The notes beneath the pieces were generated by a model, which was not told where the DNA came from, ran no database searches, and saw only the letters and a list, made by a program, of their open reading frames with translations. Of a stretch of DNA of 64,000 bases, positions 1 through 64,000 are shown piece after piece. Position numbers and translations under genes: made by a program. Position 1 is the first letter of the stretch, and the number at the start of each line of letters is the position of its first letter. Origin of the DNA: Typha latifolia (Eukaryota > Streptophyta > Magnoliopsida > Poales > Typhaceae); contig CM034100.1 in NCBI GenBank assembly GCA_019914945.1, forward strand, positions 12,039,096 through 12,103,095. Direction: 5' to 3'.

Positions 1-1
1 T

Positions 2-910
2 ATGGAGACCACCTTGGAGATCAAGATCCGTGGGCGGGTCAATATGATTCGGAACCACAGCGAGTTAATCAAAACCAAAGGAGGGATCATCAACCCTTCA
101 TGGTGCATCCTCCCCCGGTTAGACAAGGACTTGGACATGATCCAGAACGAGACAACGACATCCGTGGACAAGTCTTGCATCTCGAATTCCCCAAGTTCAA
201 AGGTGGCGATCCAATCGATTGGTTGTATAGGGCGGAGCAATTCTTTGCATACCAAGGTACGGCGGAAGAATACAAGGTGACGCTTACGAGCTTCCACCTT
301 AAGGATGCGGCGCTTCATTAGTTTCAAGCAGCCAATGCCATTGAGGCTATCGAAATGTGGGCTGAATTTTGTGCTGATATCACACAACGATTTGGAGTGT
401 CGGGGTATGAGGACTTTGATGCTCTCCTCTCAAAGATGGTGCAAAAGACTATGGTTGGGGCATACCAAGAAGAATTTGAGAGGATTAGTAGCTGATGTCA
501 TCCACCATGGACGGATCAGCAACTTCGCAGCACCTTCATCTCTAGACTGCAGGGTGACATACCAGCCGATGTCAAGGCTTTAAGGCCTAGAACCTTAAAA
601 AAGGCCTTCGAAGATGCGGTGCTTATGGAAGACAAACATAGGGCCTTAAAGATACACCTGAAACAAAGTTGGACGAGCCAAGGAAGCTGCAATCAATCTC
701 AACCAACCATAGCGGCAGGAAACATCACTGGAGTACCAAGAGTTGTTGCTACAGTGGTACCTCCTCGATCACCATTGAAGCCATCCTAAGATGTGAAGTA
801 CGCACCTAGAGGTCCGGGATAAGCACTCACACCTGCCCAAGTGGAGAAATGAAAGGCCAAGGGCCTATGCTTCCATTGTGATGAGAAGTTTGTACCCGGG
901 CATCGCTGCG
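2..910 (+). pseudogene. gypsy gag (element A), broken
   Basis: Capsid-type gag. A recognisable segment near 180-320 reads FPKFKGGDPIDWLYRAEQFF, typical of plant gypsy capsid. A stop follows at about 319-321 and several frameshifts and stops come after it. The gag ends in a CCHC knuckle at 868-909 (CFHC, then H and C). In an intact element this protein packages the RNA into virus-like particles in the cytoplasm. It cannot make a full product here. Confidence 0.85.
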
Positions 911-918
911 CTAAATCG

Positions 919-1370
919 ATGGGATCAGTGATGCTAATCGATGGATTGGAGGAAGCTGAGGATGAGTTTGCAGCTGAAAGTACAGGTGTGGTTGGACATC
1001 AAGGAGAAGAAGCTGAGGAGCAACCTGTGGAGGACATGATAGCCGAAATCTCCCTCCACGCCTACTCGGGGACAGCTGCGCCTAAGACCTTGCGGGTGAA
1101 CGGTGTAGTCAAGAAAATCACAGTGAGAATCTTGATTGACACCGGTCCACCCACAATTTCATTGACAAGAGGCTCCTTAAGAAGATTGGGCTTGAGTCGG
1201 AACCCACGGAAGGGTTCGATGTGACGATTGGAGATGGCACCACATTGCGAGCAGATTTTACTTGTGGAGGTGTGGAATTGAAGGTGCAATGCCAAACTTT
1301 CACATTGGACCTTTATCCGTTGGCCTTGCGAGGTGCCGACATTGTTTTGGGGACTCAATAGCTTCAAAGA
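919..1370 (+). pseudogene. gypsy aspartic protease (element A), broken
   Basis: An acidic linker follows the zinc knuckle, then a retropepsin core with ILIDTG at about 1129-1146; the DTG triad is the catalytic Asp motif. A frameshift near 1222 separates the second half, which continues in another frame up to the ALRGADIVLG-like flap region near 1325-1355. The family cleaves the gag-pol polyprotein. Decayed. Confidence 0.8.
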
Positions 1371-1371
1371 T

Positions 1372-2592
1372 TAGGGCTCATAACATTTGATTTCTCAAAC
1401 CTCACACTGACATTTCGGAGGAATGGACGACGGGTGCTGCTAGATGGAAATGAATCGCGGCAAGGGCCGATATTGCAACCACTTGTGGGCTTTCCTTGTG
1501 TAGGGGACCGAGCTCTACTATTGCAAATGGCTGTCGCTGAACCAAAAAATCCACCACCAAGGAAAATAGTTGCTGACATGCAAGAACTATTGCAGGAGTT
1601 CCAGGATCTCTTCGAGGAACCCCGAGGACTGCCGCCAACCCGTCGGCACGACCATCGCATACAGATCATTCCAAGGGCTGAACCAGCAAATGTCTGGCCC
1701 TATCGGTACCCGCATGTCCAGAAGAAAGAGATCAGTAAATTGGTGGTCGAAATGCTTGAGAAAGGGATTATTCAACCAAGTAGAAGTGCCTACTCGTCGC
1801 CGGTGCTGCTAGTTCGGAAGAAAGACGGGAGTTGGCGGTTTTGCGTCGACTACCGAGCTTTGAATATAATTACTGTCAAGGACCGGTATCCAATACCAGC
1901 GATCGAGGAGTTGCTAGATGAGCTCACAGGGTCGGCCTACTTCAGAAAACTTGACTTAAGAGCGGGGTACTATCAAATCCAAGTCGACCCTGAAGATGTG
2001 CACAAAATGGCGTTCCGAACTCACGATGGCCACTATGAGTTCCGAGTCATGCCATTTGGGCTCACCAATGCACTGGCCACCTTCCAAGGGCTGATGAATG
2101 ACCTCTTCCGCCCACTCTTGCGTCGGTACATGCTCGTCTTTTTTGACAATATTCTAGTATATAGCAGGAATTGAAGTGAGCACTTGCGGCACGTGCGAGA
2201 GGTATTAAATATCTTGCGATAAAACCAGCTAAAAGTCAAGATGAGCAAGTGTCTTTGGGGAGAGCCACGAGTGGAGTACTTGGGGCATATAATCTTTGCA
2301 AAAGGAGTGGAAGCCGATCCAAGCAAGATCAAGAATATGGTGGATTTGGCCGATTCCTACGAATTAGAGGGAATTGGGGGTATTCCTTGGGTTGACGGGG
2401 TACTATCGGCGATTCGTTGCCAACTACGGCAAAATTGCTGCCCCGCTGACCTCCTTACTCAGAAAAGGTGGATTTCAATGGACGGGCAAAGCAACGGAGG
2501 CCTTCGAAGCCTTGAAGACAGCTATGTCTACAACTCCAGTTCTAGCACTACCGAATTTCGGCAAGCCTTTTGTGGTGGAATGAGACGCTTCG
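1372..2592 (+). pseudogene. gypsy reverse transcriptase (element A), broken
   Basis: An open stretch of 246 codons (1434-2174) covers RT from the linker through the catalytic box. Recognisable blocks are the VRKKDGSWRFCVDYRALN block near 1810-1865, the KLDLRAGYYQI block near 1947-1980 and the MPFGLTNA block near 2049-2073. The catalytic box is FFDN at 2139-2150 instead of the usual (F/Y)xDD, so the second catalytic Asp is lost. A stop follows at 2172-2174. The RT thumb continues in other frames to about 2590. Confidence 0.9.
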
Positions 2593-3057
2593 GGTGAGGG
2601 CATTGTTGCAGTTTTGATGCAAGAGGGCAGACCTGTAGCATATATGAGCAAAGCATTGTCAAATCAGTCACGATAGTTATCCACCTACGAGCGTGAAATG
2701 CTAGCGATTCTACACGCCGTCAACAAATGGCGACCCTACTTGATTGGCCAACGGTTTACTATCCGTACGGACCAGCGTAGCTTACCCTACTTCATGGAGC
2801 AACGTGTGCACACCCCAGCCCAACAACGGTGGGTCACGAAACTCCTTGGGTATGACTATGAATTAGTCTACAAAAAGGGGATTGAGAATCGAGCGGCGGA
2901 TGCTCTTTCGCGCCAACTGAACACAAGTGGGCTTGCCTCTTTTTCAGCACCAAGATTTCCTATATCTTCATATATGTGGGAAATCAATGCAGAAGATCAT
3001 ACCATGGAGGAGCTTGAGTCAGAGTTCAAAGATCGCTTCCCAAATTACAAACCTTGA
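2593..3057 (+). pseudogene. gypsy RNase H fused to polyprotein C-terminus (element A)
   Basis: RNase H of the gypsy type: YEREMLAILHAV near 2688-2723, then FTIRTDQRSL, and the exit block NRAADALSRQ near 2887-2918. The next residues match the start of the RNase H-integrase linker, but the sequence then jumps to a chromodomain-end motif (LESEFKDRFPNY) and a stop at 3055-3057. The missing segment is the entire integrase. The junction lies near 3000-3020. Confidence 0.8.
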
Positions 3058-3085
3058 GGACAAGGTTGCAAAAGCGTGGTGGATT

Positions 3086-4005
3086 GATACGATTCGGACT
3101 TCACCGATGTCATCTCAAGCATAGAGTCACTTTAGGAGTGTCTTTGTTTCATGTTTTAGTGTTTAATTTCTATGAAAATAAGTTTTCTGTAAGTCGCGTT
3201 CGAACGCGGGTGGAGTGTGTTCGAACGCGGTTGTGAACAGGGTTGTGAACGTGGGTGAAGAGTGTGCATTATGTGTTCTAATGCCCCGTTCAAACGCACT
3301 GTGAATGCCTGCATCACGTTTGCAAATCTAGAGAAGTGGAAAACAGGCATGTTTGATCGCGCGTTCGAACGCTTGCATCGCGTTCGCAAATCCAGAGAGG
3401 AGCGAACTCAGTGCGTTCGAATGCGGTCGGCTAAAATTGTATTGTTAGGGTTGATTTTGAGTTGTTGGTTAGCCTCTAAAAGGATGTGGATGGCAACCAA
3501 AGTCATTATTGATTATTAAGAATTGAGTTTTGCCTTACCTCCTTCGTCTTCTTCATTCCATTTCTCTCAATCCCCGGCGACGCCGCTTCTAACCTCCCTC
3601 GACCGGCCAATCACCCTAGCCCCTTAGGGGTGACTCTCTTCTCCCCCTTCTTCCAATCTATCCAACACTTGCCCTAACCCTTCCATCAACCATAACCCTC
3701 CCATTATCACTTTTCACCGGTGCCACCCCATTAACGCCGGTCTACCTTGAACCACCATCACCTAGGATCACGTGCCTCTATCCACGGATCCAAAATAGAC
3801 CACCCTAACATTTGTCCATTAATCAGATGATATCTTGAGATCCCCACATCCGATTCGCCGAAAATAGATTTGTTGGACAACTCTTTTCTAGGGCTACAGC
3901 ATATTAAAATTTCACGTCGATCCAATGGCGGCATATTTCGGGATCTTATTTCAAAGTTCTGTGCCAGATCTATTTCAGATCAGGAAATTGGAAGAGATCG
4001 AACCT
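3086..4005 (+). mobile_element. 3' LTR of gypsy element A (right edge approximate)
   Basis: It follows a purine-rich tract (3054-3080) and starts TGATACGATTCGG. The upstream half holds a cluster of GCGTTCGAACGC palindromes (3192-3430), then a degenerate TATA-like segment (CTCTAAAAGG near 3469), then a pyrimidine-rich transcribed leader. The last part (about 3820-3990) resembles the end of the LTR at 58247-59024. No clean CA end plus PBS is visible, so the right edge is uncertain by tens of bases. Confidence 0.6.
3192..3430 (+). repeat. GCGTTCGAACGC palindrome cluster in LTR A
   Basis: Exact copies at 3196-3207 and 3361-3372, with several one- or two-base variants between them. Most variants are C-to-T or G-to-A changes. 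The cluster ends about 35 bases before the degenerate TATA-like segment of the same LTR. Confidence 0.85.
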
Positions 4006-4009
4006 TAGC

Positions 4010-5451
4010 CTAAGAGGAGATCGTATCACTGGGGCACTTCGTAGTCTCTTCTTGCCTTTGAGAGAGGCCACACCAAATGGCCTATTCTCGCTGGCTTTCG
4101 AAGGCGAATCGGACCACTATCAGCGCCATATCCTCCCCTCGTCGGTTGGAAGTTTTCCTCTTCACAAGACGAAGCTTTCGGTATCATCCTTTGGTGCCCA
4201 TGTGGTTGGGTTCATCAGGTGACTCATCCCCCTTGGCCACTGATCATGGTTTTAGGGCTTGATCGTCGTTGGCTGCTAGTCGTGCGCCACCTCGTGTGGA
4301 CTGTGTGCATAGTAAGGGTGGATTTGGTGCAATAGATTGGGAGTGTTGGTGGCAGGGACTACCGATGACCCTTCCCCCTCATTATGGAGCCCTCATCGCC
4401 GAGATGGCTCCTTGTTTTCGATCGGTCACACTTTGGGTGTCAATCGACGTACCGATCTCAGCTAGCGGCGGTGGTGCATGCACAAAGCCACCTCCTTCCT
4501 CTTGGTAGGTCTATTGTTGAGTAAGAGGAATAAGGTGGTGAGGTGGGGCGCTATTGAGTTGGGCTGCCTTGCTCGAGCTTGGGTTGGTTATGACCAACCT
4601 AGGTTGCGGGTGGGTTAGGCTGCGACCTAACCGAAGTTGAGGGTGAGTTGGGCTGCAGCCCAGCACATGTTCGAGTTGGGTTGGGGCTGTGGCCCAACCC
4701 ATGTTCATGGTTTAGGCTGTGGCCAAACCCAAGTTAGTTTCTTTCTTAGATTGAGATTTGAGCCCAATGTTAATGGGTTAATATTATGGTTTTGGGGTTG
4801 GTTGGTGCAGCCCAGCTCATTGATTTGGGCCGAGCCTAGGGCCGACCCAAGTGTTTTAATTGCTCTTTAAATTATGGTAATTTATTTTATCCTTTTTTAA
4901 AATGATCATTGTCAAACTTGAGCTTTAGTATTAATTATTTTTAGAGGATAAATTTGTTGGTTATAATAACTGTTATAAATCAAGATTATTAAAATAGGTT
5001 GTGGCTTGAGAGTGCCATTGTTAATCGCTCCTAATGGGGATTTAGGTCTAATTAGAGTTTGATAATCATATTAAATATGCTTTAATATTTAATAATGTAT
5101 GCTAATTAAATGTTGTCTAATTGTTTTACTTTAAATCTCTAATAACTAGTTGGGCGATAATTTGAGATAAATTATTTTAATTACTTTTAGTAATGTGTTA
5201 GGCCTTGGTACAGCTATGCCAACTCTACTTGTTATATAAATATAAGAATTCTTAGGTGGACCTGCCCAAGCCTGTAACTGACATCCATAGGATTGTTTAA
5301 TTAATTAGTTTTAGGAAAGTTATGCCTATATTTTTATTACTTCATTATCGAGGTAGATTTCATACCATGGCAGGATCATCCTATAGCACAGTTGCAGCTA
5401 GTTATTTGGAAAGCGATGTTAGACAAGTGGTACTCCTATAGTCTATGACAC
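4010..5451 (+). mobile_element. Left part of a long Tekay/Del-like gypsy 5' LTR (inferred)
   Basis: This block resembles the 3' LTR at 13491-16381 in composition and in short phrases. One is the stretch rich in (C)TGGGCT/AGCCCA near 4550-4860, matching 14460-14750; an AT-rich stretch follows. The minus-strand element at 5452-10472 interrupts it, and it resumes at 10473-11761. Without the insert the two halves total about 2.7 kb, close to the 2.89 kb of the 3' LTR. The left edge is not defined by a visible TG end. No gene is seen in this block. Confidence 0.5.
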
Positions 5452-6216
5452 TGATGGCAGGATTCTATGGTACCAAATTGATAGATTATGATACCAATGA
5501 TAGGCTACAGAATGATCCTTCAAGATCTAAATTTATTGCAGGAAGCAGTCCGTGCAACCAAGGGAAAATATTTACTAAATATTCTCTCGTAGTTAGAAAA
5601 TTACGAACCTAAGTGGAATTGATCCGTAACTTATTTATGTTTTTCGTATTTACACCCTTTGCATATTCGAACTGAAACTGGGATGAAAACACAATATATT
5701 GCGGATGATGGTGGTGGTGACGAGTGGAGTGGAAGTTATGGTTATAGATGATAATGGAGATGAGGGTGGATAGGTGATGTTGTTTAAGGATATAAACGAA
5801 GGGGAAGAAGTGGTCGAGATCCCAAAGAAGAGGGATGACTCAACAGACTAAGGAGATTAGAAGTTAGGAGAGACCTTGCCAACGGTAGAGATGGTAGGTT
5901 GGTGAAGAGGGAGGAGGGAGATTAGGGTAGAGAGAAGATAGAAAGATAAGAAACCAATATTTCAATAGCATTCTGATTTTGGCTGCCATCCACACCTTTA
6001 TTGAGGTTAGCCAATAAATTAAAATAATAATTAACCCTAATTCTAGAGAATTCCCGCTGATCGCATTCGAACGTACAAAATACGTTCTTTGTCCATGCGA
6101 ATGCAATGCAGGCGTTTGAATGCGCCCGACCACGTTCAAACGCGACCTATAGGAAATTTATTTTGATGAAAATAAATAACTAATGCAATAAGAAAAGACT
6201 CTAATAAGGTGTATTA
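5452..6216 (-). mobile_element. 3' LTR of the minus-strand gypsy element
   Basis: Its plus-strand left end TGATGGCAGG corresponds to the LTR 3' end, and AAGGTGTATTA at 6206-6216 corresponds to the LTR start TGATACACCTT with one changed terminal base. It carries decayed palindromes (6058-6150) and a mutated TATA (CAATAAAG on the minus strand near 5996-6003). The PPT on the minus strand is AAGGCAAAGTGGGG, just right of the LTR (about 6230-6243). Confidence 0.8.
6058..6150 (-). repeat. Decayed GCGTTCGAACGC palindromes
   Basis: There are four to five variants of the palindrome, none exact, on the upstream side of the mutated TATA of this LTR. Changes are mainly CG to TG or CA. Confidence 0.7.
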
Positions 6217-6239
6217 GCCCATCATGCTTTCCCCACTTT

Positions 6240-7680
6240 GCCTTCAAAGTGTAAAGTCAGGAAAACGCTCCAAGATATTTATCTCCAACTCCCATGTTGC
6301 CTTTGCGAAGCTACTCAACTAGAATCTCCATCTCTAATCTAGTACCATGACGTCGTCAGCGCCTAGCAAGTATGTGAACTAGCTCTACGATCTCTGTCTC
6401 CTCCAATGGCTACGGTAGAGCTGATCCAACAACCTCATGATCTCCAATGCGCTCCCTCAGCAATATAATATGGAAGACATGATGTACTCTCGATCCCTCT
6501 GGCAGCTCCAAATGGTATACAACCGGACCGACACGCTCTAATACCTGAAATAAACCAAAGTAGCGATATGCTAACTTTTGGTTACGCATCGGATGCAAGG
6601 TCACCTGTCAATATGGTTGTACCCTCATAAACACCCAAATACCGATGTTGAACTCCTATTCCCGATGGCTACGATCATAAACTTGCTTCATGCGGTTTTG
6701 ATCAAATTTAAGATGGGCACAGAACCTCCTAAATATGGTGTCTCTATCCATCAAAGCTAAGTCCACCTCCGTCGATCTGGCAGATGCCACTAGGTCATAA
6801 GCACTTAATGTCAGAGCCGTGCGCCCATACACTACCTTGAATGGAGTCATGCCAATACTGCTGTGGTAGGCAGTGTTGTAAGACCACTCTGCCCACGGTA
6901 GGAACTCCAACCATCGTCTCGGTATCTCTCCAACGAAGCATCTCAAGTATTGCTCAATGCCTCGATTGACCACCTTAGTTTGGCCGTCTGTTTTTGGATG
7001 GTAGGCCGAACTAACGTTCAATCGAGTCTCCTGCAATCTATCAACTCTATCCAAAAGTCGCTCATAAATATACGATCACGATTGGAGACAATCGTGCGTG
7101 ACATACCATGTAACTGAGCAACATCTCTAACAAAAATTTCAGTTACTAACTTGGCTAAAAATGGATGCGACAATACAAAAAAGTGCGCATACTTGCTCAA
7201 TCTATCAACCATCATAAAAATAATAGAATAATCACATACCAGCGGAAGATCTTCTACGAAATTCATAGAAATATTTTCCCAAACACAGGCCGGTATCGAT
7301 AGAGGCTGTAGTAATCCGGTCGGTTTCAATGTGGTTGCCTTAGCCCTTTGACAGACTTCGCAAGCACGGACAAAACTCCTCACATCTCGCCTCAATCTTG
7401 GCCATATGCAACTCTGAGATATCCTCCTATAAGTCCTCAAGACACCCTTATGACCATCCTCTGGAGTTTGGTGGAAGTGCTCTAACAATTTCTATCATAA
7501 TCCATCATTTGCGGGCACTCGAATGCATTCGCGGTCCAGCAGCAAACCGCCTCGATTCTCTAACTCTGGATGGTGCTCCGGATCATCCAATACATCCTAT
7601 AATAATCTCAAAACATCTGGGCTAGATGTACATGCATATCTCATCTCATCAAGGAAAGGAAAAGTAGGGGAATAATAGGC
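6240..7680 (-). pseudogene. gypsy integrase and chromodomain-like tail, broken
   Basis: Read on the minus strand. The HHCC zinc finger lies in 7340-7488 (HFHQTPEDGHKG, then CEVCQ). The catalytic core has MNFVEDLP and VDRLSKYAHF near 7190-7270, and YHPKTDGQTKVVNRGIEQ near 6945-7000, which includes the catalytic Glu. The tail GLFQVLERVGPVVYHLELP lies near 6475-6560, followed by a decayed end. The frame shifts near 7020-7055, 6650 and 6400. The family joins element cDNA to the chromosome. Inactive here. Confidence 0.85.
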
Positions 7681-7684
7681 TACG

Positions 7685-8065
7685 AGCTCGGTGGTATCGA
7701 GTTAGTGAGATAGTGCATCCTCGTAGCGCCAAGGACAATGTCAAACTCTGTAATTACGAAGTACCAAAGACAATGTCCACTCCTCGTAGCGCCAACATAT
7801 ACAAATCCATAATGATATCGTGTCCTTGCACCCGTATACTGACCCGTTGACACAAGCTCTCCGCCCAAAGCTTTGTGCTGTCTCCAATAGCAACGTCAAA
7901 CCCAGTGGTCGGTTCAACGTTCTAGCCCAATCTTATCACTAACCTCTCGTATAGAAAGTTGAGTGTACTCCCTGAATCGATAAGGATGTGTACATAATGC
8001 TTTTTAATGAGTCCGTCCACCCCCAATATCCTCGGCGCGGAAGTACTCGAATATGCATGCATCAA
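7685..8065 (-). pseudogene. gypsy aspartic protease, broken
   Basis: On the minus strand the core HILIDSG is at about 7970-7990 (DSG triad). It is followed by a retropepsin second half ending in LALRGVDIVFG near 7745-7775. The sequence then jumps straight to the pre-integrase linker (SPTFPFLDEMRYA near 7640-7680), which marks the deletion of RT and RNase H. Confidence 0.75.
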
Positions 8066-8074
8066 TATTTCAAC

Positions 8075-9561
8075 TTAGATATCTTCCTCCGTGCCCTCCT
8101 CCACGACCTCCTCATGGACCTCCTCTAAACACTCTCCATCACCAACAACCTCATCATCCTTCTCGAGACCGTCGATGAGCATCACACTCCTGATCAGCTT
8201 GGAACACCAATGACAAAGGGTGAAACATTCATTACATTGAAAGCAAAGGCCCTTCGCTCCTCCACTTGGGCAGGTGTGAGAATTCGAACGAGGGTCTTGT
8301 GCCTCCTCTAACATCAGAAGGTCTCAAAGGTGGTGGTGGTCTAGTACTAGCAACCGCTGTCTTTGAACCCGTAGAATTTTCAGCTGGCGTTCTAGGTGCA
8401 AACCGCCTATCTCGATTGCCCCAACTTATTTTTGCTGTCATCATGAGAGCCTTGTGCTTTTGCTCCATCCTCACGGTCTTCTTAAAGGCCTCCTCAAGAG
8501 TGATAGGATAGAGAGCACAAACATCCACCTGGATCTCCTTCCGCAGCCCTGAAATGAATGTGTTCATCAATGTCGGTTCGGGCTAAGGTGGCTCACAACG
8601 ACTACTAACTCTTTCAAATTCTGCTTGATACTTTAATACGGTCATTCTCTGAACCATCTTGCTTAATGTTGCAACAAAATCTTTATATGCCGTTGTTCCA
8701 AATCTGCGTGTAATCCTCCGACAGAAGTCAGCCCAATCGATAAATCCTCTACCTCGAATAACCGATCGATACTAATGTAATGCCGTTCCTTGGAGGTGAA
8801 AGCTTGCCATTAGGACCTTTGCATCCTCCGCTATCCCTTGGCAATCAAAGTATTGCTCCACTTAAAACACTCAATCCGTTGGATCACTGTCTTGGAATTT
8901 TTGAAAGTCCAAGCGTGTGGTTCCCCCCGAATAGTAATATTAGGTTCGCGAAGGATCCTTGGTTCATGTTTGAACCTTTGTGCTTGTTGATCTCCTTCTC
9001 TGAATTGTCGAGCACGTCCATTACCATCTCCGAAGAGATCAACATCATCCTCAAAGTGCTAATCCTCCTTATCGACGAAGCGCACCGGTGCTACATGCCT
9101 CTCGGGTTCCACCACCGTCGGTCTTGAGTTTTGTATCAAAGGTTGGGGATGATGTGTAGGCATAGGTAAAAGAGGATCTTTGACACTAACATGTCTCACC
9201 TAGACCTGTGGGGTATCGGTTTGGTGTGGTTCCATTGCTAGTCCTTCTTGAGGCACCGATCTTCGTCGAGGAGATGACGAAGCTGATTAGTGACATATTC
9301 CTTTAAAGCATTATGATCATTCAGCATTGCATCAACTCTATATAGCAATATTTGGAACATGCCCTTAAGTTCATCCGCTAAGCCCATGTTCACACCCATT
9401 GACGTTGGTTGACTCGGTCCAGCCATAGTCGCTCCAAAAGAATCGGCCTCATGATTAGTGTTATCATGGATTGAATCTTTTCTTGTCGGTGTGTTCTCCA
9501 TTGATTTCCTTGTTGATGCCATCTTCCTTGTTTCCACCATTAATGGAGGTCTGAGGTTCAC
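8075..9561 (-). pseudogene. gypsy gag with CCHC knuckle, broken
   Basis: On the minus strand gag begins just inside the PBS (about 9540), with LADELKGMFQILLYRVD near 9325-9375. A frame-broken middle follows, then FISGLRKEIQVDVCALYP near 8505-8560 and the knuckle KGLCFQCNE with H and C near 8205-8255. The knuckle is followed by SVMLIDGLE, as in element A. Stops and shifts occur between 8570 and 9238. Confidence 0.8.
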
Positions 9562-9563
9562 TT

Positions 9564-9576
9564 GGCTCTGATACCA
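9564..9576 (-). other. Primer binding site (initiator-Met tRNA type)
   Basis: The minus strand reads TGGTATCAGAGCC, the standard plant PBS, two bases from the LTR end at 9579. Confidence 0.9.
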
Positions 9577-9578
9577 CT

Positions 9579-9669
9579 TGATAGGGGGTCTACGATACCA
9601 AATTGATAGGCTCTGATACTAATTGATAGGAGGGTTCTACGGTACCAAATTGATAGGCTTTGATACCAA
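9579..9669 (-). repeat. Two 45/46-bp tandem units with PBS-like sequence at LTR end
   Basis: Units at 9579-9623 and 9624-9669. Each holds, on the minus strand, a (T)TGGTATC-AGCC-like segment followed by TATCAATTTGGTA(C/T)CGTAGA. The true PBS at 9564-9576 lies just outside. Confidence 0.85.
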
Positions 9670-10210
9670 TGATAAGCTACGGAACAATCCTTTTAAGATC
9701 TGAATTTATTGTAGGAAGCAGTCCGCGGAAGCAAGGAAAAATATTTATCAAATATTCTCTCATAGTTAGAAAATTATGAAACCAAGTAGAATCAATCCGT
9801 AACTCCCTGATCTATTTTTTTGTATTTATGTCCTTCGCATATTCGAACTGAAACTAAGACGAAGGCATAATATATTGCGAATGATGGTGGTGGTGACGGG
9901 TGGAGTGAAAATTAGGGTTATGGATGATAATGGAGATGAGAGTGGATAGGTGATGTTGTTTAAGGATATAGACGAAGAGGAAGAAGTGGTCGAGATCCCA
10001 AAAAAGAGGGAGGACTCGATAGACGAGGGAGATTAGAAGTTAGGAGAGACCTTGAAGAGGAAGGAGGGAGATTAGGGTAGAGAGAAGATAGAGAGGAAAG
10101 AAACCAATATTGCAATAGCATTCTGATTTTGGTTGCCATCCACACATTTATAGAGGCTAGCCAACAAGCCAAAATAATAATTATTAAGCCTAATTCTAGT
10201 GGACTCCCGC

Positions 10211-10400
10211 CGATAGCATTTGAACGTGCCCGATTGCGTTTGAACGCATAAAAAACGTTCTCTGTCGATGCGAACACGATGCAGGCATTCGAATGTGCCC
10301 GACCGCATTCGAATGTGCATTTTATTTTCTCTATTTTTGCGAACTTGATGTAGGCGTTTGCAAAGGTGTTCAAACGTGACCCGTTTCGCGTTAGAACACG
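10211..10400 (-). repeat. GCGTTCGAACGC palindrome cluster, decayed
   Basis: At least seven variants, such as GCATTCGAATGT and GCGTTTGAACGC. They lie about 55-245 bases upstream of the LTR's TATA box on the minus strand. Confidence 0.75.
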
Positions 10401-10472
10401 ACCTACAGGAAATTTATTTTAATGAAAATAAATAACTAATGTAATAAGAAAAGACTCTAACAAGGTGTATCA

Positions 10473-11761
10473 AACATTATCACATTCACGTGCATATATC
10501 TATTTACGATTATTAATGCAAATAGTCCATGTTAACTTTATATATCTATTTACGATTACTAATACAAGTAGTCTATGTTAACTTTAATTATTTGACATAA
10601 TTACACTTATCATGATTACTATGCATATTCATGGGCATGATCATGTGTGATAGCACGTAATATATGATAATGATGTGTGTTTTATTATGGTCATTGTGTT
10701 GTATGATATCATGCTACTTACACACATGCACGATCATAAAAGGGTGACTTCTGTGTTTCAACAATACTTGACACCTCATTAACTAGGGTTAGGGGCGTGA
10801 GATATTATTATAATTTTTAGGTATTTAACTTAGAGGGAGACGGGTCGAATGACACAAATCTAGCGGTATTCAATGACATAGGAAGAGGGCGTCCATGAGT
10901 GATGACTCATAATTTTTCGCACGATGGTATGATGATATGGAGTCGAGGACTCAAAGGGTAGTATCGAGTGTGATACTAACTCATGTGATAACCTTATGAC
11001 TGAGGTCATTAGTCAGCGATGACGACCAATTGATTATGTTGTTCATCATGTGATGGGCTAATGATTCTACCACTAGTGTCTACCCTCTCTTGGAGGTGTT
11101 TGTATAGTCTGCTGTGAGTATTGATGTGGCCTTTGGGCATGGTTCTACATGACGCTAAGTGAAAAACTTCAAAGTCTGAGGTGATGTATATTCTATTTTA
11201 TGGTGTTGACATGGTTTGTGGGTGGAGCTCGATGTGTGCTCAAATTTGAGGACATCATACTCCAAATTGATACATGTCATATTATAGATTGCTAATGCAT
11301 GTGAGCATTAGATGATCACAATGAGTAGGTAGTTCTCATGCATTGATTTTGATCATATAATGTCCATATTCATATTTATACTACTTTTAGACAGTAAAAG
11401 TGGGTACTTACTAGGCTTTATACTCATCATTTTTTGATAAAAATATTTCTCAGATTAGTAGACGAGCCCAAGTTCATAGAGGAGCTAGTGAAGATTTATT
11501 TTTATAATTATTTTAATCATTTATTCTTGTAAATTAATTTAGATGGCTTGTAGCCCTTGCATAAGTAATTGCATCTATTTTTGAATATGTATTTTAGAGC
11601 TTATCGTGGCCTTTAGTGATGGGCTTCGTTTGTCTGTAATATTTGTGAAAATATGGATTTTCTCTATTATATTATATTGAAACATTAACCAACATGTCAC
11701 GTAAAAATTACATGGGTTCCACTCACATGAGGAGCACACGTATTTAGTGGCGGGTGTTACA
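10473..11761 (+). mobile_element. Right part of the long Tekay/Del-like 5' LTR
   Basis: It ends GGGTGTTACA at 11752-11761, the canonical end of this LTR type. The segment 10780-11110 matches the 3' LTR at 15420-15840: a GGGGTTAGGGG-like phrase, a CTAGCGGTA phrase and a GGGCGTC phrase, in the same order. The segment 11400-11760 matches 16010-16381. The copies are clearly diverged. No gene is seen. Confidence 0.75.
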
Positions 11762-11879
11762 AGGGCTCTCTTCTCTTTATCTGTCTTCACTTGTCATCTT
11801 CTTTCTTCACTATCCTCCTCCTGCAGCCTTGTCTCCCTTCCTCCATCTCTCGCCCTCCATTCTTACCTCCCTCGCTGGA

Positions 11880-12920
11880 AGTCTACAGGCAACTTGGCTT
11901 GTTTGATCACCCAGCAGGAGGGCATCTTAAAGGATCTACAGAGGATTGATGTTCCTATTATTTCCAGCAGAGCGAGCTTGGGACTTTTTGCTCATTTGGT
12001 GGTGAGACCGACTCTAGCTGAGAGGATCCGAACTGCACAGGTGGAGGATCCTCACTTCCTGCAGATAATTCAGCAAGTCCAAGGTTTGGGCAAAGGAGGT
12101 TTTCGTATTGATGATGCGGGAACCTTGAGGTTTGGAGATAGATTTTGTGTGCCAGATGTGAGTGAACTCCGAAAGGAAATTTTGGAGGAAGCTCATCAGA
12201 CTTCTTATAGCATCCACCTTGGGGAGACGAAGATGTATCATGATGTTTGCAGGACTTTTTGGTGGCCAAGACTGAAGAGGAGCATAGCAGAGTTTGTATC
12301 CCGATGCCTGACATGTCAGCAGGTAAAGATTGAGCACCAAAGACCTGCAGGGACTCTCAGACCTCTACCCATTCCTGAGTGGAAATGGGAGCATATTACT
12401 ATGGATTTTGTGGTTGGGCTGCCAAAGACTATAAAGAAGAAAGATTCCATTTGGATAATTGTTGATTGGTTGACCAAGTCTGCTCATTTTTCTTCCAGTT
12501 AACACCACAGATTCCATGGAGCAGCGGGCTACCTTATTTCGAGATGAGATCTTTGCTCGCCACGGGGCTCCCGTATCCATCACCTCAGATCGGGACCCTA
12601 GATTTACATCTAGATTATGGCAGCAATTTGCTAGATCTCTGGGTACCAAATTACAGTTCAGCACAACTTATCATCCTCAGATCGACGGCTAGTCAGAGCG
12701 GACGATCCAGACATTGGAGGACATGTTGCGTGCTTTAGTTGCTAATTTTGGACTTAGCTGGGATAGGCATCTTCCTTTGATTGAATTTGCCTATAATAAT
12801 AGTTATCACTCTAGCATCGGGATGCCCCCATATGAGGCTTTATATGGTCGGAGATGCCGGACACCTATCAGCTGGGATGAAGTGGGGGAGCGGAAGATAG
12901 AGAGCTCAGAGTTGATCTAG
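11880..12920 (+). pseudogene. Tekay-like integrase, broken
   Basis: The reading frame is open to 12502. It includes the HHCC zinc finger (LEEAHQTSYSIHLG, then CLTCQQ) near 12184-12325 and the core WKWEHITMDFVVGLP near 12381-12425 with the first catalytic Asp. A frameshift near 12500 splits the core; TSDRDPRFTS with the second Asp lies near 12590 and the E-containing helix near 12690-12730. A further block (FAYNNSYHSSIGMPPYEALY) spans about 12788-12850. A stop occurs at 12918-12920. Confidence 0.9.
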
Positions 12921-13091
12921 GAAACCATTGACAAGGTCCAAAGGGTACGTGAGCATTTGCGGGCAGCTCAGAGTCGATAAAAGAGCTATGCTGATCGTCG
13001 ATGTCGATATCTAGAATTTCAGGTTGGAGATAGAGTTTTCCTCAAGGTCTCACCTTGGAAAGGAGTTGTCCGATTTGGGAGAAAGGGCAAG

Positions 13092-13454
13092 TTGAGCCCT
13101 CGATACATTGGACCTTATGAGATACTGGAGCGGATAGGGTCAGTTGCATACCGTGTGGATCTGCCTTCAGAGTTGTCTCAAATTCACAATGTTTTCTATG
13201 TGTCAGTATTGAGAAAATATTTACATGATCCCTCCCATGTGTTGAAAGAGGAACATATTCAGCTGAAGAAGGATTTTTCTTATGAGGAGCAACCCATTCG
13301 GATCATTGATAGATGCGTGAAGGTGCTTCGGAGAAGAAACGTACCACTGGTCAAAGTTCTTTGGCCGAATCATAGAGTAGAGGAAGCTACTTGGGAGCTT
13401 GAGGGAGAGATCCAGTCCACTTATCCACACTTACTAGATAACTCCGGTACGTAA
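13092..13454 (+). pseudogene. Tekay-like integrase C-terminus with chromodomain
   Basis: An open 120-codon stretch. SPRYIGPYEILERIGSVAYR near 13095-13155 is the integrase GPY/F module. The chromodomain occupies roughly 13285-13430: EEQPIRIIDRCVKVLRRR, then VKVLWPNH and EEATWELE. Chromoviral chromodomains of this type are thought to steer integration to heterochromatin. It is an isolated C-terminal fragment of a polyprotein. Confidence 0.9.
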
Positions 13455-13490
13455 TTTCGAGGACGAAATTTTTATTTTGTTGGGAGTAGT

Positions 13491-16381
13491 TGTAACACCC
13501 GTTAAAAAAATAATAATAATTTAGCGCACACGCCATGCGCGTGCACCCTAACCACAACACACGCGCTTGCGCTGACTCCTTCTTCCCCCTCCCCCACCTC
13601 TCGCAGTCAGTTGCGAGAAGTGGGAGAGAGGTGCGCCGGAGTGGAGTTAACTCCACTCCGTTGCCCTCTCCAGCTCTTCTCTATTTAATCTCCTCTCCTT
13701 CCCCTCGAGTTTCCCTCTTTTTCGCAATTTCCTCTTCTTCGCTCTTCCCTCCTCTCTTTTCACTTCTGAGCCGCCGAAGTCCTCGTCGCGGGCAGCAAGT
13801 CACCGGAGCACCGACAATCAACCAAAACCCCCCTCACCTCGATCCTCAGGTTAGCCTTCACCCCCTCTTCAGTTCAATTTGAAAATAGCCTAGTTAATCA
13901 TGTGTAATTAGGAATTTATTTTCATCTGCTTCCGCCGGGGAAATTCGCCGACCGGCGACCTCGGGTCGACCACCCACCGGTCCGGGAAGTTTCCCCGCTT
14001 CAACCCCTTGCTGTGGGTACCCAAATTGGGTCCCCACGGGGCGTGAGGGAGGCGATGGCATGTTGCCTCCCACCGCCGGGTTTCTTTAGCACAAGCGGCC
14101 ACCATCGGCGGTGGTGGCCTCACTCGTCAACCTTGGCTGACCCATCTCTTCACTTGGAAGAGGTAGGTAGCTGAGAAGAGGGCTTCGAGCCCACCTAGCT
14201 CTTAGTTGAAAACTCCATGGCCGCCGGCCATGGAGTTCCTCAACTCTCTCTCTCTCCGGCCGCGCTAGCCGGAGGATCTAATCACTCCTGCACCCAAGTC
14301 GACCTAGTCGACTTGGGGAGGAGTTGCCGGAGCCGGGAACTGCCGGTGACGAGGATCACCGGCAGCATTATCCCTTTCTCCTCTGTTTCTCCTTCTCTGG
14401 CAAGGAGAACGAGGAGAAGGTGGGGGTTGGGCCAACCCCTACCGGTCTCTCTCTGGGTTGTGCCGTGGGTTGCGCTGCAGCCCAGGTCCTCAGACCCCCT
14501 TTTTCTCTAAGGTCTCGGTGGACTGGGCTCTGGAGCCTAGTCCACCCACCTCCTCTTTTGTTTGACTGGGCTTTGGAGCCCAGTCCACCTTCTCACCCTA
14601 CTGAACTGGGCCCTTGAGCTGGTCCAGAGCACTTTTGACTCCTCATTCTGTTGGACTGGGCTCTTGAGTCCAGTCCACTACCTCTAGTCTAGTGGGCTCT
14701 TGTCTCCCTCTCTCACTCTCACCTAAATTGCTGGGCCTTGAGCCCAGCCCAACCTTTAACATTTTAACCCTAGACTAATTTATTATGAGTCTTTTTTTTA
14801 TTAAATTCTATTAGCTACCTAAATTGTAATTATTATAATTTTCTCAACCTTGTTATTAATAAAATTAGGAACTATACAAAATCAAAATAGGTATTTGAAT
14901 TCTTTTCAATTACCTTCACATTTACAATTTGAACGACTCTAAATGACCATTATCATTTTTTTTAATTAAGACATAATATCTCGGACCTAGAGAATCAAAC
15001 TTAAGTTTATACAACAAGATGGTTAGTTTATAAGTTCATTAATCTTATGTTTATTTTATTTATAAATTATTAGATCCATTATTGTGCGGGAAGAATCTCG
15101 AAAATCAAGAAGTGCCGACTGATTAGGAGAGTAAGACGGATTCGAGGAATAACTCAGGCGAGTAGAATTCTATAATAGTCTTTGATACATGCATGCTTAT
15201 GTCAATTCTTATATGTAATAATTAAATGTCGTTTTCTTACTTGTGAGACTTATATGACATTTCATGCTTGCATTTAATTACATGTCAATTCTTACTTGCA
15301 TTATTTATCACTTAATGCACATGTGTGATAGACTCTATGCTTGCTTATAATATCTGTTATTGTGATGATTATGTTAAATAAATAATAGAGGTCATGGCAC
15401 CACGTGCACGTATCACTGTTAGTCAAGTCCCAGTTAGGCAGTGCCCTTTTATCCACTCAACCCGGGGTTAGGGGTAGAGTGTATATTATATAGTATTATA
15501 TTAGCGGCCCACACCTGAGGTCGGTAGCTGGTGGAGCATGCAGGTGATTACACTGCCCTAGTTGGAGACTTGACTAGTATGATATTAGAAAAGATGATTG
15601 AGAGGTAGGGATTGTAGTTCTAGCGGTACCTGAGGACGAAGGGTCAGGGCGTCTATTGAGCTGTGTGCTCTTATCATCCGTATGTGATGATTTCACTCTA
15701 TGCGATGATTACTAGAACGGTGTTGAGGGGACTACGACTGGGGTCCTTAGTCTGATGGCCATAGACAACCGGTCATATGCAGCGTCACGAGGCATGTATG
15801 GGCGATAATACCGCTAGTTGACTAGTCCCCTTGATTTTTATGGTGTTTATGAGATATGTTATTGTGACTCGACTTCTGTGTGGATTTTTATGTAAAATGA
15901 ACTATAATGAAGGAAGCTATTAAAAGTCATAATATACATTTTTTTTTCCTGACATGTTATGAGTTGCATTTTTATTTATCATGTAATATTCTTAGATTAT
16001 TATTAGATTTTACTTGCTGAGCCCCGTGCTCACCGCCATTTTTGGTGGAAATATTTCAGAGATGATTATAGAGAATGTGGACACCGAGGAGTAGCAGATT
16101 CATTTCCTTTATTTTTTTTAGCATTTGTTTATTCTATTATTTCCAGTTGGACTTAGCCCCTGCGAGGGTATTTATGTTTTAACAAATTTGTGATGGACTT
16201 GTATTCCTAGAGGCTTGTTGAGGCCTGTGATATTATAATTCTGGATTATTTGTTGGATTATTATGGTATTTCTTGACTTATTCAGATACTTGGTGAGATT
16301 ATTTCACTGATAGGTCACGTGGGAATCACGTGGACATGCTCCACGTGAGGAACACATGAATTTTTGGAAGTGGGTGTTTCA
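13491..16381 (+). mobile_element. 3' LTR of the Tekay/Del-like element (2.89 kb)
   Basis: It starts TGTAACACCC after the purine tract and ends GGGTGTTTCA, near-perfect terminal inverted repeats for this LTR type. A TATA-like CTCTATTTAATC occurs near 13679. Short open frames at 13535-14617 sit in GC-richer leader sequence and show no known domain. The right flank at 16382 is gypsy pol sequence, so this element inserted into another gypsy copy. Confidence 0.9.
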
Positions 16382-17805
16382 TTGTAGCCTATTCTTCTCC
16401 TACTTTTCCTTTTCTTGACGAGCTGAGGTATGCATATACATCTGACCTATATGTTTTGAGATTGTTACAGGAGGTGTTGGATGATCCAAAGTGCCATCCC
16501 GAGTAAGAAAATTGAGACGGTTTGTTGCTTGACCGTAGATGCATTCGGGTGCCCGCAAATGATGGATTGTGGTAGAAATTGTTGAAGCACTTCCACCAAA
16601 CTCCAGAGGCTGGTCATGAGGGTGTCTTGAGGACTTATAGGAGGATATCTCAAAGTTGCACGTGGCCAGGATTGAGGTGAGATGTGAGGAGTTTTGTCTG
16701 TGCTTGCGAAGTCTATCAAAGGGCTAAGACAGCCACATTGAAACCGGCTAGATTACTACAACCTCTATCGATACCGGACCGTATTTGGGAAGATATTTCT
16801 ATGGATTTCATAGGAGGTCTTCTGCTGGTACGTGGTTATTCCATTATTTTTATGGTGGTTGATAGATTGAGTAAGTATGCACATTTTTCTACATTGTCAC
16901 ATTCATTTTCAGTCAAGTTAGTGGCTAAATTTTTTGTTAGAAATGTTGCTGGGTTACATGGCATGCCATGCACGATTGTCTTCAATCATGATTGTGTGTT
17001 TATGAGCATCTTTTGAATGGAGTTTTTTAGATTACAAGGAACTCAATTTAACTTCAGTTTGGCCTACTATCCATAGACGGACTTTTGCTGCTTTGTTGGA
17101 GAGATGCCGAGACGATGGTTGGAGTTCTTACCGTAGGCGGAGTGGTCTTACAACACTGCCTGCCAAAATAGTATTAGCATGACTCCATTTGACGTGGTGT
17201 ATGGGCGCATGGTTCCGACATTACGCACCTATGACTTAGTGGCATCTGCAGATCGGACGAAGGTGGAGTTCGACATGTTGAGGAGGTTTTGTGCCCATCT
17301 TAAACTTGCTCAAAATCATATGAAGCATGTTTATGATCGTAGCCATCAGGAGTAGGAGTTTGACATCGACAGTTGAGTGTTTGTGAGGGTACAACCGTAT
17401 CAACAAGTGACCTTACCCCTGATGTGTAACCAAAAGTTAACACATCGCTACTTTGGTCCGTTTCTAGTGTTAGAGCGTATCGATCCTGTTGCATATCGTT
17501 TAGAGCTGCCAGAGGGGTCGAGTGAGCATCCTGTATTCTATCTTTCATTGCTGAGGGAGCGCATTAGAGATCATGAGGTCGTTGGATCAGCTCTACCGGA
17601 GCCATTGGAGGAGATAGAGATCGTAGAGCTAGTTCGCATACTTGTTGGGCACCGACGACGTCATGGTACCAGATTAGAGATGGAGATTCTAATTGAGTGG
17701 CTTGGCAAGCCATCCGATGAGACGACATGGGAGTTGGAGACGGATATCTTGGAGCGTTTCCCCGACTTTACACCTTGAGGGCAAGGTGGGGGAAGCGTGG
17801 TGGGC
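16382..17805 (+). pseudogene. Gypsy element C: integrase and tail, broken
   Basis: It starts in the RNase H-integrase linker (SPTFPFLDELRYAYTSDLYV) at the exact edge of the Tekay LTR. Integrase follows: HHCC finger near 16580-16730, core MDFIGGLL and VDRLSKYAHF near 16800-16890, a decayed remainder, then FGPFLVLERIDPVAYRLELP near 17450-17510. The tail ends WELETDILERFPDFTP with a stop at 17776-17778. It is homologous to the minus-strand copy at 6240-7680 and has many stops. The 5' half of this copy is not in the window. Confidence 0.85.
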
Positions 17806-18653
17806 TGATACACCTTGCTAGAGTCTATTCTTATTGCATTAGTTAATTATTTTTATTAAAATAAATTTCATGTAAGTCGCATTTGAACGTGGAAGGGGTC
17901 GCGTTCGAACGCCTTTGCAAATTCCTGCAATAGGTACACAAAAATAGAGAACGCAAAATGTGCATTCGAATGCCCGTGTTTGAACGTTTGCATGCATTGA
18001 GAGAGAACGTCTTTTGTGCATTCGAATGCGATCGGGTGCGGTCGAACGCGATCGGTGGGATTCCACTAGAATTAGGATTAATTAATGTTATTTTGGCTTG
18101 TTGGCTAGGCTCTATAAAGGTGTGGATGGCAGCCAAAATTAGAATGCTATTAGAATATTAGTTTCTTGCCTCTCTATCATCTCTCTACCCTAATCTCCCT
18201 CCTCCCTCTTCACCAACCTACCACCTCTACCGTTGGCAAGGTCTCTCCTAACTTTTAATCTCCCTCGTCTATCAACTCCTCCCTCTTCTTTGGGATCTCG
18301 ACCACTTCTTCCCCTTCATCTTTATCCCTTAGATAACATCACCCATCCACCCTCATCTCCATTATCATCCATAACCCTATCTTCCACTCCACTCGTCACC
18401 ACCACCATCATCCGCAATATATCATATTTTTGTCCTAGTTGCAGTTCGAATCGACAAAGGGAATAAATATAAAAAGCGTAGATCAGGGAGCTACGGATCG
18501 ATTACACTTTGTTTCGTAAATTTTGGACTATGGGAGAATATTTGGTGAATATTTTTTCTCGATTGCTCGAATATTTGGTGAATATAAAGGGATCATTCCG
18601 TAACCTATCATTGGTATCAGAGCCTATCAGTTTGGTACCGTAGAACTCTATGA
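17806..18653 (+). mobile_element. 3' LTR of gypsy element C
   Basis: It starts TGATACACCTTG after a purine-rich tract. It holds palindromes at 17876-18056, a TATA box CTATAAAGG at 18112-18120 and the pyrimidine-rich leader. A PBS look-alike (TGGTATCAGAGCC, 18612-18624) lies before the end near 18653. The length of 848 bases equals that of the solo LTR at 50458-51307, so the look-alike belongs to the LTR. Confidence 0.8.
17876..18056 (+). repeat. GCGTTCGAACGC palindrome cluster in LTR C
   Basis: An exact copy at 17901-17912 plus about seven variants. The cluster ends about 55 bases upstream of the TATA box at 18112. Confidence 0.85.
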
Positions 18654-19268
18654 GCAACCAGCTAGAATTAGAGAAGCCTTCGTTCAACATTTTAGAGCCA
18701 TATTTACGACGATGAAACCACCATCGATATTCAACTACTGCTTGGACATGCTAAACTCTGTGCCCACTATCATTGAAGATGATAGGATAAGCATCCAGAC
18801 TATTCATTCTAATGCAAAGATTGAGGCCACTATCAAATCTCTTGGTTCGGACAAAGCATGAGGACTTGATGGTTTTAATGCCAGATTTTTCCAAAATTTT
18901 TGGCCCGACCTCAAGAGTGAAGTCACTATAATGGTGAATTATATCTTTCTTAATGGCTACATGGATAAAGGCCTCAACAAATGCACCATTGTTTTAACTT
19001 CTAAGAAGGAAAATGCCATGCAAGTTAGTGAATGCAAACCGATGAGTTTATGCAATACTATTTACAAGCTGATTATGAAGCTAATAGCTGCTAGGATAAA
19101 GCAACATCTTAGTGTTATCATTGTCCCAAACTAGAATGCATTCACACTAGGTAGACAAATTGTTGATAATCAAATTATTGCTTAGGAGGTGATCACTTAC
19201 CTCAAATCGTCGAAAACGAATAAGGATGCGTTTATGCTAAAAGCTGACACTTCCAAAGCCTTTGATCG

Positions 19269-20219
19269 TGAAAAACCCCTAGACACAAGTATGTATCTAA
19301 ATACTAGGCAATGATATCACTCGTTCGCTCAAGTAAAAGTCCGATAAAATAGTAAAAAAATGAAAGCAGAGATGAACGCCAAGATTTTAACGTGGAAAAA
19401 CCCAAATGGGAAAAAACCACGGATTTAAACTAGGATCGAAAGCAATCACTAGGATAGTAGCAGTTACAAGACTAACTCACAAAACAACCCGTCGATCCAA
19501 ATGACTTTGTTCCTCTTAGTCTTGCTCGCTAGAACCCACGATTCACTGCTTCTCGTGATTGATGTCCAACCTTAGTAGCCCTCGAGATTGATCTTTCATC
19601 TAGATAGCCCTTAAGATGAAAGATTAAGTTTTGTAGATAAGTGGAACCTTGTTGGTTGAAGAACCTATGTAGCCTCAAGAAGTCTCATTCAATAATACTT
19701 CTTTAACAACCCTAGAGTTAGGGCATCACAATTCTTATATATGATCTCCAAGATAGAGCCAAATCCAAGTCTTATCCGTACTCACGAAAGTCCAAGATTT
19801 TCAAACTTCATTGGTGCGTTTGAACGCGGCCCGGGTGCGTTCGAACGACTTGACTTGATCTCAGGTGCGTTCGAACGGGCCCAAGTGTATTCGAACGCGA
19901 CAACTTGAATTTTTTAGGTTGCATTCGAACACATTTGAGAACGCTGCTCTCGATCTGTGTAAACGCATGTACCCGCGTTCGAACACATTTGTGAACACAG
20001 CTCTCGGTTTGTGTGAACGCAGTACCCGCGTTCGAATGTGTTTGTGAACGCACCGCGTTCGAACACGTATGTGAACGCGGTGTGAACTCAACAACTTTGC
20101 TCCAATAATCTTGCAATTCTTCAAACCAGAGATTTTCTAAACTTGTATAAAGCTCATATACATGCAAAAATACACTTAGAATATTTTGTACACAATTGCT
20201 AACAATTAAAAACCTAATA
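19269..20219 (-). mobile_element. Copia solo LTR with perfect 5-bp target duplication
   Basis: 951 bases of the same LTR family as the nested copia element (22181-31700). It runs from TGAAAAACCCC to CTAATA (CTAACA in the relatives). GATCG flanks it at 19264-19268 and 20220-20224. Removing the LTR and one copy of the duplication closes the LINE reading frame. On the minus strand it holds palindromes at 19813-20085 and a TATA box ATATATAAG near 19735-19743. Confidence 0.95.
19813..20085 (-). repeat. Palindrome cluster in copia solo LTR
   Basis: About eight variants of GCGTTCGAACGC alternate with half-sites in the GTGAACGC style. They sit upstream of the TATA box on the minus strand. Confidence 0.8.
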
Positions 20220-21598
20220 GATCGGATAGAGTGGACATTCATCGATGGTTGTCTCAAGCTACATGGTTTCCTGGACAACTCCATTGGTCGTGTCATGAGC
20301 TACCTATCGACTACCAGCCTAACCATATACGTGAATGGTAGTGTGGATGGGTTGTTCTCTCCCTCAAGAGGTTTGAGGCAATGTTGTCCATTATCCCCAT
20401 ACCAATTTCATCATCCATGCTAATATCCTACCTATCCTTCTAGACAATGAACTAAAGTTGAAGAGGCTTACGAGGATCTAAATTTCAAAATATGCTTTGC
20501 CTCTTACCCACCTCATGTTTGCCGATGACTTGCCCCTCTTTAGCAACTCCACACACTATGACACCACAAATTTGAGGGGAGTCATTGATTTCTTTTCAAA
20601 GGTTAACATAGATACGAAAAGTCAAATCATTTCAACTCTAAGAGTCAAACAATTGGAGGGAGAAAACAAATATCTTAAAAATCCTTTAGTTCTCCCCCAT
20701 TCCAAATGTAAAGCCTACTTATTTGTGTTTGACGAAGTCAAGAACACGCTGGCAGGATGGAAGGCAAGACATCTATCTCATGCTGGTCGATTGGTCCTCA
20801 TTAAAGCTACTCTCAACTGCATTCCAATATTCTTCATGTGAAGCATCCTTTGTAGAAATTCTTTTTCAAGATGCTTGACGCTCTCATGAGAGACTTTTTG
20901 TGGGGATTCACTAGCGACAAGAAGAACCTATACCTCAGATGATGGAGTCTCCTTTGCCATCTATGCATGAATGGTGGATTGAGAGTTTGAATATTGTCAA
21001 TCAAGCTCCTATCGTCAAACTCGCATGGTGGCTCCTCAATGACAAGGACAGTATCTAAGCAAATCTTTTAAGAAAGAAATATCTCTCAAAGTGCTCATTT
21101 TGGTCAACAGAATGCATCGGAATTGCATCTTGGACCTCGATCTCTATTCTGAAAACCTGCAAGAGTTTAAAGAAAATGATCAAATATGAGATAGGCAATA
21201 GAAGCACAGTATTCATTGCTAAAGACCCTTGGTTACCAACTTTCAATCTCAGTGAAGTCAGCCTCGCTAACCACATTACCAAGGTTGAAAACTTGATCAT
21301 TAAGCGTGAAGTGAGGTGGGACACGAACTTACTACACCATTTATTCTTAGACTGTTTCTAAGTCTATCTTCAATGGAAAGAAGTGATTGGTTACTTTGGA
21401 TAGCCATGTCCAATGGCAATTTTATCTCAAGATCTGCTTATGTCGCCCTAGCCGAAGGTGCTTGGGTGGCCATGGGTTTGAGGCAGAATTAGGAAAAGTA
21501 GGTTTTCCAGTCCTAGCCTCCACTGCTGAGTTTGCCTCACCATAGGGTGCTGATTTTGGAGTAGCTAGTGGTGCTGGCGATGTAGGTGGGTGGTAACG

Positions 21599-22180
21599 TG
21601 ATGCAAACCGGGTCAGATCGGATCACATCAAAGGGAGATTGGGCTTAATAGATTGAGTCTAATTATATTATTTGGTTATTTGGTTTAGTTAAAGCCTTAG
21701 TAGGTTAGGATTTTATTTAATTATCTAAATCTAGCTTTGCACAATTTTTAGAAAAATATCAGTAAAATATTCGACAAACATATGAATAATATAAAAATAG
21801 TTGCATAAGATCTCTAACCTCTAGATCTATAACTTTGGTATTCACAAATTCTCCAGATTCGGAATCTATCTGCAGCGAAACGAAGGGTTAATTTGAGAAG
21901 ATAAGGAAGACTGGTTTAGTTAAACTTGTTTCAAACTTTTTGATTTAATCTCTATAAATAAGGCCTTATACTTTGTATCTTAGATATGCTTGGAATGAAA
22001 GATTAATTGGCTTTTGCCTTGGCATCTCTCAACACTAGGCCGTCGTCCTCTTTTTCTTCCTCGTCCTTTACCAACTAACCTTTTTCATTGGCATGGTCTC
22101 GTCTAGCTTCGAATCTCTCTCTTCTACCGATTCCCTTAGTCTTATAGGGAAAGTCTACTTCTCCCCCTTTGTCTCCCTAC
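21599..22180 (+). mobile_element. 5' LTR of element B, first part
   Basis: Starts TGATGCAAACC. It contains a TATA box CTCTATAAATAAGG near 21949-21962. It shows no GCGTTCGAACGC cluster. It is cut at 22180 by the copia element, with CTAC duplicated (22177-22180 and 31701-31704). Confidence 0.85.
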
Positions 22181-22993
22181 TGAAAAAACCCCTAGACATA
22201 AGTATGTATCTAAATACTAGGCAATGATATCACTCGTTCGCTTAAGTAAAAGTCCAAAGAAATATTAAAAACGAAAGCAGAGATGAACGCCAAGATTTTA
22301 ACGTAGAAAAACCCAAATGGAAAAAAACCACGGATACAAACTCGGATCAAAACCAATTACTAGGATAGTAGCAGTTACAAGAAGTCTCAAAAAGTAGGAC
22401 CTTGTTAGTTGAAGAACTGATGTAGCCTCAAGAAGTCTCCTTCAAAATTGCTTCTTCAACCACCCTAGAGTTAGGGCATCACGAAAGTCTTATCCGAACT
22501 CCAAGATAGAGCCAAATCCAAGTCTTATTCGAACTCACGAAAGTCCAAGAATTTCAAACTTCGTTGGTGCGTTCGAATGCGGCCCGGGTGCGTTCGAACG
22601 GGCCCAAGTGCGTTCGAACGCGACAGCCTGAATTTCTCAAGTTGCGTTCCAACGCGTTTGTGAACGCAGCTCTTGGTCTGTGTGAACGTATGTACCCGCG
22701 TTCAAACGCGCTTTTGAACGCAGCTCTCGGTTTGTTCGAGCACGTGAGCCCGTGTTCGAACGCGCTTGCGAATGCAGCTCTCAGTCTATGTGAATATGTG
22801 AGCCCGCGTTCGAACGCGCTTATGAACGCAGTGTGAACGCGGTATGAACGTGATGTGAACTCATAAACTTTTCTCCAATAATCTTGCAATTCTTCAAACT
22901 AGAGATTTTCTAGACTTGTATAAAAGCTCATATACATGTATAAATACACTTAGAATATTTTATACGCAATTGCCAACAATTAAAAACCTAACA
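22181..22993 (-). mobile_element. 3' LTR of the nested copia element
   Basis: TGAAAAAACC to CCTAACA, 813 bases. It holds palindromes at 22565-22860. The TATA-bearing segment present in the other copies is replaced here (about 22478-22500). The PPT on the minus strand, CCAAAGGGAGAG, lies directly right at 22996-23008. Confidence 0.9.
22565..22860 (-). repeat. Palindrome cluster and 54-bp tandem repeats in copia 3' LTR
   Basis: Exact GCGTTCGAACGC at 22610-22621 and 22806-22817. From about 22640 a unit near 54 bp repeats three to four times; each unit has one palindrome, a CAGCTCT-like segment and a spaced GTGAACGC half-site. Confidence 0.85.
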
Positions 22994-23476
22994 ATCTCTC
23001 CCTTTGGCAATTTCTGACAAAATATCTAAATTACAAGATATTACAAAGAATTCAAAATGAGCAGTCAACAAATCTAGAATATTTAGCACATCAATCCCTG
23101 CAAATAAAAATATACCGATCCAAGATCAAGTGAAAATAACTAGAAGTGAAAAAATAATTCAAACACAAGTTCTCAAGCAAACACAAGTTCAGAATTTCTT
23201 CAAGCAAAGTTATTAGCCAGTAAACTTAAACTAGTAAACTCCCTCTACGCCAGTATTCCCCCTACACCAGTAAACTTCTAAACTCTAAACTCACTCCGAA
23301 CATCTAAACTCTCCCCTTTTTGACACAAATACCAAAGACTAAGAACTAGGAGGAAACTGACGATGAAGAATCGACAAAACGGAGTCGAGCACGGTCCCCT
23401 AATGAGCTTGCTCAGCTCGTAAATCATTCACGGTCGAATTAAGTCCTACACCTGAGTGCTAAGCTGATCAAAACGG

Positions 23477-24325
23477 TCAGAGAACTGTGGTAACTCCCCC
23501 CTCAGGATGAGATGAGTCATCGTCAGAACTGTCGAGGTGAGATGGACGTCCAGCGGCGGAAGAGGAGGATGGCTTGAGAGGTGACAGCTGATCATGAGCT
23601 TGACTCCGCTTAAGTGTTATCTGATCCAATGGTTTTTGAGCAGTAAGCGAAGCTTCTGAGGCATCCACGCGCACCCATTTCTGAGTGCACAGTTTGGTAA
23701 TAAAAATACCAAACAACAACCCTTCACGAGGCGCTTCTTTCTGTGTAGCTGTCAAAATGGAATCGTATATCACAGCAGCCAAATCAATAGAAATCCTCGA
23801 CAGCATCGCATGAAGGAGGAAGGCACGATCTGGACTAATACTTGAATGTCGAGTCTTAGGGGTGACGTTGTAAAGACAAAACAGGTGTAGCATGCGAGCC
23901 ACTGACGTCAGTTTCGCATGATCTTTAACATCAGGAAGCAGATCAGAAGATCGGTATTGGAACTCACCATCAGGAAGTTGTAGTTCAGCAAGAATGACAT
24001 CAGGGTCCAAATATATCGAAACCCCACGGACTATAGAACGTATACAACGTTCCAAAACAGTGGCATTGCTAAAAGATTTCCTGACAACGTCCACATATAA
24101 TGTCCCGTTCATCCGACACATGGACAACCATCCTCGCTCAGTAAATATTTGTTCCATCCCCAAGGCGCAAAAATCAGAAATGACAACTGATCGTTCACAA
24201 ATAATAGGTCGAGTGCCAAAATTATATTTATATCGCCCTGCAGCAGTAGATGTAGAAAACTTGGGAGCCGAAGATGGTGACGAAGGCGGCCTTGGTTTCT
24301 TAGAAACTGCAGCTTTTTTAGGCAT
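23477..24325 (-). CDS. Env-like / putative plant transposon protein ORF of copia element
   Basis: 282 codons, uninterrupted. I chose the ATG at 24323-24325; the upstream in-frame extension has no ATG. The N-terminus is basic and Ser/Pro-rich (MPKKAAVSKKPRPPSSPSS). The middle carries ICERSVVISDFCALG, then FTERGWLSMC and YVDVVRKSF, then RGVSIYLDPDVILAELQLPD. This layout matches, as I recall it, the 'putative plant transposon protein' and Athila ORF1-like domains found in the third ORF of plant retroelements. The C-terminus is Ser/Asp-rich. I see no clear signal peptide or membrane segment, so 'envelope' is a positional name only. It lies downstream of RNase H by about 1.5 kb, in the same orientation, preceded by promoter-like elements at 24747-24850. 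Confidence 0.75.
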   Translation of the reverse strand: MPKKAAVSKKPRPPSSPSSAPKFSTSTAAGRYKYNFGTRPIICERSVVISDFCALGMEQIFTERGWLSMCRMNGTLYVDVVRKSFSNATVLERCIRSIVRGVSIYLDPDVILAELQLPDGEFQYRSSDLLPDVKDHAKLTSVARMLHLFCLYNVTPKTRHSSISPDRAFLLHAMLSRISIDLAAVIYDSILTATQKEAPREGLLFGIFITKLCTQKWVRVDASEASLTAQKPLDQITLKRSQAHDQLSPLKPSSSSAAGRPSHLDSSDDDSSHPEGGVTTVL

Positions 24326-24746
24326 TCTAGAGAAAAAAATAAGTCGCAAGATTCAACATAAAAAGTTCTAGAAACCATGAAGACCCTAAGTGAAATCCAT
24401 CTTCCACTTGAAAAAACTAAGTTATCATGTTCAATCGCACAAGAAACATCAAGATATTAACTTTAACATGATCAAAACTTGAAAACGCACAAAATCAATC
24501 AAGATCAAGAGACTCAATTAAATAAAAAAATAAGAAAATTGATGTATGATCATATCTCGCAAAAAGTAAAGAAAAACTTGAAGTTTCGGCCGAAAGACGC
24601 TAGATTCGAAGGAGAACTATCCTCTAAACAGGTTTGAAGTGAAAAATTTGATGAAAAAGATGAAGATCTTGAAGATTTGGGAGAAAGAAAATTAAGGGTT
24701 TCTAGGGTTTGGAAAATAAAAGATGAAAACCCTTGGGTTTGGATGC

Positions 24747-24850
24747 ACTATATAAAGAACCCCTGAGTGCGTTCGAACGCACCAGTCTACGCGTTCGAAT
24801 GCGCCAAACACCGTGTTCAAACTCAAGAAGTCTGCGTTCGAACGCCCCTT
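24747..24850 (-). promoter_or_regulatory. Putative internal promoter upstream of env-like ORF
   Basis: On the minus strand the order is palindrome GCGTTCGAACGC (24834-24845), a decayed copy, GCATTCGAACGC (24791-24802), exact palindrome (24769-24780), TTTATATAG TATA-like box (24748-24757), then a pyrimidine-rich leader with an AAACCCTAG telo-box-like element near 24701-24711. The ATG of the env-like ORF is about 420 bases further on; TTTTTTTCTCTAG just before it could be a 3' splice site. The TATA-like sequence is near-palindromic, so its direction is not certain from sequence alone. Confidence 0.55.
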
Positions 24851-25862
24851 TTTTTAAAATAAAAAAACCTAAGAAAATAAATAAATAAAATCTTTTTGGA
24901 TATGCACTTCTAGAAATTCAAACTAGATTCAAGGCATAGAATATGACAATCAAATGAAATAAGTCATACACAGATCAATTAATTCATCAAAAGCATATTA
25001 TAATCAATTCTAATGCATCACTCAAAATTAAATTAATCTTGATTGATCATAACAATATGCATATGCAAGTTGAGCATAGATAACATGAAATATTTTTCTT
25101 AAATAAATTTTCCTATTTAAACAATGATACGACACAATAGTCAAACCGACTTGGTATTTAAATTTACAATTTTCGACTTATTCTCCATAACAGAACAAGA
25201 ATTTTTCTCGTAATTTTTTTTATACTGAAACCATATAAGTAGATGCAATGATGGCTTTCACACATGAGTAGGTAGCCATTTTCCTGTAGTACATATCAAA
25301 CAATGTGCAAGAAGATATTCACATATATTAAAAAAAATTTATTTAATTTGTAAGCAATGTACTAAGTCAAACTGGACTCTAAACAAGATGGCTTTCATAC
25401 TAACTCATTGTTGCCCTTTTCATTGATCTTTTATGAACACATTTTCGATGACTAAGCATGAGGTCAAACTGTGCAAATTAAAGTCAATAGTGAGCTATTT
25501 AAAAAAAAATTCATGATGTTATGCTCACTTAAGAATATACACATGTTATGAGTGCATTAAATTTAGTTTAATTATCATAGAAATCAAGAGAGTGAATAAA
25601 TCAAAAATAATACAATAAGTAAGATGATAAAATTGACTATAATAACTTATAATCGAGAAAAAAATCATATTTATATGTCAAGAATATATTATTAAATCGA
25701 GGAGTGCATCAAAATTTTTGTTTTATAAAAAATAAAACTCTCGACAAATCTGGAACTAAAACAAAATAGAAAATTTTAGAGTAAAAGAAAACCTAAAAAG
25801 AAACGAAATGAAATAAAAAAAACGTAAACAAAAGAAAAAAAATCTGTCCAAAGCACAAATCC
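24851..25862. other. AT-rich spacer between RNase H and env-like ORF
   Basis: About 1 kb, strongly AT-rich, with no open frame of note and no recognisable domain on either strand. It is part of the copia internal region. Confidence 0.7.
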
Positions 25863-26280
25863 CTAAAGAAGTACGAAGATACTCAAATCTCTGTAAATCC
25901 AAAGGTTTGCAAACAAATTTCCTAACTGTTTCTCCGTCTCAACATGTTTCAGTGCTATTATTTTGTCTTCAACTAACTCGCGTATAAAATGATGTTGGAT
26001 ATCAATATGTTTTGTAGGCGAGTGTTGAACATGATTTTTCGATATATTAATAGCACTCATGTTGTCACAATAAAGCACCATAGTATCTTGTTCAAAGCCG
26101 TAATCTTTGACTATCTGTTTTATCCATAGTAACTAAGAACAACAACTTCCCGCTGCAATGTACTCGGCCTCCATAGTAGATAAAGATATTGAGTTTTGTT
26201 TCTTACTATGCCAAGCAACTAGATTGTTTCCAATATAAAAACATCCACTTGAGGTACTTTTTCTATCACCTACCTAATCA
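25863..26280 (-). pseudogene. copia RNase H (nested element)
   Basis: On the minus strand: a KSTSSGCFYIGNN block near 26225-26270, the STMEAEYIAAGSC block near 26145-26185, a stop near 26133, then YCDNMSAINISKNHVQH near 26025-26075 and KHIDIQHHFIRELVEDK near 25970-26010. It removes the RNA strand during cDNA synthesis in intact elements. One stop and a changed C-terminus make it non-functional as part of a polyprotein. Confidence 0.85.
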
Positions 26281-27347
26281 AAATCTGTGTATCCAGATAT
26301 GATAGCACCCGAGATATAAGTAAACCAAATGCCTAAATCAACTATGCCACTGACATATTTTATAATACGTTTCACAGCAAACAAATGTGTCTCCTTAAGT
26401 TCAGACTGAAACTTAGCACACACACCGACGCTAAATGCAATGTCTGGTCTACTAGTAGTTAAGTACAAAAGACTACCAATAATGCTCCTATATAGTGTCT
26501 GATCAACACTTTTTCCTGAAATATCCTTATCTAGTTTGGTAGTTGTACTTATAGGAGTTCTAGCATATTTTGCATTTTCTAAACCGAATTTAGTCACAAG
26601 ATCCTTAGCATACTTGGTTTGAGCGATAAATATCCCTCTTTCCAATTGAGTAATTTGAAGTCCCAAAAAGAACTTCAACTCACCCATCACGCTCATCTCA
26701 AAATGACTGTGGATGAGATCTGCAAACTCCTTAGCTAAAGATTGACTCGTTGCCTCGAAGACAATGTCATCCACATATATTTGTGCCATAACTAAACTCT
26801 TGTTCACACGTCTAATGAACAATATCTTGTCCACTCCCCCTCGACTGATCCCCGCATGCACTAAAAAAGTGGTCAACTTCTCATACCACGCTCTTGGAGC
26901 TTGTTTTAGCCCGTAGAGGGCCTTTTTCAATTTAAACACATGAGAAGGAAATTTATGATCTTCGAACCCCATAGGTTGTTCTACAAAAACATCTTCATTC
27001 AAAGTATCATTCAAGAAAGCACTTTTAACATCCATTTGAAACAATTTAAATTTTAAATGACAAGCAATAGCAAACAGTATACGAATAGACTCTAATCTAG
27101 CAACAGGAGCAAATGTCTCATCAAAATCTATACCCTCAATCTGAGTATATTCTTGTGCTACTAGTCTAGCTTTATTTCGAACTATATTGCCATGTTCATC
27201 ACTTTTATTCTTGGATATCCATTTTGTTCCAATGACGTTCACATTATTAGGTCTAGGAACTAAATACCAAACATCATTCCTAGAAAATTGCTCTAATTCC
27301 TCATGTATAGCATTAACCCAAGAATCGTCTAACAATGCTTCGTTCAC
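26281..27347 (-). pseudogene. copia reverse transcriptase (nested element)
   Basis: Open for about 355 codons. Blocks: NDVWYLVPRP near 27250, GTKWISKNK near 27195-27230, ARLVAQEYTQIEGIDFDETFAPV near 27100-27165, LFQMDVKSAFLN near 27010-27045, KLKKALYGLKQAPRAWYEK near 26880-26940, catalytic YVDD at 26766-26777, and ELKFFLGLQI near 26650-26680. All core catalytic residues are present. Neighbouring integrase and gag are broken, so it is called a pseudogene as part of pol. Confidence 0.88.
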
Positions 27348-27399
27348 ATTTTTAGGTTTAAAAAAAGATGTATAACAAGTAAATGATACTTCACTTTGG

Positions 27400-28912
27400 A
27401 TTTATCGTCTTGTCTTAATTGGTTCATTCACGTCTTTGATCATTTGTGATAGTGGATGATTTAATTTCACTTTGGCAGATGACTCTGGTACGTTGCAGTC
27501 ATCTTTGTTCATTTCAACTTTGTCCTCGTCCTGATTCTCAATTTCCAGATCAAGCTCCTTTTCAATTTCTTCGTCATGCAGAAACAAAAATAGGAGTAGC
27601 TTCAGTTATATCAGCAGTGGATTCATCTATCATAATATTAGCAGATTCCATAACAGTAGAAGTTTCAAAATTAAATACTTTGTAGACTCTACTATTATTA
27701 GAATACCCTAAGAAGATGCCCTCACTACTTCTAGTGTCAAATTTAGTCAAATGTTCTTGATCACGCAAGATATAGTATTTACTACCAAAAACTCAAAAAT
27801 ATTTAATGCTAGGTTTCTTACCTTTTCAGATTTCATATGCAGTCATTTTTGTACCTAGTCTAAGATAAACACGATTTATCACATGTACCGCTGTATTAAC
27901 CGCCTCTGCCCAAAACCTTTGAGTAACATTTTTAGCGTGAAGCATAAACCTAGCCATTTCCTACACAACTCGGTTTTTTCTTTCCACAACCCCGTTCTGT
28001 TGTGAAGTTATAAGAGCTAAAAATTCATGTTGAATACCAAGAGAATCGCAAAATATAAAAAAAATTCATTTTCAGATTCTCTATCATGATTAGAACGAAT
28101 CCTAACTAGGGTAGTAGATTTTTCATTTTGCAATTTTAAGCATAGTGATTTAAAAACTTCAAACGTTTCAGACTTCTCACGTAAAAAGGCAACCCAGGTA
28201 TATCTAGAATAATCATCGACCATTAAGAATATATAGCGTTTACCTCCAAGACTTTCAATTTTTGATGGACCCATCAAGTCCATGTGAACTAATTGTAGCA
28301 CACGGTCAGTGGTAGCTGCATTTACTTTCTTGTATGAGATCCTAATTTGTTTTCCAATTTGACACGAATCGCACACTCTTTTTGACATTTCTTTCATCTT
28401 AGGTATTCCTCTTACCACTTCTTGTTTGGACAGATTAAATAATTCATTATGATTCACATGTCCAAGACGTTGATGCCAAAGATCTGCAATGTCGAAAGAG
28501 GCACTGTTACATTTCAGTTTATATGAAGTTCGAACAACATAGCAATTATCAGATGTTTTAGATCTATAACATATAACATTACCATCATGATCTAGAATAG
28601 TACAATCATTTTTGGAGAATTTTACCTCATAATCTTCATCATAAAATTGACTGATGCTTAGTAGATTTGCTTTCAAGCCCTTAACATAAAGAACATTTTC
28701 AAAAATAGTAACCCCCGGAGAACTTACCTTTCCTTTACCTATTACCTTGGATGAATTACCATCTCCGAATGTCACAACTCCCCCTTCATATTTTTCAAGA
28801 TTAGAAAATAAGGACTTGTTACTCAACATATGTCTAGAACAACCACTGTCTAAATACCACAAATCAAAATTTAAAGCTTTCAAGGCTGTATGCACAACAT
28901 AACATTTCAAAT
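27400..28912 (-). pseudogene. copia protease and integrase (nested element)
   Basis: On the minus strand: protease DSG at 28842-28850 (WYLDSGCSRHM), then the pre-integrase motif LWHQRLGHVNHNELFNL near 28435-28485 and CDSCQIGKQ near 28350-28375. The integrase core has VHMDLMGPSK near 28255-28290 with the first Asp; the second catalytic Asp, usually in RxDxGxEF, reads RSNHDRE near 28085-28105, an Asp-to-Asn change. The Glu region (QQNGVVERK) near 27975-28000 lies in a shifted frame. The C-terminus is FDTRSSEGIFLGYS near 27705-27745. Confidence 0.85.
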
Positions 28913-28959
28913 CACTTTTCTTAACCCATATGGCCTTTGTTTTAATCCTATAAATGAAA

Positions 28960-30663
28960 GAACTTCTAGGTTTTCGTAAAAATTTGCAATGAGGTCGAAT
29001 ATGCCCTAAAATGCCGCAATGAAAGCATTCGGAACAAACCCTTTTCTACTCACTTTTTGTTGAGTGTGACTAAAGTTTACCTTTGGCGCCGCTAAAGAGT
29101 TACCAGATTGTTGATTAACCTTCAGTTTAGAGACATTTATCTAGGATTTCTTTGAAAATGCGGTCGATGACCTCAAGTTATCTTCATTTTGTATACTTGT
29201 AGAAATAAAGACAGTTTTACTATTATTTGAATTACTAGAGTATCCAATACCATACCTGTCTTTTCCAGAAATCTGAGCTTTTAAAATCTCGTCTAGTTTG
29301 TTCTTCCCTTTAAGAAATATCACTTCTAGTTCAACTTCATTAGTCTTCATATTATTTTTCACATCGTCAAGTTGTTCAGAGAGGTTTTTGATACGTTCAA
29401 GTTCCAATTTGTACTTGTCCTCAAATTGATTTCTTTCTGATTCAATTACCTTGAGTTGTTGAAGTAGTCTAAGATTTTTTTTTTTGAGTTTAAACGATTC
29501 TAGGTATAAGTCATTATATGTCTTTTGTATTTCAGATTCATCTTTCTCAGCTGGTAACATATCCAGATTATCTGTACTATCAGTATCAACTACAGAGTCA
29601 GTATTAAGAAAAGAGGAGGCAAAAGCTACAAAGTTTTTTTCATCTTTCTCAGAATCATCATCAGATCCATCTGAGTCATTCCAAGTGATTTTCATAGCTT
29701 TAACCTTCCTTTTAAGATGATTAGGGCATTCTTGTGCGATGTGTCCAAAATCAGAACATTCAAAATATCGAACTTTATTCTCAGAATTCTTATTTTTCTG
29801 TTTGACAATGTTGTTATTTACCCCTGTATTCGAACTCATAGTATTCTTCTTTTTCATAAAAGCTTTGTTTTTCTCAAGTTTTTCAGCATTCAACTTGTTT
29901 GGCTTTCGAAAGAATTTATTGAACTTTTTGACAAACATAGCCAACATCTACATCCCCTTCATCATCAGACTCCTCTATATTTTGTTCAACTGTGGATAGG
30001 GCCATCCCTTTGGACTTTCTCGGTCTTGAAAGGATGGACTCAAATGTTTGTAGATTTTCTACCAATTGTTCAACTTTCATAGAATCGATATCCTTACTTT
30101 TCTCAATAGCTGTAACTTTCACCTGAAACCTTTTTAAAAGAGACCTAAGGATCTTACAAACAATTCTATTTTTAGGAATTTTCTCTCCTAGGTTGAAACT
30201 TGAGTTGACTATATCTCAGCTTTGCGTAGAACTCATCAAATGTCTCATTCTCCTCCATACGTAGAGTTTCAAAACTAGTAGTCAACCTTTGAAGTTTAGA
30301 AAGTTTTACAACCAAAGTTCCTTCGTGAGTAGTTTCTAAGATTGTCCAAGCTTCTTTTGCTATCTCACGAGTAGAAATTCTTCTAAATTCTTCCAAGGAA
30401 ACACAATTAAAAATTGCATTTATTGCCTTGCTATTCCATCCAACTTTTTCATAATCTGTCATATCCCATGACTCTATCAGTTTTTCAGCAAGTTTATCAT
30501 CCACCATATACATTGGTGGACTCCAACCGTTCACAACGGCAAACCATACTCACTCGTCTATATACTTCAAGTAAGCTCTCATCCTAACTTTCCAATATCC
30601 ATAATTTGATCCATCTAGAATAGGAGGTCTAATAGACGATGATCCATCTCTATGAAAATCCAT
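28960..30663 (-). pseudogene. copia gag with coiled coil and two CCHC knuckles (nested element)
   Basis: The ATG is at 30661-30663, 35 bases inside the PBS. RPPILDGSNYGYWKVRM near 30580-30630 is the capsid start; a stop follows near 30552. The central gag block is EEFRRISTREIAKEAWTIL near 30345-30400. Knuckle 1 near 29725-29765 reads YFECSDFGHIAQEC, with its first Cys changed to Tyr. A Lys/Glu-rich coiled-coil-like segment spans 29300-29550. Knuckle 2, CFHCGILGHIRPHC, is intact near 28987-29030 in a shifted frame. Such a long, two-knuckle gag is unusual for copia. Confidence 0.85.
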
Positions 30664-30697
30664 GCATATCTTATCTCTCTCTACGGGTGAGAGAACC

Positions 30698-30710
30698 TAC
30701 TCTGATACCA
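30698..30710 (-). other. Primer binding site of nested copia element
   Basis: The minus strand reads TTGGTATCAGAGT next to the LTR end at 30713. It fits initiator-Met tRNA priming. Confidence 0.85.
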
Positions 30711-30712
30711 AT

Positions 30713-31700
30713 TGAAAAAACCCATAGACACAAGTATGTATCTAAATACTAGGCAATGATATTACTCGTTCGCTTAAATAAAAGTCCAAAGAAATATTAA
30801 AAACGAAAGCAGAGATGAACGCCAAGATTTTAACGTGGAAAAATACAAACAGGAAAAAACCACGGATCCAAACTCGGATAAAAAATAATCACTAAGATAG
30901 TAGCAGTTACAAGACTGACTCACAAAATAACCTGTCGATCTAAACGACTTTGTTTCTCTCAGTCTTGCTCGCTAGAACCCACGATTCACTGCTTCTCGTG
31001 ATTGATGTCCAACATCAGTAGCCCTTGAGATTGATCTTTCGTCTAGATAGCCCTTAAGATAAAAGATTAAGCTTTTTAGAAGAGTAGGACCTTGTTAGTT
31101 GAAGAACTGATGTAGCCTCAAGAAATCTCCTTCAATATTGCTTTTTCAACCACCCTAGAGTTAGGGCATCACAATACTTATATATGATCTCCAAGATAGA
31201 GCCAAATCCAAGTCTTATCCGAACTCACGAAAGTCCAAGAATTTCAAACTTTGTTGGTGCGTTCGAACATGGCCCGGGTGCATTCGAACGGCCTGACTTG
31301 ATCTTAGGTGCATTAGAACGGGCCCAAGTGCATTCGAATGCGACAGTTTGAATTTCTCAGGTTGCGTTTGAACGCGTTTGTAAACGCAGCTCTCGGTCTG
31401 TGTGAACGCATGTACCCGTGTTTGAACGCGCTTGTGAACACAGCTCTCGATCTGTGTGAACGCCTGAGCCCTTGTTCGAACATGCTTGTGAATGCAGCTC
31501 TTGGTCTGTGTGTACGCGTGAGCCCACGTTCGAACGCGCTTGTGAACGCAGTGTGAACGTGATGTGAACTCATAAACTTTTCTCCAATAATCTTGTAATT
31601 CTTCTAATTAGAGATTTTCTAGACTTGTATAAAAGCTCATATACATATATAAATACACTTAGAATATTGTACACAATTGCCAACAATTATAAACCTAACA
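30713..31700 (-). mobile_element. 5' LTR of the nested copia element
   Basis: 988 bases, TGAAAAAACCC to CCTAACA on the plus strand. On the minus strand, palindromes (31255-31560) precede the TATA box CATATATAAG at 31178-31187. CCACGTTAAAATC in the transcribed part is also seen in other copia LTRs in this window. Confidence 0.92.
31255..31560 (-). repeat. Palindrome cluster with 54-bp tandem repeats in copia 5' LTR
   Basis: The CAGCTCT-like anchor recurs at 31387, 31441 and 31495, an exact 54-bp period. Each unit holds one GCGTTCGAACGC variant. Further variants run to 31261, about 70 bases from the TATA box. Confidence 0.9.
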
Positions 31701-31961
31701 CTACCTTAACCATCTCTATATCCCATACAGTTTTTACCACAATTGTAGGCCAATCATAGCCTTCAACCATCTATCGTATTCACATCGGCAAACCACCACT
31801 ACCATCATCGTTTGTCAAGCCACCTCCATCAACTACTCGGCCTCCACTCTATTATCACCTCCATCCTCTACCTAGAAATTCGTGCCTCTGCTCATGGATC
31901 CCAAATCCCATGCAAATCTAGATCTCAACTACCACGAATCGGATCAAGCCGATTTATAACA
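31701..31961 (+). mobile_element. 5' LTR of element B, second part
   Basis: It resumes after the copia element with CTACCTTAACC and matches the 3' LTR at 33370-33533. It ends GATTTATAACA at 31961. Confidence 0.85.
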
Positions 31962-32787
31962 ATTGGTATCATAGCCAACGATCTTGGGATCATCACGGCT
32001 ACAACAAGATCGAAGGCAGCAAAGCAAACGAGCGAGCAAAGCATGCAGACCGACCACACGGCTCCGTCAAGATCGCCATCTCCACTGAGCTCGGGAGGTT
32101 GAACGAAAGGCGATCCTTGTGGACATGAACCAAAGTCGTCTAGAGCGTACACTTGATCATACCAATCGTAGGGAAGGTAATCAAGATGGCACACTGACGA
32201 GAGCAAGCACAGCCATCGAACCAGATCAAGCCATGGCAATGAGGCTGAACCTGCACTAAAGGCACCTCCACAACATGACGAAGGACCACCGAGGTATACA
32301 TCACCATCAAAGGAGACCTTGTTGCCCACACCGATAGCTAGGAATCCTAAAGCGGTCGTCAACCATTACCAATTGCCACCCAAGCTGCTAATTGAGGGCA
32401 TTAAAGCTTTGAAAGATATCGAGGATTCGATACCTCGACGGCCTGATCCTATGACTGCCTATCAAGTTCCTTATCAATCTAAAGGATAACCTTCTCAACC
32501 CATAAGCAATGTGCCAAATCCAAAACCGATCAATCCTTGCACAACGCCTAGACTAGACTCGAGCCTACATTGGATTGTGAGTGAGTTAAATTTTAGCCTT
32601 AGATTAATTAGTCGAGCACCAATCAGCGGGCTACATTGTGTTACACTTGGCTGAGCCATGGCCTCCTCCACAAGTCTTGTGCTCCTGGACTCGGCTCGAA
32701 AGATGGTGGGAATGATTCGGCAAATAACGAAGGTTTGAAAACCACCATGGACACCTTAAGGACAAGGTGGTCGAAAGCGTGGTCGAT
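31962..32787 (+). other. Short internal region of element B
   Basis: PBS TGGTATCATAGCC at 31964-31976 (one mismatch to the usual PBS). About 800 bases follow with no RT, integrase or RNase H. Short open pieces, such as SPSKETLLPTPIARNPK near 32305-32355, look gag-like in composition only. A purine-rich tract (32758-32780) precedes the 3' LTR and resembles that of element A. Confidence 0.7.
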
Positions 32788-33533
32788 TGATGCAAACTTG
32801 GACAGATCGGATCACATCAAAGAGAGATTGCACTCAATTAATTGAGTCTAATTATTTTATTTGGTTATTTAGTTTAGTTAGAGCCGTATTAGGTTAAGAT
32901 TTTATTTAATTAACTCAATCCAACTCTGTGCAGTTTTAAGAAAATATTTGTATAATATCCTACAGACATTCAAATAATATCAAACTAGTTGGATAAGATC
33001 GCCAACCTCTAGATGTACAACTTTTATATTCACAACTTCTCTAGATCAAGAATCTATCTGTAGAGAAATGAAGGGTTAATCCGAGAAGATACGGAAGACT
33101 AGTTTAGTTAAATTTATTTTAGACTTTTTGATTTAATCTCTATAAATAGGGCCTTATGGCTTATATCTTACATATGCTTAGAATGAAAGATTAATTGGCT
33201 TTTGCCTTGGCATCTCTCTTAATTAGGTTGTCGGCCTCTACATCTCCCTCCTCCTCCTTTACCAACCAGCGCCACCTCTTTCGTTAGCATGGTCTCATCT
33301 AGCTTCTAATCTCCCTCTTCCGCCGATCCCCCTAGTCCTGTAGGGCAGGTCTACTTCTCCCTCTTTGTCTCCCTATCTTAACCGTCTCTATCTCCCATAC
33401 AGTTTTTACCATAGTTGAAGGCCAATCATAGCCTTTAAATATCTATCACATCCGCATCCGTAAATTACCACCATCATCAATTGCCAAGCCACCTCTATCA
33501 ACTACTCAGCCTCTACTCCATCATCACCTCTAT
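32788..33533 (+). mobile_element. 3' LTR of element B, truncated
   Basis: It starts TGATGCAAACTTGG. TATA box CTATAAATAGGG near 33141-33152. It matches the 5' LTR until about 33533, then switches abruptly to unrelated, oppositely oriented sequence. Confidence 0.85.
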
Positions 33534-34410
33534 CTCTTTCGATGATTCTCGCAATGAGTCCATAGACTCTATCAATGTCTTCGCCCACGCCGGAGGCTTA
33601 TCGCTAGTGGTTGCTAATGGTGTTGATAAAACTCCATAGGGATGGAGGTGAGTTCTTGGTCCTCTATGATTGTGATCTCCCCTGGGTTAGCTTTGGATTA
33701 TGTTTTCACTATCGTCCGAGGAACATCGGCTCTAATACCAATGTTACGAATTAGATTTGGACTGGTGTAAACTTAAGAAAATTATGAAAATTTAAGTGGT
33801 TGTAGCCTCATAAGATAGGGTTCTAATGGCTCAAGTTTTATGTCAATTGAATGTCTAGATAAAAAGATATAATTAAAATAGTAGAGAAAGGTCAAAACGG
33901 GGTAGAACGGTAAATAATTGATGTTGCGGCGGTCGTCTAAGGGTGGTGGTTGACCAATGGTGGTGGTGGACGACCGAAAGGTAGGGTGGCTCATGCAATT
34001 GATGGTGGTTATAGTTGGAGGTAAAATTAGAGTTTCTAACTTAGATCTACTCATATGAAAATAAATGACTATGATTAACTTACTTTTACTCCTAGATTAT
34101 TTTACTCTTACTCCTAAGATAAACTCAAGACTGAAATAATTTTTCAATACTTAGATGCTTGGATTAATGAACAAAGAAGCTCAACAATTCTATATATAAA
34201 AGTCGGGTACAATGAGTCATATTCGGACTTATATTACCTGAACTAGAATTTGCTTTAGAGGCTTATATGACTTAATTGAACTTGTCTTAGTAGCTTACAT
34301 CACTTAATTAGACTTTCCTTAAGGGTTTACATAAGAGTAAATCAAGTAAAAGATAGATATGTTCAATCCATCGAGCCCAATGACAATCCGATCTGACCTG
34401 GTTCGCATCA
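33534..34410 (-). mobile_element. Inverted LTR plus leader fragment of a B-like gypsy element
   Basis: On the minus strand: LTR 34410 to 33742 (TGATGCGAACC start, CGTAACA end), PBS TTGGTATTAGAGCC at 33728-33741, and about 190 bases of internal sequence to 33534. TATA box TATATATAG on the minus strand near 34188-34197. The LTR relates to the one cut by the right edge of the window (63640-64000). No 3' partner is seen next to it. Confidence 0.8.
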
Positions 34411-34878
34411 ATCTTCTCATCTCCTATCAGTTCACGAAAGCTGTCTAGTTCGTCAACTCTTTAGGAATGCATCCAAAATATCTACTAGCTTCCTTGGGCG
34501 ATTATGTGACCTACCTAGACGCCAACCTTTCAAAAGAACTATTTGGATATGCTTTTAACACCATGTGGTTTGTTTGGAAGGCAAGGAATGTTTGGTAAAG
34601 ACATGCAAGATCCTCGGAAGGTTGTCTCAGAAATTAGTAACTTCAACATTAAGCAATGGACGACAACCCTACCTAACCACCTTCAGCACTTGAGTATAAA
34701 AAATTATTTAAACAATTCTTCTCTATTTAAAGTTCTCTACTTGAGTATAAAAAATAACTCGATAGCTCGTAACCTTGTCGGTCTTGCTATTTAAAGAAAA
34801 TGTTGTAAGGAATGGACCGCTATCCTACGTTTATGTAATTGTTTAAACTGTAATGAATTTGTCTACGAATCTTGTATC
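34411..34878 (+). mobile_element. LINE tail (probable 3' part of the 18654 LINE)
   Basis: A MWFVWKARN-like block near 34560-34590 is typical of the region after the zinc-binding domain of plant L1 ORF2. It has the same orientation as the LINE cut at 21598. It ends where copia element 2 starts. Confidence 0.6.
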
Positions 34879-35163
34879 TGTTGGGTTTTACTTAACTAAG
34901 TTGGTTTGGGCTAGCCCCTGAAATGACTTACTTGGCTAATAAGTGGTTGAGTTAGACTTTAGTTAAGGGGGTACTTTTGCTCATGCCACTTAATGAAAAA
35001 GAAAAGAGAAAAGGAGATTTTTTTTTCTCTATATACAACAAGGGTTTGTAACTAGAGGATTTTTGGTTAGGATCAAGACACAAGGATTTTCTTCTTCATA
35101 TCTACAAGGGTATTCTTGCTTGAAGAAGATCTCTTGGGTGGGAAAGAGAGCTCATTTCCAACA
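34879..35163 (+). mobile_element. 5' LTR of copia element 2
   Basis: TGTTGGGTTTT to TTCCAACA. TATA-like TCTCTATATACAAC near 35027. No palindrome cluster. Confidence 0.92.
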
Positions 35164-35223
35164 AGTGGTATCACAGCCTTGGTTAGTGCACATAAGGTGT
35201 TTGACAAAATTCCCTAGAGAGCT

Positions 35224-35985
35224 ATGGAAGTGAATACAAGTAGAATGATAAGCTTAAATGATGCCAATTGAAGGACATGGAAGGGCAAGATGCTAGACTT
35301 GTTTTATTGCAAAGAAATGCATGCTACATTGGAAGGTGATGATGCTAAGCCAAATAATATGTCGGAAGATAAGTGGAAGCTCTTGAACCGGCAATGTGTT
35401 GGTTTCGTTCAGCAGTGGTTGGAGGATAATATCTACCATCATGTGGAGAATGAGACATCGGCTAGCACATTATGAAAGAAACTAGAAGGCTTGAATGAGA
35501 GGAAAAGTGCAAATAACAAATTTTATGTCTTTAAGAAGTTTGTTAATTTGAAGTACAAGGAGGGCATACCAATGGCGGATCACTTGAACGAAATGCAAAG
35601 TTTAATGAATGAGCTTGCAACCATGAAGATGGTATTGGATGATGAATTCCAAGCACTTCTACTCTTAAGTTCTCTTCTAGAAAGTTATGAAACATTGGTG
35701 GTTACTCTCACAACAACGGCATTGAACGGAGTAGTGACAATGAACATGGTGAATGCTAGTTTGCTTGAGAATGAAACAAGAAAGAAGAATATAGATTCTT
35801 CACACTCACAAGTTCTTGTTTTGAAAAATAGAGAGAGAAGCTAAAGTCATTTTTCTCATAATCGTGATAAATCTAAAGGTAGATCCAAGTTAAGAAAAGG
35901 TATACATTGTTACAATTGTGGTAGATCCGGTCACATGAAAAGAGATTGCAAGTTTCCAAGAAAGAAAAATTAAAAGAAAAGTGAA
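35224..35985 (+). pseudogene. copia element 2 gag
   Basis: The ATG is at 35224-35226. A stop occurs near 35271, then a long open stretch (DLFYCKEMHATLEGDDAK near 35296) broken by a stop near 35473. Next come LYKEG-like and DHLNEMQSLMNELATMKM near 35578-35635. The CCHC knuckle CYNCGRSGHMKRDC lies near 35908-35952. The family forms the particle shell. It would need stop bypass at two or more sites to be made. Confidence 0.85.
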
Positions 35986-36079
35986 GGCAAACAAGAGGAT
36001 AATGATACCACCGCGGTTTCGGATGAAGAATTGATGATATTATTTGCTTGTGACGAAACTTGTGTTGCCATTGCAAACC

Positions 36080-37390
36080 AAGACTTGGATTGGATTATTG
36101 ATAGTGGAGCCTCATGTCATTCTACCCCAAGGTTGGATTTCTTCACTTCTTATAAGGCGGGAGACTTTGGTTTGTGAAGATGGGCAACAATAGAGTTGTA
36201 AAAATTGTGGGCTTAGGCGATATATATCTTGAGACTAGTTTAGGCAATAAGCTAGTACTCAAGGATATGAGGCATATTCCGAATCTTCATTTGAATTTAA
36301 TCTCCACTAGCAAATTGGACGATGATGGTTTTGAAAATCGGTTTGTTAATGAAAATTGGAAGCTACTCAAAGGTGCACTTATATTAGCAAGGGGAGAAAA
36401 TGTTGTTCACTTTACCAGATGCAAGCTAAGGTGTACAATGGGCAAATTAATACCATAGAAAAAGAGACATCTATGGATCTATGGCATAAGCGGCTCAGTC
36501 ATATGAGCGAGCGAGACCTCCAAGTACTTGCAAAGAAAGTACTCATTTCCAATGTCAAAAGTATGTCATTAAATTGGTGTTCTCATTATATTATTGGAAA
36601 GCAAAGTAGACTTTGAATGAAGTTTTGGCATTTTCAAGCACTTTCATGCAAAAGTTGAAAGGGAAATTAGAAAACCTTTGAAATGTATTCGGACGGACAA
36701 TGGTAGAGAATATAAGGGTCTATTTGAAATCTATTGCAAAGAGCATGGTATCCGATGTGAGAAGATGGAAAGCGATACTCCTCAACATAATGGTGTGGCG
36801 GAGCGGATCAATCACACTATTTGTGAAAAAATGAGATGTATATTGTCACATGCCAAGTTGTCAAGATCATTTTGGGGAGAGGCAATGTGGACTGCATGCT
36901 ATTTGATTAACTGGTCTCCTTCAAAGCCTTTGAATGGTGATTATCCAGAAAATGTGTGGACCGGTAAATATGCCTCTTTCAAGCACTTGAAGATATTTAG
37001 GTGCAAAGCTTTTGTTCATGTTCCAAAAGGTTAAAAAAGTAAACTTGATGACAAGTCAAGGCCATGTATCTTCTTGGATTATAGAGGAGAGTTTGGTTAT
37101 CGGCTTTGGAATCCAAAAACTAAGAAGTTAGTTAGAAGCCAAGATGTTGTATTCTTTGAAGACCAAACTATTGAAGATGTTGACAAGATTGAGAAGCCAC
37201 GAGCTAGTGAAGGTGAACTTGTTGATTTGAGGCATATTTCTCCTCCGGTGATTCATGATGAAGGGGGAGATATTCATGAAGATGAACATGAAATGTTTGG
37301 TAAAAATCCTCTTGAAGATTCTAGCCAACAAGGAGAACCTACACATGAGCAATCTTCTCAAGATCAACCTCCACCGGTACCGTAAGTTAG
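36080..37390 (+). pseudogene. copia element 2 protease and integrase, deleted core
   Basis: Protease DSG at 36100-36108 (WIIDSGASCHST), pre-integrase LWHKRLSHMSERDL near 36478-36520, then GKQSRL near 36597-36615 and a stop. The first part of the integrase core, including the first catalytic Asp, is deleted. The sequence rejoins near 36620-36680 at KCIRTDNGREYKG, which holds the second Asp, and continues through PQHNGVAERINHT near 36782-36820. The C-terminal extension is acidic (to about 37385). Confidence 0.85.
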
Positions 37391-37442
37391 AAGATCTATA
37401 AGGGTCTCATAACCATCAAGAAAATACTCTTGTAATGAGTAT

Positions 37443-38250
37443 GTGATGCTTAATGATGTTAGAGAGCCGGAAACATTTCAAGAAGCAAATATGCATGAAC
37501 AAAAGGACAAATTACAAAGGGCTATGCAAGAGGAGATTGATTCTTTGCATAAAAATGAGACATATGATTTGGTGAAGCTACCAAAGGGTCGAAAAGCTTT
37601 GAAGAATAAATGGGTGTTTCGATTGAAGAATAAAGGTGATAATCAAGTTAAGTACAAGGCACGACTAGTTGTCAAAAGCTTTAAGCAACGAAAAAGTATT
37701 GACTTTGATGAATTTTTTTCACCAGTTGTTAAAATATCTTCTATCCAGATTATTCTAAGTCTTGTTGCATGCCTACACTTAGAATTGGAGCAATTAGATG
37801 TCAAAATCGCTTTCCTTCATGGTGATTTGAAGGAGGAGATCTACATGGAGCAACCTCAAGGTTTTGTTCATAAGGGCAAAGAAAACTTGGTTTGCAAGCT
37901 AAAGAAGAGTTTGTATTGTTTGAAGCAAGCACCTCGGCAATGGTATAAGAAGTTTGATAGTTTTATGATGAGCCACAAATATAAAAGAACAAATGCGGAT
38001 CATTGTGTTTATGTCAAGAAGTTTGCGGATGGTGATTTTATCATTCTTTTGCTGTATGTAGATGATATGCTTCTAATTGGTAAGGATGTAGAGAAGATCA
38101 AGAAATAGAAGAAAGATTTGAGTAAATCTTTTGACATGAAGGATTAGGGACCGGCAAAGAAAATTTTGGACATCGAAATTAAACGTGATAGGAAAGCAAA
38201 GAAGTTGTAGTTATCATAAAAAAAAATATTAAGCAAATTTTAAAGAGATT
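37443..38250 (+). pseudogene. copia element 2 reverse transcriptase
   Basis: Open from 37443 to 38108: LPKGRKALKNKWVFRLK near 37579-37630, YKARLVVKSF near 37650, LEQLDVKIAFLHGDLKEEIY near 37788-37845, CLKQAPRQWYKK near 37918-37955 and catalytic YVDD at 38055-38066. A stop at 38106-38108 and further stops to 38220 break the linker. Confidence 0.88.
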
Positions 38251-39007
38251 CAATATGAATAATTCTAAGCTGGTTGGAACACCATTTGCGGGTCATTTCA
38301 AATTGAGCTCAAGGCAATGTCCTTCGAATGAGAAGGATAAAATTAAAATGAAGAGTTTTCTCTACTCCTCCGCCGTAGGGAGTTTGATGTATGTAATGGT
38401 TTGCACAAGGCCGGATATAGCATATGCAGTTGGTATGGTTAGTAGATTTCTCTCCAACCTGGGAAAAGAGCATTGGGTAGCCGTGAAATGGATGACGAGA
38501 TATTTAAGAGGCACTTCTAATTTATGTCTATGTTTTGGAGGTGGAAAATCTCCATTGGTAGGCTACACGGATTCCGATATGGCCGGTGATGTCGATACTA
38601 GACGGTCTACTTCGCGATACATATTCACTTTTAGAGGGGGAGTCGTATCATGGCAATCAAGGCTTCAAAAGTATGTTGTTCTTTCAAGCACCGAAGCGGA
38701 GTATATAGCCGCTACCGAAGCTTGCAAAGAAATGTTGTGGTTGAAGAACTTTTTACAAGAATTGGGTTTGGAGCAAAATGGATATGTCATCCATTATGAT
38801 AGTCAGTGTCATTGATCTTAGCAAGAATATCATGCTAGAACCAAACACATTGATGTCTACTACCATTGGATCCGGGATGTTTTGGAGAAGCAATGGTTGA
38901 GGCTTGTGAAGATCTCCACGATCTATAATTCATCGGATATGATGACCAAGGCTCTTACAAAGGTGAAGCAAGAACTTTGTAGAGACTTAGTGTGTATTGA
39001 TGTTTAG
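38251..39007 (+). pseudogene. copia element 2 RNase H and C-terminus
   Basis: YSSAVGSLMYVMVCTRPDIA near 38362-38420, YTDSDMAGDVDTRRSTSRY near 38565-38622, LSSTEAEYIAATEACKEMLW near 38683-38740. A stop at 38813-38815 interrupts the block; HIDVYYHWIRDV near 38848-38880 and MMTKAL near 38940 follow. The frame ends at 39005-39007. Confidence 0.85.
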
Positions 39008-39079
39008 TGAGTATTGGTATTTGGGCATGAAATTCATTGAGAGAATGAAGACTCCCCTCATGGGTCTAGAGGGGGAGAT

Positions 39080-39371
39080 TGTTGGGTTTTACTTAACTAA
39101 GTTGGTTTGGGCTAGCCCCATGAAGTGACTTACTTGACTAATAAATAGTTGAGTTAGACTTTAGTTAAGAGGGTACTTTTGCTCATGCCACTTAGTAAAA
39201 AAGAAGATAAGAGAAAATGAGGTTTTTTTCTCTATATACAACAAAGGTTTGTAACTAGAGAATTTTTGGTTGGGATCAAGACACAAGGATTTTCTTCTTC
39301 ACATCTATAAAGATGTTTTTGCTTTAAGAAGATCTCTTGGGTGGGAAAGAGAGCTCCTTTTTTTACCAACA
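39080..39371 (+). mobile_element. 3' LTR of copia element 2
   Basis: It mirrors the 5' LTR with few differences. It ends TACCAACA, followed by GTATA. Confidence 0.92.
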
Positions 39372-41145
39372 GTATAAAAAAAAAGAGTTCAAACAGCAAA
39401 AGGGTCTAGAGATTTGCCATATAAAATAGAATGAGTTTTTCAATGAGTGACATAATCATCTATCTTTTCATTGGCTCTCCATTTAATAATCATTAATTCA
39501 GCCATTGATAATTCTCTTCTTGCTACGACGAAGTACACTTTGAAGATTGCTTTCATGGATTTTCAGTCACGTACTAATCCAATAAGTTGTCTTAGCATTG
39601 GAATGTTGCATTTTGAGTGACAAAGGAAACTGTTGCAGCATAACAGAAGGCTGATTGCTTAGAATTCTATAAGAGCATCTCCAACTGGTTCCAAATATGG
39701 AGCCAAAAATGGAGCAAGAGCCCGGTGCACTCCAACGCATCGAGCTCCATATATATTAAAATAATAATATAATATATATTATTATATTAGCTATTTTAAA
39801 TTACTTAATAGGTCATCTTAGCGTTATTATTTTTTAATAAAAAATATATGGTTAGAAAACTCTCATCGAGATCTTTAAAATAAGATTAATATTCCATAGT
39901 TTCAGAAGTAATTTTAAATTACTAATTTTTTAATTAAACGCATCGAAATTACATTATACGAAATAAATATCGAAATAAGTATTACATGTCATTAACTAAA
40001 AATATCAAAATTATATTACATAAAATAAGCAGAAATTAACCAAACATAATAAAACAATAGATGTTTAATATTCTGGTAAATCATCTCCATAGCCACCTTC
40101 TCTTTCTTGACTATATCCACCTTCTTGCGATAAACTTCCGACTTGAAAATGAATATTGCTTCTTCTACAAATTTCCTGTCTTTTTCTTTAAAAGAAAGCA
40201 TGTTCATCTGGATCTTCAATTTTAACATTTAATATTTTTATTGGGAATAATTTTGAGTAATTATATTTTAGGACATATAATTTATTAGACTCATTTATAT
40301 AAATAATAAAAAATTTAAAATTTAAATTAACTCAAAAACAATTTAATATTAGACTCATTTTAAAGGTCTCGATGAGACCTTTCCAATGGTATTATTTTTG
40401 TTAAAAACTGATTAGTAAAATTAATTATATACTCAGTTTAACTTACTAAATTATTTAATAAATGATACAAATAAAATTATAATTATTGAATGTAATAATT
40501 ATTGGACAATTTTGGTATTTTTAAAAGGTTAAAATGACAAATAAAGTCAGGCTCTTGAGCCCCACTATTACTAGCTCTAAATTTGGAGCTAGCTAGAGTT
40601 GCTCTAAGAAGCTTCAAAATGTGCAAGGTGTTCGATCATATCTCCGTTGCCATCAAATAACTGAAATTTTAATCTTGGATAATCTCTTAGTAAGTCATGA
40701 TAAGGAGGGTATGACTTTGTAGCTTCCAAATCTTCCATATGTTTCCTAGGAGCGATCTGCCCCACAATGGATGAGATCATCTTAAAGTCTCATATCCAGA
40801 TTTTACGTAATTGCCAATTTGGAGGTATGCCGAACTAGACAAGAGGTAGTTAGCAGTATCTGTTCTTTCAGAGTGTATTTTCCAGCTTGAATCATGGTCC
40901 TCGGTGGGCGTTAATTGTATGGAGAGATAACCATTCATTCCATAAATTGCGGTAACTAGTTCAAGATTGAATCGAATTTACCTTCAAGTTCAGTAAGCTA
41001 ATTTTGAGTATTTTTTAGTTTATTTTGCATCTCATTTGTGGCTACGTCATGAGCTATAGTCATTGAATCCCCTTGCCATTCGACCTCCACTTCAGGTACA
41101 AGATTATGAATTGGAGTATTGGGTGATATCTGATTCCAAATTTCT
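39372..41145 (-). pseudogene. gypsy gag remnant, interrupted by a Harbinger-type element
   Basis: On the minus strand, KFQLFDGNGDMIEHLAHFEA reads just right of the inserted element (40608-40670). A continuation with MLQQFPLSLKMQ lies left of it near 39600-39645. Further on, MAELMIIKWRANEKIDDYV appears near 39450-39510. This matches the capsid region of plant gypsy (Tat/Athila-like) gag in order. Stops and frame changes are frequent. Confidence 0.65.
39673..40604. mobile_element. PIF/Harbinger-type non-autonomous element, copy 1
   Basis: 932 bases with ends GAGCATCTCC and (T)TGCTC, flanked by TAA on both sides (39670-39672 and 40605-40607). TAA/TTA duplications and GAGCATCTCC-like ends are typical of PIF/Harbinger families. 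No transposase ORF. Its interior matches copy 2 in inverse orientation, for example 40045-40110 against 42545-42610. Confidence 0.85.
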
Positions 41146-41374
41146 GGTTAATCAATCGGCAAGCCACTTTCCACCAATGTTGCAGATTGAGCTCTAGACA
41201 ACGTTCCTCCTTTGGCAACTATTTTCCTCAACTCCTCAGAATCATAGCTTCTGCTTTTCTTGGTTGCTTCTGATCTGTCGACAACACAGCAAGGGAAACA
41301 TATCTTGGCCTTTTTCTTTCTGTTTTTTTTGCTCTTGAAAGAAAAATTCCGTAGACCGGTAATTTCATTACTGG

Positions 41375-43440
41375 GAACGATTACAGATATCTTCCAATTG
41401 CTCACCAATCCAAACGCATGTAACCTTGGAGCGGTTTGCAAGTTGGGCAAGATTGTGCGGGTGAGAATTATTACATCTGCTAGTAAAGTTTAGCTTGATC
41501 CAGGGGTGCTTAGTGAGTAAGAGCTGGCTGTCTAGCACAACTTGGAGAATAGTCTAGTCCACGTCCTCTGTTGGGGAGTTAATGCAACGAACCAAAATTT
41601 GACTGTCGCTGAACAGCCAAGCCTCGGTATAATCTGGATTCTTGCATATATCGATCAGATACTTCAGAATTGCATATATCTTGGCCTTCTCTTCTGAGTT
41701 TTCCGAATGAATATCTCTTTGATTGGGCATCTTATAGGTTTGAGATGCAATTATTCATTAGAAGGGCAAAAATATGTCTCCTTATAGGGTGTTCCTTGTT
41801 TGAGAAGCAGAACGTCTTTGGTGACAACAATAGTAGATGGAAAAGTTTTTAGAGCACTTTAGCTTTCTAGATGGTTGGGATGCAAATTCGATGACGACCC
41901 TTTGATATCTGTTATTCTTCTATCATAAGAGAAACCCTTGCAATTATATTTTCTTTTCCAAAGGTGGATAGTCTTAATTGCACATAGTCATTTAAGAGCA
42001 TCTCCAACCGGGCTCCAAAACTCCAAATTTGGAGCCCGGTGGAGCTCCAACCGAGCTCTATATAGGGCTCCAAATTTGGAGCCCCATCATGAAAATAGAA
42101 CCGGGCTCTATTTGTCACATCAATTTTTTGAAAATGCCAAAATTGCCTAATAAATGTTATATGCAATAATTTTAATTCCATTTGTATCCTTTGTTAAATA
42201 ATTTAGTTAGTTAAGCTAAGTATATAATTAGTTTTACTAATCGGTTTTTAACAAAAATAATACCATTGGAAAGGTCTCATCGAGACCTTTAAAATGAGTC
42301 TAATATTAAATTACTTTTGAGTTAATTTTAATTTTAATTTTTTTATTATTTATAAAAATGAGTCTAATATTAAATTATTTTTGAGTTAATTTAAATTTAA
42401 ATTTTATTATTATTTATAAAAATGAGTCTAATAAATTATATATCCTAAAATATAATTACTCAAAATTATCCCCAATGTAAATATTAAAAATTAAAATATA
42501 TTAGATATGAAATACATTAAACATGAAATAGAAGGTGAATACGGAACTAGAACCGGTGGCTACGGAGATGACTTACCAGAATATTAAACATCTATTGCTT
42601 TTATTATGTTTGGTTAATTTCTGCTTATTTTAGGTAATGTAATTTTGATATTTTTAGTTAATGACATGTAATGCTTATTTCGATGTTTATTTCGTGTAAT
42701 GTAATTTTGATGCGTTTAATTAAAAAATTAGTAATTTAAAATTACTTCTAAAACTATTGAATATTAATCTTATTTTAAAGATCTCGATGAGAGTTTTCTA
42801 ACCATATATTTTTTAATAAAAAATAATAACGCTAAGATGATCTATTAAGCAATTTAAAATAGCTAATATAATAATATATATTATATTATTTTATAATATA
42901 TATGGAGCCCGGTGCATTGGAGTGCACCGGGCTCTTGCTCCATTTTTGGCTCCATATTTAGAGCCTTTGGGCTCCAAATATGGAGCAAGCATTGGAGATG
43001 CTCTAATAGGTTATTTCATTCTGGGCCTATTTTAAACCGATTTCTGAAATGCCGGACATTGCGCTTTTGAGCTCATCTTGGTTCCTTATTCCAATTTGAA
43101 TTCCTAGAATATGTGCATAAATCCTTGTCCTTGTAGGTCTTAGGCTTTGAGGAATTCAAGGGCCTGGGCGCTCTTTTATGGACATTGGTTGCATAAATCC
43201 TTGATCTTTCACCGACGATTGCACTCCTTTACGATCTTTACTGGTCACACTTGTGGAGTAAGTTCTTCATGAGGCAATACCACGAACCTATTCGAATTGT
43301 TAAACGATGAACTTGCAGCTTGAGAAGAGAGTTTGTCGGCGTGATTGTGACATTCCTTACTATGCAACTTGGTTGCCCCTGGTATGTTGAACTTATAGTC
43401 CTGGACACTCAGTGGATGGATGACTTCTGGTCCTGGTTGT
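41375..43440 (-). pseudogene. RNase H-like (RVT_3 type) remnant, interrupted by Harbinger copy 2
   Basis: On the minus strand: EEKAKIYAILKYLIDIC near 41650-41700, WLFSDSQILVRCINSP near 41585-41635 (SDSQ is the usual second-Asp motif), a stop near 41560, and HPHNLAQLANRS near 41430-41470 (H-N-x-A-H-like exit). This is the layout of plant RNase H-like domains in LINEs and some host genes. The part beyond the inserted element (43007-43440) includes HNHADKLSSQAA but gives no family match I can name. Confidence 0.5.
41996..43003. mobile_element. PIF/Harbinger-type non-autonomous element, copy 2
   Basis: 1008 bases, GAGCATCTCCAA at the left end and its inverse at the right end, with TAA at 41993-41995 and 43004-43006. 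The terminal regions contain repeated GGAGC/GCTCC words that can pair (for example 42010-42090 with 42900-42990). No transposase. Opposite orientation to copy 1. Confidence 0.9.
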
Positions 43441-44599
43441 AAGAATGATATTTTCAGAATGACAAATCATAAATAAAATTACATTAATTTGAGTTGTACA
43501 AAATAGATTCACATATATAGTCTAGTCATATACCTTACAAACGTGCGAAGAGATCAAATAAAAGAAGAAAAAAAGTAGAGATTAAAGCTTTAGGTTTCAG
43601 GACCTCATTCTGATGGGACTGAGGGTGTTAGAATATTTGGAACACGACACTCAGGAAACTTAAGTGACGTTGACCTAGGGTAAGTGGTGTCTAGTTGACA
43701 TATACAAAGTAAAGGAAAATTCGGAATCACAAATGATTTTGGTGATTCATTTGTAACTTGACTTACTATGAATTAAAGATGTTCCTAACATATATTGAAT
43801 CATCAATTAAAAGGAGAACTCTAGGATTTTTACTCTCATATTAAATAAGTTCAAGTTTTTCACAAAGCTTATATTTTATATTTGAGTGAGGAGAGTTTGA
43901 AACTTGTCTGATTGTTTGAGGTACAATTGACAATGACACTAGCATTAGAAGAAGCTGAAACATTTGTTGACATTAAATACATCGACTCTTGTGCTTTTAG
44001 GATTGATTCATCACTGGGGTGCTAACTAGAAGGTGATGATCCTTTTCATAAGAGTAGTTAATCATATAATTTCTGTTCAAGAGATTACTTATATACTAAG
44101 ATATTGGAGTATCACAAGAGGTTATAAGTAAGTCTTGTTCCGATTACTTAATAAAATAAGATCGATCAACTTTAGGCGGATATGTGGTTTTTTCTCTATG
44201 TGTGAGAAAGGTTTTCCACATTAAAAAAATGTATTCTTATATTAGTCGTGTTTACTTTTTCTATTTGTATTTTGCTTTTTGTTTTCTATTCTTAATTAGT
44301 GTTTTGCACACTAACGTGATTTCAATTTTCTTTTGTTAGAGAATGAGCGTGCCGATCCTAACATAATTTTAGAGTATCTTTGATTCTTTTGTATTTTTTA
44401 GACCTAGTAGGACTCGGTTTTCTTAAATTAATTTGGATTCAATTTTTAACTTTTGACTTTGACTTGGGCTTTAACTTTTGTACATCTCTAAATCTAGTTA
44501 GTCTAGAACTCTTATCTCTATCCCACAAATTTTCAATTGGTATAAAATGAGTTTCTTTTATTTTAGAGAGATCCTTGAGATAAATATTTACCTAGGGAA

Positions 44600-44930
44600 T
44601 GTTTGTCTATTGTTAGACAATTTCTTGTAGATGATTCAAACTACTTTGACTAGAAAGCTAGAATAAAATCTTTATTAAAGTCAATTGATGAACATATTTG
44701 GATGTCAATGGTATATATGTATTCTCCTCCTATTGATAAATGTGGAGAAAGTATGGTCCCAAAGCCCATTAATAAATGGGAAAAGACTAGTTATGTCGTC
44801 ATGGGCTAGAATAGGAAATCAATGAATGCCATTTTTAGCTGCATCTCGTAGGACGAGTTTAGACACAAAAGTATTTGCGAGACAACAAAAGAAGGTTGGG
44901 CCTTTCAAAAATAATTAACTAGACTTGACT
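44600..44930 (+). pseudogene. copia element 3 gag start, broken
   Basis: KARIKSLLKSIDEHIWMSM near 44654-44710, YSPPIDKCG near 44722, KPINKWEKTSYVVMG near 44763-44805, then NRKSMNAIFSCIS near 44812-44850. This is the N-terminal gag of copia elements like the nested one. Sequence after about 44930 no longer matches. Confidence 0.7.
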
Positions 44931-46330
44931 GGACTTAACCTAACTAACTCGACTCTCATGGTCGGATCGTAACACAAGGATAAAATACACATAAATTATA
45001 TACAATCAAAATTTAATGTTAGATCAAGACATATGACTTATCAAAGAATGCCCATGTGAAGAAGATAAAATAATGGATGTGAAATCAAGTAAGAAATCAA
45101 TGTTCAATTTATACAGACTAGGTGTGCACCCTAGACAATGTGGTGCACACTGCCCCCTAACATGAAATTACAAAGGAGTCGCTATATAATTCATAGATGG
45201 GTGCGCACTGAATAAGAAAGGTATGCACCCTAACAATTTGATTAGAAATATGAAGTTTAAGACTGGTTCAAATTTTGTGTTTTCTTTTGGGATTCTCTTA
45301 GTAAGAATTGTAGAGGTTCTTTCACATTTATTTAACTAATGCAAATGTGGAGCAAAGCATCCATCTATCTAAGGACCACACACCTAAAGAAGCTTTAACT
45401 TTTTATCATTGAGCGAGGAAAATTTTTAATCTAGGTGTTAGTCAAATATTGTCTAAAACTTGTAGCACATTGGAGGAGATGAAACCATAGGTTAGAAGGA
45501 AAATCTACCCATGGTGTCTAGCAACTCCCAAAGGTTAGAAGGAAAACCAGCACACTCGCACGGAGCATGCATTCTATTAGAGTGTGAGAAGAGCTACTAT
45601 GTATATCCGTGCATCAAGCTACATCAAAGTTTGATCATCGAGCCTTGGAAGAGCTAAATCAAGTTGTCTACATCGATATCTACACTGATATGAGAAATTC
45701 AAGAGTTTGATACATGTCGAGCTGAGGACAATCAACAAGGAGTAATCTATTTCATCACATAGTTCATCAATGCGAGAAGTTCAAGTAAGAAGAGGATTTC
45801 AATGGAGAAATGGTCTGAAACAGGATGAGAGTTGTTGTAAGTGAATCATGTATCTATGTTTGAGTGTGAAATAGATTAATTTGAGAGGTTGATTAGATTC
45901 ATAGCTTTTTTTCTCACAACACAAAGAGAGGTTTTCCACGTTAAAAGAAATTATGGTCGTGTGCTTGTTGTGCTTCTATTTTCCCAATTATTATAGGATT
46001 TATATTTTCTACTTTTACTTAGTTTTTAGTTTTTCGACTTGAGTTTGGTTTAGTTTATAATTGATTAATATTCAACTTTTATAGTCCTAGAAAGATTCAG
46101 ATTTAATAACCCAATTAGAATTCACATTTTTCTTTTTCTAATTGGTTTTGGTTTTCTAAGTCCGATTTGTAATTGATTTTGTAAATTTAGTAAGATTTAA
46201 GTTTCCTAGTTTTATTTGGATTTGAACTTAGACTTTGATATTTTGACTTTTACTTGGACTTTGACTCAAACTTTTCATATCTCTAAACTTACTCAAATTA
46301 GAAATCCCTATCTCTTTGAAAAGTTTTTGA
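44931..46330 (+). mobile_element. Second LTR region of copia element 3 (left edge unclear)
   Basis: No ORF. 45115-45240 has several TGCAC/GTGCA words (GTGCACCC, GGTGCACAC, GGGTGCGCAC, ATGCACCC) next to a CTATATAATTC TATA-like box at 45183. The 3' end matches the 5' LTR from about 45900 on. Confidence 0.5.
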
Positions 46331-46800
46331 CTCTAAATTCTCCATTGTTGTCCCTACCCCTCCTACGACATTTATCTCTACTATTACCATCATCGGCCTA
46401 ATACCTCCAATCTCTATTGCCACCACCTACCTAGCTGTGCCCACCTCCATCTCCACTAAGCCTCCACCTTGCCACCATTATCACCCTTTTTCACTACTAG
46501 CCTTCAACCTATATGTGGCCCCTTATCTTCAACCCAAACTGTCATCACCTTTAGCCCTAGACTACAACAACTCCACATCACCAAGCCACCATTGTCAGCC
46601 CTTCCCGATTCATTGATCCTTCCCCATCTTCTAGCGATCATTTTTCTTGCTTCTCCATAGCCAAAACCCTAGTATATATCTCCCCTACCTAAGTCAACCA
46701 TACCCTAATCTCTGACATGTCATCATAGGCAAAGGGCACCTCAAACCCTACTTGGCTCAATCCAACCCACTAGTACATAGTCAGCCTAGTCAAGGGCTTT
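46331..46800 (+). other. Probable LINE leader, no gene
   Basis: A CCACC-rich, pyrimidine-rich stretch resembling plant LINE and LTR leaders. Short frames only. Confidence 0.4.
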
Positions 46801-47760
46801 TCTATGTTTGGCCCTTTTCCACGGACCAAATCCTATAAATCATATCCCGTCTCTAGCTAAGCACTTAACCAGTTGCGGAATCCTAGCTTAACCGGATCCT
46901 AGGTTAGAGTATCCAAGGGTACTCCAGCGAGAGTAGCTAGTGCTAGCTTCAACTCTAAAGAAAGTAGGGCGGAGTGGAAAAGCACCTTATTCGATAAATT
47001 TTGGATAGGAACCATCTTCATCTTATTAAATCTGAACCGATAAAACAATAGAGGTTTGCTATCTCTATTCCCCTCGCTCGTGTTAAGTAGTGAGGAGGAC
47101 ATGACCATCATCCTTATTAAAGGTCCAGGGCTTGTTTAGGGCTCTATCCTTAATTTAGACTAAATGGAAGCCTAACTTTAGGCATAGAGAGGAACACATC
47201 TCTAAAGCCCTTATGTGAGCTCATTTTATGGACCTCCCAAAGGAGTACTAGAAGCCCCATATCCTAGTTAATGTGGAGGTCGTGGTTGGTAAAGCGTTAT
47301 GCATTGATGATACTACTGTGGTAGTGGGAAGAGGTTAATATGCTAGAGTTTGTGTAGAATTAGGCCTAATAAACCCTATTAAACATGGTTTCTTATCGGC
47401 CTTAACCAAACTTATCAAGTGGTAGCTTACAAAATTATACCTCTTCTGTTTGCTTCACTTGTGGTATTGTTGGTCATAATTTTGGAATGCTCAGTAAGGA
47501 TGAAAATGATGCAAGAACACTAGCTTCAAGTGGTTGCCCCTCCTCTGAGGGAGGAATGTGTTGCCATTGATATCTTGAGTGCCCTCTCGCAGATATCTTG
47601 TGCCTCTGATGGTGACACCGGATCTTGTGGCTTAGGCCTTTAATGCCTTAGATAAGGATTAGGACTATGGGCCATGGGTTTCTGTCAATAGGTGCTTGCC
47701 TAGGGGCAATTAGGGTAGCCATGGCAAATCCTAGCTGGCATGGGTAAGACTTGAATTCAC
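46801..47760 (+). pseudogene. LINE ORF1 (gag-like, DUF4283 type), broken
   Basis: A block near 47215-47370 reads MDLPKEYxKPHILVNVEVVVG, then KALCIDDTTVVVGRG and YARVCVELGLINP. This is the hallmark of plant LINE ORF1 RNA-binding proteins. A zinc knuckle follows near 47440-47490 (C-x2-C-x4-H, CFTCGIVGHNFG in a shifted frame), and a YGPWVSVNR-like end block near 47665-47695. Many stops. ORF2 does not follow directly; the LINE ORF2 at 53251-56100 may or may not be its partner. Confidence 0.7.
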
Positions 47761-48115
47761 TCTCAAGCTAACTCAAGTAAGATCTAGGTCACCCACACCA
47801 ATGTGGTGCAACCTGATGGGGTTCCCTCAATTGTGCGACCTGATTGAGTTCCCTCAATCAAATCAAAAGCCTAGGTTACTTCCTTGAGTTATGTAGTTAT
47901 TATGGCCTATACCTCAAGCCTCTCCATGATTTTTCCACTTTCAAATGCTCTAGGCTAGGTGGCCTCCTCCTCTCGCCTTATAAATATTGTAGAACCCTTA
48001 AACATGGTATTGTCATGAGTTACCAAGACTTATGTATTTGTAATGGTTTTTTCAGCATCCCATCAAACTAGGAAGCAAGTTGGAAAAAAAGGAACTTACG
48101 AATATCTTTTTGTAT

Positions 48116-49190
48116 GCTATGATACCAATTGAAAAATATAATAAACACCTTGGGAGATGAGATCTATTACACACCGTTGATAATAATATGTGAAAAATAA
48201 AGCGTGAAGTAGATAATCACAAACACAAAATATTTTACCTAGAAAACCTCCAAACTGGGTAAAAGACACAGATCTAAACTTAGATCAAAACCAGTCACTA
48301 AAATTTGTAACAATTAACAAGAAGCTTATAGATTACCTATTGATTCCTACAACTCAATCTGTACTAACCTTACTCGCTAAATACTGCAACACACTACTTC
48401 CTATGATAGGTTTTTAAACCTTAGTAACCATCGAGGTTGATCCTTCCATCTCAATGACCCTTGAGACGTAATTCTTTTAGATCTAATATAGATGCATAAA
48501 GTTGAAAGCGATTCAGCATGTTTTGTCTAAGTAGAGAAGTGATCTTTAATGGCCTCCAAAAGATAATCTCAAAATAATAATCGACCCTTTTCCTAGGGTT
48601 AGATTAAATTCCCTTTATATACCTCTTAGATATAAGATATTTACCTTCTAGTGATAAGGTAAATATCTCTTATAGATAAGATAAATATTTCTTAGAGTAT
48701 AAGGTAAATATCTCTTAGAAATAAGACAAAAAGATCTCCAAATAGATTTTTCAAAGTAGTAGATTTTATGAAGATTCGCGATCCCTATTCGAATGGCCTA
48801 ACTTAAGTCTCTATATCTTTGAACGGCTTCAAATGGCTGCAAAGGTGCGTTGAATGGCCAAAAATGCTCTTCTATATGGCAGAGTGGATAATTAAATACA
48901 AAGTAGTTGTTCCTATGCTCTTGGTTACTTTTTTAGACTACTCCAACATTTATGACACTATTTGAGCACTTCAATAACGATTTTAAAATCATTTCAAATA
49001 CTTTCACTGTAAAATAAATTTTCCACTTTAGTATTCTTCATCAAACATCTCATAACTTGTCATAACTTGTCATATGCTCAAACATAAAATCTAGACACAT
49101 CACATGAATAAAAATTATGTATTAAAGTATAATTTCTCAATTACATAAATACAAATAAAACATAATAATATCTCCCTTTGGCAATTTGTC
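48116..49190 (-). mobile_element. Copia LTR flanked by both PBS and PPT
   Basis: LTR 48130-49162 (TGAAAAATAT...AAAACA on the plus strand). On the minus strand, PPT CCAAAGGGAGATATT lies just upstream (49167-49181) and TGGTATCATAGC just downstream (48116-48127). TATA box TATATAAAGGG on the minus strand near 48612-48622. A weak cluster of TTCGAATGGCC / TTGAACGGC words lies upstream at 48777-48870. The family is related to the nested copia element. Confidence 0.75.
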
Positions 49191-50075
49191 TCAAACCATA
49201 ATTTCCAATAATATAAAGTGTAAAGGTAATAATATATACATCCTAATGGAGCATATCACAAGTTTGTTTGCTATCAAATATCCTACACAACTTCAATATT
49301 CATACTATGTGAAATGGATGTAAAGTTATAAAAACAGATTAAATAATGTGATGCATATTCATCGCAAACCAATCCCAAATGATAACACCATATACCACTC
49401 TCCCCATTTTTGTCATAAATTAAAAAATATAATCAATACAATAAGAAAAAACTAAAGCATGAAAGAAAATATGTCACTGATGCTTTGAATAATGCTTCTA
49501 GCACAAGTAAATCCCACTAATGTATTTGATTCATATAATGCTTCTAGCACAAGTAAATCCCACTAATGCTTCTACCTCACGTCCGACACATGGCATAGCC
49601 TATTGGCACACTAAGGTTCATTTAGTTCGATAATTGGTGGCTTTTAGGTGGCTTATTCTAAGATAGTGGATCAATCAATTATGGACGGAATTGCTAGGAT
49701 CGATCGAGCTACATTTGAATACATGGACCTTAATTCTTATATGCAGGCTCCTAGCATAGTCAACCCTATGAACCTTGAGGCTATGGCGGCCCATGTTGTG
49801 AGAGGCCAAGTCCTCTATCTCTACAATGCCTTCTTTGTTGACTAATGAGCCAGACTTGGACTAGGAGATAGTCCATGATAGTGGTTGAGGGATCAAAATC
49901 CTTGATGAAACATCGAAGCTCAGGAAGCTTATGAACTTCCAAGTAGCCCTAAAAGCATCCAAAGAAAAATGGAACCATCCAAAAATCAAGGACCAACATG
50001 AAGAAACTCAAGGTTCAATGAGCGGTATAACCTCCTATGCTTGAGGAGGAAAGTACACTTGTTGTTTAATTAATA
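49191..50075. other. Unassigned, probably copia internal remnant
   Basis: The AT-rich left half looks like the 3' non-coding part of a copia element. A 65-codon open stretch near 49648-49845 has no ATG start and no family I recognise. A 50-bp direct repeat (AATGCTTCTAGCACAAGTAA) occurs at 49492 and 49538. Confidence 0.4.
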
Positions 50076-50457
50076 TGAAACACCCATCTCAAAAATCACG
50101 TGCCTTCCACATGGGAAAACCCACGTGATTCTCACATGACCTACCAATATAGTATTCTCACAAAGTATCCAAGAAATATCTAAAAGACCATAAACATCCC
50201 AAGCAAATATAATCCAAAATTAAAGATACTATAGGCCACAACAAGCCTCCAGATATACATGTTCATATACAAAAACTCAAAACATAAGGCCCTCTTAGAG
50301 GCTAAGTCCAACTAGGAAAATATAATAAATAAACTCTAATAGAGAAATAAATCAGCTACTCCCTGATATCTACATCCTTCTTATCTAATTTTAAAATGCT
50401 TCCATCAAAAGGTGGTGATCATACAGCCCTATGAACAATATAAATGCATAATGCATA

Positions 50458-51307
50458 TGATAGGGTCTACGGTACCAAACTGATAGGCTCTGATACCAAT
50501 GATAGGTCACGGAATGATCTCTTCAAGATCTAAATTGATTGTAGGAAGCAGTCCGCGCAATCGAGGGAAAATATTTACTAAATATTCTTTCATAGTCAAA
50601 AAATTACAAACTAAGTGGAATCGATCCGCAACTCTCTAATCTACGTTTTCCGTATTTATGCATTTGACGGATTCAAACTACAACTGGGACGAAAATATGA
50701 TATATTGTGGATGATGGTGGTGGCGACGGGTGGAGTGTAAGTTAGGGTTATGGATGATAATAGAGATGAGGGTGAATGAGTGATATTGTTTAAGGGATAA
50801 ATATGAAGGGGAAGAAGTGGTCGAGATCCCAAAGAAGAGGGAGAACTCGACAGACGAGGGAGATTAGAAGTTAGGAAAAACCTTGCCAGCGGTAGAGGTG
50901 GTAGGTTGGTGAAGAGGGAGGAGGGAGATTAGGGTAGAGAGAAGATAGAAAAGCAAGAAACCAATATTCCAATAGCATAATAGTTTTGGGTGCCATCCAC
51001 ACCTTTATAGAGGCTAGCCAACAAGCCCTAATAATAATAATTAACCCTAATTCTAGTGGACTCCCAACGATCGCGTTCAAACGCACAAAAAACATTCTCT
51101 GTTGATGCGAACGCGATATAGGCGTTCAAACATGCCCAATCACGTTCGAACGCGACGCAGGCGTTCGAACGCGCCCGACCGCGTTCTCTGTTTTTACAAA
51201 CCTAATGCAGGCATTCGCAAGGGCGTTCGAATGCAACCTACAAGAATTTTATTTTAATAAAAATGAATAACTAATTCAATCAGAAAAGTCTCTAACAAGG
51301 TGTATCA
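50458..51307 (-). mobile_element. Gypsy solo LTR (850 bp), nested
   Basis: TGATAGGGTCTACGG to GGTGTATCA. Same family as 17806-18653 and 9579-10472. It contains a PBS look-alike near its 3' end (minus strand, 50484-50498) as part of the LTR. Flanks GCATA and ATATA match at three of five bases. TATA CTATAAAGG near 51004-51012 on the minus strand. Confidence 0.9.
51065..51235 (-). repeat. Palindrome cluster in solo LTR
   Basis: Exact GCGTTCGAACGC at 51161-51172 and about six variants, upstream of the TATA box by 55-220 bases on the minus strand. Confidence 0.85.
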
Positions 51308-53250
51308 ATATAGTACGATATACAATCATAATTTTCAACTTAATACATAAACATATCTGAAATAATTTGCAATGAACTTTACCATAATCATAAGATACAA
51401 AATTGCATAATAATATCATAACTTAGATTAACTCCTCATTTCATGAAGATAAACTCTATGAGTTATAAATAATTGTATCTCAACTTACTCATACAAAGCC
51501 ATAATCTACATATAAAATATAAAAATAAGGAGGAATAGTCATTTAGCGACGGTAATATTGCTCATATATGCTTTATGACACTACATATGACCAATTATCT
51601 ATGACCATCAACCTAGTCGTAAGTTCATATCATATCTCCATCATCACTACTCTAATAAATCATGCATATAGTAGAATCATTATTTATAGTAGAATCATCG
51701 CACATGATAGAATCATAGCATATAGCGAGAGTATAAGCACATAGCTGAATGGATGCCCTGATCCAGCGTCATTGGATACCGCTAGAGCTAAAACTATACT
51801 TCACAAACATCTCTATTATCATCATAGTCTAGTCTTCAAATAAGACAGTATGATCACCTAAACGCTATACAGACTAACGACCTCAAGTTTAGACCACTAA
51901 TAAGATAAGTATTATATAATACCCTTCATCCCGGGCTGAGCAAGCGGAGGGCACCACCTAGTTGGGACTTGACTAAATAACGATATGTGCAAGTGGTTCA
52001 ATATTTTCTATCATACAATTTATGTCATAATCATCAAGTTTTAAACATATATCACATATGGATACATAATAACATGTCATGCAAAAGATAACCAATAGTT
52101 AATAATGAATAAAACAGTAAAATGCATGTACAAGCAATATGGTATAATAAAGACATAGAAATCATATTATCAAACATTTACACTACCCTTAGACTAATAT
52201 AAGATCTAACTTATCTGAAATATATCTAGAATATGACTAGCTCTCCTCAACTATCATGCTCCTGCTATGTCTCGAGATCCTCCTCGCACGGTAACGAGGC
52301 TAATAATTTATGAACATAAAATAATACATAAGAAAGACGAATTTATAGAACTAGCTACCTTACTACATATATTATGTTTGACTCTCTACGTCTAGATTGG
52401 TTTGACTTAGTTTTTGCATTTATTCTTCAAATTTATAATATTATTTTGTATTAATCAAATTGGGTCAAGGTAGAATTTAAATTTTACTTAGTTACAATTG
52501 TCAAAGGCATTAATACTAAAATTACAAGGTCTAACAAGTCTAAACTTTCTAAAATTAAGTTATGTATTATCCTAAATTTACACTAATTAAATAATTTAAA
52601 ATAATTTCTAAAAAAATAACTAAAATAATTAATAGGAAAAATAAAGACTGCTAACAGGCCAATCCATAGCCTATAGGTTTGGATTGGCTTAAAGTCCATA
52701 CAACGATTGGCTGGGGAGTTGGGCTGCAGCCCATTAATAGCCCACAAATTAAAAGACGGGTAGACTAGGCCCAAGGGCCCAGAATTGGATAAGGAAGTGG
52801 TTGTGGGACCTCTAAAGCCCACAACTAAAAAAGGGTGGACTGGCCCAAGAGCCTAGCCGATACTGGCTGTGGGCCGCAACCCACATTAGTTGCGGGCCGC
52901 AACCTCAACCAAGGGTTGGTTAGGGGTTGGCCCTAACCCCACCTCCTCCTATCTCCTTCGAAAGGAAGAAAACAAAGGGAGAAGGAAAGAGATTTGCTGC
53001 CGACAATCACCATCGTCGGCGGGGCATCGAAGGCTACATTGAAGGGCAAGAAATCTTCAAGCATTCTCCGTGTCTCCTTTCTCTGCAAAGTTTGGAGTTC
53101 AACGGTGATCGAATGGTCAATGAAGTTGGCTAGAGAAGAGAAGAAAAGGGAAAGCGATTGGGGAGGAAGTGATCTTGCGGACTGAAGGTGAAGAGGCTTT
53201 GTAACTATACCACAACCCTTAGTGGGGTGAGTAGTGTTACCACAATTGAT

Positions 53251-56100
53251 TAAGCCATCGACCATGCCGACGCCAAGGAGAAGGGTACTACTACATGGTC
53301 GGCGACCATGGAGGTTTCTCTTTCAATTGAAAAGGCACGAGGCCTACCAAACTTGAGCACTCTTTCTCTACTCGAGGAGGGGAAATGGTAGGAGCTCTCC
53401 TCTTACTAGCCTCTATACAAGTATTATGATATTCTTTTGAACTAAGTGGCAAACCAAGTCTAGAGACCGATAGATCCATTTGGGGATAAAAACTCCTATT
53501 ATTTTTACCTACCACCTTGATTAAGCTCAAATATAATATCATTCATTCATTATTGCTAGATTTCGATGAAAGGGTTAATAATTTTGAAGCTATTAAGCAA
53601 GCTTTCTTGAATTTTTCTTATAAGATTTGGGCCGGTTCTAAAGATTTTAATATAACTAATCGAAACTGGGAAGGTTTGTCTCCTTTCCATTTTATTGCCT
53701 TGATAATTTGACTACGCCTTTTTTTTGTGTGAAATTAAAAATGTTCTTTGGAGTATGCTCCTTGGCAAATATCCCAACTCTTTTGGCTTTCATATTGAGT
53801 TTTATAGAAAGTATTAGAACCACACTAGTGAGGATTAATGTACAAACCTGAGATAGTTCCAAATTAATGGCAAACTACTGCTTTGTGGCACAAAATATTT
53901 ATTGCCCTTATTCCTAAAAACCCTAATCATGATAGGGTTTCTAAATTTCCCTTCATCTCTTTATGCAATATGACTTATTGCCTTCTTACAAAGATTTTGA
54001 TTAATCGGCTAAATCTTTTGTTTGTTGCAGATCATTACCCCTCTTGAGCAATACGTCTCTTTGGAATGGAGATATATAGGAGATAGTATCATTTAAGTCC
54101 ATTAAATTGTGCATTCTATTGAGCATAATAAATAGTCAGATCCTATATGATTATTAAATTTGATATGAGAAAAGCTTATGATTATATTAGTTGGTTTGCT
54201 ATTCTTATTGCTCTTGAAAAAAATGAATTTTTCTTCACAATGGATTGAGTGACTTAAAATTTGTATTTCTACTATTAATTATGTGTTTTTCATTAATATG
54301 GCGCAAATTTATTAGATTAAGGACCATTGTGTATCAGACAAGGTGATACCCTATCTCTTTATCTCTTTATTATTATTTTTCAGATTCTATCTATCATTGT
54401 GAATACGAAAATTCATGAGGATAATATATTGGGGTTTCCATGAGTAATACTACTAGTATTTGTCACTTTATGTATGTTAATGATCTTCTACCTATCTCTT
54501 TCCCTAGCTAGGAGATTAACCCTTACTATTAACACATTTCCTAGTTATACTTTTAGTAATTCTCTGATGCGCCTTAGCTCTATTGATGTTATTAATAAGC
54601 AGTCTAAATCCTTTTGGTGGGCTAATGGAGATTGAAAAGGGAACCACTTGATTAATTGGAATACTACCAATTTGCCCAAATACAGAGACGGTCTTAGTAT
54701 AAAGGAACCTCAGACTAACTCATCTAGCTTTTATGAAACCTAAAATTTACTCAATGAGTAAAACCTTTTACGGGCTCTTCAAATAAATGCTAGCTAGCAA
54801 AATTTTAAAGGATGGTTTCATTAAGAATATTAATGATGGCAAGTCTACTACTATTTTGCATGATTTATGGTTGTTTTTGCTGCCTCTTTTCCTTAAGCTC
54901 GCTCACCTTAATACAAATGTAAGATTTGGGACTAAGAAAATGACTAGATTGATACATATGGTTAATTAGCATATCGAGAGGATTCTATTTTAGTTTGGCT
55001 CGATTATATGGCTGAGACCATCCACCAAATTCATCTTTTTCATTTTCGTGAGAAAGAATCTTGGTTAGGTGCATGACACTCGTGGTCAGGCCAAAAAAAA
55101 ATGCTTTTAATTTCCTTATTGAAAACTTCAATCGTGAGATAAAGATGCATTCCAAGTGAATCTTCATTTAAGTGATTGCCTACCAAAGCTAGGCTCCTCA
55201 GGTAGGATATGCCTAACAATCCTCTTTGCAACATCTGTAGCAATCGTTCTAAAATTGCTGAGCATAATCTTTAAATTTTCATACTGTTAAACAAATCATG
55301 AGCACTAATATGTCTATTTTTAGTTAAGATATCTCCTTTAATGGGAAAATAATTTGGAGGTAATTGGCTTAAGGAGTGTGAAAATTATCCAAAAAACCAC
55401 AAGAAGTTTTTGCTAGCTATTGTTGCTAACTCTCATTGACAACTTCCATAAAAATAGAAACTATGTCAACTTTAATTCTCCCCTGCCTTCTTCTTTCACA
55501 TGCCGAAGAAATATAATTGCAATGACTGGATTATCTCAAGCCTGGTCTAGGCCCTAGTATTTTAAAAAATAAAGCTTCTCCATCTTCAATTTGGTTAGAT
55601 CCAACCTATAATCAGTTGGGTTAAACTCAATTATGATGGTCATGTGACCAATCACGAATCACAGGTAAGAGTGGAGGAGGACGGTTTTTCAGAGATATCA
55701 ATCCTGATAATTTCCTAGTAGGTGGTGCTCCTATCAACTGTGGGGAGCCCTCTAAAGGAGGCTTTGGAGAAGGCAAAAATTGTGAGAATTCAAAATTTGT
55801 ATATCGACACCGGTGCTCATCCATACTCTTAATTATGGAGATGCCACTTGGAACCTAAAAAAATATTTTGGAAGATATAAAACATCTTAAAGCTACTTTG
55901 AATAATTTTACTTTTAATTATATTTTTAGAGAAACTAATTTGGCTGCCATATGGTTGGCCATACTAGATTAACATCCTCTCTTCTTTTATGGGATGCTCA
56001 TATATGCCCAAGTTTATGTTCATTTTGCACAAAAGTGCCGCTAGCACTTTGTATAGGTGTGATAGTAACTTCTAATCTTTTAAGCTCCTTGACTTTTGAT
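53251..56100 (+). mobile_element. LINE ORF2 relic with RNase H domain
   Basis: RT: PKNPNHDRVSKFPFISLCN near 53910-53970, TKILINRLNLLF near 53988-54025, KFDMRKAYDYISW near 54155-54195, then RQGDTLSLYLF near 54337-54370. The catalytic box is degraded (YVNDLLP near 54475 instead of FADD). An IWAG-like thumb and zinc region follow. RNase H near 55610-55980 reads LNYDGHVTNHESQ, then GGxxFRDINPDNFLVGG in shifted frames, ending near RETNLAAIWLA. Many stops. The 5' part (53251-53515) has no domain I recognise. No clear poly(A) tail. Confidence 0.8.
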
Positions 56101-56129
56101 TAATGAATTTTAGTTAACTAAACCCATCT

Positions 56130-56408
56130 CCTTCCGCACTAAACCCCAAAAATAACAACTCTCACCTTTCCGTAAAACCTCTTTTCCCATGTGCACTTAA
56201 AGCTGCACTAAAGGCAACAAATTAAGAAAATCGTGATGGAGATGAGACAAATCGCAGCCGTTGGTTCGCAATCTCTTCGGTTTCTCCTCTCTTAGCGTCA
56301 AATATCCCCCTTCTGGTCCTTCTGTTGGGGTTTTAGCAGCCGGAGAGAAGAGGAGAGAGAAGGAACTCGGGCAAGGAAGAGAGAAAAAGAAGAGGACGAA
56401 AGGGATAT
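56130..56408 (+). promoter_or_regulatory. Probable ERF promoter and 5' leader start
   Basis: This stretch lies between the LINE end and the upstream ORF. It is free of element sequence and contains a long purine-rich run (56336-56405). I see no convincing TATA box, and the transcription start cannot be placed from sequence alone. Confidence 0.4.
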
Positions 56409-56741
56409 ATGTCGTCTGATTCCCTCTTTGATCTGGTGTTGTTCTCTGTTCTGCTCTCCTTCTTCTTCTCGTCCTCCTCTTCACGTATGCAACAGAGATT
56501 AGAGTCCTGGAAATCGACTTCGATGCGAAGGTATGAACCCCTCAAAGACAACCCAAAATTTTCTCTCGATGTTTGTTCTTCCGTTAATTTCAGAATTACC
56601 CATCGCGATTTCTTCCATATATTCGTCAACGAATCCATCAAAATCTAGTCTTGATGTGTGTACATGGTTTGCAGAGTTGGTTTTGGAGTGAAATATTCCG
56701 GATTCCAGCATATAGAGGCTTGTGGAGGAGCCCTCACCTGA
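56409..56741 (+). CDS. Spliced upstream ORF in ERF leader (predicted, 62 codons)
   Basis: The ATG is at 56409. Exon 1 runs to 56530 (AAG before GTATGA), the predicted intron is 56531-56674 (ends TTTGCAG), and exon 2 runs to the TGA at 56739-56741. The peptide has a hydrophobic Ser/Phe/Leu-rich N-terminal half ([15 protein letters not shown]) and a C-terminal part after the splice ([18 protein letters not shown]). The stop lies 76 bases before the ERF ATG. From memory, Arabidopsis group VI-L ERF genes such as ERF118/CRF10 carry a conserved-peptide upstream ORF; the match of this peptide to them is not checked. Without splicing the frame would end at 56648. Confidence 0.55.
56531..56674 (+). 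other. Predicted 5' UTR intron of ERF gene
   Basis: GTATGA donor after AAG, TTTGCAG acceptor before AG, 144 nt, T-rich and AT-richer than its flanks. Removing it extends the upstream ORF with a non-random peptide. Confidence 0.55.
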
Positions 56742-56817
56742 CAGAGTTTTAAATCCACCCAATTCTTCGATTTTTTTTTCTTCTATTATTCCTTGTTTCT
56801 TCCTCGATTGTGTTGAG

Positions 56818-57525
56818 ATGCCGGGTCTCCAGAGGAAGCTCGTGAAAAAAGATAAGATTTTGAAGGGAAAACGGAAGAAGAATCCAACCACCAACACCAA
56901 TCTAATCGAATCCAAAACACTTGTGCGAAAAGTTCGCGTCTTTTTCGACGACCCAGATGCCACCGAATCGAGCGAAGACGAGCTCGAGTTTGCTTCTTAC
57001 AAGAGGAAGAAGAAGCGAGCCATTTACGAGTTTTTCATCAAGAGATCGAAGCCCAAAACCCCATCACCGACCAACTCGTTGCGGACTTCGTCTTCCACCA
57101 TTACTACTACTACCACCACCACCACCACCACCACTAATAAGTACAAGGGAGTACGGCAGAGGAAATGGGGCAAGTGGGCGGCGGAAATCCGAAACCCGTT
57201 AAGCGGAAACCGGATCTGGCTCGGGACGTTCGACACCGCCGAGGCCGCCGCATCCGCTTACGCCGCCGCTGCGAGGCGATTTGGGTCGGATCGTAACGAC
57301 ATCTCCGATAAGGAGGAGAAGACCGTGGCCGAGCTCTTTGAGGAAAAGCTGCTGCCAGTACCGGATCTGGATATCGGGTTCGGCCCGGACCCGTTTAGGG
57401 ATGTCGGTCTTGGTCCGTTGTTCGTGAACGACTATGTCGGGTTCGACGATATACCTTTTTGGGCTCCGGAGATTGACGGCGATGATTTCTCCAATTTAGA
57501 CGCTTGGTTGGAATTTGATGAGTAG
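56818..57525 (+). CDS. AP2/ERF transcription factor, group VI-L (ERF118/119-like)
   Basis: 235 residues. I chose the ATG at 56818 ([11 protein letters not shown]); in-frame codons further upstream include no ATG, only a GTG at 56722, and plant group VI-L proteins start in this MPxxQR style. A CRF motif ([18 protein letters not shown]) lies at residues 38-55 and a basic stretch at 62-80. Thr96-106 is an uninterrupted run of 11 threonines. The AP2 DNA-binding domain spans about residues 108-165: [17 protein letters not shown] holds the beta-sheet contact residues, and [19 protein letters not shown] follows. The family usually has Asp in the AYD position; here it is Ala, as in some VI-L members. 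The acidic, aromatic C-terminus (DDIPFW, then [14 protein letters not shown]) is a likely activation region. It is a nuclear protein expected to bind GCC-box-like promoters. No intron in the CDS. GC content is higher than in the surrounding DNA. Confidence 0.95.
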
Positions 57526-57742
57526 AATAATTATATTTCGTTAATAATCGCGTTATTAAGTGTTTTTGGAGGATATATTTTTTTTGGCAAGCTGTGAGAG
57601 GTTGCAGCCAAGTGATCTTTTTGATCCAATTGGAATTTGATGAGTAGAATAATTATATTTCGTTAATAATCGCGTTATTAAGTGTTTTTGGAAGTTTTTT
57701 TTTTTTTTTTTTTTTGGCAAGCTGTGAGAGGTTGCAGCCAAG
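57508..57742 (+). repeat. Tandem duplication of ERF stop codon and 3' UTR
   Basis: Unit 1 at 57508-57612 and unit 2 at 57630-57742, nearly identical. Each begins TTGGAATTTGATGAGTAG, the last codons and stop of the ERF, and runs to GAGAGGTTGCAGCCAAG. A 17-base spacer separates them. In unit 2 the short T-run became a tract of about 22 T. Confidence 0.95.
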
Positions 57743-58246
57743 CTGTAAGAGTTTTGGAACAGTGAAATGGTACGTGAGACATTGTCTTTTTATTGTACTC
57801 AAGGCTGTTATTCATGCTTGTTGCTTGTCTCATTTTTGTGATTAGTTTTGTTTTACTTCTTTGTGTCATTGTGTGGCGCAGATGAATGGAGGAATTGGCA
57901 ATTGGGATAAGATGGGCTATCACATTTGTACTTTGTTTTTGTTCTCATGTGCGAATGCGTTGTTTAGGAGAGAATAGAAGAGAAAGAAAAGCAATGAGAT
58001 TGAGAGGGGAAACACACGAGGAAAAAAAAAACCCTTCGGTAAACCCCAAAAATTTTAATTTGAAAAACCCTTCCTTAAACCCTTAGATAAATTACTAATA
58101 TGAAAAAACTCTGGTAGTAAAATTTTAGATCATGATGTCACCGATTTATCTAATTAATTTCATATTATTTGAACATCAAATGAATATATTTTGAATAGTT
58201 TTATAAAATTATGTAGAATTAGAATTCCATAATTTAAATATAAAAT
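57743..58246. other. ERF 3' region and AT-rich spacer
   Basis: 57743-57860 probably still belongs to the ERF 3' UTR; T-rich, with TTTTATTGTACT near 57788. Nothing else recognisable. Several AATTTAAATAT-like words near 58220-58246 resemble those right of the next LTR. Confidence 0.4.
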
Positions 58247-59024
58247 TGATGCGATTCGAACTAGATCAGATCACCTCGAAAAATATTGGGCCCAATGGAT
58301 TGAGTCTAGTTATCTTATTTGCTCATTTGGTTTAGTTAAAGCCTTAGTAAGTTAAGATTTTATTTAATTAACTAAATCTAACTCTATGCAGCTTTGGAAA
58401 AATATTCGCAGAATATTCTATAAATATCCGAATAATATCAAACTAGTTGGATAAAATCGCCAATATTTACAACTTTGGTATTCACGACTTAATCTATCTG
58501 CGGCGAAACGAAGGATTAATCTAAGAAGATAAGGAAGATTGGTTTAGTTAGTTTGTTAGGATTTTAACTTAGTTGTTTAAGTTCCTAGGGTGAGCCTTTA
58601 TAAATATATGGAGGAAACCTAATTAGAGTTTAATCAGATAATTGAGATGGCTAGCCATTGATACCCTCTACCACCTCTTTCTTTCCATCACCCAAGTATT
58701 TAGTCGACTTCCACTAACTCCTAATTCCCCTCTTATATAACTTCTCTCCCTTCACTTCAAGGAATTAACTAATCGCCTATCTAGCCATTGAAGGGCTATT
58801 AAGCTAAGGTTTACCTAACATTCCGCCACTGTTCGTCATATATCTCAAGATCTAGTCATCTAAACCCTGCGAATTTAGATTCGTTGGAAAGCTCTTTTCA
58901 TGAGTGATAACATATCCAAGTTGCCGGAAGATCCAATGGCTAGATCATCCGTAGCTTCCTTCGAAAGCCACGTTCTCAATCAAGTCCAGAACCGTTACGA
59001 ATCGAATCAAGCCGGTTCGTAACA
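58247..59024 (+). mobile_element. Solo LTR of B-like gypsy family near ERF gene
   Basis: 778 bases, TGATGCGATTCG to GGTTCGTAACA. TATA box CCTTTATAAATATATGG near 58594-58610. Flanks AAAAT and TAAAT match at four of five bases. No palindrome cluster. It lies about 500 bases past the ERF 3' UTR, in the same orientation. Confidence 0.85.
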
Positions 59025-61290
59025 TAAATTTATAATTTAAATACAAATTTCATACTTAAACTATGAAATTTTAATTATACAAAGTTTCAAAAAAATATTT
59101 AAAAGATAATCATTGGATTCCAGAAAATTATTCAAATGGATAAAATCTATGACATCATAATCTAGAATTTTTTTATTCAAATTCAAAATCTATCTGGAGT
59201 GGAACAAAGAATTCATAGTTTAAATTTTAAGTATGAAATTCATAGTTTAAATATGAAATTCTAACAAATATTCATAGTTTTGCAAGTAGATACTATATTT
59301 TATTTGCAACATAAATAAAGTTCTATTTTTTAAACATTGATTTAAAATTTTTTATTTATTTAAATTATCTCTAATTAGTGTCTTACTATATTTATTAAAA
59401 AGCGATTAGAGAGACTTGTATAAAAAAAAGATTAAGAGATAAAAGAAAACTAGCAAAAAAATGTATGAATTATTTCTCTCTTACATTATCCCATTAGTAT
59501 TTAATGAGCACTAAATAGTAGAAAAGTAAATTTGTAAGAAATAAAGGAGAAAAGCATCATTTACAATGGAATTCAACAAGACACACAAGAATAAAAACCA
59601 AGTGACTTTTTAGAACAATTTTTATTTTTATTTTTTATTTTTTTGTGATAGCACATCAATGAGAACTCAAAACTTAAATAAAAAAAGGGAGATTTATTGT
59701 AGTATTGAACACTTCCATTATTGGCTATGCTTGTTTAGTTCAAAAGTTAAACAAAAAAAAGATAATAAAAATAAAAATAAATAGGTAATTCATATTTACC
59801 AAGCAAGAACGGTAGACGACTCAAGATCTGTCTCCTAAGAGGCATAGAGGCATGACAGACTAGAGATCCTTGATCTCCAACATTTCAACTCCGACTTTCG
59901 TAACCGCGGTGGTGGAAACTTCTAACTAGTGGACGAGGGCCCCTCGGGTCGATCTCTTGAGGACTTCTCAATCTCTGTATAATCTCTTAATAAATTTTCT
60001 AACTATTAACAATGTAAAATTAGGTCCGGCCCACATCTCTACGGAGAGAGAAGAAACTCCACCATTAGCCAATTTAAGCTGAATGGCATGGCATTCCTTT
60101 CGCCATCCGTCAATAATCATCAACCATTAGCCCTTTTTTTCTCCTCTTATAACCCCACATGCACATCTACCAATTGGTCGATATAAATGACAATTTTTAC
60201 CAACTTCGGAGACCAAGAAAAATATATGGAAAGATTAGTCAAGATGTGGAGTGTTAAAAAGAAAAAGGAAAAAAAAATCGAAGAGGAAAAAGAAAGGGAA
60301 AGAGACGATAACACTGAGCTTGGAATCAGACAGGATGGTGGCATGCATCATATGGGATTTAATGCAACTTTGACCTGGAAACTGTCACCTGTCAGTTGAA
60401 GGGTTTGATTGATATTTAGAGATCAAATATTCAAACATCTGCCATTCTAATTGTGTAGCTGGGGTCTTTAATTGACTATTATTTCTCTGCACTCTTTTGG
60501 ATGCATCAACCTGCAGATTCCTGTAGGGTGATTTGATTAAATCCACAATGTACTGTCTAGAATATTGTGTCTACGTGTGTAAGAAAGCCATGCTTTGCAT
60601 ATGCCCCTAATTGAGGGTTGTCCGGTAATAAAGGAACACCTGAAAGTGGCAGTGTAGAAGCTATGAAGTTATTGGTGTACAAACTCGGGTTATTTGTAGG
60701 AAAAAAAAAACCTCCTCAGCTTTGGAATATGCCTAACTATAAAAAAATATTTTTTAATTTTTAATATTAGAAATTTTTTTGCTAATGCTAATATAAGTTA
60801 TTTTAATATTTAGTTGAATACTAGTATAAGAAGTAAAAAATATATATAATGTGATATAAAGTTAATATTAGAGTAATAGAGAATAGTAAAATTATATTAG
60901 AAATTAGTGGTGTTATATACAAAATGACTAAATTTATGTGATTGGATTTAAAGTAGTACTACTAATTTAAATTTATTTGTGATTGTAATATTTATTATTA
61001 AAGTGTATACTATATTCTTCATATATTCACATTACATGGTTACAAAAAGATAACTTTTCCTCCCATTTCTTAACATCCTCGAATTACTGATGGAAAATAT
61101 TAATAAAAAACTTCCCTACACCGGGGCATTAATAAAACGCCAAGTTCTCATAGGTAAACTAAGTATTGATTTTAATTAATGATGTCAAAATAGTTTGTTT
61201 TAATGTACCATTCCATTAGTGCTAAATTTATTAAATAAGACAATGCAAAAAGATGTAGATTTCTCATCATAATGTGGAGAAATAACCATG
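59025..61290. other. AT-rich intergenic region, no gene seen
   Basis: No domain-bearing frame and no LTR ends. Low-complexity AT words such as AAATTCATAGTTTAAA recur near 59030-59290. A GC-richer patch at 59800-60070 holds no recognisable feature. Confidence 0.6.
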
Positions 61291-61530
61291 CAATGCATAT
61301 TATAACCTTGCACTATAAATATATAACCCTGCACTATGGATAGGAAACCGAATATTAGTCAATAGGCTGATTTCAATAGCAAACATATGATAACTCCACA
61401 CTTTTGACAGATAATCCCATACTACACGAAAATAACTCTGCAACTACGAGGAAATAACCCCATAGTGCGGAGTTATCTATTAGTAGTGTAGGGTTATATA
61501 TCCGTAGTGCAGGATTATAATACGCATTAA
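61291..61530. mobile_element. Inverted-repeat element, MITE-like
   Basis: The left arm (61291-61345) and right arm (61483-61530) are inverse copies of about 47 bases with few mismatches. Each arm holds two copies of a TATAACC(C/T)TGCACTA-like word. Further copies of the word, in both directions, occupy the centre (for example ATAACTCTGCAACTA near 61430, ATAACCCCATAGTG near 61447). No ORF. The target duplication is not clear. Confidence 0.65.
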
Positions 61531-62051
61531 CACGTCTTGTGATGCTGGGAGGTTGTGATAGCAAATCTACTTCTGGAACAAAATATTCTTGGTGGAGAAA
61601 CAAAAGACGGGAGGGTCGAGCTCCTATGCTTTAGTCGTCGTAAGTTATTTGTTGATTAGAAAGGATGACTTTCTGCCTCCTCTTGCTTGCTTAGAGAGGT
61701 GGGAGAGTTGTACTTTTACACCAGATTGGGTGCACAGAGTGTTTTGACCCAAGCCCAAGCTGATCTAGCCTAGCCAAGCAAAATCACTTGATCTGCTATT
61801 AGACTCACATACTATTCATATTAGGTTTACTTATTTCTTTTAAGTTGTTCAATTAAGACCTTATAGTCTGTTGCATTTGCTTATTAGACCTAGTTGGTCT
61901 AAGTTTGCATATTAGCATTAGTCAGTCCAAATGAGGGTTAAATAGTCTAATTCAGAGTTAGCCACCTGTAAATTATGGTGTGCAACTCTTTTTCTCATTA
62001 CGAAATAAATCAGCTAGTTTTAGCCATAGGAGTAGCCATAATCTAAATAGC
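61531..62051. other. Intergenic, nothing recognised
   Basis: No open frame or repeat of note on either strand. Confidence 0.5.
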
Positions 62052-62788
62052 TGATAGGTTATGGAACGATCCCTTCAAGATCTGAATTTATTGTAGGAAG
62101 CAGTCCGTGCAACCGAAGGAACATATTTATCAAATCGATTCGTAACTCCCTAATCTACATTTTTCATATTTACGCCCTCCGCAGATTTAAACTACAACTG
62201 GGACGAAAATACCATATAATGCGGATGATGGTGGTGGTGACGGGTGGAGTGGAAGTTAGGGTTATAGTTGATAATGGAAATGAGGGTGGATTAGTGATAT
62301 TGTTTAATGGATAAAGATGAAGGGGAAGAAGTGATCAAGATCCCAAAGAAGAGGGAGGACTCGATAGACGAGGAAGATTAGAAGTTAGGAGAGACCTTGC
62401 CAATGGTAGAGGTGGTAAGTTGGTGAAGAGGGAGGAGGGAGATTATAGTAGAGAGAAGATAGAGAGGAAAGAAATTAATATTCCAATAGCATTATAATTT
62501 TGGTTATCATCCATACCTTTATAGAGGCTAGCCAACAAGCCCTAATAATAATAATTAACCCTAATCCTAGTGGAATCCCGCCGATCGCGTTCGAACGCAT
62601 AAAAACCGTTCTCTGTTGATGAGAACGTGATGTAGGCATTCGAACGCGCCCGACCATGTTCGAACGTACATTTCGCATTCTTTGTTTTTGCTAACCTGAT
62701 GTAGGCGTTCGCAAGGGCGTTCGAACGCGACCTACAGAAATTTTATTTTAATGAAAATAAATAACTAATGTAATAATAAAAGAGTCGT
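62052..62788 (-). mobile_element. Truncated gypsy LTR (family of 50458-51307)
   Basis: It starts at TGATAGGTTATGG, which equals the inner position of the longer copies, just before their PBS look-alike. It is truncated at the other end near 62788, before GTGTATCA. TATA box CTATAAAGG on the minus strand near 62517-62525. Confidence 0.8.
62583..62732 (-). repeat. Palindrome cluster in truncated LTR
   Basis: Exact GCGTTCGAACGC at 62587-62598 and 62717-62728, with four variants between, upstream of the TATA box on the minus strand. Confidence 0.85.
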
Positions 62789-63629
62789 GAAAGTTACAGT
62801 CATATAGGTAAGGGAAAGATCCATGGTTCTATGCTGCGTTAAGCTTTGAGATGAGAGGTCCCAACAATCTCAATGCAAGGAGGGAGACAAATACATTCAT
62901 CCAGAGGATGGATATCAAGGATCCGTTCCCTACTACCCACTTGATGCCTATCTATAAGACCTCTGTAGTCTGAAGGATAGAGCTGTCCAAGAAGCCCTAA
63001 TGTGGTTTTTCTCTTTCTGGAATGAACATTGAGAGAAAATTTTTGCTTTGAGCATAGTGGCCCATTGAGAGGAAGGGGAGATGATCAAGTGCCAAGTAAT
63101 CTTTGTCACTAGAGTGAGGTTAATAATAGGCAAAGGCTTGATGCCCAGTCCATCGGAGAAAATAGGTAGACATAGCGATTTTTAGCTATCCAACCCAATT
63201 TAGACTAGATTCGAATAAAAAATTCTTATCCGATCTAGATACGAATTGGAATACGGATAGGATTTTTGAAAAAAAAATGGATACGAGTGCGAATACAAGT
63301 CAAATATAATTTTTCGAATACAGATACTAATATTAGATATCCATTTACTTGCATATTTTTTGAATGATTTACAATTTTTAGTTTACTTATTTAAATGATG
63401 AAGATTAATATTATTACTAATGATGTATTTAATATTATTTGTAGAGATTAATTTTGCTAATTTTATATGTATTTTACATGCAAGATTTTTTGTTGAAACT
63501 CTTAATATTTTTGTGTTAATTTCTCTAAATAAAAGGTCATAATTCATTTAAAATTCGATCAGTATTGGTTTAAGATCCGATCATCTATCCAAAAATTGTC
63601 TGTATCTATTTAATTAGATATAAAAAAAA
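62789..63629. other. Intergenic, no gene seen
   Basis: 62820-63170 is of mixed composition with no recognised domain. 63200-63340 is a decayed GAATAC/GGATAC low-complexity stretch. Confidence 0.5.
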
Positions 63630-64000
63630 AATAGAGCTAGCTTAGAATAGGATAGAACGGTAAATATCTGACGTTGCAGCGGTCGCCGGAGGGTGGCAAA
63701 CAACCAAGGTTAGTGGTGGACAGCCGTATAGTAGGGTGGCTATTAGAGGAAGGTAGTGGCTAGAGTTTGTGTGCTTGGAAGGATTCTACGGTTATGATCT
63801 ATTCCTTTGAAGATAAAGATGATTTAACAACCATGATAAAAATGGTAAATGCAATAATAAGAAAATAACTAAATCAATTATTTCTCAATGCTTGGATACT
63901 TAGATGAATAAATAAAGAAGCTCAGCCTCTCTATATATAAAAGTCGAGTACAATGAGTCCTACTTAAACTTAACCTTAAATACTTATACGACTCGAATTA
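63630..64000 (-). mobile_element. B-like gypsy LTR fragment cut by window end
   Basis: It matches 33885-34260 of the inverted LTR in the same orientation: GGTAGAACGGTAAAT-like start, the GGTGG-rich patch, then a CTCTATATATAAAAGTCG TATA region near 63929. The rest lies beyond the window. Confidence 0.8.

Follow-up and report, generated by a model that had tools for sequence, protein, structure and literature searches.

Arrays of one palindrome upstream of the TATA box in gypsy and copia LTR retrotransposons of Typha latifolia, a putative enhancer module

The window, which is the whole 64-kb stretch of Typha latifolia DNA analysed here, carries gypsy and copia retroelements with clusters of the perfect 12-bp palindrome GCGTTCGAACGC. 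The gypsy LTR starting at 17806 is immediately preceded by an ORF coding for Chromo and SH3_Tf2-1 domains and therefore belongs to a Ty3/gypsy chromovirus. As to the features that define chromoviruses, the chromodomain of the integrase C-terminus was found in this ORF (17377-17775), and RVT_1 in another copy (1362-2171). The copia element at 22181-31700 is Sirevirus-like, as indicated by its RVT_2 domain, gag-pre-integrase piece, Transposase_32 ORF, primer-binding-site-like TTGGTATCAGAG, purine tracts and AT/TG junction. The extra ORF that is typical of Sireviruses between the copia pol and the 3′ LTR is represented by Transposase_32, which follows RVT_2, with no envelope homology shown. The genus is characterized by the purine tract AGGGGGAG in several copies, just before an AT/TG junction; the element has an AT/TG junction and several purine tracts, but its terminal tract is AAAGGGAG followed by AGAT. 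The 3′ LTR of this element (22181-22993) is a third copia LTR in the window, beyond the two named in the original prediction. The features of the window are the following:

17377-17775, immediately upstream of the gypsy LTR at 17806: chromodomain/SH3_Tf2-1 ORF (Chromo E 3e-6)
17901-18049, plus strand: gypsy (chromovirus) LTR cluster, 4 sites with at most two mismatches, 1 exact; first T of the TATA box at 18113, 63 bp away
3196-3424, plus strand: gypsy-family cluster, 5 sites, 2 exact; no TATA within 160 bp; RVT_1 ORF (1362-2171) upstream
6063-6143, minus strand: gypsy LTR cluster, 3 sites, 0 exact; no TATA within 160 bp
10236-10399, minus strand: gypsy LTR cluster, 2 sites, 0 exact; TATA at 10152 (83 bp)
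51073-51234, minus strand: gypsy LTR cluster, 4 sites, 1 exact; TATA at 51009 (63 bp)
62587-62728, minus strand: gypsy LTR cluster, 3 sites, 2 exact; TATA at 62523 (63 bp)
19816-20066, minus strand: Sirevirus-like LTR cluster (LTR about 19269-20219), 8 sites, 0 exact; TATA at 19741 (74 bp)
22569-22817, minus strand: Sirevirus-like 3′ LTR cluster (LTR 22181-22993), 8 sites, 2 exact; no TATA within 160 bp
31259-31537, minus strand: Sirevirus-like 5′ LTR cluster (LTR 30713-31700), 6 sites, 0 exact; TATA at 31184 (74 bp)
24769-24845, minus strand: internal cluster of the Sirevirus-like element, 3 sites of which 2 are exact, followed after 14 bp by TTTATATA; a second promoter is proposed here
23477-24346, minus strand: envelope-position ORF, Pfam Transposase_32 (PF20167), E 1.1e-22
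26274-27347, minus strand: copia reverse transcriptase RVT_2 of the Sirevirus-like element, E 2.2e-69
28017-28910, minus strand: gag-pre-integrase/integrase piece of the Sirevirus-like element
30700-30711, minus strand: primer-binding-site-like TTGGTATCAGAG beside the 5′ LTR, read directly in the sequence
22990-23330, minus strand: purine tracts AAAGGGAG, AGAGGGAG, AGGGGGAA and AAGGGGAG before the 3′ LTR, and the AT/TG junction, read directly
34879-39360, plus strand: second copia element with short LTRs (LTR alignment of 283 columns, 91% identity), negative control

The ten exact copies previously counted in the window were all recovered at their positions, and with the reported near variants included there were 31 sites with at most one mismatch, 47 with at most two and 72 with at most three. 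The 31 sites compare with 0.02 expected from 100 dinucleotide shuffles. Clustering was likewise confirmed, as all but one of the 47 sites (the exception being 4094) fell into ten clusters. The cluster at 24769-24845 lies in no LTR; it is internal to the copia element and precedes the last ORF of that element. The original prediction had also described a second copia element as lacking the motif; the element at 34879-39360, a different one with short LTRs that is called copia by one reverse-transcriptase word, contained no motif site even when three mismatches were allowed.

The scan of the whole genome (214.2 Mb) that had been proposed returned 14,944 exact copies of GCGTTCGAACGC, with about one expected under a first-order Markov model, and the same 12-mer read backwards had no copy in the whole genome. 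In order to escape the bias of the window, a motif-blind sample of 200 kb was composed of twenty 10-kb stretches taken at set coordinates (at 3 and 9 Mb of C1-C9, and at 3 Mb of C10 and C12). This sample contained 21 exact copies against 0.0009 expected, and the motif ranked first in over-representation among the 8-, 10- and 12-bp palindromes with at least five occurrences in it. All 21 exact sites, and 47 of the 49 GTTCGAAC sites, had another site with at most two mismatches within 250 bp; clusters of at least two sites were present in nine of the 20 stretches, and four single sites with two mismatches lay outside clusters. Taking together all individually examined loci, 89 of 90 exact sites were clustered (21 in the sample, 10 in the window and 59 at targeted loci), with L037:932 as the sole exception. 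A satellite is not needed as the source of the genome count, since the density of the motif in the sample (105 per Mb) exceeds the genome mean (70 per Mb).

A total of 41 clusters (ten from the window, 16 from the sample and 15 from targeted loci on C1) were sorted into families using nothing but their flanking sequence. They comprised 19 gypsy LTR clusters, 14 copia (Sirevirus-like) LTR clusters, two in each of the groups C and D, two copia-internal clusters, one at L026 and one unassigned weak pair; 15 of the 16 sample clusters belonged to the named families. L002, which overlaps L001, was left out of all cluster counts, L018:2025-2281 (two weak sites, no family) was left out of the oriented analyses, and the lone exact site of L037 was counted as no cluster. 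Groups C and D are LTR-like and start with TGATAC, the same as the gypsy LTRs, and no protein domains were found near the group C clusters. At least 40 LTR matches belong to the L026 family (of 242 candidates, 40 were scored), and its paired LTRs are separated by about 4.9 kb; one internal piece (L046) carries both RVT_2 and SH3_retrovirus domains, which makes this family a third copia lineage, distinct from Sireviruses. By its resemblance we take it to be Tork-like. All six further LTRs of this family that were inspected carried clusters, with 5 to 14 sites (at most two mismatches), and L004 carried 16 sites, so that array size differs inside families. The motif clusters thus occur in at least three retroelement lineages, namely chromovirus gypsy, Sirevirus-like copia and Tork-like copia.

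The position of the arrays relative to the TATA box was assessed in 46 oriented clusters (40 of the 41 grouped clusters plus the six Tork LTRs) by searching TATAWA or TATATA within 160 bp downstream of the last site. In gypsy LTRs, the TATA box was 62-65 bp away in nine of the 11 clusters that had one, and 48 and 83 bp away in the other two; neither word was present within this distance in the remaining eight of 19. In Sirevirus LTRs it was exactly 74 bp away in 10 of 14 clusters, that is, in all ten with a TATA box, and the other four had neither word within 160 bp. The distance was 20-31 bp in all seven Tork clusters (31 bp in four; 29, 21 and 20 bp in the rest), 87 and 88 bp in the two group C clusters and 14 bp in both internal Sirevirus clusters; the two group D clusters showed no TATAWA or TATATA within 160 bp downstream. 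The place of the cluster is therefore fixed within a family and differs between families. When the 160 bp upstream on the same strand were taken as control, 8 of 14 Sirevirus clusters contained a TATA-like word, compared with 1 of 19 gypsy clusters, 1 of 7 Tork clusters and none of the six others. As such words are frequent upstream in the AT-rich Sirevirus LTR, it is the constant 74 bp, and not the presence of the word, that carries the argument there. The opposite strand was uninformative as a control for TATATA, because this word is its own complement.

These observations qualify the arrangement first described for the window, in which the clusters would lie upstream of the TATA box and typically end 50-75 bp from it. 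The upstream location was verified for seven of the ten window clusters, those at 3196, 6063 and 22569 having no TATAWA or TATATA within 160 bp, and the interval of 50-75 bp applies to most gypsy and Sirevirus LTRs with a TATA box and not to Tork (20-31 bp), group C (87-88 bp) or the internal cluster (14 bp).

Among 214 gaps between adjacent sites of the arrays, 78 measured 19-22 bp, against five of 12-18 bp and three of 23-29 bp, and the preference for 19-22 bp was present in all six contexts, including Tork and the internal cluster, in which the spacer sequences are unrelated. Throughout the genome, pairs of exact copies were counted 276 times at 20-21 bp, 6 times at 25-26 bp and 24 times at 30-31 bp. 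Strict helical phasing of the pairs was nonetheless dropped, because pairs at 15-16 bp are nearly as many as those at 20-21 bp (215, of which 49 of the 50 listed were at 15 bp, with the spacer shown for one); the two-turn spacing is frequent and not obligatory. Moreover, the half-sites GCGTTC and GAACGC separated by 10-12 bp were observed 15, 8 and 8 times in gypsy arrays (0.3, 0.6 and 0.3 in shuffled sequence), and 38 times at 12 bp in Sirevirus arrays (0.4 in shuffled sequence), although half-sites were also enriched at other distances (for example, 20 and 30 bp in gypsy, 2 and 34 bp in Sirevirus), as expected of repeated arrays anyway.

The dominant spacing among those counted was that of 53-55 bp, with 1,127 exact pairs across the genome, and this agrees with the idea of a passive minisatellite, in which unstable and functionless tandem repeats would have arisen by chance in U3. 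The free variation of copy number and the decay of most copies point the same way. Nevertheless, chance repeats would hardly present the same core, the same orientation towards the TATA box and the same pair spacing in several lineages, nor the constraint on TT and AA described below, and such an origin is considered very unlikely.

The likeness between families extends beyond the 12-mer into the spacers. The long spacers of gypsy and Sirevirus arrays, compared on the transcription strand, reached a mean best score of 31.0 against 19.3 in shuffled spacers (z 23; this and the following z values are overstated, because the shuffles keep base and not dinucleotide composition and the spacers within a family are not independent, and the opposite-strand controls are safer). 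On the opposite strand the mean best score was 21.0, and the likeness is thus confined to the same strand. The z value was 18.9 without L003, the most gypsy-like Sirevirus copy, and 7.2 when the half-sites GCGTTC/GAACGC were masked in addition; after half-site masking, the values against Sirevirus were 2.7 for group C, 1.1 for group D and 4.0 for L026, from only 4, 2 and 3 spacers, respectively. ACAGAGA, with at most one mismatch, recurs as a common element: it was recognized in 19 of 27 spacers in gypsy, 35 of 38 in Sirevirus, all four in group C, both in group D, 1 of 3 in L026 and 0 of 1 in the internal cluster, and on the opposite strand in one of 75 spacers overall (gypsy 0, Sirevirus 1). 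Tork and Sirevirus spacers have CAGACAGAGAGCAG in common, an identity of 14 bases (z 7.2), and Tork and gypsy spacers showed no likeness beyond shuffled sequence (z 1.0). Outside the clusters, the likeness between flanks of different families is limited to CT-rich stretches some 24-31 bp long. Furthermore, two of 52 Sirevirus spacers scored higher with gypsy than with any other Sirevirus (51 vs 34 in L003; 36 vs 25 in L019:6502), and none of 41 gypsy spacers preferred Sirevirus.

The picture of one motif in otherwise unrelated LTRs, from which the analysis started, is consequently too simple, since the spacers are alike beyond the 12-mer and a composite module is present in gypsy and Sirevirus. 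The longer shared flanks of one recombined segment, which had been named beforehand as evidence against the original prediction, exist in part, in the spacers between the motifs and, outside the clusters, as nothing but the CT-rich stretches. Two origins had been proposed, transfer of a promoter module or convergent capture, in which gypsy, Sirevirus and Tork would each have evolved arrays of a site for a host factor that is available where transposition pays. Capture would account for the scarcity of common sequence outside the clusters, for Tork spacers that resemble gypsy no more than shuffled ones do, for the weak resemblance of groups C and D to Sirevirus after masking, and for the recurrence of the 19-22 bp pairing with unrelated spacers; it would leave unexplained the strand-specific likeness of gypsy and Sirevirus spacers, the frequent ACAGAGA in both, the identity between Tork and Sirevirus, and the L003 spacer that is nearer to gypsy than to its own family. 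As a general explanation capture is possible but unlikely. For gypsy and Sirevirus the transfer is better supported, and their spacers may be read as parts of one composite module, shared via exchange or very old inheritance, to which Tork would be linked through Sirevirus; exchange between gypsy and Sirevirus is fairly likely, and the direction of any exchange between gypsy and copia is a matter of inference. Given that Tork spacers are like those of Sirevirus and unlike those of gypsy, part of the overall pattern could still be convergent.

Constraint inside the palindrome was evaluated by comparing copies of the same family. Differences at T4, T5, A8 and A9 were seen in 2.9% of the comparisons in gypsy, 0.9% in Sirevirus and 1.0% in Tork, the corresponding values for A/T positions in the flanks being 14.5%, 11.4% and 6.5%, and the CpGs of the motif differed in 19-22%, 18-19% and 8-9%; as sites were picked by motif similarity, all the motif values are lowered and the TT/AA conservation is inflated, but the contrast between A/T and G/C within the motif holds despite this selection. 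In fact, when sites were picked by the eight G/C positions only (at most one mismatch), 190 of 225 kept all four T/A positions, nine had one change, and 26 had two or more, most of these being probably fortuitous matches in a shifted register. Of the four positions A8 was the most variable, changed in 8.4% of 310 sites with at most three mismatches, compared with 1.0-2.3% for the others. In the 269 sites with TTNNAA, the centre was CG in 210, TG in 25, CA in 23 and another dinucleotide in 11. The central CpG decays like the other CpGs, and C to T and G to A predominate among the CpG changes in the motif, as is characteristic of methylated DNA.

Three known binding sites that resemble the motif were discarded. 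Although GTTCGAAC resembles the B-box consensus of tRNA genes, GWTCRANNC, the 12-mer departs from it at the final C, and no tRNA was detected in the window by ARAGORN. The VOZ site, GCGTN7ACGC, has its arms seven bases apart, against four in the motif, and the heat-shock element, TTCnnGAA, has a gap that is reduced to zero in the motif.

The TT and AA, with CG, TG or CA between them, fit the TTYRAA consensus of the CHR element, the site of LIN54-like CXC-domain proteins (CPP/TCX), which shares with the Typha motif the strict TT and AA around a pyrimidine-purine step (available text of PMC4974476), and the genome encodes CXC domains (nine domain matches). A factor of this class is an unlikely candidate for the bound protein, though, because human LIN54 prefers Y=T or R=A (TTTGAA, TTCAAA), so that TTCGAA, with the centre CG that dominates in Typha, would be a suboptimal, weaker form, and because the CHR element, found in cell-cycle promoters, has no counterpart of the GC arms (available text of PMC4974476). 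Moreover, the passage from CG to TG or CA would also result from plain decay of methylated cytosine, and no plant binding data were found in the literature searched, including the available part of PMC8500230.

The same conservation bears on whether the palindromes act as RNA. They could adopt a structure in the U3 that ends the transcript, give rise to hairpin-derived small RNAs and promote silencing, as has been argued for maize Sireviruses, whose palindromes have been linked to small-RNA hot spots (Bousios 2016, via the available text of PMC10760457). The minimum folding energies of cluster windows ranged from -33 to -64.5 kcal/mol per 110 nt, against shuffled means of -26 to -43, and four of the six clusters tested passed the maize threshold of -40. 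The other two did not, and a flank window of the 17901 cluster itself reached -40.8. Structure requires complementarity and not the identical 12 letters in three lineages, a loop-free 12-mer alone would make a poor hairpin, and constraint is stronger on the A/T core than on the G/C arms, whereas stem stability would predict the opposite. A main role as RNA structure is hence regarded as improbable.

The internal cluster of the Sirevirus-like element (24769-24845), with TTTATATA at 24754, is located about 430 bp ahead of the ATG of the Transposase_32 ORF. This arrangement is repeated in L019, with a cluster at L019:504-579 and a match 72% identical to the ORF at L019:1038-1898; among the loci searched, the ORF was present only in the window element and L019, and a homolog search with it returned one relative (P0121). 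A short form of the module may provide the Sirevirus with a second promoter, from which its third ORF would be transcribed. RMs, the palindromes of Sirevirus LTRs, were already known before the envelope gene, and in the available text of PMC2829016 their authors report no conclusive internal promoter; the cluster located 14 bp from a TATA box provides a concrete candidate for the third-ORF promoter proposed in that 2010 study.

An extra ORF directly behind its own motif cluster also recalls systems in which a transposon encodes its anti-silencing or activating protein, so that one family's factor might have come to be used by others. Tandem arrays of short motifs in non-coding parts of the element resemble the targets of VANC (available text of PMC5735166), and the Typha clusters are rich in CpG (o/e 1.36-2.15 against 0.54-0.71 in the flanks). 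However, the VANC motif of Arabidopsis VANDAL DNA transposons, YAGTATTAY, is non-palindromic, has one orientation, is specific to one family and is bound by an element-encoded protein (available text of PMC5735166 and PMC10398659), unlike the palindromic Typha motif of several families. The distribution of the ORF is against it as well, and the motif CpGs change from C to T and G to A like those of the flanks, as in copies that were once methylated. To our knowledge, no DNA-binding role has been assigned to the Transposase_32 protein, and a VANC-like factor seems highly unlikely.

Altogether, the two-fold symmetry of the site, its fixed distance to the TATA box, the constrained A/T core, the occurrence in several lineages and the second TATA box before an ORF make a protein-binding enhancer the best explanation, and the arrays would constitute a composite enhancer module, bound by a dimeric protein, that raises transcription from the TATA box, a reading to which a probability of roughly 60% is assigned from sequence comparisons. 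The palindrome would form the centre of this module, amplified in tandem within U3 in LTR retrotransposons of T. latifolia, and a dimeric DNA-binding protein would recognize TT-(CG, TG or CA)-AA with GC arms as a two-fold symmetric site and stimulate the downstream TATA box. The arrays would grow and shrink by tandem duplication of a unit made of one or two palindromes plus an ACAGAGA-like spacer element, and the module, a single one that gypsy and Sirevirus would have exchanged or inherited, would function in the LTRs of chromovirus gypsy elements as well as in those of the Sirevirus-like and Tork-like copia elements. Within this reading, a host origin of the binding protein is very probable, binding of a protein at the palindrome is probable, and activation as its main role is moderately favored. 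The 14,944 perfect sites of one palindrome offer a clean system for finding a protein that drives plant retrotransposons.

A bolder version is held only tentatively and is rather unlikely, namely that a single cassette moved among Ty3/gypsy chromoviruses and Ty1/copia elements (Sirevirus and Tork) within one genome, generating a co-regulated network under one DNA-binding protein with about fifteen thousand perfect sites, hardly any of them outside retroelements. Among the loci examined, no promoter of a host gene carried the motif. If regulatory exchange between superfamilies were true, retroelement families would evolve as a network with common control rather than as separate lineages.

The anatomy of the arrays has a close precedent in Sireviruses, as palindromes (RM boxes) upstream of the TATA box of their LTRs were described in 2010 and, among the copia elements compared, were present in Sireviruses only (available text of PMC2829016). 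Like the Typha arrays, RM boxes are palindromic, repeated in many copies, placed in the upper half of the LTR shortly before the TATA box and rich in CpG, with further copies before the envelope-position ORF. In the Typha element, the perfect palindrome amounts to 6 and 8 sites in the LTRs and three in the internal cluster (at most two mismatches), where RM boxes are dyad palindromes with at least eight copies per element; the LTR clusters precede the TATA box by 74 bp in 10 of 14 cases, with none within 160 bp in four, the CpG o/e is 1.73 in clusters against 0.70 in flanks, in line with CpG-island-like clusters, and copies lie before the envelope-position ORF (24769-24845 before 23477-24346) and also in L019. 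The differences concern the core, which is TTCGAA in Typha and CGG-CCG in RM boxes, with one exception among the latter, Tnd-1 ACAATCGATTGT (Table 3, available text of PMC2829016), and the distribution, since the Typha motif lacks both the CGG-CCG core and the confinement to Sireviruses, being also carried by chromovirus gypsy and Tork-like copia elements. The TATA box directly behind the internal cluster is a further difference from the RM boxes as described in the available text of PMC2829016. Similarly, maize Sireviruses have a palindrome-rich LTR cis-region able to form hairpins, with a different palindrome, and maize Ty3 elements displayed no obvious structural peak in a 2023 survey, unlike the gypsy LTRs of Typha with their clusters (available text of PMC10760457).

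The same array anatomy, with other palindromes, was hence already known in Sireviruses. Among the literature matches listed, there was no report of one palindrome common to gypsy and copia LTRs, and those for CGTTCGAACG, GTTCGAACGC, GCGTTCGAAC and GCGTTCGAA included none on plant LTRs; a match to TTCGAA in PMC6300899 was a primer. As far as these matches show, the novelty lies in the presence of one and the same palindrome in gypsy and in two copia lineages within a single genome, in how often it occurs there, in the spacers that the families have in common and in the TATA box that follows the internal cluster. Outside retroelements, the Myc1 element of Medicago promoters, GGGGTTCGAACCCC, has the core GTTCGAAC and the dyad symmetry in common with the Typha motif, but it has other flanks and was predicted in host promoters (available text of PMC4274732).

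The Sirevirus-like copia LTR at L003:1377-1512, one of several loci of the same genome analyzed apart from the window, shared only about 73% identity with the copies found in the window, and one of the spacers between its neighboring motif sites was nearer to gypsy, the chromovirus family, than to other Sireviruses. Judged from its sequence, this LTR is possibly a recombinant.

In the third family, a copia type termed Tork-like by resemblance, the distance from the motif array to the TATA box was 31 bp in one set of LTRs (L026, L047-L049) vs 20/21 bp in the other (L050, L051), a difference of 10-11 bp that corresponds to approximately one helical turn. At L026, the Tork-like LTR was observed downstream of a NAC gene (NAM domain), about 0.6 kb past its end (spans L026:5226-5447 and L026:6109-7494), and at this distance the motif array adjoins a host gene.

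Close-set copies of the 12-bp palindrome (core TTCGAA) were also found, such as the exact pair at a distance of 15 bp, with the spacer GGT, in the gypsy LTR at L024:6871-7108; exact pairs 15-16 bp apart numbered 215 in the whole genome. Moreover, GCGTTC / GAACGC half-sites separated by 10-12 bp were enriched in gypsy and Sirevirus clusters, as were several other distances. The same dimer might bind such split half-sites when its two halves are spaced by one turn; alternatively, they might be a by-product of the arrays. A solitary exact copy was present at L037:932, with no second site at ≤2 mismatches within 250 bp and none at ≤3 mismatches within 400 bp.

Three other features were recognized in the window:
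39693-40097 and 42555-42959: inverted repeat, about 405 bp, 95% identity, with more inverted copies in between
56722-57525: AP2/ERF gene, CRF/ERF118 type
57508-57742: direct duplication at the ERF gene's 3′ end, about 105-113 bp, 89% identity

The inverted repeat constitutes a fold-back structure. The best-scoring relatives of the AP2/ERF gene, besides itself, were Typha proteins with 41-42% identity.
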